Virus record (IMG/VR): IMGVR_UViG_3300008113_000417
Span: 1 to 42,263 of that record
Direction: 5' to 3' (one strand)
DNA length: 42,263 nucleotides
Origin: a virus
In this document: piece by piece, positions 1 to 42,263 of the stretch
Layout of the letters: each line of letters opens with the position of its first letter
How positions within the stretch are numbered: the first letter of the stretch is position 1
Position numbers and translations under genes: made by a program
The notes under the pieces: generated by a model
Database searches by the model: none
What the model was told of the DNA's origin: nothing
Seen by the model: only the letters and a program-made list of their open reading frames with translations

Positions 1-291
1 GTCGGAAATATTATCAAAGCTAAGACTGCTAAATCGCGTTTGAGTAAGGAGAATAAAGATGTTGAAGTCCGTTTGTATTATGATGAGCGCGGTCTTGATC
101 GTTACTATGGTCTTTTGGAACTTGGTGAGATTGGTGGACTCTGGAAGAATGTAGCAGGACGCTATGAGATGGATGGTAAAAAGATCTATGCAAAGCAGAT
201 TCTTGCTAATCCTGAAGAATATTTTACTGAAGAAGTAATGCAACAATTGGACGAAATCGCACGTAAGGAATTCAGTTATGGAGAAAGTTGA
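1..291 (+). CDS. uvsX: UvsX RecA-like recombinase, C-terminal part only
   Basis: The frame is open from base 1 with no start in the window, so this is the 3' end of a gene cut by the window edge. The 96 visible residues contain AKSR and a block around GLDRYYGLLELGE that lines up in my memory with the part of T4 UvsX after its ATPase core (the VEKSR...GGIDPYSGLLDMA stretch). UvsX coats single-stranded DNA and drives strand exchange in T4-type recombination-dependent replication. The end overlaps the start of the gp41 helicase gene by 14 bases, the order expected in T4-like cyanophages. The Walker motifs are outside the window, so the call rests on the C-terminal similarity and the neighbour. 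Confidence 0.8.
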   Translation, partial: VGNIIKAKTAKSRLSKENKDVEVRLYYDERGLDRYYGLLELGEIGGLWKNVAGRYEMDGKKIYAKQILANPEEYFTEEVMQQLDEIARKEFSYGES

Positions 292-1669
292 GTTTCTAAT
301 TCTTAGAAACCTGTTACACAATGAAGAATATACCAGAAAAGTAATACCATTTCTAAAATCTGAATATTTTGAAGATCCTAATCAAAAAATTGTTTTTGAG
401 GAAATACTTTCTTTTATTCAGGAGTATAATCAATTAGCAACCAAAGAAGTTCTTTGTATCGAGGTAGAGAAACGTCAAGACATTAATGATTCTTCTTTTA
501 AAGAAATCATTCATTTGATTTCTTCTTTAGAGGACGTTCCTGCTGAGTTTAATTGGTTAATCGATACTACCGAAAAGTGGTGTCGTGATCGTGCCATTTA
601 CTTGGCACTTATGGAGTCGATTCATATTGCTGATGGTAAAGATGAAAAGAAGAATCGTGATAGTATCCCTTCTATTCTTTCTGATGCTCTTGCTGTAAGT
701 TTCGATACGCATATCGGACATGATTATTTGCAAGATTATGAACAAAGATATGAAGCATACCACAAAAAGGAGGATAAAATTGAATTTGATCTTGAATACT
801 TTAATAAAATCACGAAAGGTGGTCTCCCTAACAAAACTCTTAACATCGCTCTTGCTGGTACGGGTGTCGGGAAATCTCTATTCATGTGCCATGTGGCTAG
901 CTCCGTCTTGCTCCAAGGACGGAACGTTTTGTACATTACGTTGGAAATGGCAGAAGAACGCATTGCTGAAAGAATTGACGCAAACCTCTTGAATGTTAAT
1001 ATCCAAGACATTGCCGATCTTCCTAAGCAAATGTTTGAGAATAAGGTTACAAGTCTTGCAAAGAAAACTCAAGGTACTCTTATAATTAAAGAATACCCAA
1101 CTGCCTCCGCACATGCTGGACATTTCAAGTCGCTTCTTAATGAACTTGCACTTAAGAAGTCATTTAGACCTGATATTATTTTCATTGATTACCTTAATAT
1201 TTGTTCTTCCAGCAGGTATCGCGGAAATAGCAACATCAATTCTTATACATTTGTCAAGGCAATTGCTGAAGAATTGCGAGGACTTGCAGTTGAATTCAAC
1301 GTACCAATCGTATCTGCTACTCAAACCACTCGTAGCGGTTATGGTAGTAGCGATGTTGAACTTACTGATACTTCTGAGTCCTTTGGTCTCCCTGCTACTG
1401 CTGATCTTATGTTTGCCCTTATTAGCACTGAAGAGTTGGAAGAGTTGGGACAGATTCTTGTAAAACAACTCAAGAATCGTTATAATGACCCTACAATTTA
1501 CAAACGTTTTGTGATTGGTATTGATAGGGCAAAAATGCGTCTATATGATTGTGAACAATCTGCTCAAAATGACATTATAGATTCTAAGAATTATGGTGAC
1601 GAAGATTATAGGGAAAATTCCGAGACAAAAAAATATAAAAAACAATTTGACGGATTTAAGTTTGAATGA
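278..1669 (+). CDS. 41: DnaB-like replicative DNA helicase (T4 gp41 family)
   Basis: 463 aa, close to the roughly 475 aa of T4 gp41. A DnaB-type N-terminal helical region is followed by a RecA-fold motor with Walker A AGTGVGKS at residues 193-200 and Walker B IIFIDYL near 300-306. The TLEM segment near 221-224 is the usual H1a-type DnaB motif. The hexamer unwinds DNA ahead of the phage polymerase and partners with the gp61 primase, which lies at 11282. It overlaps uvsX upstream and the oxygenase gene downstream (ATGA), so the three are probably translationally coupled. The Asp/Lys-rich C-terminal tail after about residue 430 is not part of the motor. Confidence 0.93.
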   Translation: MEKVEFLILRNLLHNEEYTRKVIPFLKSEYFEDPNQKIVFEEILSFIQEYNQLATKEVLCIEVEKRQDINDSSFKEIIHLISSLEDVPAEFNWLIDTTEKWCRDRAIYLALMESIHIADGKDEKKNRDSIPSILSDALAVSFDTHIGHDYLQDYEQRYEAYHKKEDKIEFDLEYFNKITKGGLPNKTLNIALAGTGVGKSLFMCHVASSVLLQGRNVLYITLEMAEERIAERIDANLLNVNIQDIADLPKQMFENKVTSLAKKTQGTLIIKEYPTASAHAGHFKSLLNELALKKSFRPDIIFIDYLNICSSSRYRGNSNINSYTFVKAIAEELRGLAVEFNVPIVSATQTTRSGYGSSDVELTDTSESFGLPATADLMFALISTEELEELGQILVKQLKNRYNDPTIYKRFVIGIDRAKMRLYDCEQSAQNDIIDSKNYGDEDYRENSETKKYKKQFDGFKFE

Positions 1670-2265
1670 ATAATTTTGATATTATTATTGATGAAAATTT
1701 TATTGGTCCTTCCAATCAAGAAGAACTTGATAATATTATTAGTAATGAAAATTTTCCTTGGTATATAAATCAATCTTCAGCATTAGAAAAATATCCATTT
1801 TTGGGACATACTCTAATTCCTAGGTATAATCCAAAAACAGAAGATCCAAGTATAAATTCAAACTACTTTTATCCATTTTATGCAATTTTTCTTCAATTTT
1901 GCAATAAGCATAATTTAAAAGTAGATCAAATTTATAGATCGTCAATAAATTTAACAACAAATCATGATCTTTCTGTAATGGGAGATCCTCATGTTGATCA
2001 TGAATATGAACACATGAACTTAATAATGTATCTTAATGATATACCTCAAGTATCAAAATACAATGGATCTACAATTATATTTGATCAGCAGTATGACGGT
2101 GAAAAAACTGCATATGAAATCTCTGAAAGGTTCACGATAAAACATGAAATATCCGCACAAAAAGGAAAAATAATTTGTTTCAATGGGAAGTACTATCACA
2201 CAATAAAATGGCCACCTCCTGGAATCATGAGGTTTACCTGTATTTTTACCTTTTCCATACATTGA
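1666..2265 (+). CDS. 2OG-Fe(II) oxygenase superfamily protein
   Basis: 199 aa. The iron-binding facial triad is visible as HVD (His109, Asp111) and a distal His178 in KYYHTIKW, with Arg189 placed to bind the 2-oxoglutarate carboxylate. The last strand RFTCIFTF is typical of the double-stranded beta-helix fold. The family hydroxylates proteins, nucleic acids or small molecules; the substrate here cannot be read. It starts inside the helicase stop codon (ATGA). The DNA is more AT-rich than the helicase gene, which hints at a separate origin. T4-like cyanophages commonly carry several such oxygenases with unknown targets. Confidence 0.8.
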   Translation: MNNFDIIIDENFIGPSNQEELDNIISNENFPWYINQSSALEKYPFLGHTLIPRYNPKTEDPSINSNYFYPFYAIFLQFCNKHNLKVDQIYRSSINLTTNHDLSVMGDPHVDHEYEHMNLIMYLNDIPQVSKYNGSTIIFDQQYDGEKTAYEISERFTIKHEISAQKGKIICFNGKYYHTIKWPPPGIMRFTCIFTFSIH

Positions 2266-2290
2266 CAATTGACTTAAATCCTCCTATACT
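2262..2290 (+). promoter_or_regulatory. sigma70-type early promoter upstream of mazG
   Basis: TTGACA at 2262-2267 and TATACT at 2285-2290 with a 17-base spacer. Transcription would start near 2297, giving a leader of about 45 bases before the mazG ATG at 2342. The -35 box overlaps the end of the oxygenase gene. Confidence 0.75.
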
Positions 2291-2341
2291 AAAATGGGGA
2301 TTACAAAAATGATTCACTTTTATTAAAATAGAAAATCTACT

Positions 2342-2761
2342 ATGACAGAAAATAAAGTTATTGATACAAACAAATATATTGAATTTGTCCGCCAAACCAC
2401 AAGTGCCGCAAGTACTAACTATGCAGATCTTCTTGCTCGTTTTACTGAACTTGAAGTCGAAAATGATGTAGATGTTCCTCGTCTTTTGACCGCTGCTCTT
2501 GGTATTAGTGCCGAAGCTGGTGAATTTACTGAAGTTGTGAAAAAAGTGTTCCTTCAAGGTAAACCATATAACCAGGAAGCAACATTTCATCTTAAGCGAG
2601 AACTTGGTGATATTTGTTGGTATCTGTCTCAGGCATTTATGGCGCTTGATACTAATTTTGAAGAAATTCTTCAAATGAATTTTGAAAAACTGAGTGCTCG
2701 TTATCCTGAAGGTGCTTTTGATGTTTATCGTTCTGAAAATCGTGTGGAGGGAGATCTATGA
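2342..2761 (+). CDS. mazG: MazG-like nucleotide pyrophosphohydrolase
   Basis: 139 aa, one all-alpha NTP-PPase domain. The metal-binding ExxE...ExxD signature is present: E58xxE61 (SAEAGEF) and E87xxD90 (RELGDICWY). The family hydrolyses nucleoside triphosphates, or similar nucleotides, to monophosphate and pyrophosphate. In cyanophages MazG has been discussed as acting on alarmones or on nucleotide pools; the sequence does not settle which. It has its own early promoter (2262-2290). Its last codons overlap the next gene at ATGA, preceded by a strong GGAGGGAG site, so the pair is coupled. Confidence 0.9.
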   Translation: MTENKVIDTNKYIEFVRQTTSAASTNYADLLARFTELEVENDVDVPRLLTAALGISAEAGEFTEVVKKVFLQGKPYNQEATFHLKRELGDICWYLSQAFMALDTNFEEILQMNFEKLSARYPEGAFDVYRSENRVEGDL

Positions 2762-2940
2762 CTAAAGAAACTAGCGTAACTATTTCAATCGATGTTCGGA
2801 CTGCTGCGGCAGTTCGTCAAGTCTTATTTGATGCTCAGAAAGGATATACTTATGATGAAGTTAGTATTCCCCCTCGTGTTGCTGATATTCGATCTGTAAT
2901 CGTGCAACTTGACAAGGAGATTGAAAAGCACACTCTTTGA
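2758..2940 (+). CDS. Small conserved-looking protein of unknown function
   Basis: 60 aa, coupled to mazG by an ATGA overlap and a GGAGGGAG ribosome site 5-12 bases upstream. The chain starts with a beta-type stretch (SVTISIDVRTAAAV) and ends in a charged helix (VQLDKEIEKH). No motif is recognised. It is too short for a known enzyme and may be a small binding protein or MazG partner, but nothing in the sequence proves that. The gene ends just before the first late promoter. Confidence 0.65.
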   Translation: MTKETSVTISIDVRTAAAVRQVLFDAQKGYTYDEVSIPPRVADIRSVIVQLDKEIEKHTL

Positions 2941-2973
2941 TTAAACCATGCTTGAAGTCTTTTTGACTATTTT

Positions 2974-2981
2974 TATAAATA
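2974..2981 (+). promoter_or_regulatory. T4-type late promoter TATAAATA
   Basis: Exact TATAAATA 23 bases upstream of the ATG at 3004. This octamer is the known late-promoter -10 element of T4-like phages. It marks the switch from the nucleotide-metabolism genes to the late block. Confidence 0.8.
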
Positions 2982-3003
2982 ACTAAAAAAGTATTTGTAA
3001 AAA

Positions 3004-3252
3004 ATGGATCCTAAAGAACTACTCGGATTGATCGAAGCATATTCAGAAGTGTATGCTTCCCAAGAAGATATTGATGAAGCAACAGCAATGGCGAAGCGTG
3101 GTTATGATGAGACTGCAATTCGTAACAAGATTGCTAAGTCAACTGGTGGTGGTGAGGCTGCTGATAGAGCATCTGCACTTGAAAAGAAATCAACATTCGG
3201 TGATGCTAAGAAAGCAAGCAAGCAGCAAGAGGAGCGCAAAGAGGTGCTCTGA
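3004..3252 (+). CDS. N-terminal piece of a probably frameshifted virion-region protein
   Basis: 82 aa read from a late promoter. The N-terminus (DPKELLGLIEAYSEVY) has the EAY-type start seen on several unknown cyanophage proteins. The chain is Ala/Lys/Glu-rich and then stops at 3250-3252. At the end lies an AAGC repeat (about 3212-3224). A -1 shift there, or one more AAGC unit, would join this frame to the next gene: the other frame is open from 3210 and reads smoothly into ...ALTPAEKKQL. I therefore think this and the next entry are one gene, broken by an indel or a sequencing error; programmed frameshifting is less likely because no slippery heptamer is visible. Confidence 0.65.
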   Translation: MDPKELLGLIEAYSEVYASQEDIDEATAMAKRGYDETAIRNKIAKSTGGGEAADRASALEKKSTFGDAKKASKQQEERKEVL

Positions 3253-3362
3253 CTCCTGCTGAGAAAAAGCAACTTAATAGAGAAGAGTTTGATATCTTTG
3301 AGACAGTTCTTGAGTTTCTTTATGTTGAAGGATATGCAGAAACTCTAGAAGAAGCAGAGTGG

Positions 3363-4385
3363 ATGATGGCTAACCTGATTGATGAAGAAGCAATTAATAT
3401 TATTCTTGGTGAAGAGTTTGAACTTGATGAAGCAGAGGGTTCATATGGTGCAACACCAAAGGCATATAGTGCAGCAAAACAAACTAAAATGTCTGCAAAG
3501 AGAAAGCCTTTCCTCAAGAAGATGCTAAGAAGAACTAATCCTGCAAATAGAACTTCTTCTTATGATTCTCCAAGAAAGGGACTAACTTCTGATGATAGAG
3601 AAAGAGCAAGAGCAGGTTCTGCTCATGGTGTAGGTACTCGTCAAGATCACGATTATCCTTCACAGGGTCCTGGTGGCGTAACCAAGAGTGCTAAGAAACT
3701 CCGTAAGCAAAAAGCAATGGGCGAATTTGCTAAGGAAGAATTTGAACTTTGGGTAAATGAACTTGTGGATGAGGGATATGATCTTTCCGATTATACTTGG
3801 GATGAAATGCTTGATATCTATTTAGATGAAGCAGAAGGTTCTTATGGCCAAACCCCCAAAGCAAAAGAAGCAATGGGTAAATTGGCTAATGATAGAAGAA
3901 ACAAACCTGCAAGTGAGTATTCACAAAAGGGTGAAAAAACTAGAAAAGTAAAGGCAGCAGAAAAGCAAACGAAAAGACAGGATATGCTTTCTAGAGGTCT
4001 TTCTGGAGGCAAGAAATCTTCTAGACCTTTTAGTACTAGAGGTAAGATGGACGCCGATGAGAGAACAGAAAGAAGGTCTGAGCGTGCTTTTGATTTAGAA
4101 ACCAAATATGGAGAGGGTTCAGTAACCAAGAATCCTAAGAAACTTCGTAAGCAAAAGGCAATGGGTGAGATTGCTAAGGAATCATTTGAGGCATGGCTTG
4201 ATGAAGCAATGACAAATTATGAGAAGAATCGTAAGAGAGCAGCACAAAGAGCAGCAGCAAGAAATGAGGCAAGAGCACAAGGTAAGACTGGTGCTGTTCC
4301 TGGTGTAGGTTATGTCACTCCAAGAAAAGAAAGGGAAACCTGGACTGATGAGAGTGGTAAAACTAGACATGCTAAGGGTCTCTGA
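3363..4385 (+). CDS. Repeat-containing Lys/Arg-rich protein of unknown function (open frame from 3210)
   Basis: 340 aa from the first ATG, but the frame is open from 3210 and the upstream part (ALTPAEKKQLNREEF, then FDIFETVLEFLYVEGY) looks coding, so the real protein probably begins at 3004 through a frameshift. Two copies of a module are seen: LDEAEGSYGxTPKA near residues 21-34 and 154-168, each followed by KKLRKQKAMGExAKExFExW near 110-130 and 259-280. The product is highly charged with no membrane segment. The late promoter and location suggest a virion, capsid-core or DNA-binding role, but this is inference. Confidence 0.7.
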   Translation: MMANLIDEEAINIILGEEFELDEAEGSYGATPKAYSAAKQTKMSAKRKPFLKKMLRRTNPANRTSSYDSPRKGLTSDDRERARAGSAHGVGTRQDHDYPSQGPGGVTKSAKKLRKQKAMGEFAKEEFELWVNELVDEGYDLSDYTWDEMLDIYLDEAEGSYGQTPKAKEAMGKLANDRRNKPASEYSQKGEKTRKVKAAEKQTKRQDMLSRGLSGGKKSSRPFSTRGKMDADERTERRSERAFDLETKYGEGSVTKNPKKLRKQKAMGEIAKESFEAWLDEAMTNYEKNRKRAAQRAAARNEARAQGKTGAVPGVGYVTPRKERETWTDESGKTRHAKGL

Positions 4386-4409
4386 TAAATAAATCAGAAG
4401 GTTGTTTTA

Positions 4410-4439
4410 ACCCCCTTGACTTTTTAGTTAAGGGGGTTT
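4410..4439 (+). terminator. Terminator-like hairpin overlapping a promoter
   Basis: AACCCCCTTGACT pairs with AGTTAAGGGGGTT across a 3-base loop, with one G-T wobble. The hairpin lies just after the stop of the repeat protein. It contains the -35 box of the following promoter, so one element may both end the upstream transcript and start the tRNA-Ala transcript. Confidence 0.7.
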
Positions 4440-4444
4440 ATAAT
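4417..4444 (+). promoter_or_regulatory. sigma70-type promoter for tRNA-Ala
   Basis: TTGACT at 4417-4422 and TATAAT at 4439-4444 with a spacer of about 16 bases. The tRNA begins about 11 bases after the -10 box, so the transcript would start almost at the mature 5' end. The spacer is inside the hairpin described above. Confidence 0.75.
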
Positions 4445-4454
4445 ATCTGAACTT

Positions 4455-4527
4455 GGGGAATTAGCTCATTTGGTAGAGCACCGCTTTTGCACGGCGGGGG
4501 TGAGGGGTTCGAGTCCCCTATTCTCCA
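4455..4527 (+). tRNA. tRNA-Ala (anticodon TGC)
   Basis: Acceptor GGGGAAT/ATTCTCC, D-arm, anticodon loop TTTGCAC and T-arm AGGGG-TTCGAGT-CCCCT all fold. The discriminator base is A and there is no encoded CCA. It stands alone, 13 kb from the main tRNA region. Confidence 0.95.
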
Positions 4528-4530
4528 TTT

Positions 4531-4537
4531 CTAAATA
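4531..4537 (+). promoter_or_regulatory. Late promoter CTAAATA
   Basis: CTAAATA 19 bases upstream of the ATG at 4557, directly after the tRNA-Ala 3' end. It is a common variant of the T4-like late -10 element. Confidence 0.6.
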
Positions 4538-4556
4538 CTTGAAAAAGTAATAATAA

Positions 4557-6227
4557 ATGTCTGCCGCAGAAATAATTATTAAAAATTCCTCCCAAGTCTT
4601 TGGTGACCTTGGGAATTTTTTCTCATCAATATCTGTTAGGGGAGGGGATAGGGAAATTGATGACTGGAATGATAATTCCAAAGACATGCTTTTCGCAAAA
4701 AGTCAGACTACTGTAATTCTTAGACCAAGAATTAGATCTAAAAAAGAAAGAGACTGGTTGAGAGGTAAATTTAAATCTCATATAGAAAATAGGCAATCTG
4801 AATTAGAAGAAAAAATTATAGAATTGATACCACCAAAAGTTGCATATACATTTTCATATACTGAAGAAGTTGTTGCTGGGACAGGAATTAAATCTTACAT
4901 TATAAAGGCAACAGAAGAAGGAAAGAATAGAGCAGCAATAACAATTCTTCTTCAATCAAAGGGAATGTCAAATGGATCTGGTGGATCTAGAGAAGATCCT
5001 CACGAATTGATGACGGCTATTTTGATAAGAGAAAAGATAAATGTTGACTATACTACAATTAATACTAAAAAAAATGCCGTAGAAGAATACACTGAAATAG
5101 TAAACAATTTATATAAATCTGCAAACAAAATAGTAGGTGCTGCAGGATTGAATGGTTTTTATACTGATTCTGATAAAACTGAACCAGATTTAGTTAATCT
5201 TGCAAAGGCTGTATCAGTTTCAAACTATGTCATAGAACAAATTGGAAATGCTGAAGTCAAAGAGGTCTGGCAAACAGGAACTAAATGGGCTCAAGAAATT
5301 AAAAAATTCAGTGTTGGACCAAAAACAATTCAAAACTATAATTCTTCTGATATTATAGTTAAATTTCAAACTAAAGGAAAAAATGAAGCGACTCATTATT
5401 GGGGATTGAGTTTGAAAAAAAGAGGTATTGGTGAACCAGAACCAACTCTATTGAATAAACCAGCTTATGGCGCTAAAGGATTTCTGACAAAAAGTATTCC
5501 ACAATCCGAACATAAAAAAATAGAAGATGCCAAATTAAATTTTTTTAGAGGTGCTTTGAAAGTTAAAGTTGGCAATACTTCATATAAAGGAAAAGATATT
5601 GTTAAGATGCCAATAAAAGAAGTTTTGAAAGCATGTAATACTGAATTTACGGATCAAAAAGAAAAGAGTGAAATGTTAAGGGGTCAAGGAAAATATATAT
5701 CTAACCCTAACATTTATTTTGAAGAAATGGATAGAGTCTTTATTAAAAACTTTGACAATAATAAAGAATTCTTCGCAGATTTTTTAGATACTATTTTTAA
5801 AATAAACCTAGACACATATCTATCAGATACTGCATTTCATTTCAGTCTAATAACTGGTGAAGGCGATTACAAAAATGGAAAAATATTTGAAGTTAAACCG
5901 CCATTAGAAAAAGAAGGAAGACTCACATCAGAAATTTTTAGAAAGATTTTTTCTGATCCAGATGCAACCGAATATAGAATTGTAAAGCAAACTGATAAAT
6001 TTCATGCATTTGAACCTGCTGCAACTGCTGCTAAATTATTCTATGAAATGTTGATAGGGAAACCGGGATCTCCCATAAGTGTTGTTATGCTTGAAGTTAG
6101 ATATAAGGGAGCACTTACTGGAGAACCTCAATTTCAAGTTTTTATGTCAGTTAAGCAGAATAGTTTTGCAAATCTTTATAAAAAAGAAGCAGCGAAAAAA
6201 ACTTTTGGACCAGATCGCTGGAAATAA
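4557..6227 (+). CDS. Large protein of unknown function
   Basis: 556 aa, late promoter just upstream. I do not recognise the family. It is soluble-looking, without signal or membrane segments, rich in Lys and Glu, and has a Gly/Ser linker (NGSGGSRED) near residue 140. A central stretch near 265-300 (DIIVKFQTKGK...THYWGLSLKKRG) and a later GKIFEVKPP have the spacing of acidic and Lys residues on beta strands seen in PD-(D/E)XK nucleases, but this is weak. The C-terminus (ISVVMLEVRYKGAL...FQVFMSVKQN) is strand-rich. A virion-packaged enzyme or structural protein are both possible. Confidence 0.75.
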   Translation: MSAAEIIIKNSSQVFGDLGNFFSSISVRGGDREIDDWNDNSKDMLFAKSQTTVILRPRIRSKKERDWLRGKFKSHIENRQSELEEKIIELIPPKVAYTFSYTEEVVAGTGIKSYIIKATEEGKNRAAITILLQSKGMSNGSGGSREDPHELMTAILIREKINVDYTTINTKKNAVEEYTEIVNNLYKSANKIVGAAGLNGFYTDSDKTEPDLVNLAKAVSVSNYVIEQIGNAEVKEVWQTGTKWAQEIKKFSVGPKTIQNYNSSDIIVKFQTKGKNEATHYWGLSLKKRGIGEPEPTLLNKPAYGAKGFLTKSIPQSEHKKIEDAKLNFFRGALKVKVGNTSYKGKDIVKMPIKEVLKACNTEFTDQKEKSEMLRGQGKYISNPNIYFEEMDRVFIKNFDNNKEFFADFLDTIFKINLDTYLSDTAFHFSLITGEGDYKNGKIFEVKPPLEKEGRLTSEIFRKIFSDPDATEYRIVKQTDKFHAFEPAATAAKLFYEMLIGKPGSPISVVMLEVRYKGALTGEPQFQVFMSVKQNSFANLYKKEAAKKTFGPDRWK

Positions 6228-6233
6228 TAAATA
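6226..6233 (+). promoter_or_regulatory. Late promoter AATAAATA
   Basis: AATAAATA 21 bases before the ATG at 6254. It overlaps the stop codon of the preceding gene. Confidence 0.65.
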
Positions 6234-6253
6234 TAATTATATCAACATAAAAT

Positions 6254-7486
6254 ATGAAAAGTTTTTCACGATTTTTATCTGAAGCAAGTAAATCTCTTGC
6301 TGTTATGCAAGCGACTCGTCTTGGATTAACCGGAGATGGTCATGGTGGTTGGTATGATAAAAATGGAGAATTTGTCGCTAAGACTGAGGGTGGTAAATTA
6401 AAATTTTATAATAAAGACCAGAGAATAGGGCAAAAAGACGGACCTCAGATAAGAACTCAAGCAAATCAACAAGTTGCAGCAACACAAGTACAGCAACCAC
6501 AAGAAGTACCAACAGAGGAACCTCCAAAGAAAGATAAGGGAGTTTTAACTATAGCATTTGGTCGTTTTAATCCTCCTACTATTGGGCACGAAAAACTTTT
6601 AGACGCAGTAGAAAAAGTAGCCGATAAAGGGGAATACAAAATTTACCCATCTAGATCTAATGACGCCAAAAAGAATCCATTGGATCCGGATACTAAAATT
6701 TCAATCATGCGTAAAATGTATCCAAAGCATGGAGAAAGAATTGTTAATGATTCAAATTCAAAAACTATATTTGATGTGCTAAAGCAAGCTCATGCTGATG
6801 GATATTCTTCAGTTAATATTGTTGTTGGATCTGATCGTCAAGCAGAATTTGATAAATTAGCAAATCAATATAATGGAAAGTTGTATGATTTTGGTGAGAT
6901 AAATGTTGTTTCTGCTGGAGCTAGAGATCCTGATGCTGAAGGCGTAGAGGGAATGTCTGCATCTAAACTTAGAAAGGCAGCAGCAGAGGGTGATTTTGCA
7001 ACATTTAGATCTGGAGTTCCAAAAACTTTTGATGATAAAGACGCCAAGCAACTTTACAATACACTTAGAAAATCTATGAAGATTTCTGAAGGTTGGAGAC
7101 TTTGGCAAATTGCTCCTAAGTTTGATTGGACAACTCTAAGAGAAAATTATATATCCAACAACATTTTTAATGTTGGTCAGTTTGTAGAAAATTTAAATAC
7201 CGGTCTTGTTGGTAGAATAATTAGAAGAGGAACTAATTACCTTATATGTGTAACTGAAGATAATGTTATGTTTAAGTCGTGGATTAAGGATGTGATGGAA
7301 TATTCTGAAAAGAATGTTGATAGAATTTATAGAGAACCAGGAAAACCAAATACTCTTATTGGAACTGGTGGGTATTTAAAATATGCCTCAAAACAAGCAA
7401 AGGGATCTTCTTTGGGAAAACAAAATTTGCAATCAGGAGGCAGAGCGTTTCTTGATTTCATAAATACTAATAAAGTAAAAAAGTAA
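6254..7486 (+). CDS. Cytidylyltransferase-fold nucleotidyltransferase with extra domains
   Basis: 410 aa. An N-terminal part with a GWYDKNGEF motif (residues 32-40) and a Gln-rich linker (70-95) leads to a nucleotidyltransferase domain. GRFNPPTIGH at 103-112 is the nucleotide-binding (T/H)xGH loop, and SASKLR at 235-240 matches the ISxT(K/R)-type second motif. Such domains adenylylate or cytidylylate small molecules such as NMN, pantetheine or glycerol phosphate. The C-terminal 130 residues (NVGQFVENLNTGLVGRIIRRG...) look like a small beta domain. The late promoter and neighbours suggest it may be made late and possibly packaged. The substrate cannot be assigned. Confidence 0.8.
   Translation: MKSFSRFLSEASKSLAVMQATRLGLTGDGHGGWYDKNGEFVAKTEGGKLKFYNKDQRIGQKDGPQIRTQANQQVAATQVQQPQEVPTEEPPKKDKGVLTIAFGRFNPPTIGHEKLLDAVEKVADKGEYKIYPSRSNDAKKNPLDPDTKISIMRKMYPKHGERIVNDSNSKTIFDVLKQAHADGYSSVNIVVGSDRQAEFDKLANQYNGKLYDFGEINVVSAGARDPDAEGVEGMSASKLRKAAAEGDFATFRSGVPKTFDDKDAKQLYNTLRKSMKISEGWRLWQIAPKFDWTTLRENYISNNIFNVGQFVENLNTGLVGRIIRRGTNYLICVTEDNVMFKSWIKDVMEYSEKNVDRIYREPGKPNTLIGTGGYLKYASKQAKGSSLGKQNLQSGGRAFLDFINTNKVKK
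7459..7466 (+). promoter_or_regulatory. Late promoter CATAAATA
   Basis: CATAAATA inside the end of the nucleotidyltransferase gene, 30 bases upstream of the ATG at 7496. Confidence 0.6.
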
Positions 7487-7495
7487 AATTGTAAA

Positions 7496-8980
7496 ATGTC
7501 TTTAAATCCTCTTAACGACATCTCTCTAGTATATGCGACTGAGGTGTTAAAACCACAACTAGGAAAAAATAATTCGTCTTCTGCTCCTAAGGTAGAAAAG
7601 GGAAAGGACGATGAAGAATCCTCTGCCAAAAGAGTAAGGCAGGCTGTGTATGATATTCGATATAGAGCTAGAAGAGAAGGTCTAAAGGTAGATCAAGCAT
7701 ATACTCAGTATATGGGAAATACTAGTATGCCTGGACCAGAAAAGAATGCAGTTAAAGAAAAACTTGGAATTTCTTCTTCAGGCGCTGTTTCAGTTAAAGA
7801 AGAGTCTGGCGACCAAAAATTTAAAGTTAGGGTAACTGACAAGAGTAGTGGAAAAACATATGTTAGATATGCAACAAGAGAGAAAATTAATCAGTTGAGA
7901 TCTAATCCAAATATTTCTTCTGTGGAAATGACTCAGTATGGGAAACCATATGAGGGTGAATCTGAGAGAGGAGAATATACAAAGAAAACAAAATCTGGCA
8001 AAGGACTTGATCCTGTTGGTAAAGAAGATAAGGACATTGACAATGATGGTGATCATGATAAGACCGATAAGTATCTTTTAAACCGCAGAAAAGTTCGTGG
8101 TGCAGCAATTAGTAAAAAATCTTCAGTAAAAGAAGGTTTCTCTAATTGGAGAATGGATTTGATTGAAGTACTAGAAAAATCTAAAAATACTAGTACAAAG
8201 AAAAGTGATGATGTAATGATAAAAGAAAAAGAAGTTTCCAATACTATAAAAATTAATCCAACCTTAAATAGTGAGCAACTCAATTCTTTTGTTGAGGAGA
8301 ATGGTGGAAATTTGTTAGAATTTAAAGAAATTGAAGAATTGGATGAAAAAACTTTGACTGCCGCAGAAAAAAAGAAAAGAGAAGAGATTGTTAAATCTAT
8401 GAAGAAAAATCTATCTGGATTTAAATCTCGTTATGGAGGTAGAGCAAAGGATGTAATGTATGCAACTGCAACTGCTAGAGCAAAGGAAGTTGCTGAAGGT
8501 GTAACCGATCAAATTTCGCTCAGTCCTCAAGAACTTCAAAAGCAGAGACAAAAAACTCAATTGGATATGCAAATAGCTCAGTTGAGAAAACAATCTTTAG
8601 CAAAGAAGAAAAATTCTGAGACGGACCAAAACCCAGTAACAGAAGCAACAGCTGCTGCTAAGAGAGGAGTTGTTTTATCGCAGAACAAGCAAGAAAGATC
8701 TGTATCTGCACAGAAGTCTTTTGCTGCTGCCCAAAAGGGTAAAGAAACTAGACTTAAAGCTGGTATCACCGACCTACAACATAAAGCAGAGAAAGAACAT
8801 AAAAAAAATTATCCTGGTTCTCGTCAAGAACCTAAGGTGAAGGGTGCTAAGGAAACTGAATCAGAAACTCGTAACAGAAGAGCAAAACAACAAGTTTCTA
8901 GAGTTATGAAGCATGGACTAACTTCAAAAGAAAAACAAGAAACCAAAGCAAGAGAACCTTATTATTCTGCAAGAGATTGA
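7496..8980 (+). CDS. Lys-rich protein with an EF-hand-like calcium loop, unknown function
   Basis: 494 aa, highly charged (Lys, Glu, Ser, Gln), with long low-complexity helical stretches and no membrane segment. Residues 180-191 (DIDNDGDHDKTD) fit the 12-residue EF-hand loop D-x-D-x-D-G with acidic positions 9 and 12, so calcium binding is plausible. A segment near 100-150 (FKVRVTDKSSGKTYVRYATREKI broken over strands) resembles a small beta domain. The KTLTAAEKKKREEIVKSMKK block recalls the charged blocks of the protein at 3363. Late expression and neighbours suggest a virion-associated or scaffold-like protein; this is inference. Confidence 0.75.
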   Translation: MSLNPLNDISLVYATEVLKPQLGKNNSSSAPKVEKGKDDEESSAKRVRQAVYDIRYRARREGLKVDQAYTQYMGNTSMPGPEKNAVKEKLGISSSGAVSVKEESGDQKFKVRVTDKSSGKTYVRYATREKINQLRSNPNISSVEMTQYGKPYEGESERGEYTKKTKSGKGLDPVGKEDKDIDNDGDHDKTDKYLLNRRKVRGAAISKKSSVKEGFSNWRMDLIEVLEKSKNTSTKKSDDVMIKEKEVSNTIKINPTLNSEQLNSFVEENGGNLLEFKEIEELDEKTLTAAEKKKREEIVKSMKKNLSGFKSRYGGRAKDVMYATATARAKEVAEGVTDQISLSPQELQKQRQKTQLDMQIAQLRKQSLAKKKNSETDQNPVTEATAAAKRGVVLSQNKQERSVSAQKSFAAAQKGKETRLKAGITDLQHKAEKEHKKNYPGSRQEPKVKGAKETESETRNRRAKQQVSRVMKHGLTSKEKQETKAREPYYSARD

Positions 8981-8983
8981 TTG

Positions 8984-8990
8984 CTAAATA
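8984..8990 (+). promoter_or_regulatory. Late promoter CTAAATA
   Basis: CTAAATA starts four bases after the upstream stop codon and 30 bases before the ATG at 9021. Confidence 0.6.
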
Positions 8991-9020
8991 GCCCAGGATA
9001 CTCTTCTTATGGAGGTAATC

Positions 9021-9194
9021 ATGGGCGCAGTAGTAGCAGTGGTAAAACCACTTCTAATTCAAATTGCAACACATCCAGCAGTTAAAAATCTTGTTCTCGA
9101 CCTACTTAAAAAGTATGTTGATAGTACAGATAATAGTATTGATAATGTAGTTTATGACCTGGTAAAAGATAAACTCTTTACACCACAAGCATGA
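9021..9194 (+). CDS. Small hydrophobic/amphipathic protein
   Basis: 57 aa from ATG 9021. An upstream in-frame ATG at 9009 exists, but it overlaps the GGAGGT site (9011-9016) that serves the ATG at 9021, so I prefer the later start. The N-terminus (GAVVAVVKPLLIQIATHP) is hydrophobic and may insert into a membrane. The rest is an amphipathic helix with Lys and Asp. It overlaps the next small gene by ATGA. No family is recognised. Confidence 0.65.
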   Translation: MGAVVAVVKPLLIQIATHPAVKNLVLDLLKKYVDSTDNSIDNVVYDLVKDKLFTPQA

Positions 9195-9355
9195 TTACAT
9201 GTTTTGTAACTAACTGGGGAGTAACCATAGTCCTAGGTCTTCTGCTAACTGCTTCTGAGTGGTTAGCAAAAACAAAAAGATTTGAAGAAAATGGATTACT
9301 CGATTTAATAACTCACTTTTTAAAAGTAGTTTTACGCAAGGGAGACCAAAAGTAA
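9191..9355 (+). CDS. Small single-pass membrane protein
   Basis: 54 aa (ATG 9191, TAA 9353-9355), starting in the stop codon of the previous gene. A hydrophobic segment (WGVTIVLGLLLTASEWL, residues 9-25) is followed by a basic tail. A terminator overlaps its last codons, so this pair forms a two-gene late unit. Small paired membrane proteins can be holins or lysis regulators in phages, but there is no specific evidence for that. Confidence 0.6.
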   Translation: MITCFVTNWGVTIVLGLLLTASEWLAKTKRFEENGLLDLITHFLKVVLRKGDQK

Positions 9356-9369
9356 CGTCTCCCTTTTTT
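9340..9369 (+). terminator. Rho-independent terminator
   Basis: GGGAGAC (9340-9346) pairs with GTCTCCC (9357-9363), followed by six T. The T-run flows directly into the next late promoter. Confidence 0.85.
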
Positions 9370-9376
9370 ATAAATA
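9369..9376 (+). promoter_or_regulatory. Late promoter TATAAATA
   Basis: Exact late octamer fused to the terminator T-run, 34 bases upstream of the ATG at 9411. Confidence 0.8.
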
Positions 9377-9410
9377 TCTTATAGCAAATAACTTTTACGG
9401 AAGAAAGAAC

Positions 9411-10163
9411 ATGGCACTCTGGGGAAATAATGATGCTAAAGGTTCTGGTGGAACAGTATCTCTTGATTATGCAACCCTTACTGTAACTGGTAGTGGAACA
9501 ACTTTTGGGCAGGTAGGTGCTGCTGCAACTGGAGATGTGATTAGATTTGGCACTGCTTTTGGTGTTAATTATGGCGATGCTGTAATCGTTGGAATTGCAA
9601 GTACAACCGTACTCTCAATCGCATCAACTGCCGGGTTGAGTGGAGATGCGATATCTGGAGTTCAGTTTGAAATCAGCGAATCTCCAAAATTTGCAGTTCT
9701 TGATAGTCACTTAAATCAGTCTACTGGATCTTCTACAGAAACAATTACAGTTCTTGTTTCTGCTGCTACAACAAATGCTGGAATTGGAACTAACGTTGTT
9801 TTTGTAAACTCTTTGACTGGAGTACTTGCAGGAGACACCTTTACTAGTGGCGCAATCTCTAAAGTTGTAACAACTGTTGGAGCAACTAGCGTTTCTCTTG
9901 CTTCCACCATTGCTTCGGGAATTGCAACCGGCGCAACAGTTACTTTCTCTAGAGTAACGGGTGGTCATGAAACTTCTGTTATTGGTATTGAAGACGCTGG
10001 AGTAGAAGCTGCTCGCGCAACTAGTTTCAAACTAACTCATGCAGGTTGGGTTGGAGTTACTACATATAGAGATTCTGAAGGTAATATCAGAGTTAAATCT
10101 GAGGTTCTTGTTGCTATGTCTGGAATAACAACAGGAAATTCTCCAACATATCCACCATTCTAA
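9411..10163 (+). CDS. Probable virion structural protein
   Basis: 250 aa, Gly/Thr/Ser/Ala-rich with alternating short beta strands (TVSLDYATLTVTGSGTTF, TSVSLASTIASG and similar), very few charges and no Cys. The composition is unlike the charged neighbours and typical of phage capsid-surface or tail proteins. The C-terminus (HAGWVGVTTYRDSEGNIRVKSEVLVAMSGI) is a compact strand-turn-strand. The start has a purine-rich site (GGAAGAAAG) and a late promoter plus terminator upstream, so it begins its own strong late unit. I recall similar proteins from cyanomyovirus particles but cannot name the exact one. Confidence 0.75.
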   Translation: MALWGNNDAKGSGGTVSLDYATLTVTGSGTTFGQVGAAATGDVIRFGTAFGVNYGDAVIVGIASTTVLSIASTAGLSGDAISGVQFEISESPKFAVLDSHLNQSTGSSTETITVLVSAATTNAGIGTNVVFVNSLTGVLAGDTFTSGAISKVVTTVGATSVSLASTIASGIATGATVTFSRVTGGHETSVIGIEDAGVEAARATSFKLTHAGWVGVTTYRDSEGNIRVKSEVLVAMSGITTGNSPTYPPF

Positions 10164-10169
10164 TAGAAT

Positions 10170-10556
10170 ATGATTTTTAATGAACTGAACGAAGAAAATT
10201 TTCTTTTATTTGCGATTAAAAATTATGAAAATCCGCAAGCAGTAACAAAAGAAGACTTTGATAGAGACTTAAATCACTTTAAGTACATCAAACGTCTTCT
10301 TAAAAGATATAAGAATAGTGGTGAATTAAAAACTCATTTGCTTTTGAATCATTTTATTATTTTATATAATATTTTTGGTGATGCTGCTACTCCTATGTTA
10401 TTCTATAAAATAGAAAAAGAATTGTGGTCAGTGATGAAAACTTTTATTATTTTTTTAAATAAATTGCCAGAATATCCTAAATGTTTTATTCATGATGTTC
10501 AAGTTGATATAAATTGTTTATCCGAACTTCGAAAGGTCTATAATGGAAAACAGTAA
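10170..10556 (+). CDS. Conserved-type cyanophage protein, unknown function
   Basis: 128 aa, helical. It has an N-terminal acidic stretch (NELNEENFLLFAIKNYENP), a basic segment (YIKRLLKRYKNSGELK, residues 49-64) and a hydrophobic helix (LLLNHFIILYNIFG). The order basic helix, hydrophobic helix, acidic tail suggests an all-alpha small domain. It follows the structural protein by 6 bases and overlaps the next gene by 14, so it is probably co-transcribed from the late promoter at 9369. No enzymatic motif. Confidence 0.7.
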   Translation: MIFNELNEENFLLFAIKNYENPQAVTKEDFDRDLNHFKYIKRLLKRYKNSGELKTHLLLNHFIILYNIFGDAATPMLFYKIEKELWSVMKTFIIFLNKLPEYPKCFIHDVQVDINCLSELRKVYNGKQ

Positions 10557-10764
10557 ATTGGATAAAATTATTGAAGCATTTCGTAACTATAAAAACTTGA
10601 AAGAGGAAATGATGGCAGTTGGAAATGGTGGATATACGGGTTCAGGTGATCCAAAAATTAAAGCTGGTTTCGATCCTGTAATGGGATTAACAAGAAGAAA
10701 GAAATATGCGTCTTTAGGAGTGGGATCCCGCAAACGCTGGATGAAAAAGAAACCATCGCAGTAA
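10543..10764 (+). CDS. Small basic protein, unknown function
   Basis: 73 aa. An N-terminal helix (LDKIIEAFRNYKNLKEEMMA) is followed by a Gly-rich turn region and a very basic tail (RKRWMKKK). The arrangement suggests binding to nucleic acid or to a partner through the tail. It overlaps the upstream gene and is 4 bases from the next, so all three share one transcript. Confidence 0.65.
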   Translation: MENSKLDKIIEAFRNYKNLKEEMMAVGNGGYTGSGDPKIKAGFDPVMGLTRRKKYASLGVGSRKRWMKKKPSQ

Positions 10765-10768
10765 AACA

Positions 10769-11116
10769 ATGTTCGGCCAAGACTCAAAGATTAAAGTTGC
10801 TGTTCTTGAAGAAAGAGTAAAGATACACGAAGAAATGGTAGAGCGTGTAGATGCTGCCATTCAAACTTTGAGTGAAACTAATCAAAATATCTGTAAAATG
10901 CTTGCTGTTCATGACGAAAGAATCTTCAACTGTGTTAGAAGTGACGAAGACACAAATGAAAAGATTGGAAAATTGGAAGTAAAGGTTGATGAACTTTCAA
11001 AATTTAGGTGGATGGTAGCAGGAGTTGTAGCTCTTTCTTTATTATTTTTTCCAGTTGTAACAGATTTTATATCTGTCTCAATAAATTCTTTGACAGAAAA
11101 AGTTAGGAATAAATAG
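10769..11116 (+). CDS. Coiled-coil protein with C-terminal membrane segment (XhlA-like layout)
   Basis: 115 aa. Residues 5-80 form a heptad-rich helix (VAVLEERVKIHEEMVERVDAAI, KIGKLEVKVDELSKF), followed by a transmembrane stretch WMVAGVVALSLLFFPVVTDFI near 84-104. Coiled coil then membrane anchor is the layout of XhlA/hemolysin-type phage membrane proteins and of some spanin-like proteins. No other lysis gene is adjacent, so this is a topological similarity only. A late-promoter-like AATAAATA overlaps its stop codon. Confidence 0.65.
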   Translation: MFGQDSKIKVAVLEERVKIHEEMVERVDAAIQTLSETNQNICKMLAVHDERIFNCVRSDEDTNEKIGKLEVKVDELSKFRWMVAGVVALSLLFFPVVTDFISVSINSLTEKVRNK

Positions 11117-11139
11117 TCTTAGAATTGGCACAAGTTGCC

Positions 11140-11244
11140 ATGAAGACTAAAAACAAAACAACAATTTATGCGATCCAAAAAATAACAAATTCGGTTATAA
11201 AATGGACCGGACTTATAACCGTTTTGTGTGTTGACAAGATTTGA
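11140..11244 (+). CDS. Possible 34-aa peptide, low support
   Basis: ATG at 11140, TGA at 11242-11244. It encodes a basic N-terminus and a hydrophobic stretch (IKWTGLITVLCVD). There is no good ribosome site and the 3' half overlaps an inverted repeat and the primase promoter. It could be a small membrane peptide or chance; the surrounding 165 bases otherwise contain only regulatory elements. Confidence 0.25.
   Translation: MKTKNKTTIYAIQKITNSVIKWTGLITVLCVDKI
11192..11225 (+). terminator. Perfect 9-bp inverted repeat with T-run, terminator or operator
   Basis: CGGTTATAA (11192-11200) and TTATAACCG (11213-11221) are separated by 12 bases and followed by TTTT. It probably separates the late unit from the primase unit. 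It could also be an operator, as it lies 10 bases before the primase -35 box. Confidence 0.55.
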
Positions 11245-11258
11245 TATTCTGGTAGAAT
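11231..11258 (+). promoter_or_regulatory. sigma70-type early promoter for the primase-RNR block
   Basis: TTGACA at 11231-11236, TAGAAT at 11253-11258, 16-base spacer. The primase ATG follows 23 bases later. Confidence 0.75.
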
Positions 11259-11281
11259 AGACTGACTCACAGGGATTGGTT

Positions 11282-12250
11282 ATGGATTTTGTTGATGTTA
11301 AATACATCAATTTGATTTCTTCTAGATTTCAAAAGTTTAAAAGAGTAAAACCTAATCTCTACAATTTTCGTTGTCCAATTTGTGGAGATTCGCAAAAAAA
11401 TAAGAATAAAGCAAGAGGGTATCTATATCAAGTAAAAAATAATACAAACTATAAATGTCATAATTGTGGGATAAACATATCCTTTAATAATTTTCTAAAG
11501 CAAATAGATTCTGCAATTTACAAACAATATACTTTTGAAAAATTTAAAGAAGGACATACTGGAAAAAATTTCACTGTAAGTGAACCAGAGTTTAAATTTG
11601 AAACTCCAAAATTTAGACCAAAATTAGATTTGCCAAAAGCTTCGCAAAATCTAATAGCAAAAAGATATTTGGAAAGTAGAAAAATAAATCCAGATAACTA
11701 TTATTACACCGAAAAATTTAAAGAGTGGACTAATTCTCTTCGCCACACATTCGACAATACGGATAAAGATGAACCAAGGATTATAATTTCTTTGTTTTAT
11801 CAAAATAACTTAGTCGGATTTCAAGGAAGATCGATTGGTCCCAGTAAAGTTAAATACATCACTATAATGCTTGACGATGACGCACCAAAAATTTATGGTC
11901 TCGATGAAATCAAAAAGGATCAAACTGTCTACATCACGGAAGGTCCATTCGACTCAACTTTCGTACCAAACTCAATTGCTCTTTGCGGTGCAGACGGTGA
12001 TGTTGGTAAGTGGGGCATTGACAATTGTGTGTGGATCTATGATAACGAACCACGTAATGCAGAAATCCACCGTAGAATCGAACAACACATCAACAATGGA
12101 GAAAGAGTTGTAATCTGGCCTTCTATCGTAAACGAAAAGGATATTAATGATATGGTGCTATCTGGACTGAATGTGCAGTCTATGATAGAATTAAATACTT
12201 ATTCTGGATTAGAAGCAAAACTAAAATTTACTACTTGGAAGAAAATATGA
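11282..12250 (+). CDS. 61: DNA primase (T4 gp61-like)
   Basis: 322 aa from ATG 11282; a TTG two codons earlier is less likely. An N-terminal zinc-binding domain has CPIC and CHNC pairs near residues 31-34 and 60-63. A toprim-type catalytic core follows, with YITEGPFDSTF (the catalytic Glu strand) and WIYDNEPRN (the metal-binding Asp strand). The enzyme lays down RNA primers and works with the gp41 helicase (278-1669). It has its own early promoter and overlaps nrdA at ATGA. Confidence 0.88.
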   Translation: MDFVDVKYINLISSRFQKFKRVKPNLYNFRCPICGDSQKNKNKARGYLYQVKNNTNYKCHNCGINISFNNFLKQIDSAIYKQYTFEKFKEGHTGKNFTVSEPEFKFETPKFRPKLDLPKASQNLIAKRYLESRKINPDNYYYTEKFKEWTNSLRHTFDNTDKDEPRIIISLFYQNNLVGFQGRSIGPSKVKYITIMLDDDAPKIYGLDEIKKDQTVYITEGPFDSTFVPNSIALCGADGDVGKWGIDNCVWIYDNEPRNAEIHRRIEQHINNGERVVIWPSIVNEKDINDMVLSGLNVQSMIELNTYSGLEAKLKFTTWKKI

Positions 12251-14331
12251 GCAACGGAACCAAAGTAAAAAAGCGTGATGGGCGAATTGAGTCTCTTGAC
12301 CTAGACAAGATGCATTTAATGGTTGAAGAGGCATGTAAGGGTCTTGCAGGCGTCTCTGCTAGTCAAGTTGAGATGACCTCTGGCATTCAATTTTATGACG
12401 GAATTACCACGGCAGAGATTCAGGAAATTCTGATTCGTAGTGCTAGTGATCTTATTGATTTGGATCACCCAAATTATCAATATGTTGCTGCCCGTCTTCT
12501 TCTTTTTGCAGTTCGCAAACAACTTTATGGAAAAATGAAGGAACTCCCTTCATTGGAGCAGCATATCTATAACTGCGTAAATGCAGAGGTTTATGATAGT
12601 GACATTTTTAACAAATACTCTCAAGAAGAGATTGTACGAGCTGATAGTTTTATTGATCATGACCGTGACTATCTCTTCACTTATGCAGGTTTACGTCAGG
12701 TCGTTGATAAGTACCTCGTGCAAGATAGAAGTAGTGGCGGCGTATATGAAACCCCACAGTTTATGTACATGATGATTGCTCTGACAATTTTTGCAGAGTA
12801 TCCAAAAGAAACCCGTATGTCATATGTAAAGAGATATTATGACGCAATCTCCAAACACAAAATCAACATCCCAACACCAATCATGGCGGGAGTGCGAACT
12901 CCGCTTAGACAATTTGCTAGCTGTGTCCTTGTTGACGTTGATGACACCCACTTCCCAATCTGGCACCAAGAAATAGAAGATATTCTTGTACTAAAGAATA
13001 ATAAAGGTACGGAGGATAATCGTGTTCGCAAACTTGACTACAGTATTCAAATCAGCAAACTCTTCTATGAGAGGTTCATTCAGGATGCTGAGATTACGCT
13101 TTTCTCCCCACATGATGTCCCTGGACTTTATGATAGCTTTGGATTCCCTGAGTTTGACGATCTCTATGTTTCATATGAAAAAGATCCGACCATTAAGAAA
13201 AAAACTGTTAAGGCACAAGAACTCATTCTCAACCTTCTCAAAGAACGTGCGGAAACGGGTCGTGTCTATATCATGAACATTGACCATTGTAATTCTCATT
13301 CCTCATTTAAAGATAAAGTTAATATGAGTAATCTTTGTCAAGAGATTACTCTACCTACAGATCCTATTCAACATATTGATGATACAAGTGGAGAAATTGC
13401 ACTTTGCATTCTCTCTGCAATTAATGTTGGTAAGGTAAAGTCTGATGAAGAACTTGAGGAACTTTGTGATCTTTCTGTTCGTGGTTTAGACGAGTTGATT
13501 GATTATCAAAAATACCCCGTAGAAGCTGCAGAAATCGCCACCAAGGCCCGTCGTTCGCTTGGTATTGGTTATATTGGTCTTGCCCACTATTTGGCAAAAC
13601 TTGGATATAACTATGATTCGCAAGAGGCATGGGATGCAGTTCACGGACTTTCTGAGTCATTTCAGTATTATCTGTTGAAATCTTCCAATCAACTTGCTAA
13701 AGAAAAGGGATACTGCGAATACTTTGGACGTACTAAGTATGCTGATGGCATTCTTCCAATTGATACTTATAAAAAAGACGTAGACGAAATTTCATCCATT
13801 TCTTATCAGCATGACTGGGAATCTCTTAGAGCGTCTATCTTGGAATATGGTCTCAGGCACTCAACATTGTCCGCACAGATGCCATCGGAGAGCAGTTCCG
13901 TTGTGTCAAACGCAACCAATGGAATCGAACCACCTAGAGATTACTTGTCCATTAAGAAATCGAAGAAAGGTCCGCTCAAGCAAATTGTTCCGCAATACCA
14001 CACACTTAAGAACAATTATACGATTCTTTGGAATATGCCTAGCAATCGTGGTTATATTAATATTGTTGCAGTTATGCAAAAATTCTTCGATCAAGCGATT
14101 TCTGGAAACTGGTCGTATAATCCAGAAAATTATGCCAACAATGAAGTTCCTACTTCTGTAATGGCAAATGACTTTTTGACTACATACAAGTACGGGTGGA
14201 AGACTTCTTACTACCAAAACACTTATGATATTAAGACTGATGAAGTCGTAGAAGAAAAACCCAATCTTGAAGATTTGCTAAGCGAGTTAAGTTCAGTAGA
14301 GGAGGGAGAGTGTGAATCCTGTGCAGTTTAA
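12247..14331 (+). CDS. nrdA: Ribonucleoside-diphosphate reductase class Ia, large subunit
   Basis: 694 aa from ATG 12247 (a TTG 12 bases upstream is less likely). The N-terminus has the ATP-cone that regulates activity (VKKRDGRIESLDLDKMH). The catalytic cysteines are C226 (FASCVLV), C364 (NLCQEI, with N362 and E366) and C387 (IALCIL), and the C-terminal CESC is the redox-shuttle pair. E. coli has the same residues at 225, 439 and 462. The second interval is identical, but the first is 76 residues shorter here, which explains most of the smaller size (761 in E. coli). It makes deoxyribonucleotides for phage replication and overlaps nrdB by 20 bases. Confidence 0.96.
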   Translation: MSNGTKVKKRDGRIESLDLDKMHLMVEEACKGLAGVSASQVEMTSGIQFYDGITTAEIQEILIRSASDLIDLDHPNYQYVAARLLLFAVRKQLYGKMKELPSLEQHIYNCVNAEVYDSDIFNKYSQEEIVRADSFIDHDRDYLFTYAGLRQVVDKYLVQDRSSGGVYETPQFMYMMIALTIFAEYPKETRMSYVKRYYDAISKHKINIPTPIMAGVRTPLRQFASCVLVDVDDTHFPIWHQEIEDILVLKNNKGTEDNRVRKLDYSIQISKLFYERFIQDAEITLFSPHDVPGLYDSFGFPEFDDLYVSYEKDPTIKKKTVKAQELILNLLKERAETGRVYIMNIDHCNSHSSFKDKVNMSNLCQEITLPTDPIQHIDDTSGEIALCILSAINVGKVKSDEELEELCDLSVRGLDELIDYQKYPVEAAEIATKARRSLGIGYIGLAHYLAKLGYNYDSQEAWDAVHGLSESFQYYLLKSSNQLAKEKGYCEYFGRTKYADGILPIDTYKKDVDEISSISYQHDWESLRASILEYGLRHSTLSAQMPSESSSVVSNATNGIEPPRDYLSIKKSKKGPLKQIVPQYHTLKNNYTILWNMPSNRGYINIVAVMQKFFDQAISGNWSYNPENYANNEVPTSVMANDFLTTYKYGWKTSYYQNTYDIKTDEVVEEKPNLEDLLSELSSVEEGECESCAV

Positions 14332-15502
14332 AATTTCTTCCGTAGAGGAACAACAAACGAATATTAAAGGAATGACGGTTTTTAATACCGAACAAGTTGA
14401 TACTAAAAAACAACCAATGTTTTTTGGAAAACCTCTTGGGATTCAAAGATATGATTCTTACAAATATCCAATTTTTGATAGGTTAACAACTCAACAACTT
14501 GGATACTTCTGGAGACCTGAGGAGGTCTCCCTCCAAAAAGATAGAGGAGATTATCAAACTCTTCGTCCAGAACAAAAGCATATCTATACTTCTAATTTGA
14601 AGTATCAGATCATGCTAGATTCTGTTCAGGGTCGTGGTCCTGGTATGGCATTCATTCCTTATTGTTCTTTGCCAGAACTTGAGGCATGTATGGAGGTATG
14701 GGGATTTATGGAGATGATCCATAGTCGTTCTTATACTTACATCATTAAAAATGTTTATTCGGATCCTTCTGAAGTGTTTGACACTATTATTGGCGATGAA
14801 CGTATTCTAGAACGTGCTAAGAGCGTTACAGAGTCTTATGACGACTTTATTCAGTCTGCACAACAATATGGTGTATCCGATGCATGGATGCATAATCTTG
14901 AAGGAGTTTCATACGCAAAGGAAACCGTTAATGATGTTAAACGAAAACTGTATAGAGCAGTCGCAAACGTTAACATTCTTGAAGGTATTCGCTTCTATGT
15001 TAGTTTTGCTTGTAGTTTCGCCTTTGGTGAACTTAAGCTTATGGAAGGATCCGCTAAAATTATTAGTCTTATCGCAAGAGACGAAAATCAACACCTAGCA
15101 ATCACTCAGAATATTCTGAATAAGTGGCGTGATGGTGATGATCCTGAAATGAAGCAGATCATGAAGGAAGAAGAAGAGTGGACTTATGCAATGTTTGATC
15201 GTGCTGTAAGTGAGGAAAAGAAATGGGCAGATTATCTGTTCAAAGACGGAAGTATGATTGGACTTAATGACAAGTTGTTACAACAGTATGTTGAATGGGT
15301 TGCAAATCGTAGACTAAAGGCGATTGGTCTAAAACCACAATATGATATCCCAGCAAACAATAACCCTCTCCCTTGGACGCAACATTGGATCTCTTCTAAA
15401 GGTCTTCAAGTTGCTCCACAAGAAACAGAAGTCGAATCCTACGTTGTAGGAGGTATTAAACAAGATGTTACCAAAAATACTTTCGCAGGATTCCAATTAT
15501 GA
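14312..15502 (+). CDS. nrdB: Ribonucleoside-diphosphate reductase class Ia, small subunit
   Basis: 396 aa with a GTG start behind a strong GGAGGGAG site; both lie inside the 3' end of nrdA, so the two are translationally coupled. The diiron and radical residues are present: LKYQIMLDSVQGR holds the first Asp, MEMIHSRSYTYII holds Glu, His and the radical Tyr, and DENQHLA near residue 255 supplies the second metal-binding set. It generates the tyrosyl radical used by NrdA. The C-terminal tail (ESYVVGGIKQDV...FAGFQL) should dock on NrdA. A 49-aa gene starts within its last 40 bases. Confidence 0.96.
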   Translation: MNPVQFKISSVEEQQTNIKGMTVFNTEQVDTKKQPMFFGKPLGIQRYDSYKYPIFDRLTTQQLGYFWRPEEVSLQKDRGDYQTLRPEQKHIYTSNLKYQIMLDSVQGRGPGMAFIPYCSLPELEACMEVWGFMEMIHSRSYTYIIKNVYSDPSEVFDTIIGDERILERAKSVTESYDDFIQSAQQYGVSDAWMHNLEGVSYAKETVNDVKRKLYRAVANVNILEGIRFYVSFACSFAFGELKLMEGSAKIISLIARDENQHLAITQNILNKWRDGDDPEMKQIMKEEEEWTYAMFDRAVSEEKKWADYLFKDGSMIGLNDKLLQQYVEWVANRRLKAIGLKPQYDIPANNNPLPWTQHWISSKGLQVAPQETEVESYVVGGIKQDVTKNTFAGFQL

Positions 15503-15614
15503 TGAGTGGTGTGAGCAAGAAATTCTGAATGCTTATAAGGAGGCAGCAGAATGTGATGAATTTATGTTTGGAGATTATGATTATTGTAAAGAATGGTTAG
15601 GTGCAAATGACTAA
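15465..15614 (+). CDS. Small acidic Cys/Tyr-rich protein overlapping nrdB
   Basis: 49 aa (ATG 15465, TAA 15612-15614) in another frame across the nrdB stop. A GGAGGT site lies about 10 bases upstream. The product (DEWCEQEILNAYKEA, CDEFMFGDYDYCKEWL) has three Cys, many acidic and aromatic residues and no chance-like low complexity. A terminator follows 12 bases later, so it ends the RNR operon. It may be a small partner of RNR, but no redox CxxC is present. Confidence 0.55.
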   Translation: MLPKILSQDSNYDEWCEQEILNAYKEAAECDEFMFGDYDYCKEWLGAND

Positions 15615-15626
15615 TTAATTATAGAT

Positions 15627-15651
15627 AGAGGAGATTAATCTCCTCTTTTTT
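15627..15651 (+). terminator. Rho-independent terminator after the RNR block
   Basis: AGAGGAGATT and AATCTCCTCT form a 20-base perfect palindrome (15627-15646) followed by a T-run. The next gene's ATG sits directly behind the T-run at 15652. Confidence 0.85.
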
Positions 15652-15807
15652 ATGCCTAAAAATCAACTAACTAAAGACGAAATAAAAGTTCGTGTATTAA
15701 AGTTAAAAGACAGACTATATAAAGATCAACCAAGTTGGGACGCCAAAGGACTTGCTAATAAATATCTGAACGAAGTTCTTGATATTATTGATGAGTATAG
15801 ATATTGA
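15652..15807 (+). CDS. Small helical protein, unknown function
   Basis: 51 aa (ATG 15652, TGA 15805-15807). Two amphipathic helices (LTKDEIKVRVLKLKDRLYK and GLANKYLNEVLDIIDEYRY) flank a QPSWDAK turn. I have the impression of similar short proteins in cyanomyoviruses. It overlaps the nuclease gene by 17 bases, which supports coding. There is no clear ribosome site because the terminator is directly upstream; some read-through may be needed. Confidence 0.6.
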   Translation: MPKNQLTKDEIKVRVLKLKDRLYKDQPSWDAKGLANKYLNEVLDIIDEYRY

Positions 15808-16234
15808 CTATGAAAATCCTTGGACCTACAATGGAAAAGTATTTGGTTCAAGTGATATACAGGATTATTTTGGTTTTGTATATCATATACATTGCACTAA
15901 AACTGGTAGGGATTATATTGGTAGAAAATATTTCTGGAGTTTCCGCACACCGAAGGGAAAATCTAGAAAGGTTAAATCAGAGTCTGATTGGAAAAAATAT
16001 TACGGATCATGTCCAGAACTCAAAGAAGATATAGAAAAATATGGTAGGGAGAATTTTACGCGCACTATTTTATCATTACATAAAACAAAGGGCAAAACAA
16101 ACTTTGAAGAAACAAGACAACTCTTCTTCAACAATGTCCTTACAGAAGGACTTGACGACGGAACCCCGAGGTACTACAATTCCAACATACTTAATAGATA
16201 CTTCCGAAAAGATTATTATGAACGCGACGACTGA
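15791..16234 (+). CDS. GIY-YIG-like endonuclease (SegE-type)
   Basis: 147 aa from ATG 15791. The N-terminal third has a GIY-YIG-type pair: GFVYHIHCTKTGRDYIGRKYF (split as FGFVY and DYIGRKY near residues 28-50) followed by a Trp/Phe/Arg-rich segment. The Glu in LKEDIEKYGRENFTR fits the C-terminal part of the fold. In T4-like phages such proteins (SegE-like) are free-standing nicking or homing nucleases. It could also be a repair or degradation nuclease. No intron is adjacent. It overlaps both neighbours by 17 bases. Confidence 0.7.
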   Translation: MSIDIDYENPWTYNGKVFGSSDIQDYFGFVYHIHCTKTGRDYIGRKYFWSFRTPKGKSRKVKSESDWKKYYGSCPELKEDIEKYGRENFTRTILSLHKTKGKTNFEETRQLFFNNVLTEGLDDGTPRYYNSNILNRYFRKDYYERDD

Positions 16235-16391
16235 AGATATTGTGGCTCATGTTCGGGAGTGGTCTCTTGATCGTGCTGCAGATAAAAATGTTTCTATAGA
16301 TGACGCTCGCGCTATTCTTGCAGAATTTTACGAATGGATTGATCCGGATGAAAGTGAATTGGAAATTATTTCCATAGAACCGCAATCTTGA
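16218..16391 (+). CDS. Small acidic protein, unknown function
   Basis: 57 aa from ATG 16218, in a frame overlapping the nuclease stop by 17 bases. Very acidic C-terminus (FYEWIDPDESELEIISIEPQ), helix-rich N-terminus (TEDIVAHVREWSLDRAADK). A longer upstream frame exists but lies inside the nuclease gene, so I use the first ATG after it. The unit ends at the terminator 30 bases downstream. Function unknown. Confidence 0.55.
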   Translation: MNATTEDIVAHVREWSLDRAADKNVSIDDARAILAEFYEWIDPDESELEIISIEPQS

Positions 16392-16397
16392 CTAATC

Positions 16398-16404
16398 CTA
16401 AATA
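16398..16404 (+). promoter_or_regulatory. Late-promoter-like CTAAATA
   Basis: CTAAATA lies shortly after the small acidic gene. A terminator follows within 20 bases, so if it is a real promoter the transcript would have to pass the hairpin to reach the gene at 16544. Confidence 0.4.
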
Positions 16405-16420
16405 AAAACTTATAATGTTT

Positions 16421-16446
16421 AAACCCACTTAAGGTGGGTTTTTTTA
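16421..16446 (+). terminator. Rho-independent terminator
   Basis: AAACCCAC (16421-16428) pairs with GTGGGTTT (16434-16441) and a T-run follows. The 100 bases between it and the next ATG hold no other feature I can support. Confidence 0.85.
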
Positions 16447-16543
16447 TAATGAGACTTTGAGTTGATTTAGAGCCGTGGAGATTGCCTTTTGAGAAAAAGG
16501 TCTACCCCTTTCTCTATACGGATGTAGAGTTCAATTAATTTTA

Positions 16544-17197
16544 ATGCTAAACTTCTTTACTGTAGCCGTTCCTCTAGTGGCGATGGTTACAACCAATACG
16601 GCAACACTGCCATTCTCTAGTTATAAACTGCAAGGTCCCCCTCCGCCAGTGGAGAAACCTTATTCAATTATTAAAGAGTTTGAACCTGAGAAGACAGCAA
16701 TCCTAGAGGTTGCACCAACACCAATGCCAAAAGAGAAAAGGCTAATTTGTAAAGGGTGTAATGAACATGAGAATGCTACCCTGGCATACTTCCAGGATCG
16801 TGGTATTAGAGACAGAAACGCCCTTGCTACTATCCTGGGCAATATTAAGCAAGAATCTATGTTCGTGCCTAATATCTGCGAAGGTGGTAGTAGGACCAGT
16901 TGGCATAGCTGCTACGGCGGTTATGGACTGATCCAATGGACATCTGCCAACCGTTATTATGGATTGGGTGATTTTGCTAAGAAGTATGGTGGTTCTCCAT
17001 CAGAACTTCACACGCAACTTCGTTATCTAACGACTGAGGTTCAATGGCAACGTATCGAAGACAGGATGAAAACTCCTGGTAAGTCTATCGACCGTTACAT
17101 GAACTATGCGTATAGTTGGATTGGTTGGGGCATTCATGGTGCCCGCACTTCGTATGCTCATCAGTATGCTTCCAAACTGATCACGGTAGAGGTTTGA
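16544..17197 (+). CDS. Secreted or membrane-anchored lysozyme-like protein (phage tail lysozyme fold)
   Basis: 217 aa. The first 25 residues (LNFFTVAVPLVAMVTTNTATLPF) form a signal peptide or anchor, followed by a Pro-rich linker. From about residue 75 the chain matches the phage tail lysozyme type: RNALATILGNIKQESMF, then a GGYGLIQWTSANRYYGL block, with the Glu of KQES as the likely catalytic acid. Four Cys flank the domain and could form disulphides in the periplasm. The role is peptidoglycan cleavage for lysis or entry. Read from its own unit, followed by a terminator; a small membrane protein gene is next, as in a lysis module. Confidence 0.75.
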   Translation: MLNFFTVAVPLVAMVTTNTATLPFSSYKLQGPPPPVEKPYSIIKEFEPEKTAILEVAPTPMPKEKRLICKGCNEHENATLAYFQDRGIRDRNALATILGNIKQESMFVPNICEGGSRTSWHSCYGGYGLIQWTSANRYYGLGDFAKKYGGSPSELHTQLRYLTTEVQWQRIEDRMKTPGKSIDRYMNYAYSWIGWGIHGARTSYAHQYASKLITVEV

Positions 17198-17208
17198 TAA
17201 AATAGAAT

Positions 17209-17216
17209 AATAAATA
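17209..17216 (+). promoter_or_regulatory. Late promoter AATAAATA
   Basis: AATAAATA fused to the stem of the following terminator, 30 bases upstream of the ATG at 17247. A transcript starting here would begin inside the terminator. Confidence 0.5.
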
Positions 17217-17246
17217 GAGGAGAGCGGTTGCTACTCCTCTTTTTTT
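17216..17246 (+). terminator. Rho-independent terminator
   Basis: AGAGGAG (17216-17222) pairs with CTCCTCT (17234-17240), followed by seven T that abut the next ATG. Confidence 0.8.
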
Positions 17247-17645
17247 ATGTTTAATTTTAACTTCGGAAAGAAGAAACCAGATAAGAAGCAGATAATCCTT
17301 ATAAGCGTCATACTCAGTGGTATCGTAGCAACCCTCTCCCAATGCTCAGGAGTGCCTCAGGAGCGCCTCTGGGACCTTCTAGACGAGGTACAGAGGACTC
17401 TGTTCCCACAGACCATAATCAATGAGGTTCTTCTCCAAGATCCTGGTGTGGTGGAGAGAAGAGTTGAACGTGATATTGATAAAGCAATCAGAGAGTACGA
17501 ACGCTTGACAAGAGACTCAGAACCACCTAGAGTACCTTTGCCACGGTTGATTGAGAAAGCTCCAGATAACTCTGAGGCTCAAAGATTACTTGGTGGCGAA
17601 ATGAGACTCTGTGCTCCATGGGTTGACACCTGCCCCAAACAGTAG
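17247..17645 (+). CDS. Single-pass membrane protein near the lysozyme gene (spanin-like layout)
   Basis: 132 aa. A basic N-terminus (GKKKPDKK) precedes one hydrophobic segment (IILISVILSGIVATLSQCSG, about residues 16-35) and a charged, mostly helical periplasm-facing tail (ERRVERDIDKAIREYERLTRD). This is the topology of an inner-membrane spanin; LSQC could also be a weak lipobox. The neighbour upstream is the lysozyme-like gene, which supports a lysis role, but no family match is certain. Its last codons contain the -35 box of the tRNA-Arg promoter. Confidence 0.6.
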   Translation: MFNFNFGKKKPDKKQIILISVILSGIVATLSQCSGVPQERLWDLLDEVQRTLFPQTIINEVLLQDPGVVERRVERDIDKAIREYERLTRDSEPPRVPLPRLIEKAPDNSEAQRLLGGEMRLCAPWVDTCPKQ

Positions 17646-17651
17646 TACAAT
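17623..17651 (+). promoter_or_regulatory. sigma70-type promoter for the tRNA region
   Basis: TTGACA 17623-17628, TACAAT 17646-17651, 17-base spacer. The leader to tRNA-Arg (17652-17737) contains CCTCCC/GGGAGG arms that can form a hairpin. Confidence 0.75.
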
Positions 17652-17737
17652 ATTCTCATAGGCAACAGGGGTCCAAACTCTGTGTAAGTCCTGTCCCTCC
17701 CATGCCTCTCATCGATGCACAAACAGGGAGGCCTCTT

Positions 17738-17809
17738 GGGCTCATAGTTAAGCGGATATAACCACCGCCTTCTAAGCGGTTGTCCCAGGTTCGATTCCTG
17801 GTGAGCCTG
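17738..17809 (+). tRNA. tRNA-Arg (anticodon TCT)
   Basis: Acceptor GGGCTCA/TGAGCCT, anticodon arm ACCGC-CTTCTAA-GCGGT, T-arm CCAGG-TTCGATT-CCTGG. Decodes AGA, a codon favoured by the AT-rich phage genes. Confidence 0.94.
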
Positions 17810-17832
17810 TTGACTTTTTAACAAAAAAGTCT

Positions 17833-17840
17833 TATAAATA
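17833..17840 (+). promoter_or_regulatory. Late promoter TATAAATA
   Basis: Exact late octamer 21 bases upstream of the 33-aa frame at 17862. Confidence 0.75.
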
Positions 17841-17861
17841 AACACACTTAGGTCGAAAACA

Positions 17862-17963
17862 ATGTCTTATCCAATGCCCACCAAACAGTTTAGTAATCTT
17901 GATATGCGCTATTGGCATATTGAGGGTACTCCTCTGTTTGCGGATATGGAAAGACATATGTAA
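17862..17963 (+). CDS. 33-residue peptide in its own late transcription unit
   Basis: ATG 17862, TAA 17961-17963. The peptide has the sequence pattern SYPMPTKQFSNLDMRYWHIEG followed by an acidic-aromatic end and MERHM. A TATAAATA late promoter lies 21 bases upstream and a terminator 26 bases downstream, so a very short late mRNA is expected. There is no strong Shine-Dalgarno (GGTCGAAAAC at best). Function unknown. The isolated, fully framed unit is the main reason to believe in it. Confidence 0.6.
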   Translation: MSYPMPTKQFSNLDMRYWHIEGTPLFADMERHM

Positions 17964-17988
17964 GATGTAATCCATAAAAGCAAAGACA

Positions 17989-18022
17989 GGGGAGAGAAAC
18001 CAAAAGTTTCCTCCCCTTTTTT
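17989..18022 (+). terminator. Rho-independent terminator
   Basis: GGGGAGAGAAAC pairs with GTTTCCTCCCC with one bulged base, followed by six T. Confidence 0.9.
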
Positions 18023-18150
18023 GTTTGTTACCAGTGACGGTTTCCTAAGTGTCCACCAATCTCCCCCCAGAGACCAAACGGTGGTATTCTAATCAAGTGG
18101 TCGAGAGAGACCACACCGAACATCGACAACTGAATATTTTCCACATTATT
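18023..18150 (+). other. Noncoding spacer with two inverted repeats
   Basis: No gene is seen here. CCACC (18053-18057) can pair with GGTGG (18080-18084), and GTGGTC (18097-18102) with GACCAC (18109-18114) around a GAGAGA loop. The two hairpins precede the tRNA-Lys gene and may be processing signals or a small RNA. Confidence 0.4.
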
Positions 18151-18151
18151 T

Positions 18152-18224
18152 GGGTCTGTAACTCAGTTGGTAGAGTAGCGGGCTTTTAACCTGTAAGTCG
18201 TCGGTTCGATCCCGACCAGACCCA
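18152..18224 (+). tRNA. tRNA-Lys (anticodon TTT)
   Basis: Acceptor GGGTCTG/CAGACCC, anticodon loop CTTTTAA, T-arm GTCGG-TTCGATC-CCGAC, discriminator A. Confidence 0.94.
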
Positions 18225-18228
18225 TCGT

Positions 18229-18310
18229 GGGAGGATTTCCGAGTGGTTAAAGGAATCTGACTGTAAATCAGACGGCTCTGCCTTCGCAGGTTCGAATCCT
18301 GCTCCTCCCA
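18229..18310 (+). tRNA. tRNA-Tyr (anticodon GTA)
   Basis: Acceptor GGGAGGA/TCCTCCC, anticodon arm TCTGA-CTGTAAA-TCAGA and a long variable arm, as expected for bacterial tRNA-Tyr. Confidence 0.93.
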
Positions 18311-18314
18311 CCTT

Positions 18315-18388
18315 GACCCATTAGTGTAGCGGCTTATCACGCCACCCTGTCACGGTGGAGATCACGGGTTCGAATCCCGTATGGGTCG
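18315..18388 (+). tRNA. tRNA-Asp (anticodon GTC)
   Basis: Acceptor GACCCAT/ATGGGTC, anticodon arm CCACC-CTGTCAC-GGTGG, discriminator G. Its last base would also be the first base of the next tRNA. Confidence 0.94.
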
Positions 18389-18459
18389 TTGCTATCGTCT
18401 AGTGGTGAGGACATCACTCTTTCACAGTGAAGACACGGGTTCAAATCCCGTTAGGACTA
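18388..18459 (+). tRNA. tRNA-Glu (anticodon TTC), imperfect acceptor stem
   Basis: D-arm, anticodon arm TCACT-CTTTCAC-AGTGA and T-arm ACGGG-TTCAAAT-CCCGT are good. The acceptor GTTGCTA against TAGGACT has two mismatches and a wobble, and the 5' end abuts tRNA-Asp with a one-base overlap. Either the acceptor is degenerate or the ends are processed or repaired in an unusual way. Confidence 0.75.
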
Positions 18460-18462
18460 TAT

Positions 18463-18536
18463 CCAGATGTAGCGCAGTTTGGTAGCGCACCTGTTTTGGG
18501 AACAGGGGGTCGGGGGTTCGAATCCCTCCATCTGGA
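18463..18536 (+). tRNA. tRNA-Pro (anticodon TGG), first copy
   Basis: Acceptor CCAGATG/CATCTGG, anticodon arm CCTGT-TTTGGGA-ACAGG. A second tRNA-Pro with the same loop is at 22371. Confidence 0.94.
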
Positions 18537-18540
18537 CCTT

Positions 18541-18614
18541 GGGAACATAGCTCCAATTGGTAGAGCACATGATTGAAGATCATGGTGTTATCGGTTCAAA
18601 TCCGATTGTTCCCT
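18541..18614 (+). tRNA. tRNA-Phe (anticodon GAA)
   Basis: Acceptor GGGAACA/TGTTCCC, anticodon arm CATGA-TTGAAGA-TCATG, T-arm ATCGG-TTCAAAT-CCGAT. The discriminator is T, unusual for Phe. Confidence 0.92.
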
Positions 18615-18618
18615 CTCT

Positions 18619-18690
18619 GGAATCGTAGCTCAGTGGTAGAGCACTCGGCTGATAACCGAGCGGTCACAAGTTCAAATCTTGTCGGTTCCA
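18619..18690 (+). tRNA. tRNA-Ile (anticodon GAT)
   Basis: Acceptor GGAATCG/CGGTTCC, anticodon arm CTCGG-CTGATAA-CCGAG, discriminator A. Confidence 0.94.
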
Positions 18691-18694
18691 CTTG

Positions 18695-18883
18695 CCCAAA
18701 CTTTATTCCAAAGTTGGGTTGAACGGAAAACTGAAAGGTAAAAGAAACCTGTCAGTATGCTTATTACTAACAAACGCAAAGGCTATAGAAACCAGACTCG
18801 TTCAAGGCGAGGCAGGGTAATAAGTTGTCATAGCACTTGCGTTTTGGGAGACGGCAATGAAGGTTCAAATCCTTCTGAATAAT
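18695..18883 (+). ncRNA. Unrecognised folded RNA segment with a possible pseudoknot
   Basis: No tRNA body is found between tRNA-Ile and tRNA-Ser, but the segment can form: a hairpin 18695-18718 (CCCAA-A-CTTT with AAAGTTGGG), a hairpin 18731-18755 (CTGAAAGGT with ACCTGTCAG, one mismatch), helix CTTATTAC 18760-18767 with GTAATAAG 18817-18824, and helix AAACGCAA 18772-18779 with TTGCGTTT 18837-18844. The last two cross each other, which is a pseudoknot. A TpsiC-type arm GAAGG-TTCAAAT-CCTTC stands at 18859-18875. An alternative fold pairs TTGCGT with ACGGCAA around TTTGGGAG. I cannot name a family; a diverged or interrupted tRNA, or a separate ncRNA, are both possible. Confidence 0.5.
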
Positions 18884-18896
18884 AAACCTACGATAT

Positions 18897-18985
18897 GGAA
18901 GTGTGGCTGAGAGGTCTAAAGCAGCGGTTTGCTAAACCGCCGATGTCTTTATAGGCATCCGTTGGTTCGAATCCAACCACTTCCG
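18897..18985 (+). tRNA. tRNA-Ser (anticodon GCT)
   Basis: Acceptor GGAAGTG/CACTTCC, anticodon arm GCGGT-TTGCTAA-ACCGC, long variable arm. Two bases separate it from the next tRNA-Ser. Confidence 0.94.
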
Positions 18986-18987
18986 TT

Positions 18988-19072
18988 GGAGAGTTGTCCG
19001 AGTGGTTTATGGTGAGATCTTGGAAAGGTCTTGTGTGTAACAGCACCAGAGGTTCGAATCCTCTACTCTCCG
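18988..19072 (+). tRNA. tRNA-Ser (anticodon GGA)
   Basis: Acceptor GGAGAGT/ACTCTCC, anticodon arm AGATC-TTGGAAA-GGTCT, variable arm, T-arm AGAGG-TTCGAAT-CCTCT. Confidence 0.93.
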
Positions 19073-19073
19073 T

Positions 19074-19155
19074 TGGACTCCAGCAAGGTGCTTGCTAGGA
19101 TATAAAAGACTGACGCCTCCCTCTTCAGAAAGAGTAACCAGCAGGTCAGCGTCCA
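19074..19155 (+). ncRNA. Compact folded RNA segment between tRNA-Ser and tRNA-Met
   Basis: The ends TGGAC (19074-19078) and GTCCA (19151-19155) pair. Inside are a tight hairpin AGCAAG-GTG-CTTGCT (19082-19096) and a helix CTGAC (19110-19114) with GTCAG (19145-19149) that encloses CTCTT (19121-19125) with AAGAG (19130-19134). This gives a closed three-helix layout of 82 bases, the size of a tRNA but without T-arm or anticodon arm. GACGC/GCGTC offers an alternative pairing. No coding frame fits. I do not recognise the RNA. Confidence 0.5.
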
Positions 19156-19159
19156 CTTT

Positions 19160-19231
19160 GGCAGTGTAGTTCAGTGGTAGAACAAGAGATTCATACCCTC
19201 TATGTCGGTAGTTCAATTCTACCCACTGCCT
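19160..19231 (+). tRNA. tRNA with CAT anticodon (Met or lysidine-Ile), first copy
   Basis: Acceptor GGCAGTG/CACTGCC, anticodon loop TTCATAC with one A-C mismatch at the base of the loop, T-arm GGTAG-TTCAATT-CTACC. It has a paired 1-72 base pair, so it is not a typical initiator; it may read AUG or, after modification, AUA. Confidence 0.88.
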
Positions 19232-19232
19232 T

Positions 19233-19303
19233 GTGACGTTAGCCTAGTGGTAAGGCAGTGGTTTGTGGAACCACCTAGATGGGTTCAATTCCCATACGTC
19301 ACC
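19233..19303 (+). tRNA. tRNA-His (anticodon GTG)
   Basis: Acceptor GTGACGT/ACGTCAC with C73, anticodon arm GTGGT-TTGTGGA-ACCAC. The base before G1 is T, so the G-1 identity base is not encoded in the usual register. Confidence 0.92.
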
Positions 19304-19305
19304 CC

Positions 19306-19377
19306 GCCCGATTAGCTCAGTGGTAGAGCAACTCACTAGTAATGAGTAGGTCGTCAGTTCGAGTCTGACATTGGGCT
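19306..19377 (+). tRNA. tRNA-Thr (anticodon AGT)
   Basis: Acceptor GCCCGAT/ATTGGGC, anticodon arm ACTCA-CTAGTAA-TGAGT, T-arm GTCAG-TTCGAGT-CTGAC. The loop clearly gives A34, rare for bacterial or phage tRNA-Thr, which normally use TGT or GGT. Confidence 0.9.
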
Positions 19378-19448
19378 TGAGAAATCGTCTAATGGTAGGA
19401 CACCTCCCTTTGAAGGAGTTTATCTAGGTTCGAGTCCTAGTTTCTCAG
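19378..19448 (+). tRNA. tRNA-Gln (anticodon TTG)
   Basis: Acceptor TGAGAAA/TTTCTCA, anticodon loop CTTTGAA, discriminator G. Starts on the base after tRNA-Thr, so the two are cut from one precursor with no spacer. Confidence 0.93.
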
Positions 19449-19451
19449 CCA

Positions 19452-19522
19452 GTTGGATTGGTGTAATGGTAGCACGATGGTCTCCAAAACCATTAGTGGG
19501 GGTTCAAATCCCTCATCCTTCG
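19452..19522 (+). tRNA. tRNA-Trp (anticodon CCA), imperfect acceptor stem
   Basis: Anticodon arm ATGGT-CTCCAAA-ACCAT, D-arm GTG...CAC and T-arm GGGGG-TTCAAAT-CCCTC are fine. The acceptor GTTGGAT against ATCCTTC has T-T mismatches at positions 2 and 3. Confidence 0.85.
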
Positions 19523-19526
19523 CCTT

Positions 19527-19600
19527 GTCCTTTTAGCTCAGTGGAAAAGAGCAGTAGGCTACGAACCTATGTGTCGGGAGTTCGAATCTCTCAAAGGACG
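19527..19600 (+). tRNA. tRNA-Arg (anticodon ACG)
   Basis: Acceptor GTCCTTT/AAAGGAC, anticodon arm GTAGG-CTACGAA-CCTAT, T-arm GGGAG-TTCGAAT-CTCTC. A34 would become inosine through host TadA. Confidence 0.93.
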
Positions 19601-19601
19601 C

Positions 19602-19630
19602 TTGACAGATTCTTATGAGTCTGTTACTAT
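19602..19630 (+). promoter_or_regulatory. sigma70-type promoter inside the tRNA cluster
   Basis: TTGACA 19602-19607, TACTAT 19625-19630, 17-base spacer. ACAGATTC and GAGTCTGT in the box and spacer form an 8-bp hairpin (one wobble). The leader before tRNA-Leu contains two further small inverted repeats (AGAGG/CCTCT; ATATCC/GGTATAT type). Confidence 0.75.
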
Positions 19631-19694
19631 ATAAAGTGATAGAGGGTAAGCCTCTGTTATATCCTTATGAGGTATATTACGCTTACTCCATCAA

Positions 19695-19776
19695 GTCGAT
19701 GTGGCGGAATTGGTAGACGCGCTGGGTTTAGGTTCCAGTAGATTAATCTGTGAAGGTTCAAGTCCTTTCATCGACA
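19695..19776 (+). tRNA. tRNA-Leu (anticodon TAG)
   Basis: Acceptor GTCGATG/CATCGAC, D-arm GGCGGAATTGGTAGACGC, anticodon arm CTGGG-TTTAGGT-TCCAG, variable arm, discriminator A. Confidence 0.94.
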
Positions 19777-19777
19777 C

Positions 19778-19806
19778 TTGACAATCAAACTAAAATAGTT
19801 TATGAT
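19778..19806 (+). promoter_or_regulatory. sigma70-type promoter abutting a truncated tRNA-Asn
   Basis: TTGACA 19778-19783, TATGAT 19801-19806, 17-base spacer. The -10 box ends exactly where the recognisable tRNA-Asn part begins, in place of its acceptor and D-arm. Confidence 0.7.
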
Positions 19807-19853
19807 TAGAGCTGTTAACTCTAAGGTTCCTCGTTCGAATCGAGGTGGGGGAG
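19807..19853 (+). pseudogene. 3' part of a tRNA-Asn (anticodon GTT) without acceptor 5' strand and D-arm
   Basis: Anticodon arm TAGAG-CTGTTAA-CTCTA (19807-19823), T-arm CCTCG-TTCGAAT-CGAGG (19829-19845), then TGGGGGA and discriminator G, all as in tRNA-Asn. The 26 bases upstream that should hold the 5' acceptor strand (TCCCCCA) and the D-arm instead hold a promoter. I found no TCCCCCA nearby downstream either, which speaks against a simple circularly permuted gene. It is either a relic or an RNA with another role. Confidence 0.65.
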
Positions 19854-19933
19854 TTGAAAGGATTGGAAATGTCCGATTCTTTCATATTGGTTCTGAGTGG
19901 AATTCCCAGCAGTTCCGTTAGGGACTGTCCTTT

Positions 19934-19957
19934 GTAGGTTCGATACCTACATCTTCC
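19934..19957 (+). other. Orphan TpsiC arm with acceptor-like 3' strand
   Basis: GTAGG-TTCGATA-CCTAC (19934-19950) is followed by ATCTTCC. The upstream 80 bases contain GGAAATG and an AGTTCC-GTTA-GGGACT hairpin, but no tRNA body can be folded. It resembles the end of a degenerate type II tRNA. Confidence 0.45.
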
Positions 19958-19993
19958 TTATGGGAGATAAGAACGGCTACTGGAAACCTCTTA

Positions 19994-20159
19994 TTCACTG
20001 CCCTCTAATGCAGTGAAAATTGCGGAAAGTGTCTTCCGCTGGTGATGGGCACTCATCACCGTTCCGTAGGTGCCAAAACCTCTCCTCAGGTCTATGCTTA
20101 TTGCTGGTGCTTGGGTGAATGTCAAGAGTGGGGACATAGGTAAAGTCCTCAACACCTAC
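19994..20159 (+). ncRNA. Unrecognised, strongly folded RNA segment
   Basis: Three perfect hairpins follow one another: TTCACTGC/GCAGTGAA (19994-20017, 8 bp), GCGGAA/TTCCGC (20022-20039, 6 bp) and GGTGATG/CATCACC (20041-20060, 7 bp). A long-range perfect helix GTAGGTG (20066-20072) with CACCTAC (20153-20159) closes a domain that contains GGAC/GTCC (20132-20148) and CTTG/CAAG. It ends just before the tRNA-like element at 20165. There is no plausible coding frame. It does not match tmRNA, RNase P RNA, 6S RNA or a riboswitch that I know. Confidence 0.6.
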
Positions 20160-20164
20160 CACAA

Positions 20165-20236
20165 CCTCTGGTAGTCTATTGGTAAGGACAGGCGGACAAC
20201 GCACTTGGAAACTAGGTTCGATTCCTAGACAGAGGA
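20165..20236 (+). pseudogene. tRNA-like element without a normal anticodon arm
   Basis: 72 bases. Acceptor CCTCTGG/ACAGAGG pairs at 6 of 7 positions, D-stem GTC/GAC and T-arm CTAGG-TTCGATT-CCTAG are intact and the discriminator is A. The anticodon position (GGCGG-ACAACGC-ACTTG) does not pair; only GCG/CGC around a five-base loop is possible, and no T33 is present. The spacing of all other parts is exactly that of a tRNA, so this is a decayed tRNA or a tRNA mimic. Confidence 0.55.
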
Positions 20237-20239
20237 CAC

Positions 20240-20311
20240 GGGAGATTAACTCAGCGGTAGAGTGGCTGCCTTACAAGCAGTAAGTCATTGGTTCGAATCC
20301 GATATTTCCCA
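20240..20311 (+). tRNA. tRNA-Val (anticodon TAC)
   Basis: Acceptor GGGAGAT/ATTTCCC, anticodon arm GCTGC-CTTACAA-GCAGT, T-arm ATTGG-TTCGAAT-CCGAT, discriminator A. Confidence 0.94.
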
Positions 20312-20314
20312 CTT

Positions 20315-20326
20315 GATAAATAAATA
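20315..20326 (+). promoter_or_regulatory. Late promoter, overlapping GATAAATA and AATAAATA
   Basis: GATAAATAAATA contains two overlapping late octamers, 14-18 bases upstream of the Dps-like start at 20340. Confidence 0.65.
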
Positions 20327-20339
20327 CAAAAAGAGTATA

Positions 20340-20774
20340 ATGGAAAAACTGTTTAAACTCTTAAGTGATGCTCAGTCATCACTTTTTGTTTTGTTTCACA
20401 AAACTTGGGCATTTCACTGGAATGTAGTTGGAGAAGACTTTACTCAACTTCATCAACTCTTTGGTGGTCAGTATGAAACTATGTTTGAAGAGATTGATCG
20501 TCTCTCAGAACATATGAGATACTTAAATGTAAAACCATTGAGTTCTCTTTCAAGAATGCTTGAGGTAACTCAGATTAAAGAAGCAGCAAGTTCAACTGGA
20601 GCGAAAGAAATGCTTCAAGAACTTCTTGATAATAACACCAAGTTTTGTGAATTAATGGCAGAGATTTCTGAAGAATCAGAAACACAAAAGCAATATGCAA
20701 CTGCTAATCTGGTTCAAGACTTAATGGAATCTCATGGCAAGTTTGTATGGATGCTAAGATCACATTTACAGTGA
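20340..20774 (+). CDS. Dps-like DNA-binding ferritin
   Basis: 144 aa from ATG 20340; the longer frame upstream runs through tRNA-Val and is not used. The ferroxidase residues are H26, H38, D53 and E57, with the same spacing (12, 15, 4) as His51, His63, Asp78 and Glu82 of E. coli Dps. Dps dodecamers oxidise and store iron with peroxide and can coat DNA. There is no long basic N-terminal tail, so DNA binding is uncertain. A doubled late promoter suggests late expression; it could protect phage or host DNA from peroxide produced in light. Confidence 0.85.
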   Translation: MEKLFKLLSDAQSSLFVLFHKTWAFHWNVVGEDFTQLHQLFGGQYETMFEEIDRLSEHMRYLNVKPLSSLSRMLEVTQIKEAASSTGAKEMLQELLDNNTKFCELMAEISEESETQKQYATANLVQDLMESHGKFVWMLRSHLQ

Positions 20775-20789
20775 TAAGGATGAAGAACA

Positions 20790-21041
20790 ATGATTTCAAT
20801 AAGATGTAAAGATTGTAATAGAGAATTGACAGGACAGCAATCAAAAACAGTGACTTGCGGTTGTCCTAATATGGCAACTATTCGTGGGGATAAGATTTCA
20901 GCACTTGACTTATCTAGAATTGTTATGTTAAACTCTTTAAAAGAAAATCAACAAAAGAATGTGCTGTCTTCTCAAGATATTGCTTGGCAAGAAGCACGTC
21001 GTCAACGTAAAGTAAGACGACTTGATTTTGAAGTCCGTTAA
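20790..21041 (+). CDS. Small zinc-ribbon-like protein
   Basis: 83 aa. CKDC near residues 6-9 and CGCP near 23-26 provide the Cys pairs of a small zinc ribbon. The rest is a helix-rich region with a basic cluster (EARRQRKVRRLD). It follows the Dps-like gene by 15 bases and is probably on the same late transcript. Basic tail and zinc ribbon fit a nucleic-acid or ribosome-associated role, unproven. Confidence 0.65.
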   Translation: MISIRCKDCNRELTGQQSKTVTCGCPNMATIRGDKISALDLSRIVMLNSLKENQQKNVLSSQDIAWQEARRQRKVRRLDFEVR

Positions 21042-21053
21042 GGACTTAATATT

Positions 21054-21138
21054 GGAAAGGTGGTCGAGTGGTTGAAGGCTCCAGTCTTGAAAACTGGCGA
21101 AGTGAAAGCTTCCGTGGGTTCGAATCCCACCCTTTCCG
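21054..21138 (+). tRNA. tRNA-Ser (anticodon TGA)
   Basis: Acceptor GGAAAGG/CCTTTCC, anticodon loop CTTGAAA, variable arm GAAGTGAAAGCTTC, T-arm GTGGG-TTCGAAT-CCCAC. Third tRNA-Ser of the window. Confidence 0.94.
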
Positions 21139-21198
21139 TTTAGATAAGTTACAAATTTAATAATTGCTTAATGAGTGTTACGTATTGAACACAATTCG

Positions 21199-21226
21199 TT
21201 GACGTTGAAATTCCTGTGATTAGTAT
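21199..21226 (+). promoter_or_regulatory. sigma70-type promoter for the small-protein run
   Basis: TTGACG 21199-21204 and TAGTAT 21221-21226, 16-base spacer. GTGAT/ATCAC flank the -10 region as a short inverted repeat. Confidence 0.6.
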
Positions 21227-21250
21227 ATATTAGTATCACGGGATAAACCT

Positions 21251-21400
21251 ATGGATCAGCACACCTATAATAATTGGGTGAAGATCAAAGAAACCTTTGA
21301 AACTTCTGGTAACACCGATAATATGTTCTACAAAAGAGCAGTTGAAATTGTTAAAACTAGAAGAGATCCTCTCGCCAAATTTTTTGGAGACGAGAAATGA
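21251..21400 (+). CDS. Small conserved-type protein, unknown function
   Basis: 49 aa (ATG 21251, TGA 21398-21400). It contains YNNWVKIKETFE and a basic helix (FYKRAVEIVKTRRDPLAKFF). I recall near-identical short proteins from other T4-like cyanophages. It overlaps the next gene at ATGA and is the first gene after the promoter at 21199. Confidence 0.65.
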   Translation: MDQHTYNNWVKIKETFETSGNTDNMFYKRAVEIVKTRRDPLAKFFGDEK

Positions 21401-21600
21401 TGCATGAACAAGAGGAATTTATTACAAGAACTGAAGTGCAGGAGATGATTGATGATGCCATACGAAGACACAATCGTAATGCTTCGATTATTTCAATGTG
21501 TGTTGGTTGGGTTGTTCTTGCTCTTTTTGCTGAAGGTCTTCTTCGACTCATTGGAGTAATTCCGCCAGTATTTCCATGGCTCAACATTACTCTCCAATAA
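21397..21600 (+). CDS. Small membrane protein
   Basis: 67 aa. Acidic N-terminus (HEQEEFITRTEVQEMIDDAI) then a transmembrane stretch (ASIISMCVGWVVLALFAEGLLRLI, about residues 29-52) and a Pro-rich end. Coupled upstream by ATGA and overlapping the next gene by 25 bases. Confidence 0.65.
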   Translation: MMHEQEEFITRTEVQEMIDDAIRRHNRNASIISMCVGWVVLALFAEGLLRLIGVIPPVFPWLNITLQ

Positions 21601-21890
21601 TATTTTTAGTACCGTGGTTTGTTCTTGTTGTGATTGCTTTATCTATGGTTGTTCAGGGATGGATGATTATGAATGCTCATTATGGATACTCAAAAAGTCC
21701 TAAAGTAAAACACCCAGAATTAAACAACGTTAAAGTAGGAGATCCTTTACTTGTGATTAAGTTTACGGACGAAGATTTTCAAGAACTACAGCAAAGAGTT
21801 TTGCAACAAAAAATGAATGAACTCTTCGAGGAACCATCTACTTATGAGGACGACGACGATGACGACGACAGATTGGATTATATTTATTGA
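21576..21890 (+). CDS. Membrane protein with Asp-rich tail
   Basis: 104 aa. One membrane segment at the N-terminus (IIFLVPWFVLVVIALSMVVQGW) and a cytoplasmic-type domain (VGDPLLVIKFTDEDFQELQQRVL). It ends with seven Asp in a row followed by RLDYIY. The Asp run is encoded by a GAC/GAT repeat in which the next gene starts in another frame. Function unknown. Confidence 0.65.
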   Translation: MAQHYSPIIFLVPWFVLVVIALSMVVQGWMIMNAHYGYSKSPKVKHPELNNVKVGDPLLVIKFTDEDFQELQQRVLQQKMNELFEEPSTYEDDDDDDDRLDYIY

Positions 21891-21981
21891 GTTTGTGTCT
21901 CATATTCTTTATTTGTTTGTCGCTTTCATGTGTGGATTAATTATTGGTTACATTGTAGGTTTTAGAAACGGGGGAATGTAA
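21859..21981 (+). CDS. 40-aa membrane peptide overlapping the Asp-rich tail
   Basis: ATG 21859 lies inside the GAC repeat of the previous gene, TAA at 21979-21981. The peptide is TTTD then a long hydrophobic segment (WIIFIEFVSHILYLFVAF, then CGLIIGYIVGF) and RNGGM. Ribosome-site evidence is poor, but the composition and the chain of overlaps on both sides favour a real gene. Confidence 0.5.
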   Translation: MTTTDWIIFIEFVSHILYLFVAFMCGLIIGYIVGFRNGGM

Positions 21982-22073
21982 TGAGTACTACAGCAATTTT
22001 CAATGCAGTTTTTATTTTTAGTCTCATAACAATTTTTATTAATTGGGGACTTCATAATGCATATCCACAATAA
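21981..22073 (+). CDS. 30-aa membrane peptide
   Basis: ATG 21981, TAA 22071-22073, with GGGGGA eight bases upstream of the start. The peptide is STTAIFNAVFIFSLITIFINWG plus a short polar end, so it is almost wholly membrane-spanning. The next gene overlaps its end by 17 bases. Confidence 0.5.
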   Translation: MSTTAIFNAVFIFSLITIFINWGLHNAYPQ

Positions 22074-22257
22074 ACAAAGGTATAACTTTGCAATGTCTGC
22101 TTTTGTACGAATGTATGGGCATGGGATTATACATAATCATGACATTAGACAATTTTGCATTGAGTGGTCTAATTGGGAAGTGAATGCTCCTTTATCGGGA
22201 CTTGACGAAGTTGATCAATACTTGTATTATGAGTACAAGAACTGGAGGGGAAGATGA
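22057..22257 (+). CDS. Small soluble protein, unknown function
   Basis: 66 aa, His/Tyr/Trp-rich (HIHNKQRYNFAMSAFVRMYGHGIIHNHD, then FCIEWSNWEVNAP). Four His in the N-terminal half could bind a metal, but no defined site is visible. Overlaps the neighbours on both sides (17 and 4 bases). Confidence 0.6.
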   Translation: MHIHNKQRYNFAMSAFVRMYGHGIIHNHDIRQFCIEWSNWEVNAPLSGLDEVDQYLYYEYKNWRGR

Positions 22258-22370
22258 TTTTTCATGTTGTAGAATCACTTGCTTCAAACCCATTTTTTCT
22301 TTTTCTATGTGGAATGGGGTTGACAGTCGTTCCTTTTGCTGGTATTATGTTTATACATAGAAACAAATAA
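22254..22370 (+). CDS. 38-aa membrane peptide
   Basis: ATG 22254 in the previous stop codon (ATGA) behind GGGGAAG, TAA 22368-22370. Hydrophobic from residue 13 (PFFLFLCGMGLTVVPFAGIMF), basic end (HRNK). The stop codon abuts the first base of tRNA-Pro, and the tRNA promoter is inside this gene. Confidence 0.5.
   Translation: MIFHVVESLASNPFFLFLCGMGLTVVPFAGIMFIHRNK
22320..22348 (+). promoter_or_regulatory. sigma70-type promoter for tRNA-Pro and the Phd-like gene
   Basis: TTGACA 22320-22325, TATTAT 22343-22348, 17-base spacer, inside the 38-aa gene and 23 bases before tRNA-Pro. Confidence 0.7.
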
Positions 22371-22444
22371 CGGAATGTAGCTCAGTTTGGTAGAGCACTC
22401 GCTTTGGGAGCGAGTGGCCGTAGGTTCGAATCCTATCATTCCGA
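22371..22444 (+). tRNA. tRNA-Pro (anticodon TGG), second copy
   Basis: Acceptor CGGAATG/CATTCCG, anticodon arm CTCGC-TTTGGGA-GCGAG, discriminator A. Same anticodon loop as the tRNA at 18463 but different stems, so it is not a recent copy. Confidence 0.94.
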
Positions 22445-22461
22445 CTCATAAAAATTACTTT

Positions 22462-22692
22462 ATGAAAATGTATCAAGAACTAAACGAACTTCAATCATTT
22501 ACAGTCGAAGAATTTCAATTAGATTTTGAAAATCTAATGAATAGAGTTGAAAATGGCGAATCATTTATTATCCGAGATGGGAGCAATAGTGCAGTGATAG
22601 TTCCTTACAACGAAACCATAAAGTACGCAATAGAATCAACTGTGGATGATGAACTGATACGTCTCCACACAGACCATGAAGAAGGGTCTTGA
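22462..22692 (+). CDS. Phd/YefM-like antitoxin-type protein without toxin
   Basis: 76 aa from ATG 22462 (the longer frame runs through the tRNA). The layout fits Phd/YefM: SFTVEEFQLDFENLMNRVENGESFIIRDGSNSAVIVPYNE, read in two pieces, gives the N-terminal strand, the helix with NRVENGE and the strand pair ending in AVIVPY. Such proteins bind DNA as dimers and neutralise toxins such as Doc or YoeB. No toxin gene is adjacent. It could be an orphan antitoxin against a host toxin or a repressor of its own promoter. Confidence 0.65.
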   Translation: MKMYQELNELQSFTVEEFQLDFENLMNRVENGESFIIRDGSNSAVIVPYNETIKYAIESTVDDELIRLHTDHEEGS

Positions 22693-22717
22693 CGAATCGT
22701 TCCAGATCCGCTACTAT
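22689..22717 (+). promoter_or_regulatory. sigma70-type promoter for tRNA-Ile and tRNA-Met
   Basis: TTGACG 22689-22694, TACTAT 22712-22717, 17-base spacer. CCAGATC and GATCTGG form a 7-bp hairpin whose loop carries the -10 box. Confidence 0.75.
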
Positions 22718-22731
22718 AGATCTGGTTTCAA

Positions 22732-22803
22732 GGGACTGTCGCCTATTGGTTAAGGCCCACTGCTTATAACGGTGTGAAGAGAGTTCAATTCTCTCCAGTC
22801 CTA
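22732..22803 (+). tRNA. tRNA-Ile (anticodon TAT)
   Basis: Acceptor GGGACTG/CAGTCCT, anticodon arm CACTG-CTTATAA-CGGTG, T-arm AGAGA-GTTCAAT region, discriminator A. It reads AUA directly, a job that most bacteria give to a lysidine-modified CAT tRNA. Confidence 0.9.
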
Positions 22804-22806
22804 CTT

Positions 22807-22879
22807 GCTCCTTTAGCAATCTGGTGAATGCAGCGAACTCATAATTCGCCTGAGGCGTGTTCGATCCACGCAAGGAGCA
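22807..22879 (+). tRNA. tRNA with CAT anticodon (probably Met), second copy
   Basis: Acceptor GCTCCTT/AAGGAGC, anticodon arm GCGAA-CTCATAA-TTCGC, T-arm GCGTG-TTCGATC-CACGC. Not an initiator by its paired 1-72 bases. Confidence 0.92.
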
Positions 22880-22904
22880 TAGGACAGAATCAGTACTGTC
22901 CACC

Positions 22905-22933
22905 TTGACTTGTCCAAGTCAAACCCTTATAAT
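22905..22933 (+). promoter_or_regulatory. sigma70-type promoter with -35 in a perfect palindrome
   Basis: TTGACT 22905-22910 and TATAAT 22928-22933, 17-base spacer. TTGACTTG-TC-CAAGTCAA (22905-22922) is a perfect inverted repeat that includes the -35 box, so it looks like an operator. The gene at 22956 follows. Confidence 0.8.
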
Positions 22934-22955
22934 ACTAAGGTCAACATTCAAAACA

Positions 22956-23171
22956 ATGACTCTCACAGTAAAATTCAAGAAAGACCTTCAAACTCTTCGT
23001 GGTGCAGCAAATGGTGATTTTTACCTTGATGTAAAGAATCCAAAACTCTTCAAAAAAGTTCGCCGTTTTTATGAAAATGAAGGTGTAGTGTTTTCTGGTG
23101 ATCCTCTGGATGATTATGAAATGCTAATGGAATATGTTCTTGCTGATCTCGAATCTGTTGAAGTGGCATGA
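22956..23171 (+). CDS. Small protein of unknown function
   Basis: 71 aa from ATG 22956 (a longer frame runs back into tRNA-Met). It has a basic N-terminal part (KFKKDLQTLRG), a segment FYLDVKNPKLFKKVRRFYENEGVVF and an acidic C-terminus (DDYEMLMEYVLADLESVEV). Mixed alpha/beta, no motif. It is the first gene behind a strong early promoter and overlaps the next by 4 bases. Confidence 0.65.
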   Translation: MTLTVKFKKDLQTLRGAANGDFYLDVKNPKLFKKVRRFYENEGVVFSGDPLDDYEMLMEYVLADLESVEVA

Positions 23172-23422
23172 TGAAAGTAGTTAGGAAACCAACTGTTCTT
23201 ATGGAACGATTTCCATATCGTTACATCCAAGTGGGTACTTTAGAAATTAATGGTAAACCCGATTGTCGTATTCAAAAAGTAGACTCTTATACTGGTCGTT
23301 ATCGAGATATGTATCTATGTGATAATGAAATGCAGTTAATGACGGCTATGGAAGATTTTGAATATACTAAATGGTTGGATCCTGATACTGTTCCTTGTTA
23401 CGTGAGGGACGATGATGAGTAA
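23168..23422 (+). CDS. Small protein of unknown function
   Basis: 84 aa, beginning at an ATGATG in the upstream stop. Strand-rich N-terminus (MERFPYRYIQVGTLEINGKPDCRIQKV) and acidic C-terminus ending DDDE. Three Cys, none in a pair motif. Co-transcribed with the gene before. Confidence 0.6.
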   Translation: MMKVVRKPTVLMERFPYRYIQVGTLEINGKPDCRIQKVDSYTGRYRDMYLCDNEMQLMTAMEDFEYTKWLDPDTVPCYVRDDDE

Positions 23423-23470
23423 ATAGTCACGGATGGACTTTAACAGCACTGGTCGGGAGCAAAACCCCTT

Positions 23471-23698
23471 ATGTCTAAATCTGATTTACTTCGGTGGATT
23501 GGAAACATTCTCCTCATAATTGGTTATCAAACTATGCTATGGGGAGAATTTAAATATGGTTTAATGATAAAAGTTGTTGGAGGATTACTCACAGTACCTT
23601 TTGCTATTAAACTTAAACTTTGGGATGTACTTTTCTTATGTGCATTCTTTGGTATTACCGAGATATCAAAGTTAACCCAACTTTTCTTAGTTTCCTAA
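23471..23698 (+). CDS. Small membrane protein, two or three segments
   Basis: 75 aa. Hydrophobic segments ILLIIGYQTMLWGE, LMIKVVGGLLTVPFAI and WDVLFLCAFFGIT are joined by short basic turns, so it is a compact integral membrane protein. Ribosome site GGGAGC about 12 bases upstream. An 8-bp hairpin (CTTAGTTT/AAACTAAG, 23686-23705) overlaps its end. Confidence 0.6.
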   Translation: MSKSDLLRWIGNILLIIGYQTMLWGEFKYGLMIKVVGGLLTVPFAIKLKLWDVLFLCAFFGITEISKLTQLFLVS

Positions 23699-23833
23699 AA
23701 CTAAGTGGTGGAGTCAATATGACCCTATTAGGTTTCTTGCCATTCCTTCAAAAGGCAAGTGGTGCGGATGGGACTCTCTCCCGCCTGGTTTCCAATTTCC
23801 AGTCAAAGAATTGGTGGCGAGCCTGAGTCACAG

Positions 23834-23861
23834 AGGTGGGTTGCATAAACCCACCTTTTTT
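23834..23861 (+). terminator. Rho-independent terminator before the glycan block
   Basis: AGGTGGGTT (23834-23842) pairs with AACCCACCT (23848-23856), followed by a T-run. The -35 box of the next promoter sits in its 3' arm and loop. Confidence 0.85.
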
Positions 23862-23869
23862 AGTATAAT
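23841..23869 (+). promoter_or_regulatory. sigma70-type promoter for the glycan block
   Basis: TTGCAT 23841-23846 and TATAAT 23864-23869, 17-base spacer, about 26 bases before the first ATG. It overlaps the terminator, so the block starts where the previous unit ends. Confidence 0.75.
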
Positions 23870-23894
23870 ATATAAAAAGAGTTTAATGTAATCT

Positions 23895-24986
23895 ATGAGC
23901 GATTATAAAAAAACGGCACTTGTACTTGGTGCTGGTGGATTCATTGGAAGCCACATGGTAAAGCGTTTGAAAGCAGAGGGATATTGGGTTCGTGGTGTAG
24001 ATCTCAAATATCCTGAGTTTTCTATTTCAGAAGCAGATGAATTTATTCAAGGTGACTTGCGTGACATGAGTTTTGTTCGCCGTGTTCTTGAATTCAAAGG
24101 TGAGCAAGGTAATTTTTACGCCAGTGTTCCTTATCGCTGCATTCTTCCGTTCCACGAAATCTATCAGTTTGCTGCTGATATGGGTGGTGCAGGATTCGTC
24201 TTTACTGGCGAAAATGATGCAGATATCATGCATAACTCGTCACAAATTAACCTTAATGTTCTTGAGGCACAGCGCCAACTGAATGAAACATTTGATGGTG
24301 TTGATAATGGAACTGCATGTGTTCGACCTGTTTTAGAATATCAAACCAAAATTTTCTATTCTGGATCTGCCTGTATGTATCCAGAGCATAATCAACTTGA
24401 TCCAGACAATCCTGACTGCCGTGAAGAATCAGCATACCCAGCTAACCCAGATTCTGAGTATGGTTGGGAGAAGTTGTTCTCAGAGCGGTTGTTTCTCGCT
24501 TATTCTCGTAATTATGGGATCCCTGTTCGGGTTGCTAGGTATCATAATATCTTCGGACCTGAAGGAACCTGGGAAGGTGGAAGAGAGAAAGCACCTGCAG
24601 CAATCTGTCGTAAAGTAGCATATCTTCCAAAGGAAGGTGGTACAATTGATGTTTGGGGTGATGGAAAACAGACTCGTTCATTCCTCTACATTGATGAATG
24701 TATTGAAGCAACCCGCCGAATGATGGATTCTGACTTCCAAGGTCCAGTGAATATTGGTTCTGAGGAAATGGTAACTATCAATCAACTTGTAGATATTGCT
24801 GCTAAAGTTTCTGGTAAAACTGTAGAGAAGAATCATATTGATGGTCCTCTTGGTGTTCGTGGTCGTAATTCCAATAATGATCTTATCCGCGAAAAACTTG
24901 GTTGGGATTATTCTCAAACCTTAGAGGAAGGAATTCGTAAGACGTATTCTTGGATTAATGATCAGATCGAATCTACAAATAAGTGA
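23895..24986 (+). CDS. GDP-mannose 3,5-epimerase-like SDR enzyme
   Basis: 363 aa extended short-chain dehydrogenase/reductase. The NAD-binding GAGGFIG is at residues 12-18 and the catalytic YxxxK at Y189-K193, with SGSACMYPE before it. The match goes well beyond the general fold: HNIFGPEGTWEGGREKAPAA, VWGDGKQTRSFLYIDEC and GVRGRNSNNDLI are signature blocks of plant and bacterial GDP-mannose 3,5-epimerase, which makes GDP-L-galactose. It is the first gene behind the block's promoter and has more GC-rich codons than its neighbours. The product could feed a surface polysaccharide. Confidence 0.85.
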   Translation: MSDYKKTALVLGAGGFIGSHMVKRLKAEGYWVRGVDLKYPEFSISEADEFIQGDLRDMSFVRRVLEFKGEQGNFYASVPYRCILPFHEIYQFAADMGGAGFVFTGENDADIMHNSSQINLNVLEAQRQLNETFDGVDNGTACVRPVLEYQTKIFYSGSACMYPEHNQLDPDNPDCREESAYPANPDSEYGWEKLFSERLFLAYSRNYGIPVRVARYHNIFGPEGTWEGGREKAPAAICRKVAYLPKEGGTIDVWGDGKQTRSFLYIDECIEATRRMMDSDFQGPVNIGSEEMVTINQLVDIAAKVSGKTVEKNHIDGPLGVRGRNSNNDLIREKLGWDYSQTLEEGIRKTYSWINDQIESTNK

Positions 24987-24994
24987 ATAGTAGC

Positions 24995-25831
24995 ATGAAT
25001 ATTGCAGTATTAGGTTCAAGTGGTCAAGTTGGAGCATACCTGACCGAATATCTTCGTGGAAAAGGTCATACTGTCCATGAATTCGATGTTGTGAATGGAC
25101 CAGAACAAGATATGACTAGAATTCCAAATTCGTCATTGGAAATGGCGATACAAGATTCTGACTTTGTATTCTTCCTTGCATTTGATGTTGGTGGTTCTCG
25201 TTATCTCAAGAAGTATCAACATACTTTCCAGTTTATTGATAACAATACTCGTTTGATGGCAAATGCTTTTGGATATCTTCAAAAGCATAATAAGAGATTT
25301 ATCTTTGCTTCATCACAGATGAGTAACATGAGTTATTCTCCATATGGTGTGCTTAAAAATGTTGGTGAACTCTATACTAAGTCATTGAATGGATTGATTG
25401 TTAAGTTTTGGAATGTTTATGGAATTGAAAAAGATCACGAAAAATCCCATGTCATTACTGACTTCATCCGCAAAGGTTTTGAAACTGGTGTCATTGACAT
25501 GCTTACTGATGGACAAGAAGAGCGAGAGTTTCTATACGCAGAAGACTGTTGTGAAGCATTGGAATCAATAATGAATAACTACTCCGAATTTACTAGTGAG
25601 GATGAACTTCATATTACAAGTTTCCAACCAATTAAAATTATTGATATTGCAAATGTTATTGTCGATCAATTTAAATCGATGGGAAAAGAAGTGAAAATTG
25701 TCCCTTCGCAGGAGAAAGATTCTGTTCAAATGGATAAGAAAAATAAACCAAATACTTATATCAATAAGTACTGGGTATCCAAAACATCTATTGAAGAGGG
25801 TATTTCTAATATAATAAAGGAGATGATTTAA
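24995..25831 (+). CDS. NAD-dependent epimerase/dehydratase (extended SDR)
   Basis: 279 aa from ATG 24995; a GTG at 24983 overlapping the upstream stop is the alternative. The Rossmann motif is GSSGQVGAYL and the chain has a typical SDR core: DSDFVFFLAFDVGG, FIFASSQMS, YGVLKNVGE (YxxxK). The DSVQMDKKNKPNT near the C-terminus is the substrate-side insertion. The Tyr-Lys pair is present, so it should be active on a nucleotide sugar. Substrate unknown; second enzyme in the glycan operon. Confidence 0.75.
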   Translation: MNIAVLGSSGQVGAYLTEYLRGKGHTVHEFDVVNGPEQDMTRIPNSSLEMAIQDSDFVFFLAFDVGGSRYLKKYQHTFQFIDNNTRLMANAFGYLQKHNKRFIFASSQMSNMSYSPYGVLKNVGELYTKSLNGLIVKFWNVYGIEKDHEKSHVITDFIRKGFETGVIDMLTDGQEEREFLYAEDCCEALESIMNNYSEFTSEDELHITSFQPIKIIDIANVIVDQFKSMGKEVKIVPSQEKDSVQMDKKNKPNTYINKYWVSKTSIEEGISNIIKEMI

Positions 25832-26700
25832 TGTTAGCTTTTAATCACCTGGGAAATCTGGGCAGACTTGGCAACCAAATGTTTGAGTATGCTGCTCTGC
25901 GTGGAATAGCAGCAAAAAATAATTATGATTGGTGTATTCCACCATTCTCAGTTACTGGCATAGAAAACTACAGTCTTCATGAATGTTTCAAATTAGAATC
26001 TGTTACTGAAGATAGACAAGATATAAGAGAAGATTTTTTGCATCTTAAAGAAAGGTATTTTCATTATGATCAAGAACTTTACGAGAACTGCCCAGATAAT
26101 GTAAGTCTCTATGGTTTTTTTCAATCTGAAAAATACTTCAAAGAAGTGTCCGAAGATATTAGAAAAGAATTTACATTTCTTGATTATCATCTTGATCCCT
26201 GTTTGGAATTTATATCAGAATTTAAAAATCAAAATCCAATCTTTATTCATATAAGACGAGGTGATCCTAATCTTGTTGATCCTAGAGGGTTTAAATGGGC
26301 ATATGTTAATTGCCAGGATCAACATCCTTTACAGACAATGGAATATTATTCTCAAGCACTTGATAAGTTTAATGATAATCAACCAGTTATTGTCTTTTCG
26401 GATTCTCCCGAATGGGTCGAAAGTCAAAAATTATTTAAAGGTGATAGATTTTTTATATCACAACCACAAGAAAAATATGAAGATGGATCGTATACTCCGT
26501 ATACTGATTTGTGCTTGATGTCTTTGTGTTCTCATGCTATTATTGCTAATAGTTCACTTTCTTGGTGGGGAGCTTGGCTAATTAATAATCCTAATAAAAA
26601 AGTAATCGCGCCAAAAAAATGGTTTGGTCCGTCTTATGCAGACAAAGATACTAAAGATTTGTATTGTCCAGAATGGGAGGTATTTGAGGAAACTGTATGA
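25831..26700 (+). CDS. GT11-type fucosyltransferase
   Basis: 289 aa. The three GT11 landmarks are present: GRLGNQMFEYAALRG near residue 11-25, HIRRGD around 141-146 (GDP-fucose site) and IIANSSLSWWGAWL near 234-247. These enzymes transfer L-fucose from GDP-fucose, often in alpha-1,2 linkage. It starts one base from the previous stop and overlaps the next gene by 4 bases. Its closest relative in the window is the gene at 33240. Whether GDP-fucose is the donor in a cyanobacterium, or GDP-L-galactose from the first gene, is open. Confidence 0.85.
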   Translation: MLAFNHLGNLGRLGNQMFEYAALRGIAAKNNYDWCIPPFSVTGIENYSLHECFKLESVTEDRQDIREDFLHLKERYFHYDQELYENCPDNVSLYGFFQSEKYFKEVSEDIRKEFTFLDYHLDPCLEFISEFKNQNPIFIHIRRGDPNLVDPRGFKWAYVNCQDQHPLQTMEYYSQALDKFNDNQPVIVFSDSPEWVESQKLFKGDRFFISQPQEKYEDGSYTPYTDLCLMSLCSHAIIANSSLSWWGAWLINNPNKKVIAPKKWFGPSYADKDTKDLYCPEWEVFEETV

Positions 26701-27692
26701 AAATATTTGTAACCGGTTGTGCAGGTCTTCTTGGATCTAATTATACGCGACATTTGATTTTAAATGGTCATGATGTTATTGGTATAGATAATCTTTCTGG
26801 TGGTTATCGAGCATTTCTACCAAAAGCAGAAAATTTTACTTTTGTAAAACTTGATCTGGAAAAAAGAAAAAAAGTTGTAGAACTGTTTGAAGAACACAGA
26901 CCAGATATTCTTCTTCATTTTGCTGCATACGCTGCTGAAGGACTTTCTCCTTTTATTAGAAATTTTAATTATCGGAATAATCTTATTTGTTCTGCAAACC
27001 TGATTAATGAATGTATTAAACATGATACAAAAATAATCTTCACTTCTAGTATGGCTGTATATGGGGAACAAGATCCACCATTTACTGAAGATAAAAAACC
27101 ACAACCAATTGACCCATATGGTATCGCTAAGTATGCTGTTGAATGTGATTTGAAATTGGCACATGAACAGTTTGGTTTGAGATATAATATCGTAAGACCA
27201 CACAATGTTCTTGGAATATATCAAAACATTTGGGACCGCTATCGTAATGTGATCGGCATTTTTATCCGCAAAACTTTGAATGGTCAACCTATTCTTGTTT
27301 ATGGTGATGGAGAACAGACTCGTGCTTTCTCAGATATCAAATATTACATGCAACCTTTTGATAAACTTCTTACTGATTTTGATGGAGAAACTTTTAATAT
27401 TGGCGCAGATAAGTATTTTACTTTAAATGAAGTTGCGGAAACCGTTCAAAGAATTGGTAAAAAGTATGGGTATGAAGTTCCTATTGAACATGGAGAACCC
27501 AGACATGAAGTAAAACATGCTTATTGTGATCACACAAAAGCAAAAACTATGTTAGAATTTAGAGATGAAACAAATCTCGATGAACTAATTGAAAGTATGT
27601 TTGTTTGGGCAATGAAACAACCAAACAGAAAAGTTAAGACAATGGAGTATGAAGTTACAAAAGACATTTACGAATATTGGAAGCAAGTATGA
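26697..27692 (+). CDS. UDP-sugar 4-epimerase-like SDR enzyme
   Basis: 331 aa. GCAGLLGSNY is the NAD motif, DNLSGGYR is the usual GalE/WbpP acidic-residue loop, TSSMAVYGEQ and YGIAKYAVE provide Ser and the YxxxK pair, and VYGDGEQTRAFSDI is the common sugar-binding block. Similar to GalE-type and UDP-N-acetyl-glucosamine epimerases. Overlaps both neighbours by ATGA, so it is within one operon. Confidence 0.8.
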   Translation: MKIFVTGCAGLLGSNYTRHLILNGHDVIGIDNLSGGYRAFLPKAENFTFVKLDLEKRKKVVELFEEHRPDILLHFAAYAAEGLSPFIRNFNYRNNLICSANLINECIKHDTKIIFTSSMAVYGEQDPPFTEDKKPQPIDPYGIAKYAVECDLKLAHEQFGLRYNIVRPHNVLGIYQNIWDRYRNVIGIFIRKTLNGQPILVYGDGEQTRAFSDIKYYMQPFDKLLTDFDGETFNIGADKYFTLNEVAETVQRIGKKYGYEVPIEHGEPRHEVKHAYCDHTKAKTMLEFRDETNLDELIESMFVWAMKQPNRKVKTMEYEVTKDIYEYWKQV

Positions 27693-28381
27693 TTGACGAA
27701 TTTATTTTTCCCGAATGTAATCGGTATTTTAAAAAAGATCTTGATAATCTAAGATATAAGTTTGATGGTGTAGAAACAATTGAGAATAACTATTCTCAAG
27801 CTTTTCAGGATATGTTTGCTCTTAGCATTCTTAATGGAAAGAAAAATGGAACCTATGTTGAGATAGGTGGAGATCATGCTGTAATTATTAGCAACACCTA
27901 TCTGCTAGAATCTAAATTTGATTGGACAGGCGTTTCTTTCGAAATTGATCCAGAAAAAGTTAATGGATATAATTCGATTAGAAAAAACAAATGTGTATGT
28001 GCAAATGCTCTAGAGGTTGACTTTAAAAAGATTTTTGAAGAAAGAAATCTTCCAAAGCAAATTGATTATCTTCAGGTAGATATAGAACCTGCTTGGCAAA
28101 CATTGAATGCTTTAAAGGCTATTCCACTTGATGAATACAGATTTTCTGTTATTACTTATGAAACCGATCTTTATAAAGACGGTCCAGAACCACAAGAAGA
28201 AGCAATGCAACTTCTTACCTCATATGGATATGAATTGGTAGTTAGAAATGTTGCAAATTTGAACAATCCTTATGAAGATTGGTATATTGATCCAAAAGCA
28301 GTTGATAGTGAAATTGTAAAACTATTCAAACAACCTGGTAGGTTGTCTAAAGAAAGCACTGATTGTATATTTGGAAATTAA
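27689..28381 (+). CDS. FkbM-like SAM-dependent methyltransferase, first copy
   Basis: 230 aa from ATG 27689 (a TTG upstream is less likely). NNYSQAFQDMFALSIL, then TYVEIGGDHAV as SAM motif I, then SFEIDPEK as the acidic motif II. The second half keeps the FkbM pattern LQVDIEPAWQTL. Such enzymes often O-methylate sugars of surface polysaccharides. The frame overlaps the upstream stop. Confidence 0.75.
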   Translation: MIDEFIFPECNRYFKKDLDNLRYKFDGVETIENNYSQAFQDMFALSILNGKKNGTYVEIGGDHAVIISNTYLLESKFDWTGVSFEIDPEKVNGYNSIRKNKCVCANALEVDFKKIFEERNLPKQIDYLQVDIEPAWQTLNALKAIPLDEYRFSVITYETDLYKDGPEPQEEAMQLLTSYGYELVVRNVANLNNPYEDWYIDPKAVDSEIVKLFKQPGRLSKESTDCIFGN

Positions 28382-28382
28382 A

Positions 28383-29009
28383 ATGATTATTAGTCTTGGG
28401 TCTATAATTAGAAAATACGACATCAATATTTCTGGTGTTATCCATGTTGGTGGACACATTGGACAAGAAATGCAGTCTTATAAAGACAACAATATTAATA
28501 ATCTTATTGTCTTTGAACCTCAAAAAGAACCATTTGCAAAATTGTCTAAAGTTGCAAAATCAATGAATTTTGAAAATTTAGAATTGCATAATGTAGCATT
28601 AGGGACTGAAAACAAAACCGTAGAAATGCATTGTAATATTGACGGATTGTGTAGTTCTATTTTAAAACCAAAACATGTTCTGGTTCAATATCCAGATATT
28701 ACTTTTGATTCTACTGAAACTGTAGAAATGGTTACAATGGATTCTATAATTCCAGAGGATCATTCTTACAATTTTATTAATATGGATACCCAAGGGTATG
28801 AACTCGAAGTTTTAAAAGGAGCTACTACAACTCTTAATAAAATTGATTATGTGTATACTGAAGTTAATAATACTGAAGTTTACGAAAATAATGCTATGAT
28901 AGAAGATATTGATGAATTTCTAAAATCATATAATATGACCAGAGTTGAAACTGATTGGATAGGTGGAACTTGGGGAGATGCATTCTATATTAATAAGGAC
29001 CTTATATGA
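28383..29009 (+). CDS. FkbM-family methyltransferase, second copy
   Basis: 208 aa from ATG 28383. GVIHVGGHIGQEMQSY is SAM motif I and LIVFEPQKEPFAKL motif II; VTMDSIIPE and INMDTQGYELEVLKGA are the FkbM signature. Coupled to neighbours by 1 base gap and 4-base overlap. A second methyltransferase in the same operon suggests that two different sugar positions, or two glycans, are methylated. Confidence 0.85.
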   Translation: MIISLGSIIRKYDINISGVIHVGGHIGQEMQSYKDNNINNLIVFEPQKEPFAKLSKVAKSMNFENLELHNVALGTENKTVEMHCNIDGLCSSILKPKHVLVQYPDITFDSTETVEMVTMDSIIPEDHSYNFINMDTQGYELEVLKGATTTLNKIDYVYTEVNNTEVYENNAMIEDIDEFLKSYNMTRVETDWIGGTWGDAFYINKDLI

Positions 29010-29794
29010 GTATACTTTACACTATCAGTAATTGGTACGGGAGACTTGGAAATAATATCCAACAGATTTGTAATGGAATAATTTTTTCAGAAATTAATGA
29101 TTCTGGATTTTTTACTCCTCCTCACGAACTAATTGATCAAATTATTTTCAATCAGAGAAATCAAACAATGGTTAGGCCCTCTAGGTTTTTCCATTATAAT
29201 ACTGAAAATAAAGATTTTGAGATTGATATAAATTATCTCTATAAAAATATGAGAAGGGTTGCAAAGGAGTATGTAATTAATAAATTTAAATTCTCGATAA
29301 AGGATCCTTTTGATGAAGATACTTTAGTTATTCATATCCGTAGTGGTGATATTTTTGCACATGAACATAATCCACCTCATGACTATGTTCCAAATCCTCT
29401 GGTATACTATTTAAATCTTATTGAAGAATATGAAAAAGTTATAGTTGTTACTGAACCTGACAACTATAATCCAATCATAGATGAATTGAGAAAAAATAAT
29501 AAAGTTACAATTCAATCTTCTAATGTTTCTGATGATTTTTCTACTCTTTTGAGAGCAAAAAATTTAGCTTCCTCTGGTGTAGGAACTTTTGCAGTTGCAG
29601 CTGCTCTGTGTTCAAATAATATTAAAAAATTTTACTGTACAAATTTATATCTTGATGAGCACTTAAATCCGGAAATGTTATATGAAACTGATATATCTGT
29701 TTATATGATGGAGTTAAATGACTATATTAATCTTAAAGAATGGAAAAACAATGAAGAACAACGTAAATTCATTTTGGAGTATAAGATTAAATGA
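29006..29794 (+). CDS. GT11-like glycosyltransferase, diverged
   Basis: 262 aa. It has GRLGNNIQQICNG near the N-terminus and VIHIRSGD near residues 108-115, which match the donor site of GT11 fucosyltransferases, but the WWGAWL end motif is replaced by SSGVGTFAVAAAL. It is therefore a more distant member, with a possibly different donor. Overlaps neighbours at ATGA. Confidence 0.65.
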   Translation: MSILYTISNWYGRLGNNIQQICNGIIFSEINDSGFFTPPHELIDQIIFNQRNQTMVRPSRFFHYNTENKDFEIDINYLYKNMRRVAKEYVINKFKFSIKDPFDEDTLVIHIRSGDIFAHEHNPPHDYVPNPLVYYLNLIEEYEKVIVVTEPDNYNPIIDELRKNNKVTIQSSNVSDDFSTLLRAKNLASSGVGTFAVAAALCSNNIKKFYCTNLYLDEHLNPEMLYETDISVYMMELNDYINLKEWKNNEEQRKFILEYKIK

Positions 29795-30648
29795 AAATTT
29801 TTGATTCCGTAATTTTCTTTAACGAATTAGATCTTCTGGAAATTAGGTTAAATGTACTTAATGATTTTGTGGATTATTTTGTAATCACAGAGTCTCCTTG
29901 GACAGTTAGTGGAAATTCTAAACCACTTTTTTATCTTGAGAACAAGGAAAGATTTTCTAAGTTTAATCACAAGATTATTCATAATATTACCGAAGAAATT
30001 CCAAATGATTATTCCGACTATATGGAAAAGCGGAAATATCATACTCCAATGAAAGAAAATGATAATGGAGGAAATCCATATTATCAATATCCTATTAGAT
30101 TTCAAAGAGCAATATTTAATAGAGATTCCAGCATTTATGGTGCAATAAAGGGTGGAATAAACAACGAAGATATTATAATTACGAGTGATGTTGATGAAGT
30201 TCCAAATCCTTTAATTTTTGAAAACTTAGATTGGTTTGATAAAAATAATCATTATGTGTGCCTTCAAAGAGCATTCTATTACAAATTGAACTATCTTTAT
30301 CAAGAAAATTGGATGGGATCTAGAATTTGTAGTTTTGAAAAACTGTCAGAATCTTCTGTTGATATGCTTAGAAACAATCACAAAGATTCTTATAAAATTG
30401 AAGACGGCGGATGGCATTGGAGTTTCTTTGGTGATGCTGATAATTTTAGAGCAAAACTTTCTGCATATGAACATACCGAAAACAATACAGAAGAAATTAC
30501 TTCTACTGCTGAGAAGAAAATAGAAGAAGGTATTGATCCTTTTGGTAGACCAATTCAAATAACAACCGTGCCTATTGATAGTTCATACCCAGAATATATC
30601 ATTAATAATCAAGAAAAATATTCTAATTTTATTAAACCATGGAATTGA
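29791..30648 (+). CDS. GT17-type N-acetylglucosaminyltransferase-like protein
   Basis: 285 aa. The N-terminus (IFDSVIFFNELDLLEIRLNVLNDFVDYFVITES split) is the hallmark of GT17, the family of the eukaryotic bisecting GlcNAc transferase MGAT3. IITSDVDEVP near residues 129-138 is the DxD donor site. GGWHWSFFGD is the second conserved block. A GT17 in a phage suggests transfer of GlcNAc or another sugar onto an oligosaccharide. Next gene overlaps by 10 bases. Confidence 0.85.
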   Translation: MKIFDSVIFFNELDLLEIRLNVLNDFVDYFVITESPWTVSGNSKPLFYLENKERFSKFNHKIIHNITEEIPNDYSDYMEKRKYHTPMKENDNGGNPYYQYPIRFQRAIFNRDSSIYGAIKGGINNEDIIITSDVDEVPNPLIFENLDWFDKNNHYVCLQRAFYYKLNYLYQENWMGSRICSFEKLSESSVDMLRNNHKDSYKIEDGGWHWSFFGDADNFRAKLSAYEHTENNTEEITSTAEKKIEEGIDPFGRPIQITTVPIDSSYPEYIINNQEKYSNFIKPWN

Positions 30649-31589
30649 TTGAGGGTATAGAGCTTTCAAAATTATGTGATTATTCCTTCGGAGATCAATC
30701 TGGTCAATGGGGGAATATTTTTACATCTTTTATGAAAGATGCAAATTTATTAAATTTAGAATTTGTAGAGAAGGTTTTTGAAATTAAAAAGAGCAGAGAT
30801 TATATGACTCTGTTCATTGATAATATTCGTTTATATAAAAGGCATATTGTAGAGGTTAAAGATTCTGATAGACCTTATGTTGAAGGTCTTATGGAAAAGA
30901 GTGATCTGTTAAGATTATGTTCTAATTTTCCTGATATGAGATTTATCATTTTTACTAATCTTGAAGATACTCCTATTGATGAGCATATTTTTGAATCAAT
31001 ACCAGATAATGTTCTTTGCATTAGTGCGGTAAATGCTATTGCTAACGGAGGAAAGGTAATTCCAGCTCCTTATGGTTTGCAGAGAGCAATGAGTCAGAAC
31101 GATAGTAGAATACTTGATATAAAGAGTTCTATGAGACTTTTGCCAAAAAATCCGCCTGGACTTTTATATGTTAGTCATAGCGAATCTACAAATATTGAAA
31201 GGGTAGGCATTAAAGGTATTTTTAAAAATGAATCATGGGCAGAAGTGCATGAAGAAAGAGTTCCTTATTCTGTATTTTTATATAATCTTAGTCAGTCTAA
31301 GTTTATGATTTGTCCTATCGGAAATGCTATCGATTGTCATAGGAATTGGGAAGTTCTTTATATGAGAAGAGTCCCAATAATGAAAAATCATCCTTATCTG
31401 AATAAATTATTCAATGGATATCCAGTGTTGTTTGTGGATGATTATAAAGAAGTGACGAAGCAACTTTTAGAAGACAATGAAGATTTGTTTATTAAAGCAC
31501 AGACCATGGATTTATCTCAATTGACACTTCCAACTTTTTTTGATAATATTGTAAATAAAGCTTTAAGTGGAGAATATGTTAGTAAATGA
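30639..31589 (+). CDS. Exostosin-like glycosyltransferase (GT47-type end)
   Basis: 316 aa. The C-terminal half has SKFMICPIGNAIDCHRNWEVLYMRRVPIM (in pieces), the typical exostosin/GT47 motif with the DCHRxWE core, followed by YPVLFVDDYKEV. The N-terminal half is not recognised. Such enzymes extend glucuronan- or heparan-like chains in eukaryotes, and similar domains are used by bacteria and giant viruses for other sugars. Overlaps the gene before by 10 bases and after by 14. Confidence 0.75.
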   Translation: MELIEGIELSKLCDYSFGDQSGQWGNIFTSFMKDANLLNLEFVEKVFEIKKSRDYMTLFIDNIRLYKRHIVEVKDSDRPYVEGLMEKSDLLRLCSNFPDMRFIIFTNLEDTPIDEHIFESIPDNVLCISAVNAIANGGKVIPAPYGLQRAMSQNDSRILDIKSSMRLLPKNPPGLLYVSHSESTNIERVGIKGIFKNESWAEVHEERVPYSVFLYNLSQSKFMICPIGNAIDCHRNWEVLYMRRVPIMKNHPYLNKLFNGYPVLFVDDYKEVTKQLLEDNEDLFIKAQTMDLSQLTLPTFFDNIVNKALSGEYVSK

Positions 31590-32562
31590 AATGTATCTTG
31601 GGTCTGGTCTTGGTAATCAGATTTGGGCATCTGTTGTAACCCGTATCATTGCAGAAAAATTGGGATATGAATATGGGATTAAAGGCAAAGAACTTTGGAA
31701 AGGAAATGGATGGATGAAATATTTTTGGGGTAAAGAAGTTATTGGTGGATCTGGTCCAGATGGAGGACCTCCTGATACTCTCCCAGAAGGAATTGAATTT
31801 TGGTATCGCGAACGACAAGAAGGACATTATAAGGAAGGTCGTCATCAACATGATATGAACCCAATTGACCATGGACTTTTCTTCCTTCCTGATAATACTA
31901 AAATCGATGGAACATTTCAAAATATGTTATACATCGAAGATCGTCGTGATGATATTAGAGTGTGGTGCAAAGTTGATGAAGATAAAGTTATTACTGACTA
32001 CTCTGCAGATGATATTTGTGTAATTCATTTTCGTGGTGGAGATTATTCCACTGGATTTTCCTTTCTGCCTCCCCATTACTACCAAATGGCAATCGAAAGA
32101 ATGAGGGATAGGAGAAGAGATATGAAATTTGTGATCGTTACTGACGATCTAGAACTAGCAAGAAAACACATTCCCGGAATTGAAGTTGTTGGTGCTGCAG
32201 TTTCTAATGAACCAGGAGGACCAGATTATAAAATCGGTTGGTATCAAATGAAAGGAGGACCACTATCAATTGACTATACTATTTTGCACACAGCAAAAAA
32301 TGTAATTATGTCTTCCTCTACGTTTTCATTTTGGCCTGTTTGGTTGTCTACAGAACTTAAAAATATTATTGTTCCAATGTATTGGTTTGATTGGAATACC
32401 TCTGATGGTTGGTGGAGACCTGTAGATTCAATTGTTCCTGAGTGGACTTATATGGATAGAGATGGTAAAGTTAAATTGGGTGAAGACTGTTGGCAAGAAT
32501 ACCGTAAATATAGTCATGTAATTAATCCTGAAACTTCTGGTGTTTTGGTTAAATATGAATAA
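31576..32562 (+). CDS. GT11-like glycosyltransferase
   Basis: 328 aa from ATG 31576 (GTG 31567 and ATG 31591 are alternatives; GGAG lies 3 bases before the chosen one). GSGLGNQIWASVVTRII, VIHFRGGDYS and MSSSTFSFWPVWLSTE fit the three GT11 blocks in a diverged form. Several Trp- and Gly-rich loops (GGSGPDGGPPD) are unusual. Its codons are somewhat richer in GC than the two genes before it. Donor unknown. Confidence 0.7.
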   Translation: MLVNEMYLGSGLGNQIWASVVTRIIAEKLGYEYGIKGKELWKGNGWMKYFWGKEVIGGSGPDGGPPDTLPEGIEFWYRERQEGHYKEGRHQHDMNPIDHGLFFLPDNTKIDGTFQNMLYIEDRRDDIRVWCKVDEDKVITDYSADDICVIHFRGGDYSTGFSFLPPHYYQMAIERMRDRRRDMKFVIVTDDLELARKHIPGIEVVGAAVSNEPGGPDYKIGWYQMKGGPLSIDYTILHTAKNVIMSSSTFSFWPVWLSTELKNIIVPMYWFDWNTSDGWWRPVDSIVPEWTYMDRDGKVKLGEDCWQEYRKYSHVINPETSGVLVKYE

Positions 32563-33232
32563 GATTAGTCTTCCAAATGTAACTCTTTTTTGCATTTCTT
32601 CTAACAATATTCCAGGTGCTCTCTATGCTCTGCAAAAAAGTATGGAGGGTATATCCTTTGGAAAAGTAAAATTAATTACCCACGAGTATCCTGGTAATCT
32701 TCCTGAAGGAATTGAGTTTTCTAAATGCTATAAGATAGAATCAATCCATGATTATAATTATTATTGCATCTATAATCTCACTAAACATATTGACACTGAT
32801 TATTGTCTACTTGTTCAACCGGATGGGTATGTTATTAGACCGTGGAACTGGGACAACACCTGGTTTAACTACGACTACATTGGAGCACCATGGAGATGGG
32901 AAGAGGCGTCATTTGTGACTCCATTTGGCGAACATATTTCAGTTGGTAATGGTGGGTTTAGTTTTAGAAGTAAAAAACTTTTAGATGTTCCTACCAAAGT
33001 TCAAGTACCTTGGGATGTGAATAAAGGAAATTTTTATAAGCATTTTGGGTATGGGTCAACTTCAGAAGACGGAAATATATGTGTTCATAACAGACATATA
33101 TACGAAGAACAAGGATGCAAGTTTGCTCCTATAGAAGTTGCAGCAAAATTCTCTAAAGAAAGACATATATCTCCATATCATGACGGCATAGAGACTTTTG
33201 GATTTCATTTTTTTGTTCAAGATATTATTTGA
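32555..33232 (+). CDS. DUF5672-like glycosyltransferase
   Basis: 225 aa from ATG 32555. LLVQPDGYVIRPWNW, then FNYDYIGAPWRWEEA and SVGNGGFSFRSKKLLD are the three blocks that I associate with the DUF5672 family, a GT-A-type group found in polysaccharide clusters. The ATG overlaps the upstream stop by 8 bases. No catalytic detail is known to me. Confidence 0.75.
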   Translation: MNKISLPNVTLFCISSNNIPGALYALQKSMEGISFGKVKLITHEYPGNLPEGIEFSKCYKIESIHDYNYYCIYNLTKHIDTDYCLLVQPDGYVIRPWNWDNTWFNYDYIGAPWRWEEASFVTPFGEHISVGNGGFSFRSKKLLDVPTKVQVPWDVNKGNFYKHFGYGSTSEDGNICVHNRHIYEEQGCKFAPIEVAAKFSKERHISPYHDGIETFGFHFFVQDII

Positions 33233-33239
33233 GGTAAAC

Positions 33240-34013
33240 ATGATTGGATATAATCACTTAGGTCGTAATGGAAGACTTGGAAATCAAATGTTTCAATATG
33301 CGGCATTGAAAGGAATTGCTTCAAAGCATAATTATGATTATTGTATTCCCCCAAGCGAATTTAAAAATGAAAATATCGATCATCAATTATTTGAAGCTTT
33401 TGAACTTTCATCTTTAAAGCATGTTGAAATGCTTGGTGCAGTTTATACTGAGGAAAAATCTTTTACATTTGATGAAGATTTATTTGAGAATTGTTCTGAT
33501 AATGTAAATCTATATGGTTTTTTCCAAACTGAAAAATATTTCAAGCATATTGAAAATCAAATTCGGAAAGATTTCATTTTTGTAAATGATATTTGGAATC
33601 CTTGTAAGGAAGTGTTTACTTTTGATGAAGCTTTATCTCTTCATATCCGCAGAACAGATTATGTGGAGAAGCAAAATTATCATCCATTGTGCCCTCTAGA
33701 ATATTATGAAGAAGCATTAAATAAAATGCCAAAGGATATTCCAGTTCTCATTTTTTCCGATGATCCAGAATGGTGCAAAAAACAAGAACTCTTTCAACCA
33801 GATAGATTCCTCATTTCAGAATCTAATAATAATCTTGTTGACATGTGTTTAATGACTATGTGCAATTATCACATTATTGCAAATAGTTCTTTTAGTTGGT
33901 GGGGAGCATGGCTCTCTGATAGTAAGAAGATTATTGCACCTAAAGTTTGGTTTGGACCTAGTGCAAATCTTGATGATAGTGATCTTGTTCCAGAATCTTG
34001 GGAAAGAATATAA
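33240..34013 (+). CDS. GT11-type fucosyltransferase, paralogue of 25831
   Basis: 257 aa from ATG 33240 behind a GAGGT site. NGRLGNQMFQYAALKG, LHIRRTDY (donor site) and IIANSSFSWWGAWL are clear GT11 motifs. The first 40 residues match the gene at 25831 almost position by position (NHLG, NGRLGNQMF, AALKGIA, NYDYCIPP), so the two are paralogues. The second block has RRTDY in place of RRGD, which could shift specificity. Confidence 0.85.
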   Translation: MIGYNHLGRNGRLGNQMFQYAALKGIASKHNYDYCIPPSEFKNENIDHQLFEAFELSSLKHVEMLGAVYTEEKSFTFDEDLFENCSDNVNLYGFFQTEKYFKHIENQIRKDFIFVNDIWNPCKEVFTFDEALSLHIRRTDYVEKQNYHPLCPLEYYEEALNKMPKDIPVLIFSDDPEWCKKQELFQPDRFLISESNNNLVDMCLMTMCNYHIIANSSFSWWGAWLSDSKKIIAPKVWFGPSANLDDSDLVPESWERI

Positions 34014-34774
34014 TGTCTTGTAAATTTTCTATTGCGATTCCTACCCATGATCGGGGGGAAGTTGGTACTGTTTGGTTGAGGGAACTTTTTGAGTCTTTAA
34101 AAATTCAAACTTTTAGAGATTTTGATATTGTAATTTCTGATCAAAGTAAAAATGATAGTATATTGGATGTTTGTAAAGACTATTCTGAAGACTTCGAATT
34201 TACGTATATAAAGTATCAAGGATCTGTTCCTTGCGAAAATATAAATATTGCTCTAGAAAATTGTTCTGGAGACATTATTAAAATAATGTTTTCAGATGAT
34301 ATTTTTGTTAGAGAAGACGCTCTTGATATAATTCAAAAAGAATATGAAAAAACTAATTGTAAATGGGCATTCAGTGGATTTTGTGGTACAAAAGATGGAA
34401 AAACTTTTTATGACCATAAAGTTCCACAATGGACTGACTATATGTTAGAGGGTCGAAATCTTTTAAGTAGTCCTTCAGTCGTTTCTTTTCTAAATGAAGT
34501 TAAAGTAGATTTTGATGAAAATTTAAAACTGCTATTGGACACTGATTTTTATCATAGAATGAGATGGGAAAATGGTCTCCCACACATTATAGAAGATGTA
34601 CTAGTTGCTAATAGAGATCATGACAATAGAATAAGCAGTCACACTACTTCACAATATGATGCTGTTATTGAACACCCAGAAGGAAATTGGTTAATTAATA
34701 CCAGAGAATATAATTATATTCAAGAAAAATATAAGGAATTTGTACAAACAAGAAGATATCCAGATGAAAAATGA
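34013..34774 (+). CDS. GT2-family glycosyltransferase
   Basis: 253 aa from ATG 34013, whose first base is the last base of the upstream stop (TAATG). FSIAIPTHDRG, a QTFRDFDIVISDQSKND block and KIMFSDDIFV (DxD-like) are the GT-A fold of GT2. LLDTDFYHRMRWENG is the acceptor-side Asp motif. Transfers a sugar from a nucleotide donor; specificity unknown. Confidence 0.85.
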   Translation: MSCKFSIAIPTHDRGEVGTVWLRELFESLKIQTFRDFDIVISDQSKNDSILDVCKDYSEDFEFTYIKYQGSVPCENINIALENCSGDIIKIMFSDDIFVREDALDIIQKEYEKTNCKWAFSGFCGTKDGKTFYDHKVPQWTDYMLEGRNLLSSPSVVSFLNEVKVDFDENLKLLLDTDFYHRMRWENGLPHIIEDVLVANRDHDNRISSHTTSQYDAVIEHPEGNWLINTREYNYIQEKYKEFVQTRRYPDEK

Positions 34775-35585
34775 TCTTTCTAAAGCAACATTTATAATAC
34801 CAATTCAAATTGAATCTGAAGATAGACTTAGAAATGTTATAACAACGACAGCTTTTCTATTGGAAAATTTTGATACTAATATCATTATAAAAGAAGTCGA
34901 TACTACCTCGAAGTTTCAAGACGTTGCTCTACCAATATTAAAAGATGTAGTAGAATCTGATATTAATATTCTTCATATTTTTGAGCATTCAAAAGGATCT
35001 GAATTCCATAGACAGAAAATTTTGAATGAAATGATATCACAATCTAAAACTAAAATCGTAGTAAATTATGATTGCGATGTTCTACTTCCATTGGATTCAT
35101 ATCTAAGTGCATATAACAAAATATTGAATGAAGAGTGTGATATTGTATACCCTTATGGTCAAGGAATGTATCAAAGACAGGTTAAAGCAACTGATGAAAT
35201 TGTTTCTGCTTTTCTAGAAACTTCTGATTATAAAATTCTTGATAGTCATTCATCGGAGCATACCTCTGATTTTGGATGGGTTCAGTTTTTTGATCGGCAG
35301 GTCTATATTGATGGCGGAATGGAAAACGAAAACTTTGTGGCATATGCCCCAGAAGATAAAGAGAGATTTTACAGATTTTCTACGTTAGGTTATAATATTT
35401 GTAGAATCAAAAATTTAGTATATCATTTAGAACATGCTAGAGGAATTAATTCTTGGTTTAACAACCCTCATATGAATTCTAATAATTTAGAATGGGAAAA
35501 AATTAGCACAATGGACAAAGACCAACTAATCGAGTATTATTCAAAACAGGATTATTTAAAAAAGTATAACAATGGACAAAAATAA
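34764..35585 (+). CDS. GT-A-fold glycosyltransferase (galactosyltransferase-like)
   Basis: 273 aa from ATG 34764. The first half has FIIPIQIESEDRLRNVI and VNYDCDVLLP with an acidic donor motif. The second half VQFFDRQVYIDGGMENENFVAYAPEDKERFYRF resembles the C-terminal domain of galactosyltransferases (the G-x-E-D/N type). Ends in AAYNNG-like polar residues. Overlaps neighbours by 11 and 14 bases. Confidence 0.7.
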   Translation: MKNDLSKATFIIPIQIESEDRLRNVITTTAFLLENFDTNIIIKEVDTTSKFQDVALPILKDVVESDINILHIFEHSKGSEFHRQKILNEMISQSKTKIVVNYDCDVLLPLDSYLSAYNKILNEECDIVYPYGQGMYQRQVKATDEIVSAFLETSDYKILDSHSSEHTSDFGWVQFFDRQVYIDGGMENENFVAYAPEDKERFYRFSTLGYNICRIKNLVYHLEHARGINSWFNNPHMNSNNLEWEKISTMDKDQLIEYYSKQDYLKKYNNGQK

Positions 35586-36360
35586 ATCTATATTCAAATT
35601 AAAAAATATTGGACCAATATACTATATTAATCTGGACGGACAACCAGAAAGAGATCAGTATATGAAATCTCAATTTGAATATTGGAATGTTACCAATTAT
35701 AATAGAGTTTCTGCTTATGACGGAAGGGATGATGATCTGAGTGATATTATATCAGGAAAATATCCCGACAATATGACATCTGGGGAAATTGGTTGTGTAA
35801 CGTCTCATTTGAAAGCTATCAGGCATTGGTACGAAAACTCAGATTCTCCATATGCTATTATCATGGAGGATGATTGTAATTTAGATCTTGTTCGATACTG
35901 GAATTTTACTTGGGATGATTTTTATGCTCATATTCCCTACGATTGGGATGTGGTTCAGATCGCTATTATTTGCACAGGTGATATTCATGTAAAACTTCAT
36001 AAAAGATTTGTCAACGATTTTTCTACTGCGTGTTATCTTATTACTCGCCATCATGCAGAAAAACTTTTAAAATTTCATGTTAGAGGAGAAAAGTATAAAC
36101 TCGATAATGGTTGTAAACCACGACCTGTTGCAGATGATTTGATTTATAATACCGGAAATACTTACTCAATACCTCTTTTATTGTATAGAATTGAATTGGG
36201 TTCTTCAATTCATCCTGAGCATATAGATGCAATTCATAGAGGAAATTATGAAGCATTAAATCAATTTTGGAGTCAGCGTGGATCTGATATCGATATAAAA
36301 GAGTATATGGATTATGATCCATATCTCGGCAGAATAACCCAAAATTCTTCTGCTCAATGA
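35572..36360 (+). CDS. GT25-family glycosyltransferase (LPS biosynthesis type)
   Basis: 262 aa. IYYINLDGQPERDQYM, then SGEIGCVTSHLKAIRHW and YAIIMEDDCNLD are the three signature blocks of GT25, known from LPS galactosyl- and glucosyltransferases such as LgtB/LpsA. It closes the glycan operon; the next unit starts with its own promoter 5 bases after the stop. Confidence 0.88.
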   Translation: MDKNKSIFKLKNIGPIYYINLDGQPERDQYMKSQFEYWNVTNYNRVSAYDGRDDDLSDIISGKYPDNMTSGEIGCVTSHLKAIRHWYENSDSPYAIIMEDDCNLDLVRYWNFTWDDFYAHIPYDWDVVQIAIICTGDIHVKLHKRFVNDFSTACYLITRHHAEKLLKFHVRGEKYKLDNGCKPRPVADDLIYNTGNTYSIPLLLYRIELGSSIHPEHIDAIHRGNYEALNQFWSQRGSDIDIKEYMDYDPYLGRITQNSSAQ

Positions 36361-36364
36361 GACC

Positions 36365-36393
36365 TTGACAAAGGTAAAGAAAGTCTGTATACT
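36365..36393 (+). promoter_or_regulatory. sigma70-type promoter for the porin gene
   Basis: TTGACA 36365-36370, TATACT 36388-36393, 17-base spacer. ACCTT/AAGGT flank the -35 as a short hairpin. The late element CTAAATA overlaps the -10 box (36392-36398), so the gene may be read both early and late. Confidence 0.8.
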
Positions 36394-36398
36394 AAATA
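36392..36398 (+). promoter_or_regulatory. Late-promoter-like CTAAATA at the porin promoter
   Basis: CTAAATA overlaps the early -10 TATACT by two bases. A 60-base leader leads to the ATG at 36458. Confidence 0.5.
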
Positions 36399-36457
36399 AG
36401 TACTTAAGAATTCAGTTGTAATTCTTAACATTTGTCCTATAGTACATAAACATTTTT

Positions 36458-37981
36458 ATGAAACTCAAACAACTGATGCTTGCACCTGTTGCTCTGGGAA
36501 TGGTTGCTCCTGTTGCTGCGAATGCTGCAGATCTTAATATGGCAGCAGTCAACCAATATTCCTCTGAACAGGTTACGAGTGTCTCACAACTGTCTGATGT
36601 TCAACCCACCGATTGGGCATATCAGGCACTCAGCAACCTTGTAGAGCGTTATGGTTGCGTTGCTGGTTATCCTAACGGCACCTATGGTGGCGGTAAGGCA
36701 ATGACTCGCTTTGAAGCAGCAGCACTTCTCAATGCTTGCCTGGATCGTGTAACTGAAAATACTGATGAACTCAAGCGTCTTGCTGATGAGTTCCGTAATG
36801 AACTGACTGTAATCCAAGGTTCTGTTTCTAAACTGGAAGCACAAGTTGGACAACTTGAAGCAACTCAGTTCTCTACAACTACCAAACTTCGTGGTGATTC
36901 TCGTTGGGTTCTTGGTGGTGTAAATTATGGTGGTGATAAAGTAAATAAGTATAACGACGCCCCTCTTCGTGAAGCGGTTACATTTAACTATGATGTTCGT
37001 CTGAACTTTGATACTTCTTTCACTGGCAAAGATTTGCTTCGCACTCAACTTCGTGCTGGTAATTTTGATGACAGTGCATTTAACGGTGCTTATCCAACCA
37101 AACTCACAAAACTTGATGCTGCTTTCCAAGAAAATCTTGGTGGCACTGATGGAGGTGACGTAGTTGCTATTCAACGTCTGTACTATCAATTCCCTGTAGG
37201 TAAGAATGTAACTGTTGTTGCTGGTCCTCGTGTTCGTCAGGATGATATGCTGGCGGTGTGGCCTTCTGTCTACAATGCAGATAAGATCCTGAACATCTTC
37301 CAGTTTGCTGGTGCTCCTGGAACTTACAGCAAGAACCTTGGTGCTGGTCTTGGTGCCTGGTATAAGAGTGGTAGTTGGTCTTTAGGTGCTAACTACGTTG
37401 CTGCTGATGGTGATGTTGGTGATAGTGCTGAAGGTGGCGTGTTTAATGGCAATTCTGCTGCTACTACCACTGTTCAACTTGGTTACACTGGTAAGAACTG
37501 GAACCTGACTGGTGCTTATACTTATGCAACCAATGGTGTTTCAATTCAAGGAACTAATGAATTAGTATCTTCACTTCCTAACTCTGAAACTGGTGGCAAT
37601 ACCAACTCATTTGCTCTGTCTGGTTATTGGCAACCTTCTACCTCTGGTTGGGTTCCTTCCATCTCTGCTGGTTGGGGATATAATAACTCTTCCTATACTG
37701 AGGGTGGTGATACTGCTTCTCAGTCTTGGTACACTGGACTGGTTTGGAAAGATGTAATTGCTAAGGGCAATGCTCTTGGATTTGCAGTCGGTCAACCTAC
37801 TTTTGTCACAGAACAAAACAGTGTAGACGGTAATGATGGTAACTATGCACTTGAAGGTTACTATAAAGTGCAAGTTACCGATAATATCGCAGTCACTCCT
37901 TCAGTATTCTATCTAAGTAATCCTGCTGGTGGTGGACTAGATGCTTTTGGAGCACTTGTTCAGACAACCTTTAAATTCTGA
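36458..37981 (+). CDS. SomA/OprB-type outer-membrane porin with SLH domain
   Basis: 507 aa. A signal peptide (MKLKQLMLAPVALGMVAPVAANA, cut after AxA near residue 23) is followed by an SLH domain (VQPTDWAYQALSNLVERYGCVAGYP, near 48-95), a short coiled coil (DELKRLADEFRNELTVIQGSVSKLEAQVGQLE) and a barrel of alternating strands ending in Phe (TTFKF). This is the domain order of cyanobacterial porins such as SomA and of iron-uptake porins. The GC content and codon use are closer to host-like highly expressed genes than to the AT-rich glycan block. A phage copy could alter nutrient entry or replace a receptor on the cell surface. Confidence 0.93.
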   Translation: MKLKQLMLAPVALGMVAPVAANAADLNMAAVNQYSSEQVTSVSQLSDVQPTDWAYQALSNLVERYGCVAGYPNGTYGGGKAMTRFEAAALLNACLDRVTENTDELKRLADEFRNELTVIQGSVSKLEAQVGQLEATQFSTTTKLRGDSRWVLGGVNYGGDKVNKYNDAPLREAVTFNYDVRLNFDTSFTGKDLLRTQLRAGNFDDSAFNGAYPTKLTKLDAAFQENLGGTDGGDVVAIQRLYYQFPVGKNVTVVAGPRVRQDDMLAVWPSVYNADKILNIFQFAGAPGTYSKNLGAGLGAWYKSGSWSLGANYVAADGDVGDSAEGGVFNGNSAATTTVQLGYTGKNWNLTGAYTYATNGVSIQGTNELVSSLPNSETGGNTNSFALSGYWQPSTSGWVPSISAGWGYNNSSYTEGGDTASQSWYTGLVWKDVIAKGNALGFAVGQPTFVTEQNSVDGNDGNYALEGYYKVQVTDNIAVTPSVFYLSNPAGGGLDAFGALVQTTFKF

Positions 37982-38020
37982 TTTTGTAAGCATTTATACT
38001 CATTAAAGTCAGCATTTTCT

Positions 38021-38050
38021 AACAAGGGTGGGTTTCCCCCCTTGTTTTTT
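38021..38050 (+). terminator. Rho-independent terminator after the porin gene
   Basis: AACAAGGG (38021-38028) pairs with CCCTTGTT (38039-38046) with a run of T. The -35 box of the next promoter overlaps its 3' arm. Confidence 0.85.
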
Positions 38051-38070
38051 CTTTAGATTTCCTATATAAT
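38042..38070 (+). promoter_or_regulatory. sigma70-type promoter for the Hli-ferredoxin cassette
   Basis: TTGTTT 38042-38047, TATAAT 38065-38070, 17-base spacer, 27 bases before the hli start at 38097. Confidence 0.65.
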
Positions 38071-38096
38071 TGTGTTGTAAATCTTTACAAAAGATA

Positions 38097-38306
38097 ATGA
38101 CTGTAACAAAAAACGAGTTCGGGCAAATGAATATGTTTGCCAAAGAACCTTCGATGTATATGACTAAAGAAGATCTTGAGCGTTATGGTATTGAACCCTA
38201 TGCAGAAAAAGCGGAGAAAATGAATGGACGCTGGGCAATGGTCGGTTTTGTTGCTGGGATTATTTCTTACACTATCACTGGCAACTTCTTCTTCGGCATC
38301 TTCTGA
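38097..38306 (+). CDS. hli: High-light-inducible protein
   Basis: 69 aa from ATG 38097. AEKMNGRWAMVGFVAGIISY near residues 41-60 is the single-helix chlorophyll-a/b-binding motif (ExxNxRxAMxGF); the Glu and Arg bind chlorophyll. The short hydrophilic N-terminus is phage-like. Hli proteins protect photosystem II during stress, and cyanophage copies are thought to keep photosynthesis running during infection. First gene of a tightly packed cassette. Confidence 0.93.
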   Translation: MTVTKNEFGQMNMFAKEPSMYMTKEDLERYGIEPYAEKAEKMNGRWAMVGFVAGIISYTITGNFFFGIF

Positions 38307-38313
38307 CAATTGA

Positions 38314-38342
38314 TTGACAATGACTTCAACTATCTTTACAAT
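38314..38342 (+). promoter_or_regulatory. Internal sigma70-type promoter before petF
   Basis: TTGACA 38314-38319, TACAAT 38337-38342, 17-base spacer. Would give a separate transcript for ferredoxin and the genes after it. Confidence 0.55.
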
Positions 38343-38406
38343 TACTAGTGTCGCCTTCTTAGTTTTGTTGGCGCACTCAGTTAATCAACTCTCAGAAACT
38401 TACTAA
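38320..38406 (+). CDS. 28-aa membrane peptide between hli and ferredoxin
   Basis: ATG 38320, TAA 38404-38406, filling the 103-base gap almost exactly (13 bases after hli, 3 bases before petF). The peptide TSTIFTITSVAFLVLLAHSV is one membrane segment with a short polar end, the size of small photosystem or cytochrome b6f subunits. A promoter overlaps the start and no ribosome site is evident, so the frame might be chance. Confidence 0.45.
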   Translation: MTSTIFTITSVAFLVLLAHSVNQLSETY

Positions 38407-38908
<502 letters not shown>

Positions 38909-38912
<4 letters not shown>

Positions 38913-39028
38913 AAAATCTTTTTACCGAAAAAGCAGAACGTATTAACGGTTGGGCAGCAATGATTGGATTTGTCGCCGCTGCTGGATCTTATCTTACTAC
39001 AGGTCAAATTATTCCTGGTGTATTTTGA
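38909..39028 (+). CDS. hli: High-light-inducible protein, short second copy
   Basis: 39 aa (ATG 38909 behind AAGGAGAAAC, TGA 39026-39028). AERINGWAAMIGFVAAAGSYL is the Hli helix in near-minimal form, with Glu and Asn kept and the usual Arg replaced by Trp. It is little more than the single helix. Overlaps the previous gene by ATGA. Confidence 0.85.
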
Positions 39029-39039
39029 TGGAGGTTACT

Positions 39040-39567
39040 ATGCGTAGAGAAGGTTATACCATTCCTGAGGTTCAATTTCAGTTTCGTGAGAATGGTGAGT
39101 TTGTAAGTCGTACATCTTCTGAACTTTTCAATGGAAAGCGAGTGGTCATTTTTAGTCTGCCTGGTGCTTTCACTCCTACTTGCAGTGCCTATCAGCTTCC
39201 TGGATTCGAAGAGAAATACGACGACTTTATTGGTCTTGGCATCGACGATATTTACTGCCTCTCTGTTAATGATGGGTTTGTGATGAATGCCTGGGCACAA
39301 GACCAGAACATTGAAAAAGTCAAACTCATTCCAGACGGTAATGCATATTTCACACGTTCTATGGGTATGCTTGTCAATAAGTCTAACCTTGGTTTCGGTG
39401 ATCGCTCTTGGCGTTATGCTGCAGTCGTGGATAACGGAATCATCGAAAAACTATTCGTTGAAGTGGGGCAACGTGACAATGCAGACACAGATCCTTACGA
39501 AGAGACTACTCCAGAAAATGTTTTTGAATATGTGAAATCTACAGTTCGAGAAACTGTTACTGCTTGA
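39040..39567 (+). CDS. Peroxiredoxin (Prx5/AhpC-TSA type)
   Basis: 175 aa from ATG 39040, with GGAGG five bases upstream; a longer frame runs through the hli gene. PGAFTPTCSAYQLPGF holds the peroxidatic Cys in the PxxxTxxC motif. RSWRYAAVVDNGIIEKLFVE is the conserved Arg-containing end of the fold. It reduces peroxides with thioredoxin or glutaredoxin. Its place next to Hli and ferredoxin genes fits a role in limiting photo-oxidative damage during infection. Confidence 0.9.
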   Translation: MRREGYTIPEVQFQFRENGEFVSRTSSELFNGKRVVIFSLPGAFTPTCSAYQLPGFEEKYDDFIGLGIDDIYCLSVNDGFVMNAWAQDQNIEKVKLIPDGNAYFTRSMGMLVNKSNLGFGDRSWRYAAVVDNGIIEKLFVEVGQRDNADTDPYEETTPENVFEYVKSTVRETVTA

Positions 39568-39575
39568 AAATAAAC

Positions 39576-39600
39576 AAAGCGCCCAAAAAGGCGCTTTTTT
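39576..39600 (+). terminator. Rho-independent terminator
   Basis: AAAGCGCC (39576-39583) and GGCGCTTT (39590-39597) with a T-run that flows into the next late promoter. Confidence 0.9.
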
Positions 39601-39608
39601 TATAAATA
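39601..39608 (+). promoter_or_regulatory. Late promoter TATAAATA
   Basis: Exact late octamer directly behind the terminator, 24 bases before the ATG at 39633. Confidence 0.8.
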
Positions 39609-39632
39609 TCTGAGTGTTTAGAGTAATATCCA

Positions 39633-40304
39633 ATGACCTTAGATCTTCATAACTTTTTTAAGTATTATGATGATGGTAATGCAAATCATGTAGCAGCAGT
39701 ACAGTGGTTAGAGGATAACCTTCCTGCTGAGTTTATGGATGACTCAGAGACTGAGTGGGTTTCAATTTTTAGAACTAAACCACCCACTCCAGAAGTTCTC
39801 GCAGTTCCATACTTCAATCAAGTAGACAACTACAGAGATGCACATAGGACTTGTAACTCTTCGTCATGTGCTATGTGTCTTGCTTTCCTCAAACCAGGAA
39901 GCATTAAAGGTGATGACGAATACGTTAAGAAAGTATTTGAGATTGGTGATACGACTGACCATGCGGTACAGACAAAGGTTCTGGCAGCTTATGGAGTTAA
40001 GTCACACTTTAGTTACAATCTTTCTTTTGCTGACATTGATAAGAGTCTTGATGCTGGGAAACCTGTTGTTATTGGTATCCTGCACAGGGGTTCTTTATCT
40101 GCACCTACTGGTGGGCACATGTGTGTTGTAATCGGAAAAACGCCAGACGGTAAAGGATACTATATCAATGATCCATATGGTTCACTCAATGATAACTATA
40201 CTGGTCCCGTGACAAATGGTAAGAAGACCATTTACACCAAGGCAGTTCTTAAGCACCGTTGGTGTCCAGGAGGCAATGATGGGTGGGGAAGAATTTTCGA
40301 TTAA
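39633..40304 (+). CDS. C39-like peptidase with shared N-terminal domain
   Basis: 223 aa. The first 40 residues (LDLHNFFKYYDDGNANHVAAVQWLEDNLP) match the first 40 of the lysozyme gene at 40403. The rest is papain-like of the C39 type: VPYFNQVDNYRDAHRTC, NSSSCAM (catalytic Cys), GGHMCVVIG (His) and YYINDPYG (Asp). It probably cleaves a peptide bond, in the cell wall or in a virion protein. The late promoter and the neighbour suggest a lysis or virion-entry role. Confidence 0.8.
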   Translation: MTLDLHNFFKYYDDGNANHVAAVQWLEDNLPAEFMDDSETEWVSIFRTKPPTPEVLAVPYFNQVDNYRDAHRTCNSSSCAMCLAFLKPGSIKGDDEYVKKVFEIGDTTDHAVQTKVLAAYGVKSHFSYNLSFADIDKSLDAGKPVVIGILHRGSLSAPTGGHMCVVIGKTPDGKGYYINDPYGSLNDNYTGPVTNGKKTIYTKAVLKHRWCPGGNDGWGRIFD

Positions 40305-40416
40305 TTTTAAGAGAAAGATCTTACAGAGAATTAAAGATCTTACCAATCATGGTAAGCATGTAGAAGCAAATCAACTTTATCTAAAGTATTTCGGAGGTAA
40401 CAATGGCAAGAATTGA
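40276..40416 (+). CDS. Small basic protein between two hydrolase genes
   Basis: 46 aa from ATG 40276 (or ATG 40279), with AGGAGG at 40268-40273. It overlaps the end of the peptidase gene by 29 bases and the start of the lysozyme gene by 14. The helix (INFKRKILQRIKDLTNHGKHVEANQLYLKYF) is amphipathic and basic. The good ribosome site and the double overlap support coding. Confidence 0.55.
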   Translation: MMGGEEFSINFKRKILQRIKDLTNHGKHVEANQLYLKYFGGNNGKN

Positions 40417-41098
40417 TTTACATAACTTTTTTAAATTTTATGATGAAAAGAATCCCAATCATGTTAAAGCAGTTCAATGGCTAGAGGATCATCTGCCAAA
40501 TAAGTTTCTTGAGGATAATGTAGACTGGGCTGAAATTTATCGCGGAAAAAAGTCTAGTGCTGTAGGAGCATCTACAATAAATTCTGCTTCTGCTCCTGCA
40601 GCATCTTCTTCACCTGCTACAGTAGGTGGTGATGATGTTCCAATGATGGGAATTAAATTAATCAAGGAATTTGAAGGATGTCATTTATCGGCATATCCTG
40701 ATCCTCTTACTGGTGGACTTCCAATTACAATTGGTTGGGGATCTACTAGAGATAAGAATGGACAACCATTCCAAATGGGTGATTCTATCACTCAAGCGGA
40801 AGCAGATGAACTTTTAATTACACAATGTAAAAATCAGTTCCTCCCTGCACTTCGTAAAATTCCACATTGGGGAGAAATGTCAGATGGAAAGAGGGGAGCT
40901 TTGCTCAGCTTTGCTTATAATCTTGGTGCCGGTTTTTACGGTGGTGATAACTTTAATACTATTACTAAACGCTTGAAGAATAAGGAGTGGGACTTAGTTC
41001 CCGATGCTCTTTATCTCTACCGCAATCCCGGTTCTAATGTTGAAGCAGGACTTGCTCGTAGAAGAAAGGCAGAAGGCGAAGCCTGGAAAAAAGGATAA
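40403..41098 (+). CDS. GH24 (T4-type) lysozyme with the shared N-terminal domain
   Basis: 231 aa behind GGAGGT. Residues 1-45 (RIDLHNFFKFYDEKNPNHVKAVQWLEDHLP) equal the N-terminal domain of the peptidase at 39633. A Ser/Ala-rich linker follows. The GH24 domain starts near residue 75 (LIKEFEG with the catalytic Glu, then PDP with Asp and ITIGWG with Thr), and RRRKAEGEAW is the usual end. It cleaves peptidoglycan. The shared domain may tether both enzymes to one place in the particle or the cell. Confidence 0.88.
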   Translation: MARIDLHNFFKFYDEKNPNHVKAVQWLEDHLPNKFLEDNVDWAEIYRGKKSSAVGASTINSASAPAASSSPATVGGDDVPMMGIKLIKEFEGCHLSAYPDPLTGGLPITIGWGSTRDKNGQPFQMGDSITQAEADELLITQCKNQFLPALRKIPHWGEMSDGKRGALLSFAYNLGAGFYGGDNFNTITKRLKNKEWDLVPDALYLYRNPGSNVEAGLARRRKAEGEAWKKG

Positions 41099-41101
41099 AT
41101 A
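41094..41101 (+). promoter_or_regulatory. Late promoter GATAAATA
   Basis: GATAAATA overlaps the lysozyme stop codon. The next gene begins 140 bases later, so the mRNA leader would be unusually long. Confidence 0.6.
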
Positions 41102-41154
41102 GTAACAATCATAACTGATTCTTGATCTTAAATGGTCTGAATCTACATACTCCG

Positions 41155-41236
41155 AGTCCTCTGTGACTTGGTGAATACTTTACTTTTAAACAACTTTAGT
41201 TTGTTTCGTTTAGTACACACTGAGCCATAGAGGACT
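41155..41236 (+). promoter_or_regulatory. Long leader hairpin that covers the ribosome site
   Basis: AGTCCTCTGTG (41155-41165) can pair with CATAGAGGACT (41226-41236), 11 bp with one G-T wobble, across a 60-base loop. The 3' arm contains the AGAGGA ribosome site of the ATG at 41241. Closing this helix would hide the site. Confidence 0.55.
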
Positions 41237-41240
41237 TTTT

Positions 41241-42263
41241 ATGTCTTACGCTAAAAAGGCGCTTGCTGTAGCGTCTGCTCTTTTAATGGGAGCACCAACT
41301 GCATTTGCAGATACAATTTCTGGTACAGATTTTGAGACTGGGAATACTTCAGGATGGAATACTGGAACTCAAACAGGAACATTAGATAGCACAATCACAG
41401 GACAAGGAACAGGTGTTAGTGTTGTCGATAATCCAGTGATCTTCAATGCACCTTCTCACCCAGCAGTAGGAAGTCCAACTCTACAAGATGGATCTCCCAA
41501 TCCTTATTATCAGCCAGCAGTAACCCCATCTACTTGGGAGTTTGGTCCTTATGGAACTGCTGGTGCTGCATTACAACCAAATGGTCAAGCAACATTTAAC
41601 CAAGCAACAGAAGCACTTGGTTTAACACCAGAAGAAAATCAAGCAATCAAAGACCTTCTTATTCAACAACAGCAAGCATCTGGACTAGGAAATCCAACTC
41701 CTACTGATGCTGCTTGGATTACAAAGTCAGTTACCTTGGAAACTGGTAAAGTTTATACAATGTCTTGGAACTACATTGGAACTGATTATGTTCCTTTCAA
41801 TGATGGTTCCATCACATCACTTGTTTATCAGGGAACAAGTTCATCTCCAACAGTAACAGTTAATAATCAACTTCAAAACTATGCATTACTTGGATTTACC
41901 AATCCAGGAACAGGTGACTATTCAACTGGAACTTATGGTTCTACTGGATGGCAGTATTCAACATATCAAGTAGGTGCTGATGGAGATTATCTCTTAGGAT
42001 TTGCAGTATTCAATCTTGGAGATACCGCACTATCACCAGTTCTTTTAGTTGATAGTCAGCCTGGAACTACAACACAGAATGGAGAACCATTTGCTGCTGT
42101 TGCTCCAAATAATCCAGATGCACCATCTGTTGATGAAGTAGCACCAACTCCAACTCCTGAACCAACACCAGAACCAGAACCTACTCCTGAACCTACACCT
42201 GAGCCCACACCAGAACCAACCCCTGAACCTACCCCTGAACCTACACCAGAACCAACCCCTGAA
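41241..42263 (+). CDS. Secreted protein with Pro-Thr-Pro-Glu repeats, 3' end missing
   Basis: 341 codons are open from ATG 41241 to the window end, so the gene continues outside. The signal peptide (SYAKKALAVASALLMGAPTAFA) ends in AFA-DT near residue 24. The mature part is Gly/Thr/Ser/Asn-rich with a beta-sandwich look: DFETGNTSGWNTG near the start, then LETGKVYTMSWNYIGTDY and YLLGFAVFNLGDTA. This resembles host secreted proteins with a sorting anchor. From about residue 302 a (P-T-P-E) linker begins, as in cell-wall or surface proteins. In a phage it could be a secreted or envelope-associated protein; the long leader with hidden ribosome site suggests controlled translation. Confidence 0.8.
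   Translation, partial: MSYAKKALAVASALLMGAPTAFADTISGTDFETGNTSGWNTGTQTGTLDSTITGQGTGVSVVDNPVIFNAPSHPAVGSPTLQDGSPNPYYQPAVTPSTWEFGPYGTAGAALQPNGQATFNQATEALGLTPEENQAIKDLLIQQQQASGLGNPTPTDAAWITKSVTLETGKVYTMSWNYIGTDYVPFNDGSITSLVYQGTSSSPTVTVNNQLQNYALLGFTNPGTGDYSTGTYGSTGWQYSTYQVGADGDYLLGFAVFNLGDTALSPVLLVDSQPGTTTQNGEPFAAVAPNNPDAPSVDEVAPTPTPEPTPEPEPTPEPTPEPTPEPTPEPTPEPTPEPTPE
42144..42263 (+). repeat. 12-base tandem repeat coding for Pro-Thr-Pro-Glu
   Basis: Codons CCA/CCT, ACA/ACC/ACT, CCA/CCT and GAA repeat to the window end with synonymous changes. The varied codons show that the repeat is selected at protein level. Its full length is unknown. Confidence 0.85.

Follow-up and report, generated by a model that had tools for sequence, protein, structure and literature searches.

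The window, which is the whole virus record of 42,263 bases, is a fragment of a T4-like cyanophage and also encodes a DnaB-type helicase, nrdA, an nrdB homologue, and 23 tRNAs. An island of 15 genes on its + strand encodes three SDR enzymes, two FkbM-like methyltransferases, and ten glycosyltransferase-like proteins (Table 1). A first-pass annotation had read positions 23895-36360 of this phage as a single operon that makes and decorates a glycan and that includes a GME-like enzyme and GT11 duplicates. This description held: all 15 + strand open reading frames are present, and, as had been claimed, they overlap (by 1-14 bases) or nearly abut (gaps of 1-8 bases; internal ATG starts were checked). 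Pfam searches matched the three SDRs (E 1.6e-35, 3.3e-23, and 4.7e-45) and the GT11, GT17, DUF5672, GT2, and GT25 families. Genes 3 and 12 are paralogues with 51% identity. No transmembrane-like stretch was found in the 15 island proteins (highest mean KD over 19 residues, 1.34), and Pfam and hydropathy analysis of the same proteins recognised no Wzx flippase, Wzy polymerase, ABC exporter, initiating transferase, or membrane glycosyltransferase.

Table 1. Features of the glycan island and of its downstream neighbour (window positions).
Feature	Position	Strand	Evidence or remark
Terminator and promoter	23832..23869	+	intrinsic terminator stem 23832-23858 overlaps sigma70-type promoter, before island
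Gene 1, predicted GDP-mannose 3,5-epimerase (GME)	23895..24986	+	PDB 2c59 E 1.8e-82; motifs conserved
Gene 2, SDR sugar-nucleotide enzyme	24983..25831	+	Pfam Epimerase 3.3e-23
Gene 3, GT11 fucosyltransferase-type	25831..26700	+	Pfam GT11 4e-24
Gene 4, GalE-like UDP-sugar 4-epimerase	26697..27692	+	Pfam 4.7e-45; PDB 4zrm 3.5e-41; under NCBIfam galE cut-off
Gene 5, FkbM-like methyltransferase	27689..28381	+	below Pfam cut-off, E 0.0033
Gene 6, FkbM methyltransferase	28383..29009	+	Pfam 1.1e-15; NCBIfam TIGR01444 above cut-off
Gene 7, predicted GT-B fucosyltransferase-like fold, HxRxGD motif	29006..29794	+	alignment; model pLDDT 88.7; FUT8 Z 11.3
Gene 8, GT17	29791..30648	+	Pfam 4.6e-30
Gene 9, predicted GT114-like (A075L-like) glycosyltransferase	30639..31589	+	PDB profile 8.3e-31, fold E 2.5e-12
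Gene 10, GT11-like	31576..32562	+	Pfam GT11 7.9e-11
Gene 11, DUF5672 glycosyltransferase-like	32555..33232	+	Pfam 4e-18
Gene 12, GT11, gene 3 paralogue	33240..34013	+	Pfam 1.1e-25; family in 27/30 islands
Gene 13, GT2	34013..34774	+	Pfam 1.2e-11
Gene 14, phrog_15655, weakly GT2/galactosyltransferase-like	34764..35585	+	PHROG 7.8e-114; Pfam GT2 0.095; family in 21/30 islands
Gene 15, GT25, conserved 3' end gene	35572..36360	+	Pfam 7.3e-14; PHROG 2835 4.2e-124
Near-consensus sigma70 promoter of porin, TTGACA-17-TATACT	36365..36393	+	
Phage-type OprB/SLH outer-membrane porin	36458..37981	+	Pfam OprB 1e-18 and SLH; NCBIfam NF033921 8.4e-90

Gene 1 is a predicted GDP-mannose 3,5-epimerase, based on homology and motifs. 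Its alignment to 2c59 contains the GxxGxxG motif, the SxC site, YxxxK, and the catalytic Lys, features listed for GME in the available text of PMC6678494. Among 89 distinct phage GME copies, GxxGxxG and YxxxK are present in all 89, SxC in 87, and the catalytic-Lys pattern in 82; three of the seven exceptions were inspected and all three keep GGREK. A true GME was found in one of 251 host-family genomes sampled, where it lies in an apparent polysaccharide locus, and GT25 was found in 0 of 201, with a positive control that recovered 5/5 phage records. The search does work in the host family, where it finds the porin in 59/61 genomes and GMD above cut-off in 125/201. None of the three SDRs in the window scores high enough in NCBIfam to count as GMD or fucose synthase, and a host GMD used as query matched the window weakly at best (E 0.001). 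GMD at 45% identity or more is present in the fetched locus of 1/30 GME islands, 19 other phage loci hold GMD, and in RN05-S an annotated GMD lies beside GME. Since the host can probably make GDP-L-Fuc and some phage loci hold GMD, GDP-L-Gal is not necessarily the donor of the GT11 enzymes. Fucosyltransferases including FUT8 are reported to accept GDP-L-Gal (PMC8787198, in part).

Four fucosyltransferase-type enzymes are predicted in the cassette (genes 3, 7, 10, and 12). Genes 3, 10, and 12 score above the GT11 cut-off (PF01531), and the motifs HIRRGD, HFRGGD, and HIRRTD occur among them; an HxRRxD-like motif, which we take to be a GT11 hallmark, is found in 37/51 proteins of the island GT11 cluster. 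Gene 7 gave no match in Pfam or in a profile search against PDB sequences. Its model is closest to FUT8 (Z 11.3), followed closely by heptosyltransferases (Z 9.5), and Foldseek gave weak matches, the best at E 1.7e-3 and none at or below 0.001. For these reasons fold class alone is claimed for gene 7, namely a predicted FUT8/NodZ/POFUT-like fold. The best PDB match of gene 15 is mimivirus R655 (E 8.8e-6). Of the two FkbM methyltransferases in the first-pass annotation, gene 6 is well matched, while gene 5 falls below the cut-off.

Gene 9 had been called exostosin-like. It does appear to be a glycosyltransferase, but profile and fold comparisons fit a GT114-like enzyme better than a plain exostosin; fold comparison filled two of the gaps left by Pfam, at genes 7 and 9. 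The sole Pfam match of gene 9 is RXYLT1_C, below cut-off. The nearest solved structures are those of GT114 A075L from PBCV-1, matched by profile over the C-terminal half (E 8.3e-31) and by a GT-B fold (E 2.5e-12, TM 0.62-0.71, rmsd 5.6-6.2). Gene 9 residues R188, R235, and E238, invariant in 26 sequences, are the equivalents of donor-site Arg158, Arg208, and Glu211 of A075L (numbering from the available text of PMC11571054, with the offset set by the N202-G203-R208-E211 spacing). Because donor-site Asn148 is replaced by Ser, 'GT114-like' is all that is claimed. The invariant D61 is a candidate equivalent of the catalytic base Asp73. A075L is described as a beta-xylosyltransferase of the PBCV-1 capsid N-glycan (PMC11571054).

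The first-pass annotation placed one promoter in front of the operon. A promoter-like site is present at 23841-23869, partly inside the terminator hairpin, with a -35 element (TTGCAT, 23841-23846; 3/6 match), 17 bases, and a perfect -10 element (TATAAT, 23864-23869). It scores only 9/12 and is absent from the promoter scan list; 21% of shuffles score at least 9. A similar terminator/promoter arrangement occurs in related loci. Of the regions upstream of gene 1, 49/89 have a sigma70-like score of at least 10 (2.8% of mononucleotide shuffles), compared with 0/15 S-SM2 structural genes. Conversely, the T4-late-like ATAAATA is found in 3/89 gene 1 upstream regions (5.6% of shuffles) compared with 6/15 S-SM2 structural genes. 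Island promoters are therefore of sigma70 type rather than T4-late type. This is no proof of early timing, because all promoter classes of cyanophage Ma-LMM01 are described as sigma70-like (PMC5780444, in part). Internal promoters from the scan were dropped, as 74 matches were found against 67 +/- 8.9 expected.

The porin that follows GT25 carries an SLH domain and an OprB barrel, both above cut-offs (som-type), and belongs to an 'iron uptake porin' subfamily (NF033921). A phage-type porin lies directly after GT25 in 43/71 related loci and does not in the other 28. The window's porin has its own near-consensus sigma70 promoter. Such strength is not general, since 7/82 porin upstream regions score at least 10; the late motif is found in 13/82. 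Metabolism genes in the neighbourhood include hli, ferredoxin, and peroxiredoxin. Among the papers listed by literature searches, none evidently treats a cyanophage porin, and the word 'porin' does not occur in the S-SRM01 paper text.

Comparison of 30 islands, chosen for holding both end genes (GME and GT25), revealed a swappable cassette whose ends stay while the cargo is exchanged. The cargo falls into 102 clusters, of which 43 occur in a single island; GT11 recurs in 27/30, and similarity at the DNA level breaks off at the end genes. When the island was searched against phages at the DNA level, gene 1 alone was found (best coverage 8%). Like other T4-like cyanophage LPS/glycan islands, the one in the window has the nrdB(-tRNA) region on one side and hli/ferredoxin on the other. 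That annotation knew such clusters from a few T4-like cyanophages; they do exist there, but 'few' is too narrow, as phage records with GME number 37 and those with GT25 number 97, counting GenBank/RefSeq duplicates. Its distinct pathway is half right: the whole island family shares these end genes, and the genes in between form a single cargo type that recurs but is seldom met in cultured phages (gene 9 is found in 2 phage records only). Genes 8, 9, 11, and 12 also stand together at 34 loci elsewhere, spread over 28 contigs of which one is identical to the window; the combination is therefore not unique. The idea that GME always comes first was dropped, because annotated sugar-nucleotide genes precede it in S-SM2 and RN05-S; an SDR-type match precedes GME in 2/16 islands with enough upstream sequence, by a test that misses the S-SM2 case.

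Sullivan et al. (2010; PMC3037559) reported 'LPS clusters' close to hli03 and tRNAs in the T4-like cyanophages S-SM2, S-SSM7, and P-SSM2 and, in the text available, left open whether these function or are 'stuffer DNA'. The S-SM2 locus has the same nrdB, tRNAs, small conserved ORFs, SDR enzymes, and glycosyltransferase genes, with GT11 (T4-GC 260) and GT25 (T4-GC 266) at its 3' end; gene 12 lies at the place of SSM2_215 (52%) and gene 15 at that of SSM2_216 (58%). Unlike the 2010 clusters, the window has no heptose genes that were seen, and it has GT17, GT114-like, DUF5672, and extra GT11-type cargo. After GT25 the porin follows directly in the window, whereas DUF680 genes, pstS, and phoA precede hli03 in S-SM2. 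T4-like cyanophage S-SCSM1 encodes GME (62% identical to gene 1), glycosyltransferases, fucosyltransferases, GMD, GDP-L-fucose synthase, and MPI (PMC9602691). The window shares with PBCV-1 a GT114-like enzyme, the Arg158/Arg208/Glu211 equivalents, and soluble enzymes, but that virus is unrelated and Asn148 is not kept. Bacterial O-antigen and capsule loci likewise combine conserved ends with exchanged cargo of sugar-nucleotide, glycosyltransferase, and methyltransferase genes; they differ from the island in their exporters, polymerases, and initiating transferases. Gene lc of lambdoid phage PA-2 is a phage-supplied outer-membrane porin, whereas the porin beside the glycan cassette is of OprB/SLH type and belongs to a T4-like cyanophage.

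With evenly balanced confidence, the best explanation is that the cassette makes an L-galactose/L-fucose-type glycan in the cytosol and thereby remodels the surface of the host. Transcription of this exchangeable cassette, which belongs to the phage, would start at a sigma70 promoter of host type. Gene 1 would convert host GDP-mannose to GDP-L-galactose or L-gulose, and genes 2 and 4 would make further activated sugars. Cytosolic transferases would build and cap an oligosaccharide, for which the four fucosyltransferase-type enzymes could use GDP-L-Gal or GDP-L-Fuc, and genes 5 and 6 would methylate it. Since no flippase, polymerase, or membrane glycosyltransferase was recognised, the cassette most likely extends a lipid-linked or LPS-type acceptor of the host, which the host would export. 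The infected cell would then display a foreign surface sugar, often with a phage-supplied porin, and the likely benefit would be that adsorption of competing phages is blocked or the envelope tuned during infection. What the sequences show is which genes are present and how the cassettes are built, together with catalytic motifs, constraint, type of promoter, and how rare GME and GT25 are in the sampled host family; sugar identity, acceptor, timing, surface display, and benefit are what we infer.

Alternatively, the cassette may decorate capsid, tail, or fibre in the cytoplasm, as in chloroviruses, yielding exchangeable 'serotypes' with effects on adsorption, stability, or grazing. This is less likely but a serious rival. 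It draws on the A075L and R655 matches of genes 9 and 15, on 15 soluble-looking proteins, and on end genes hardly ever found in the host-family genomes sampled; a GT25 and a GME that are specific to phages could just as well serve an acceptor on the virion that is phage-specific too. The methylation and L-sugar transferases also resemble those of chlorovirus glycans. Against it, island promoters are of sigma70 type and lack the late motif that precedes 6/15 structural genes of S-SM2, the gene that often follows the island encodes a porin of the outer membrane, an apparent polysaccharide locus holds the single GME of the host family, and GT114 also occurs in bacteria according to the available text (PMC11571054). 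Promoter type and adjacent porin lean towards the host surface. Literature searches on phage capsid glycosylation and on the expression timing of the P-SSM2 LPS genes listed no paper on cyanophage virion glycans.

The remaining explanations are weaker. A change in envelope or nutrient handling (sinking, grazing, iron or carbohydrate uptake through the porin) rather than phage exclusion would suit the porin subfamily and the metabolic neighbours, but is improbable, as it leaves unexplained the variable cargo with constant ends, a pattern that seems typical of surface antigens. Glycosylation of phage DNA or host protein is very unlikely. T4 is described as glucosylating its own DNA (PMC9614988, in part), the enzymes look soluble, and gene 9 has a weak fold match to a predicted 'DNA beta-glucosyltransferase' (viral library rank 14, E 2.1e-5, TM 0.42/0.31). 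That match is far behind A075L, no DNA glucosyltransferase family was found by Pfam (15 genes) or NCBIfam (nine island genes scanned), and ten transferases with two methyltransferases would exceed the needs of base glucosylation. Least credible is the option that Sullivan et al. (2010) had left standing, namely that the island is 'stuffer DNA' without function, retained for the sake of headful packaging. The cargo is highly variable, and large islands make up much of the extra genome size in S-SSM7 and P-SSM2 (PMC3037559, in part). Yet all 15 genes are intact with dN/dS of about 0.04-0.2, rough ratios because dS is near or above 1 (saturated in one gene 14 pair); two gene 11 pairs (L101 and L100, 2 aligned codons) were excluded because they reflect artefactual frame breaks. 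These low values count against stuffer DNA, as do the motifs kept in GME copies and the recurrence of the cargo on 27 contigs that differ from the window.

Glycan clusters in cyanophages have been known since 2010; the comparison adds the constraint, the host-type promoters, and the swappable cassettes with recurring ends. We tentatively suggest that T4-like cyanophages own an exchangeable 'serotype' cassette for a host-foreign L-galactose-type glycan, with phage-specific GME and GT25 ends, which may coat virions in a chlorovirus-like manner or, with a phage porin lineage, the infected-cell surface. As the near-start enzyme GME is almost lacking in sampled host relatives, L-galactose or L-gulose in infected cells or virions would be a cheap, decisive marker. 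Either location would matter for phage competition and for viral alteration of the surfaces of very abundant photosynthetic cells.

All 15 genes that the first-pass annotation had placed in the glycan island, here numbered 1 to 15 from 5′ to 3′, are present where it had put them. Several listed starts were overlong; with ATG starts at 24995, 27689, 28383, 31576, 32555, 33240, 34013 and 34764, neighbouring island genes overlap by 1-14 bases or stand 1-8 bases apart. In a Pfam check the proposed families held for three SDR enzymes, three GT11 proteins, GT17, DUF5672, GT2, GT25 and one clear FkbM methyltransferase, but the second FkbM was weak, and genes 7, 9 and 14 gave weak matches or none. No membrane-helix-type hydrophobic stretch occurs in any of the 15 proteins. 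The window, a virus contig of 42,263 bases, also encodes a DnaB-type helicase, nrdA, an nrdB homologue and 23 tRNA genes, and its kin are T4-like phages of Synechococcus and Prochlorococcus.

Coordinates of features in the window
Feature	Position	Remark
tRNA region	17737-22880	22 of the 23 tRNA genes, among them two each for Met and Ile; partly GC-richer stretch preceding the island
Terminator hairpin	23832-23869	stem includes the -35 box of the island promoter; overlap also visible in loci L004, L030, L162, L178 and L181
Glycan island	23895-36360	15 genes, + strand
OprB/SLH "iron uptake" porin	36458-37981	encoded on the phage contig
C39-peptidase-like protein	39633-40304	N-terminal stretch of ~50 residues similar to that of the lysozyme, as if one targeting module served both
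Phage lysozyme	40403-41098	
PTPEPTPE-repeat protein	41241-42263	signal-like N-terminus and long repeat; truncated where the contig stops; related proteins adjoin lysozyme in several loci

Profile and structural comparisons clarified several assignments. A profile of gene 9 (26 sequences) matched A075L of chlorovirus PBCV-1 (E 8.3e-31), described as a beta-xylosyltransferase acting on the capsid glycan and as the enzyme that defined GT114 (PMC11571054). The predicted gene 9 model (pLDDT 87.7) also matched A075L (E 2.5e-12, TM 0.63/0.71, rmsd 5.7), the next structure being far weaker (E 1.4e-4). In the numbering of that report, Arg158, Arg208 and Glu211 of A075L correspond to R188, R235 and E238, invariant in the 26 sequences, but Asn148 is not conserved and aligns with Ser. 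In a viral model library the best matches of gene 9 were unnamed or phage proteins, one of them an S-SKS1 "exostosin", and a weak match was named DNA beta-glucosyltransferase. Gene 7 had no match in Pfam or to PDB sequences; the top VIA match of its model (pLDDT 88.7) was FUT8 (Z 11.3, 209 residues, rmsd 3.9), with NodZ and POFUT1 among the best matches and heptosyltransferases at Z 9.5. All 19 sequences compared keep its residues H110, R112, G114 and D115. For gene 15 the top PDB profile match was mimivirus R655 (E 8.8e-6), followed by bacterial GT25 (0.0042) and procollagen galactosyltransferase 1 (0.025). Gene 1 matches Arabidopsis GDP-mannose 3,5-epimerase (GME; E 1.8e-82), and four GME motifs taken from PMC6678494 are kept in 89, 87, 89 and 82 of 89 distinct phage copies.

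The GME product is reported to be GDP-L-galactose, which several fucosyltransferases, including FUT8, accept (PMC8787198). GME together with GT11, mostly without GDP-mannose 4,6-dehydratase (GMD), is the island pattern: at a minimum of 45% identity across 200 residues, GMD was found in the fetched loci, which are short, of one of 30 islands, and a host GMD query gave only weak matches in the window. However, 19 phage loci carry GMD by the same criterion, which also missed an annotated GDP-mannose 4,6-dehydratase in RN05-S, and a host GMD could feed the fucosyltransferase-type enzymes of the island. GME has been published for cyanophage S-SCSM1 (PMC9602691, repeated in PMC10665884); among the papers listed in literature searches, none dealt with where it generally lies in islands or with its rarity in hosts.

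That rarity is seen in the likely host family, sampled as the family of G001, the genome holding Cyanobium locus L256. With the top 6-8 SDR candidates scored per genome, true GME was found in one of 251 genomes of ungiven completeness (83% identity), while GME-query matches in 13 others were SDRs of 28-38% identity; in a phylum sample, GME occurred in 2 of 292 genomes (49-50% identity). GT25 of the island kind was found in none of 201 host-family genomes, likewise of ungiven completeness, with 5/5 phage records recovered as controls. In these 201 genomes GT11 occurred in 11 (best 48%), GT17 in three and gene 9 in one, as a partial match; as controls in the same family, porin was recovered in 59/61 and GMD above cut-off in 125/201. 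Counting duplicates of one phage separately, GME at 60% identity or more is present in 37 phage records, all named cyanophages or marine single-cell viruses, and GT25 in 97. Owing to the scarcity of GME and GT25 in the host family, the island ends fit poorly with the usual host-derived auxiliary genes. The single host-family GME, 83% identical to the phage enzyme, sits in what looks like a polysaccharide locus of genome G022 (L319, G022:C1:256000-275000) and likely reflects phage-host gene exchange in either direction.

LPS clusters near hli03 and tRNAs were described by Sullivan et al. (2010; PMC3037559). In S-SM2, Sf-CH5, S-T4 and RN05-S the islands lie 3′ of nrdB and 5′ of hli/ferredoxin, with tRNAs after nrdB in three of the four and pstS and phoA between island and hli/ferredoxin in S-SM2. 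GME opens the island or lies close to its 5′ end, other sugar-nucleotide genes preceding it in S-SM2 and RN05-S, and the 3′ order glycosyltransferase, gene 14 homologue, GT11, GT25 recurs in three of these four. Among the sequences compared, 34 carried GME and GT25 in the same orientation and no more than 30 kb apart, and 30, including the window, remained after those with >80% common 21-mers were dropped. Their 371 ORFs (ends included) form 102 clusters, 43 of them confined to a single island; in this set, chosen for both ends, 27 islands have a GT11 and 21 a member of the gene 14 family. Compared with related loci L030 or L181, the window shows DNA similarity that runs out where gene 1 ends (24967) and returns where gene 15 begins (35556 and 35552, respectively), being absent or limited to short glycosyltransferase pieces in between; with L178 and L180 it ends at 24967 and 24972. 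Such a pattern would be expected if cargo were swapped while the ends stayed conserved. The window's cargo type recurs, genes 8, 9, 11 and 12 being found in 34 further loci spread over 28 contigs, of which one is identical to the window, and in L100-L102 and L108 the counterpart of the gene 3 GT11 sits between genes 14 and 15. Among cultured and single-cell phage records this cargo is rare (gene 9 in two, gene 8 in seven).

Whether such clusters are functional or "stuffer DNA" was left undecided in the account of PMC3037559. Each gene was compared with at most four homologues (73-94% identity); two gene 11 pairs with just 2 codons were set aside, and one gene 14 pair was saturated. In the usable pairs dN/dS was ~0.04-0.2 for all 15 genes, values that are rough because dS is often near or above 1; this range argues against stuffer DNA. 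Sigma70-like promoters were scored in 89 distinct 90-base regions upstream of gene 1, which are related and non-independent: the best score was at least 10 in 49 (55%) vs 2.8% of shuffles and at least 9 in 79 vs 21%, the window's own region scoring 9. ATAAATA occurred in 3/89 (5.6% of shuffles). It precedes 6 of 15 S-SM2 structural genes (150 bases searched, every match within 47), none of which reaches a sigma70 score of 10. One cyanophage is reported to have sigma70-like promoters throughout (PMC5780444).

The porin lies directly 3′ of GT25 in 43 of 71 loci (the best 80 of 595 confirmed GT25 stretches minus 9 too short, the window's contig included) and 5′ of GME in a few (L027, L252). Nearly all candidate stretches found in viral contigs (240 of 241) encode relatives, and the S-SRM01 copy is annotated as a porin. 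In a tree built with 55 of 88 phage rows, phage and host copies fall on opposite sides of one branch (support 81/93); recovered in 80% of the bootstrap trees, this split lacks strong support. Porin dN/dS was 0.20-0.24.

Taken together, there is good support for a glycan cassette that is functional, phage-owned and exchangeable. It would alter the cell surface, which is the favoured role, or the virion.

Follow-up and report, generated by a model that had tools for sequence, protein, structure and literature searches.

Classical (type Va) autotransporters such as NalP, EstA, EspP, Hbp and AIDA-I (PF03797) are built from a signal peptide, a passenger, a linker and a C-terminal barrel of 12 strands with an N-terminal helix and a terminal Phe. 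Ag43 is also an autotransporter. Accessory surface genes of this and other kinds are carried by phages: flu (Ag43) lies on the E. coli cryptic prophage CP4-44 (PMC6480617), and the lambda morons lom and bor affect surface traits of the lysogen (PMC3430580). For the LPS genes of cyanophages, a change of the surface that stops other phages has been suggested (PMC2984593). At the RNA level, the T4 genes e, soc, 49 and I-TevI have a leader helix over the SD and/or the AUG (PMC3014915).

The window analysed here, a virus record of 42,263 bases, belongs to a T4-like freshwater cyanophage. Judged from sequence comparison and structure models, the gene at its end very likely encodes a type Va autotransporter on a moron-like cassette, with an exchangeable passenger, a late-promoter motif and a conserved leader hairpin, and with display presumably late in infection. 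As a phage-borne accessory surface gene it resembles lom, bor and Ag43. Those genes reside in (pro)phages of lysogens, however, whereas the cassette, with its swappable passengers, occurs in T4-like phages for which lysogeny is not known. Unlike the classical type Va autotransporters, it is encoded by a T4-like cyanophage, and a PTPE or Thr-rich linker replaces the usual long beta-helix stalk.

The truncated gene and its barrel

The window phage is Kyanoviridae-like and infects cyanobacteria, hosts that possess an outer membrane. Genes for a DnaB-type helicase, a ribonucleotide reductase, a ferredoxin, a peroxiredoxin and a lysozyme were found, together with more than 20 tRNAs. Rfam gave a strong match to the wcaG RNA (RF01761, 97.8 bits) at 23728-23828, with a long gene cluster beginning at 23895, and a match to the abiF RNA (RF03085, 48 bits against a gathering score of 37) at 17696-17732, directly followed by the tRNA array. 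A C39-peptidase gene is located upstream of the lysozyme/autotransporter region, at 39633; before it, at 39576-39608, a strong two-way terminator is immediately followed by a late-promoter motif, TTTATAAATA. The features of the cassette are listed in Table 1.

Table 1. Coordinates of the cassette features in the window.
Feature	Position	Strand	Basis or remark
T4-type phage lysozyme, conserved left side of the cassette site	40403..41098	+	PF00959 E 2.1e-21; phrog_7 endolysin
ATAAATA, T4-type late promoter motif over the lysozyme stop codon	41095..41101	+	Motif counts, PMC2984593; leader transcript start presumed a few bases 3′
Small 5′ hairpin of the leader	41117..41143	+	Predicted in both main leader sequence classes
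Long hairpin, 5′ arm (12 + 7 bp)	41154..41173	+	Fold z -5.1; covariation 0/500 shuffles (related leaders, not a probability)
Long hairpin, 3′ arm, with SD-like GAGGA at 41230-41234; T-run, then ATG	41218..41237	+	Fold, covariation
Autotransporter gene, 5′ part, ATG start, 341 codons	41241..42263	+	ORF; near-identical relative L003/L165; barrel beyond the window end
Signal peptide (23 aa)	41241..41309	+	Sequence, relatives; common to cassettes with unrelated passengers
Passenger domain type A, about 268 aa	41310..42113	+	Alignment of A2 type; bacterial relatives
Pro-Thr-Pro-Glu linker, 12-bp tandem repeat	42144..42263	+	Linker 17 to 161 aa across relatives

The open reading frame (41241-42263, plus strand, ATG, 341 aa) has no stop, the window ending in mid-gene. 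On inspection, its N-terminus, MSYAKKALAVASALLMGAPTAFA followed by Asp, is a tripartite Sec signal, in which an n-region with Lys and a hydrophobic core precede the cleavage motif A-F-A (AFA/D), and it is retained in relatives. The original prediction of a Sec signal peptide is borne out by this, and the sequence also supports its view of an exported protein that is unusual for a phage. The PTPE linker that it had pointed out is present as well: the reading frame terminates in 40 residues of PTPE-type repeat, coded by a 12-base tandem repeat. A structure model of passenger A, with a pLDDT of 44, was too poor to reveal a fold. Comparison of the N-terminal part with phage records by tblastn gave no match, and PHROGs held no family for the autotransporter protein. 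Pfam matches to Trypan_PARP, LAGLIDADG_2 and others were dismissed as low-complexity or sub-threshold.

The 3′ half was examined in relatives. The closest relative, L003/L165, is 98.3% identical over 3,148 nt, reaching the window end, and contains the complete gene of 715 aa. Complete proteins from dozens of relatives, mostly of 650-800 aa, consist of a signal peptide, a passenger of about 268 aa, a linker and a barrel of ~260 aa with a final Phe, this residue being terminal in 18 of 18 aligned barrels. Since the barrel lies past the window end, it was assessed on L003. The AlphaFold2 model (pLDDT 88.9, pTM 0.84) has an N-terminal helix and about 12 strands. Its best structural match was NalP (1uyn; Foldseek E 2e-11; Z 29.8 over 253 residues at 2.0 Å), followed by EstA, EspP, Hbp and AIDA-I, all well above unrelated porins; the sequence identity of these autotransporters to the cyanophage barrel is 13-15%. 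PF03797 was found above cut-off in two relatives, L070 (E 3.9e-15) and L149 (E 5.8e-11), with no match for L003 or the other scanned relatives at the limits used. L003, below Pfam detection alone, is placed in the family through its fold and its relatives. Because the barrel fold matches that of translocators and two relatives pass PF03797, the protein is regarded as a type Va autotransporter. By these models and comparisons the window contains the 5′ half of such an autotransporter gene, an assignment that reaches the window phage via the 98.3%-identical relative.

Among viral contigs, 301 relatives of the barrel were found. When a full-length relative was compared with 50,697 phage records, only the Synechococcus phages DSL-LC02 (WJZ48311) and DSL-LC03 (WJZ47857) were found to carry the gene. 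As both are complete genomes assembled from metagenomes and stand against 301 relatives in viral contigs, the cassette appears to have been missed by isolate collections. The two phages have the same barrel (40-43% identity to L003) and the same hairpin-type leader, but differ from the window gene in carrying passenger B instead of A. The DSL-LC03 copy has been annotated automatically in the database as an autotransporter barrel protein, and the paper describing the two phages makes no mention of an autotransporter protein. In contigs of 84,980 species, a pattern search needing short conserved patterns gave no match to the barrel; at this sensitivity relatives in hosts may exist.

The cassette site and its passengers

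Loci were fetched by lysozyme similarity, of which 76 were informative (4 further loci were cut and lie outside this number). The site behind the lysozyme was empty in 51 of the 76, held the autotransporter in 21 and another gene in 4. In empty sites the gene of a small membrane protein comes directly after the lysozyme, with the junction GGTTAACC and a short gap. Occupied sites have the junction GGATAAATAG, a T4-type late-promoter motif, and the membrane-protein gene known from empty sites follows the autotransporter wherever the contig extends far enough. The late-promoter motif was absent from the gap in 50 of the 51 empty sites; the exception, L108, has a longer gap carrying it. A second (C)TAAATA is present 3′ of the autotransporter stop, giving a late-promoter motif at each cassette end; at most of these 3′ junctions the motif was seen instead of a clear terminator. 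With its own promoter motif between otherwise adjacent genes, the cassette has a moron-like anatomy. In L095, L116, L122 and L135 a different gene (MIKMEINLVGNL... / MPINPLEG...) is located about 205-214 nt 3′ of the lysozyme, and in DSL-LC02 a sugar-transferase cluster lies in the region of the autotransporter gene.

The sequence NATAAATA has been described as the late promoter of cyanomyoviruses (PMC2984593), and a late sigma factor and an accessory protein are encoded by DSL-LC02. On the plus strand of the window, 9 of 14 ATAAATA motifs are intergenic, where 15% of the bases are found, with a binomial probability of about 3e-5 (uncorrected for the AT-richness of intergenic DNA). NTAAATA occupies the leader start position in 55 of 60 distinct leaders.

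At least three unrelated passengers occur behind the common leader and signal peptide, starting with DTISGTDFE... (A), HTNSIGYVG... (B) and APLTLQGNYVKIG... (C). An A2 and a C cassette can share a leader with 100% identity over 105 nt, and a B and a C cassette a barrel with 97% identity. On the barrel tree at least nine changes of passenger are needed, whereas two would suffice without exchange; this is a quick tree with weakly supported branches included, and its starred branches by themselves require at least four per type. L215 was left out of the tree. In this cassette (L215:1894-2988, 365 aa) the passenger is almost wholly deleted in frame, and the signal peptide, a stalk remnant and the barrel remain.

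Passengers A and B are related, at about 35% identity, to the N-termini of alphaproteobacterial autotransporter-type proteins (Novosphingobium, Ochrobactrum plasmids), and passenger A also forms part of a repeat protein encoded by an actinobacterial MAG. Unlike those alphaproteobacterial proteins with their long beta-strand-repeat passengers, the phage versions are much shorter and their passengers move between barrels. No passenger relatives were found in cyanobacteria within the searches made. The suggestion that the mature domain resembles secreted proteins of the host is thus correct as to its bacterial kinship, but the kin are other bacteria. A conserved His follows the predicted cleavage at the start of passenger B (HTNS.GYVG) in L002, L129, L139, L149, L161, L227 and L232; this residue, which is kept in the bacterial relatives, may form an N-terminal metal site.

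The leader hairpin

The leader is 142 nt long. Its long stem comprises 12 bp (41154-41165 with 41226-41237), then 7 bp (41167-41173 with 41218-41224) and shorter distal helices; the SD-like GAGGA is located in the 3′ arm and the AUG in a predicted outer helix of 5 bp. Like the leaders of T4 genes e, soc, 49 and I-TevI, this is a predicted helix over the SD and/or AUG, in this case supported by covariation. For the leader together with 40 coding nt, the folding energy is -55 kcal/mol, compared with -34.4±4.1 kcal/mol for shuffles (z -5.1, 0 of 200). Among 39 genes of the window its leader energy is the lowest, but narrowly (-44.5 versus -42.8 for the next, mean -26.8). The stability is unexceptional and conservation, not stability, was therefore taken as evidence.

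In 35 distinct class-1 leaders the pairing was retained in 97.3% of pair cells, and slid controls were 28-48% paired. Changes on both sides were observed in 5 pairs (21 cells), which none of 500 shuffles reached, a figure that is not a probability because the class-1 sequences are related. Lack of conservation, which was to speak against the helix, was not seen; the helix, as foreseen, pairs the ribosome site, and it is conserved, although it measures 12 + 7 bp rather than 11 bp. Nearly every leader carries the late-promoter motif, the small hairpin and the long hairpin finishing a few bases before the AUG. The long hairpin also occurs in other letters, with the alternative arms ACGGTGGTTG/CAACCACCGT, AAGGTGAGTTG/CAACTCACCTT, CAGTGAGTTG/CGACTCACTG, GATTCCGTGACTTG/CAAGTCACGGAAT and GGTGCTTCGGT/ATCGAAGCAC. 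A covariance model was run over 263 kb of related phages, of which 100 kb came from DSL-LC02 and part from five empty-site loci; it matched only before autotransporter genes. L242:3065-3223 is the only complete cassette seen without the hairpin, and has the TAAATA motif. The 3′ arm carries no SD in several leaders (L039, L048, L077, L078, L232 and L238). Masking of an SD is therefore not itself the conserved feature; what persists is the long helix beside the AUG.

The hairpin probably keeps translation low until the leader is unwound or undergoes processing, for example by RNase III. A possible but less probable explanation is that it serves chiefly as an intrinsic terminator or attenuator for transcription that enters from the lysozyme gene, its overlap with the ribosome site being incidental. 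The long stem followed by a T-rich stretch and the leaders without SD fit this explanation, but the hairpin lies downstream of the late-promoter motif of the cassette, so that a strong terminator would silence the gene. Moreover, the T-run is imperfect in several leaders, and the conventional terminator at 39576-39597 precedes its own promoter motif rather than following it. Control as in T4 gene e, by which early read-through transcripts would be masked and late ones, starting between the arms, would be open, is unlikely. In its favour, the leader helix over SD and AUG is of the gene e kind (PMC3014915) and belongs to a T4-like phage; yet there is no ATAAATA between the arms, the motif in the window preceding the 5′ arm by about 55 nt. 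Because this late promoter lies upstream of both arms, late transcripts would retain the hairpin, unlike those of gene e, and the 5′ arm is not removed. An RNA thermometer or riboswitch would also have SD and AUG paired, but is very improbable. The computed SD bases stay less than 0.3% unpaired up to 60°C, contrary to the temperature-dependent translation once proposed; Rfam has no family at the leader position, and the several arm versions argue against a single conserved ligand pocket.

Possible role in the infected cell

Translational restraint by the hairpin would be relieved by RNase III-type processing or unwinding, and the autotransporter would be made late in infection. Export would then proceed through the Sec system of the host, the BAM complex of the host would insert the barrel into the outer membrane, and the passenger would be displayed on the exterior of the infected cell, where it most likely alters who binds the cell, for instance by masking receptors from competing phages. 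Protein family and promoter motif together make it probable that these viruses decorate the surface of the infected cell just before it bursts.

Surface remodelling of the infected cell as the function is given about an even chance, and a role in lysis is its main rival. The sugar-transferase cluster in the gene region of DSL-LC02 is in line with surface remodelling. As a lysis accessory, the barrel protein would form a lysis block together with the C39 peptidase, the lysozyme and the small membrane protein and help to breach the outer membrane instead of displaying a passenger. The position of the gene between lysozyme and small membrane protein, downstream of the C39-peptidase gene, and its late-promoter motif are in line with such a role. 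It is nevertheless rather improbable, since the gene is absent in the 51 of 76 informative relatives with an empty site behind the same lysozyme and since the passengers, repeatedly exchanged, resemble autotransporter cap domains and not lytic ones. That the protein is a host-like exoprotein, anchored to the surface by PEP-CTERM or to the wall, can be practically dismissed. Its PTPE linker and a weak match to the PEP-CTERM family NF038132 would suit this, but the match scored 26 bits against a curated cut-off of 90 and was rejected; no PEP-CTERM end was found when the C-terminal PEP motif was sought in complete relatives. All inspected complete relatives with an intact 3′ end finish in the Phe-terminated barrel. 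The missing end, which was to be inspected for a sorting signal, is thus an outer-membrane barrel without one in the complete relatives, and the description of the linker as wall-type does not hold.

With surface remodelling as the preferred reading, a wider proposal can be put forward tentatively, at somewhat less than even confidence: an interchangeable surface-display system. A conserved module (late promoter, translation-gating hairpin, signal peptide, barrel) would be combined with passengers from the bacterial adhesin/autotransporter pool, swapped by recombination at the leader/signal peptide and at the barrel. The infected cell would be re-coated before lysis, which would decide which competitors, grazers and neighbours bind.

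A full-text literature search, in which few subscription papers were covered, returned no description of classical autotransporters in cyanophages. Save for one database annotation, the recurrence of a complete classical autotransporter gene in T4-like cyanophages appears to be undescribed. The leader hairpin is a compact example of an RNA structure retained through turnover of its sequence. Because its passengers can be swapped, the purpose of the autotransporter can be tested, and these phages apparently spend late-infection effort on remodelling the exterior of a cell that is about to burst.
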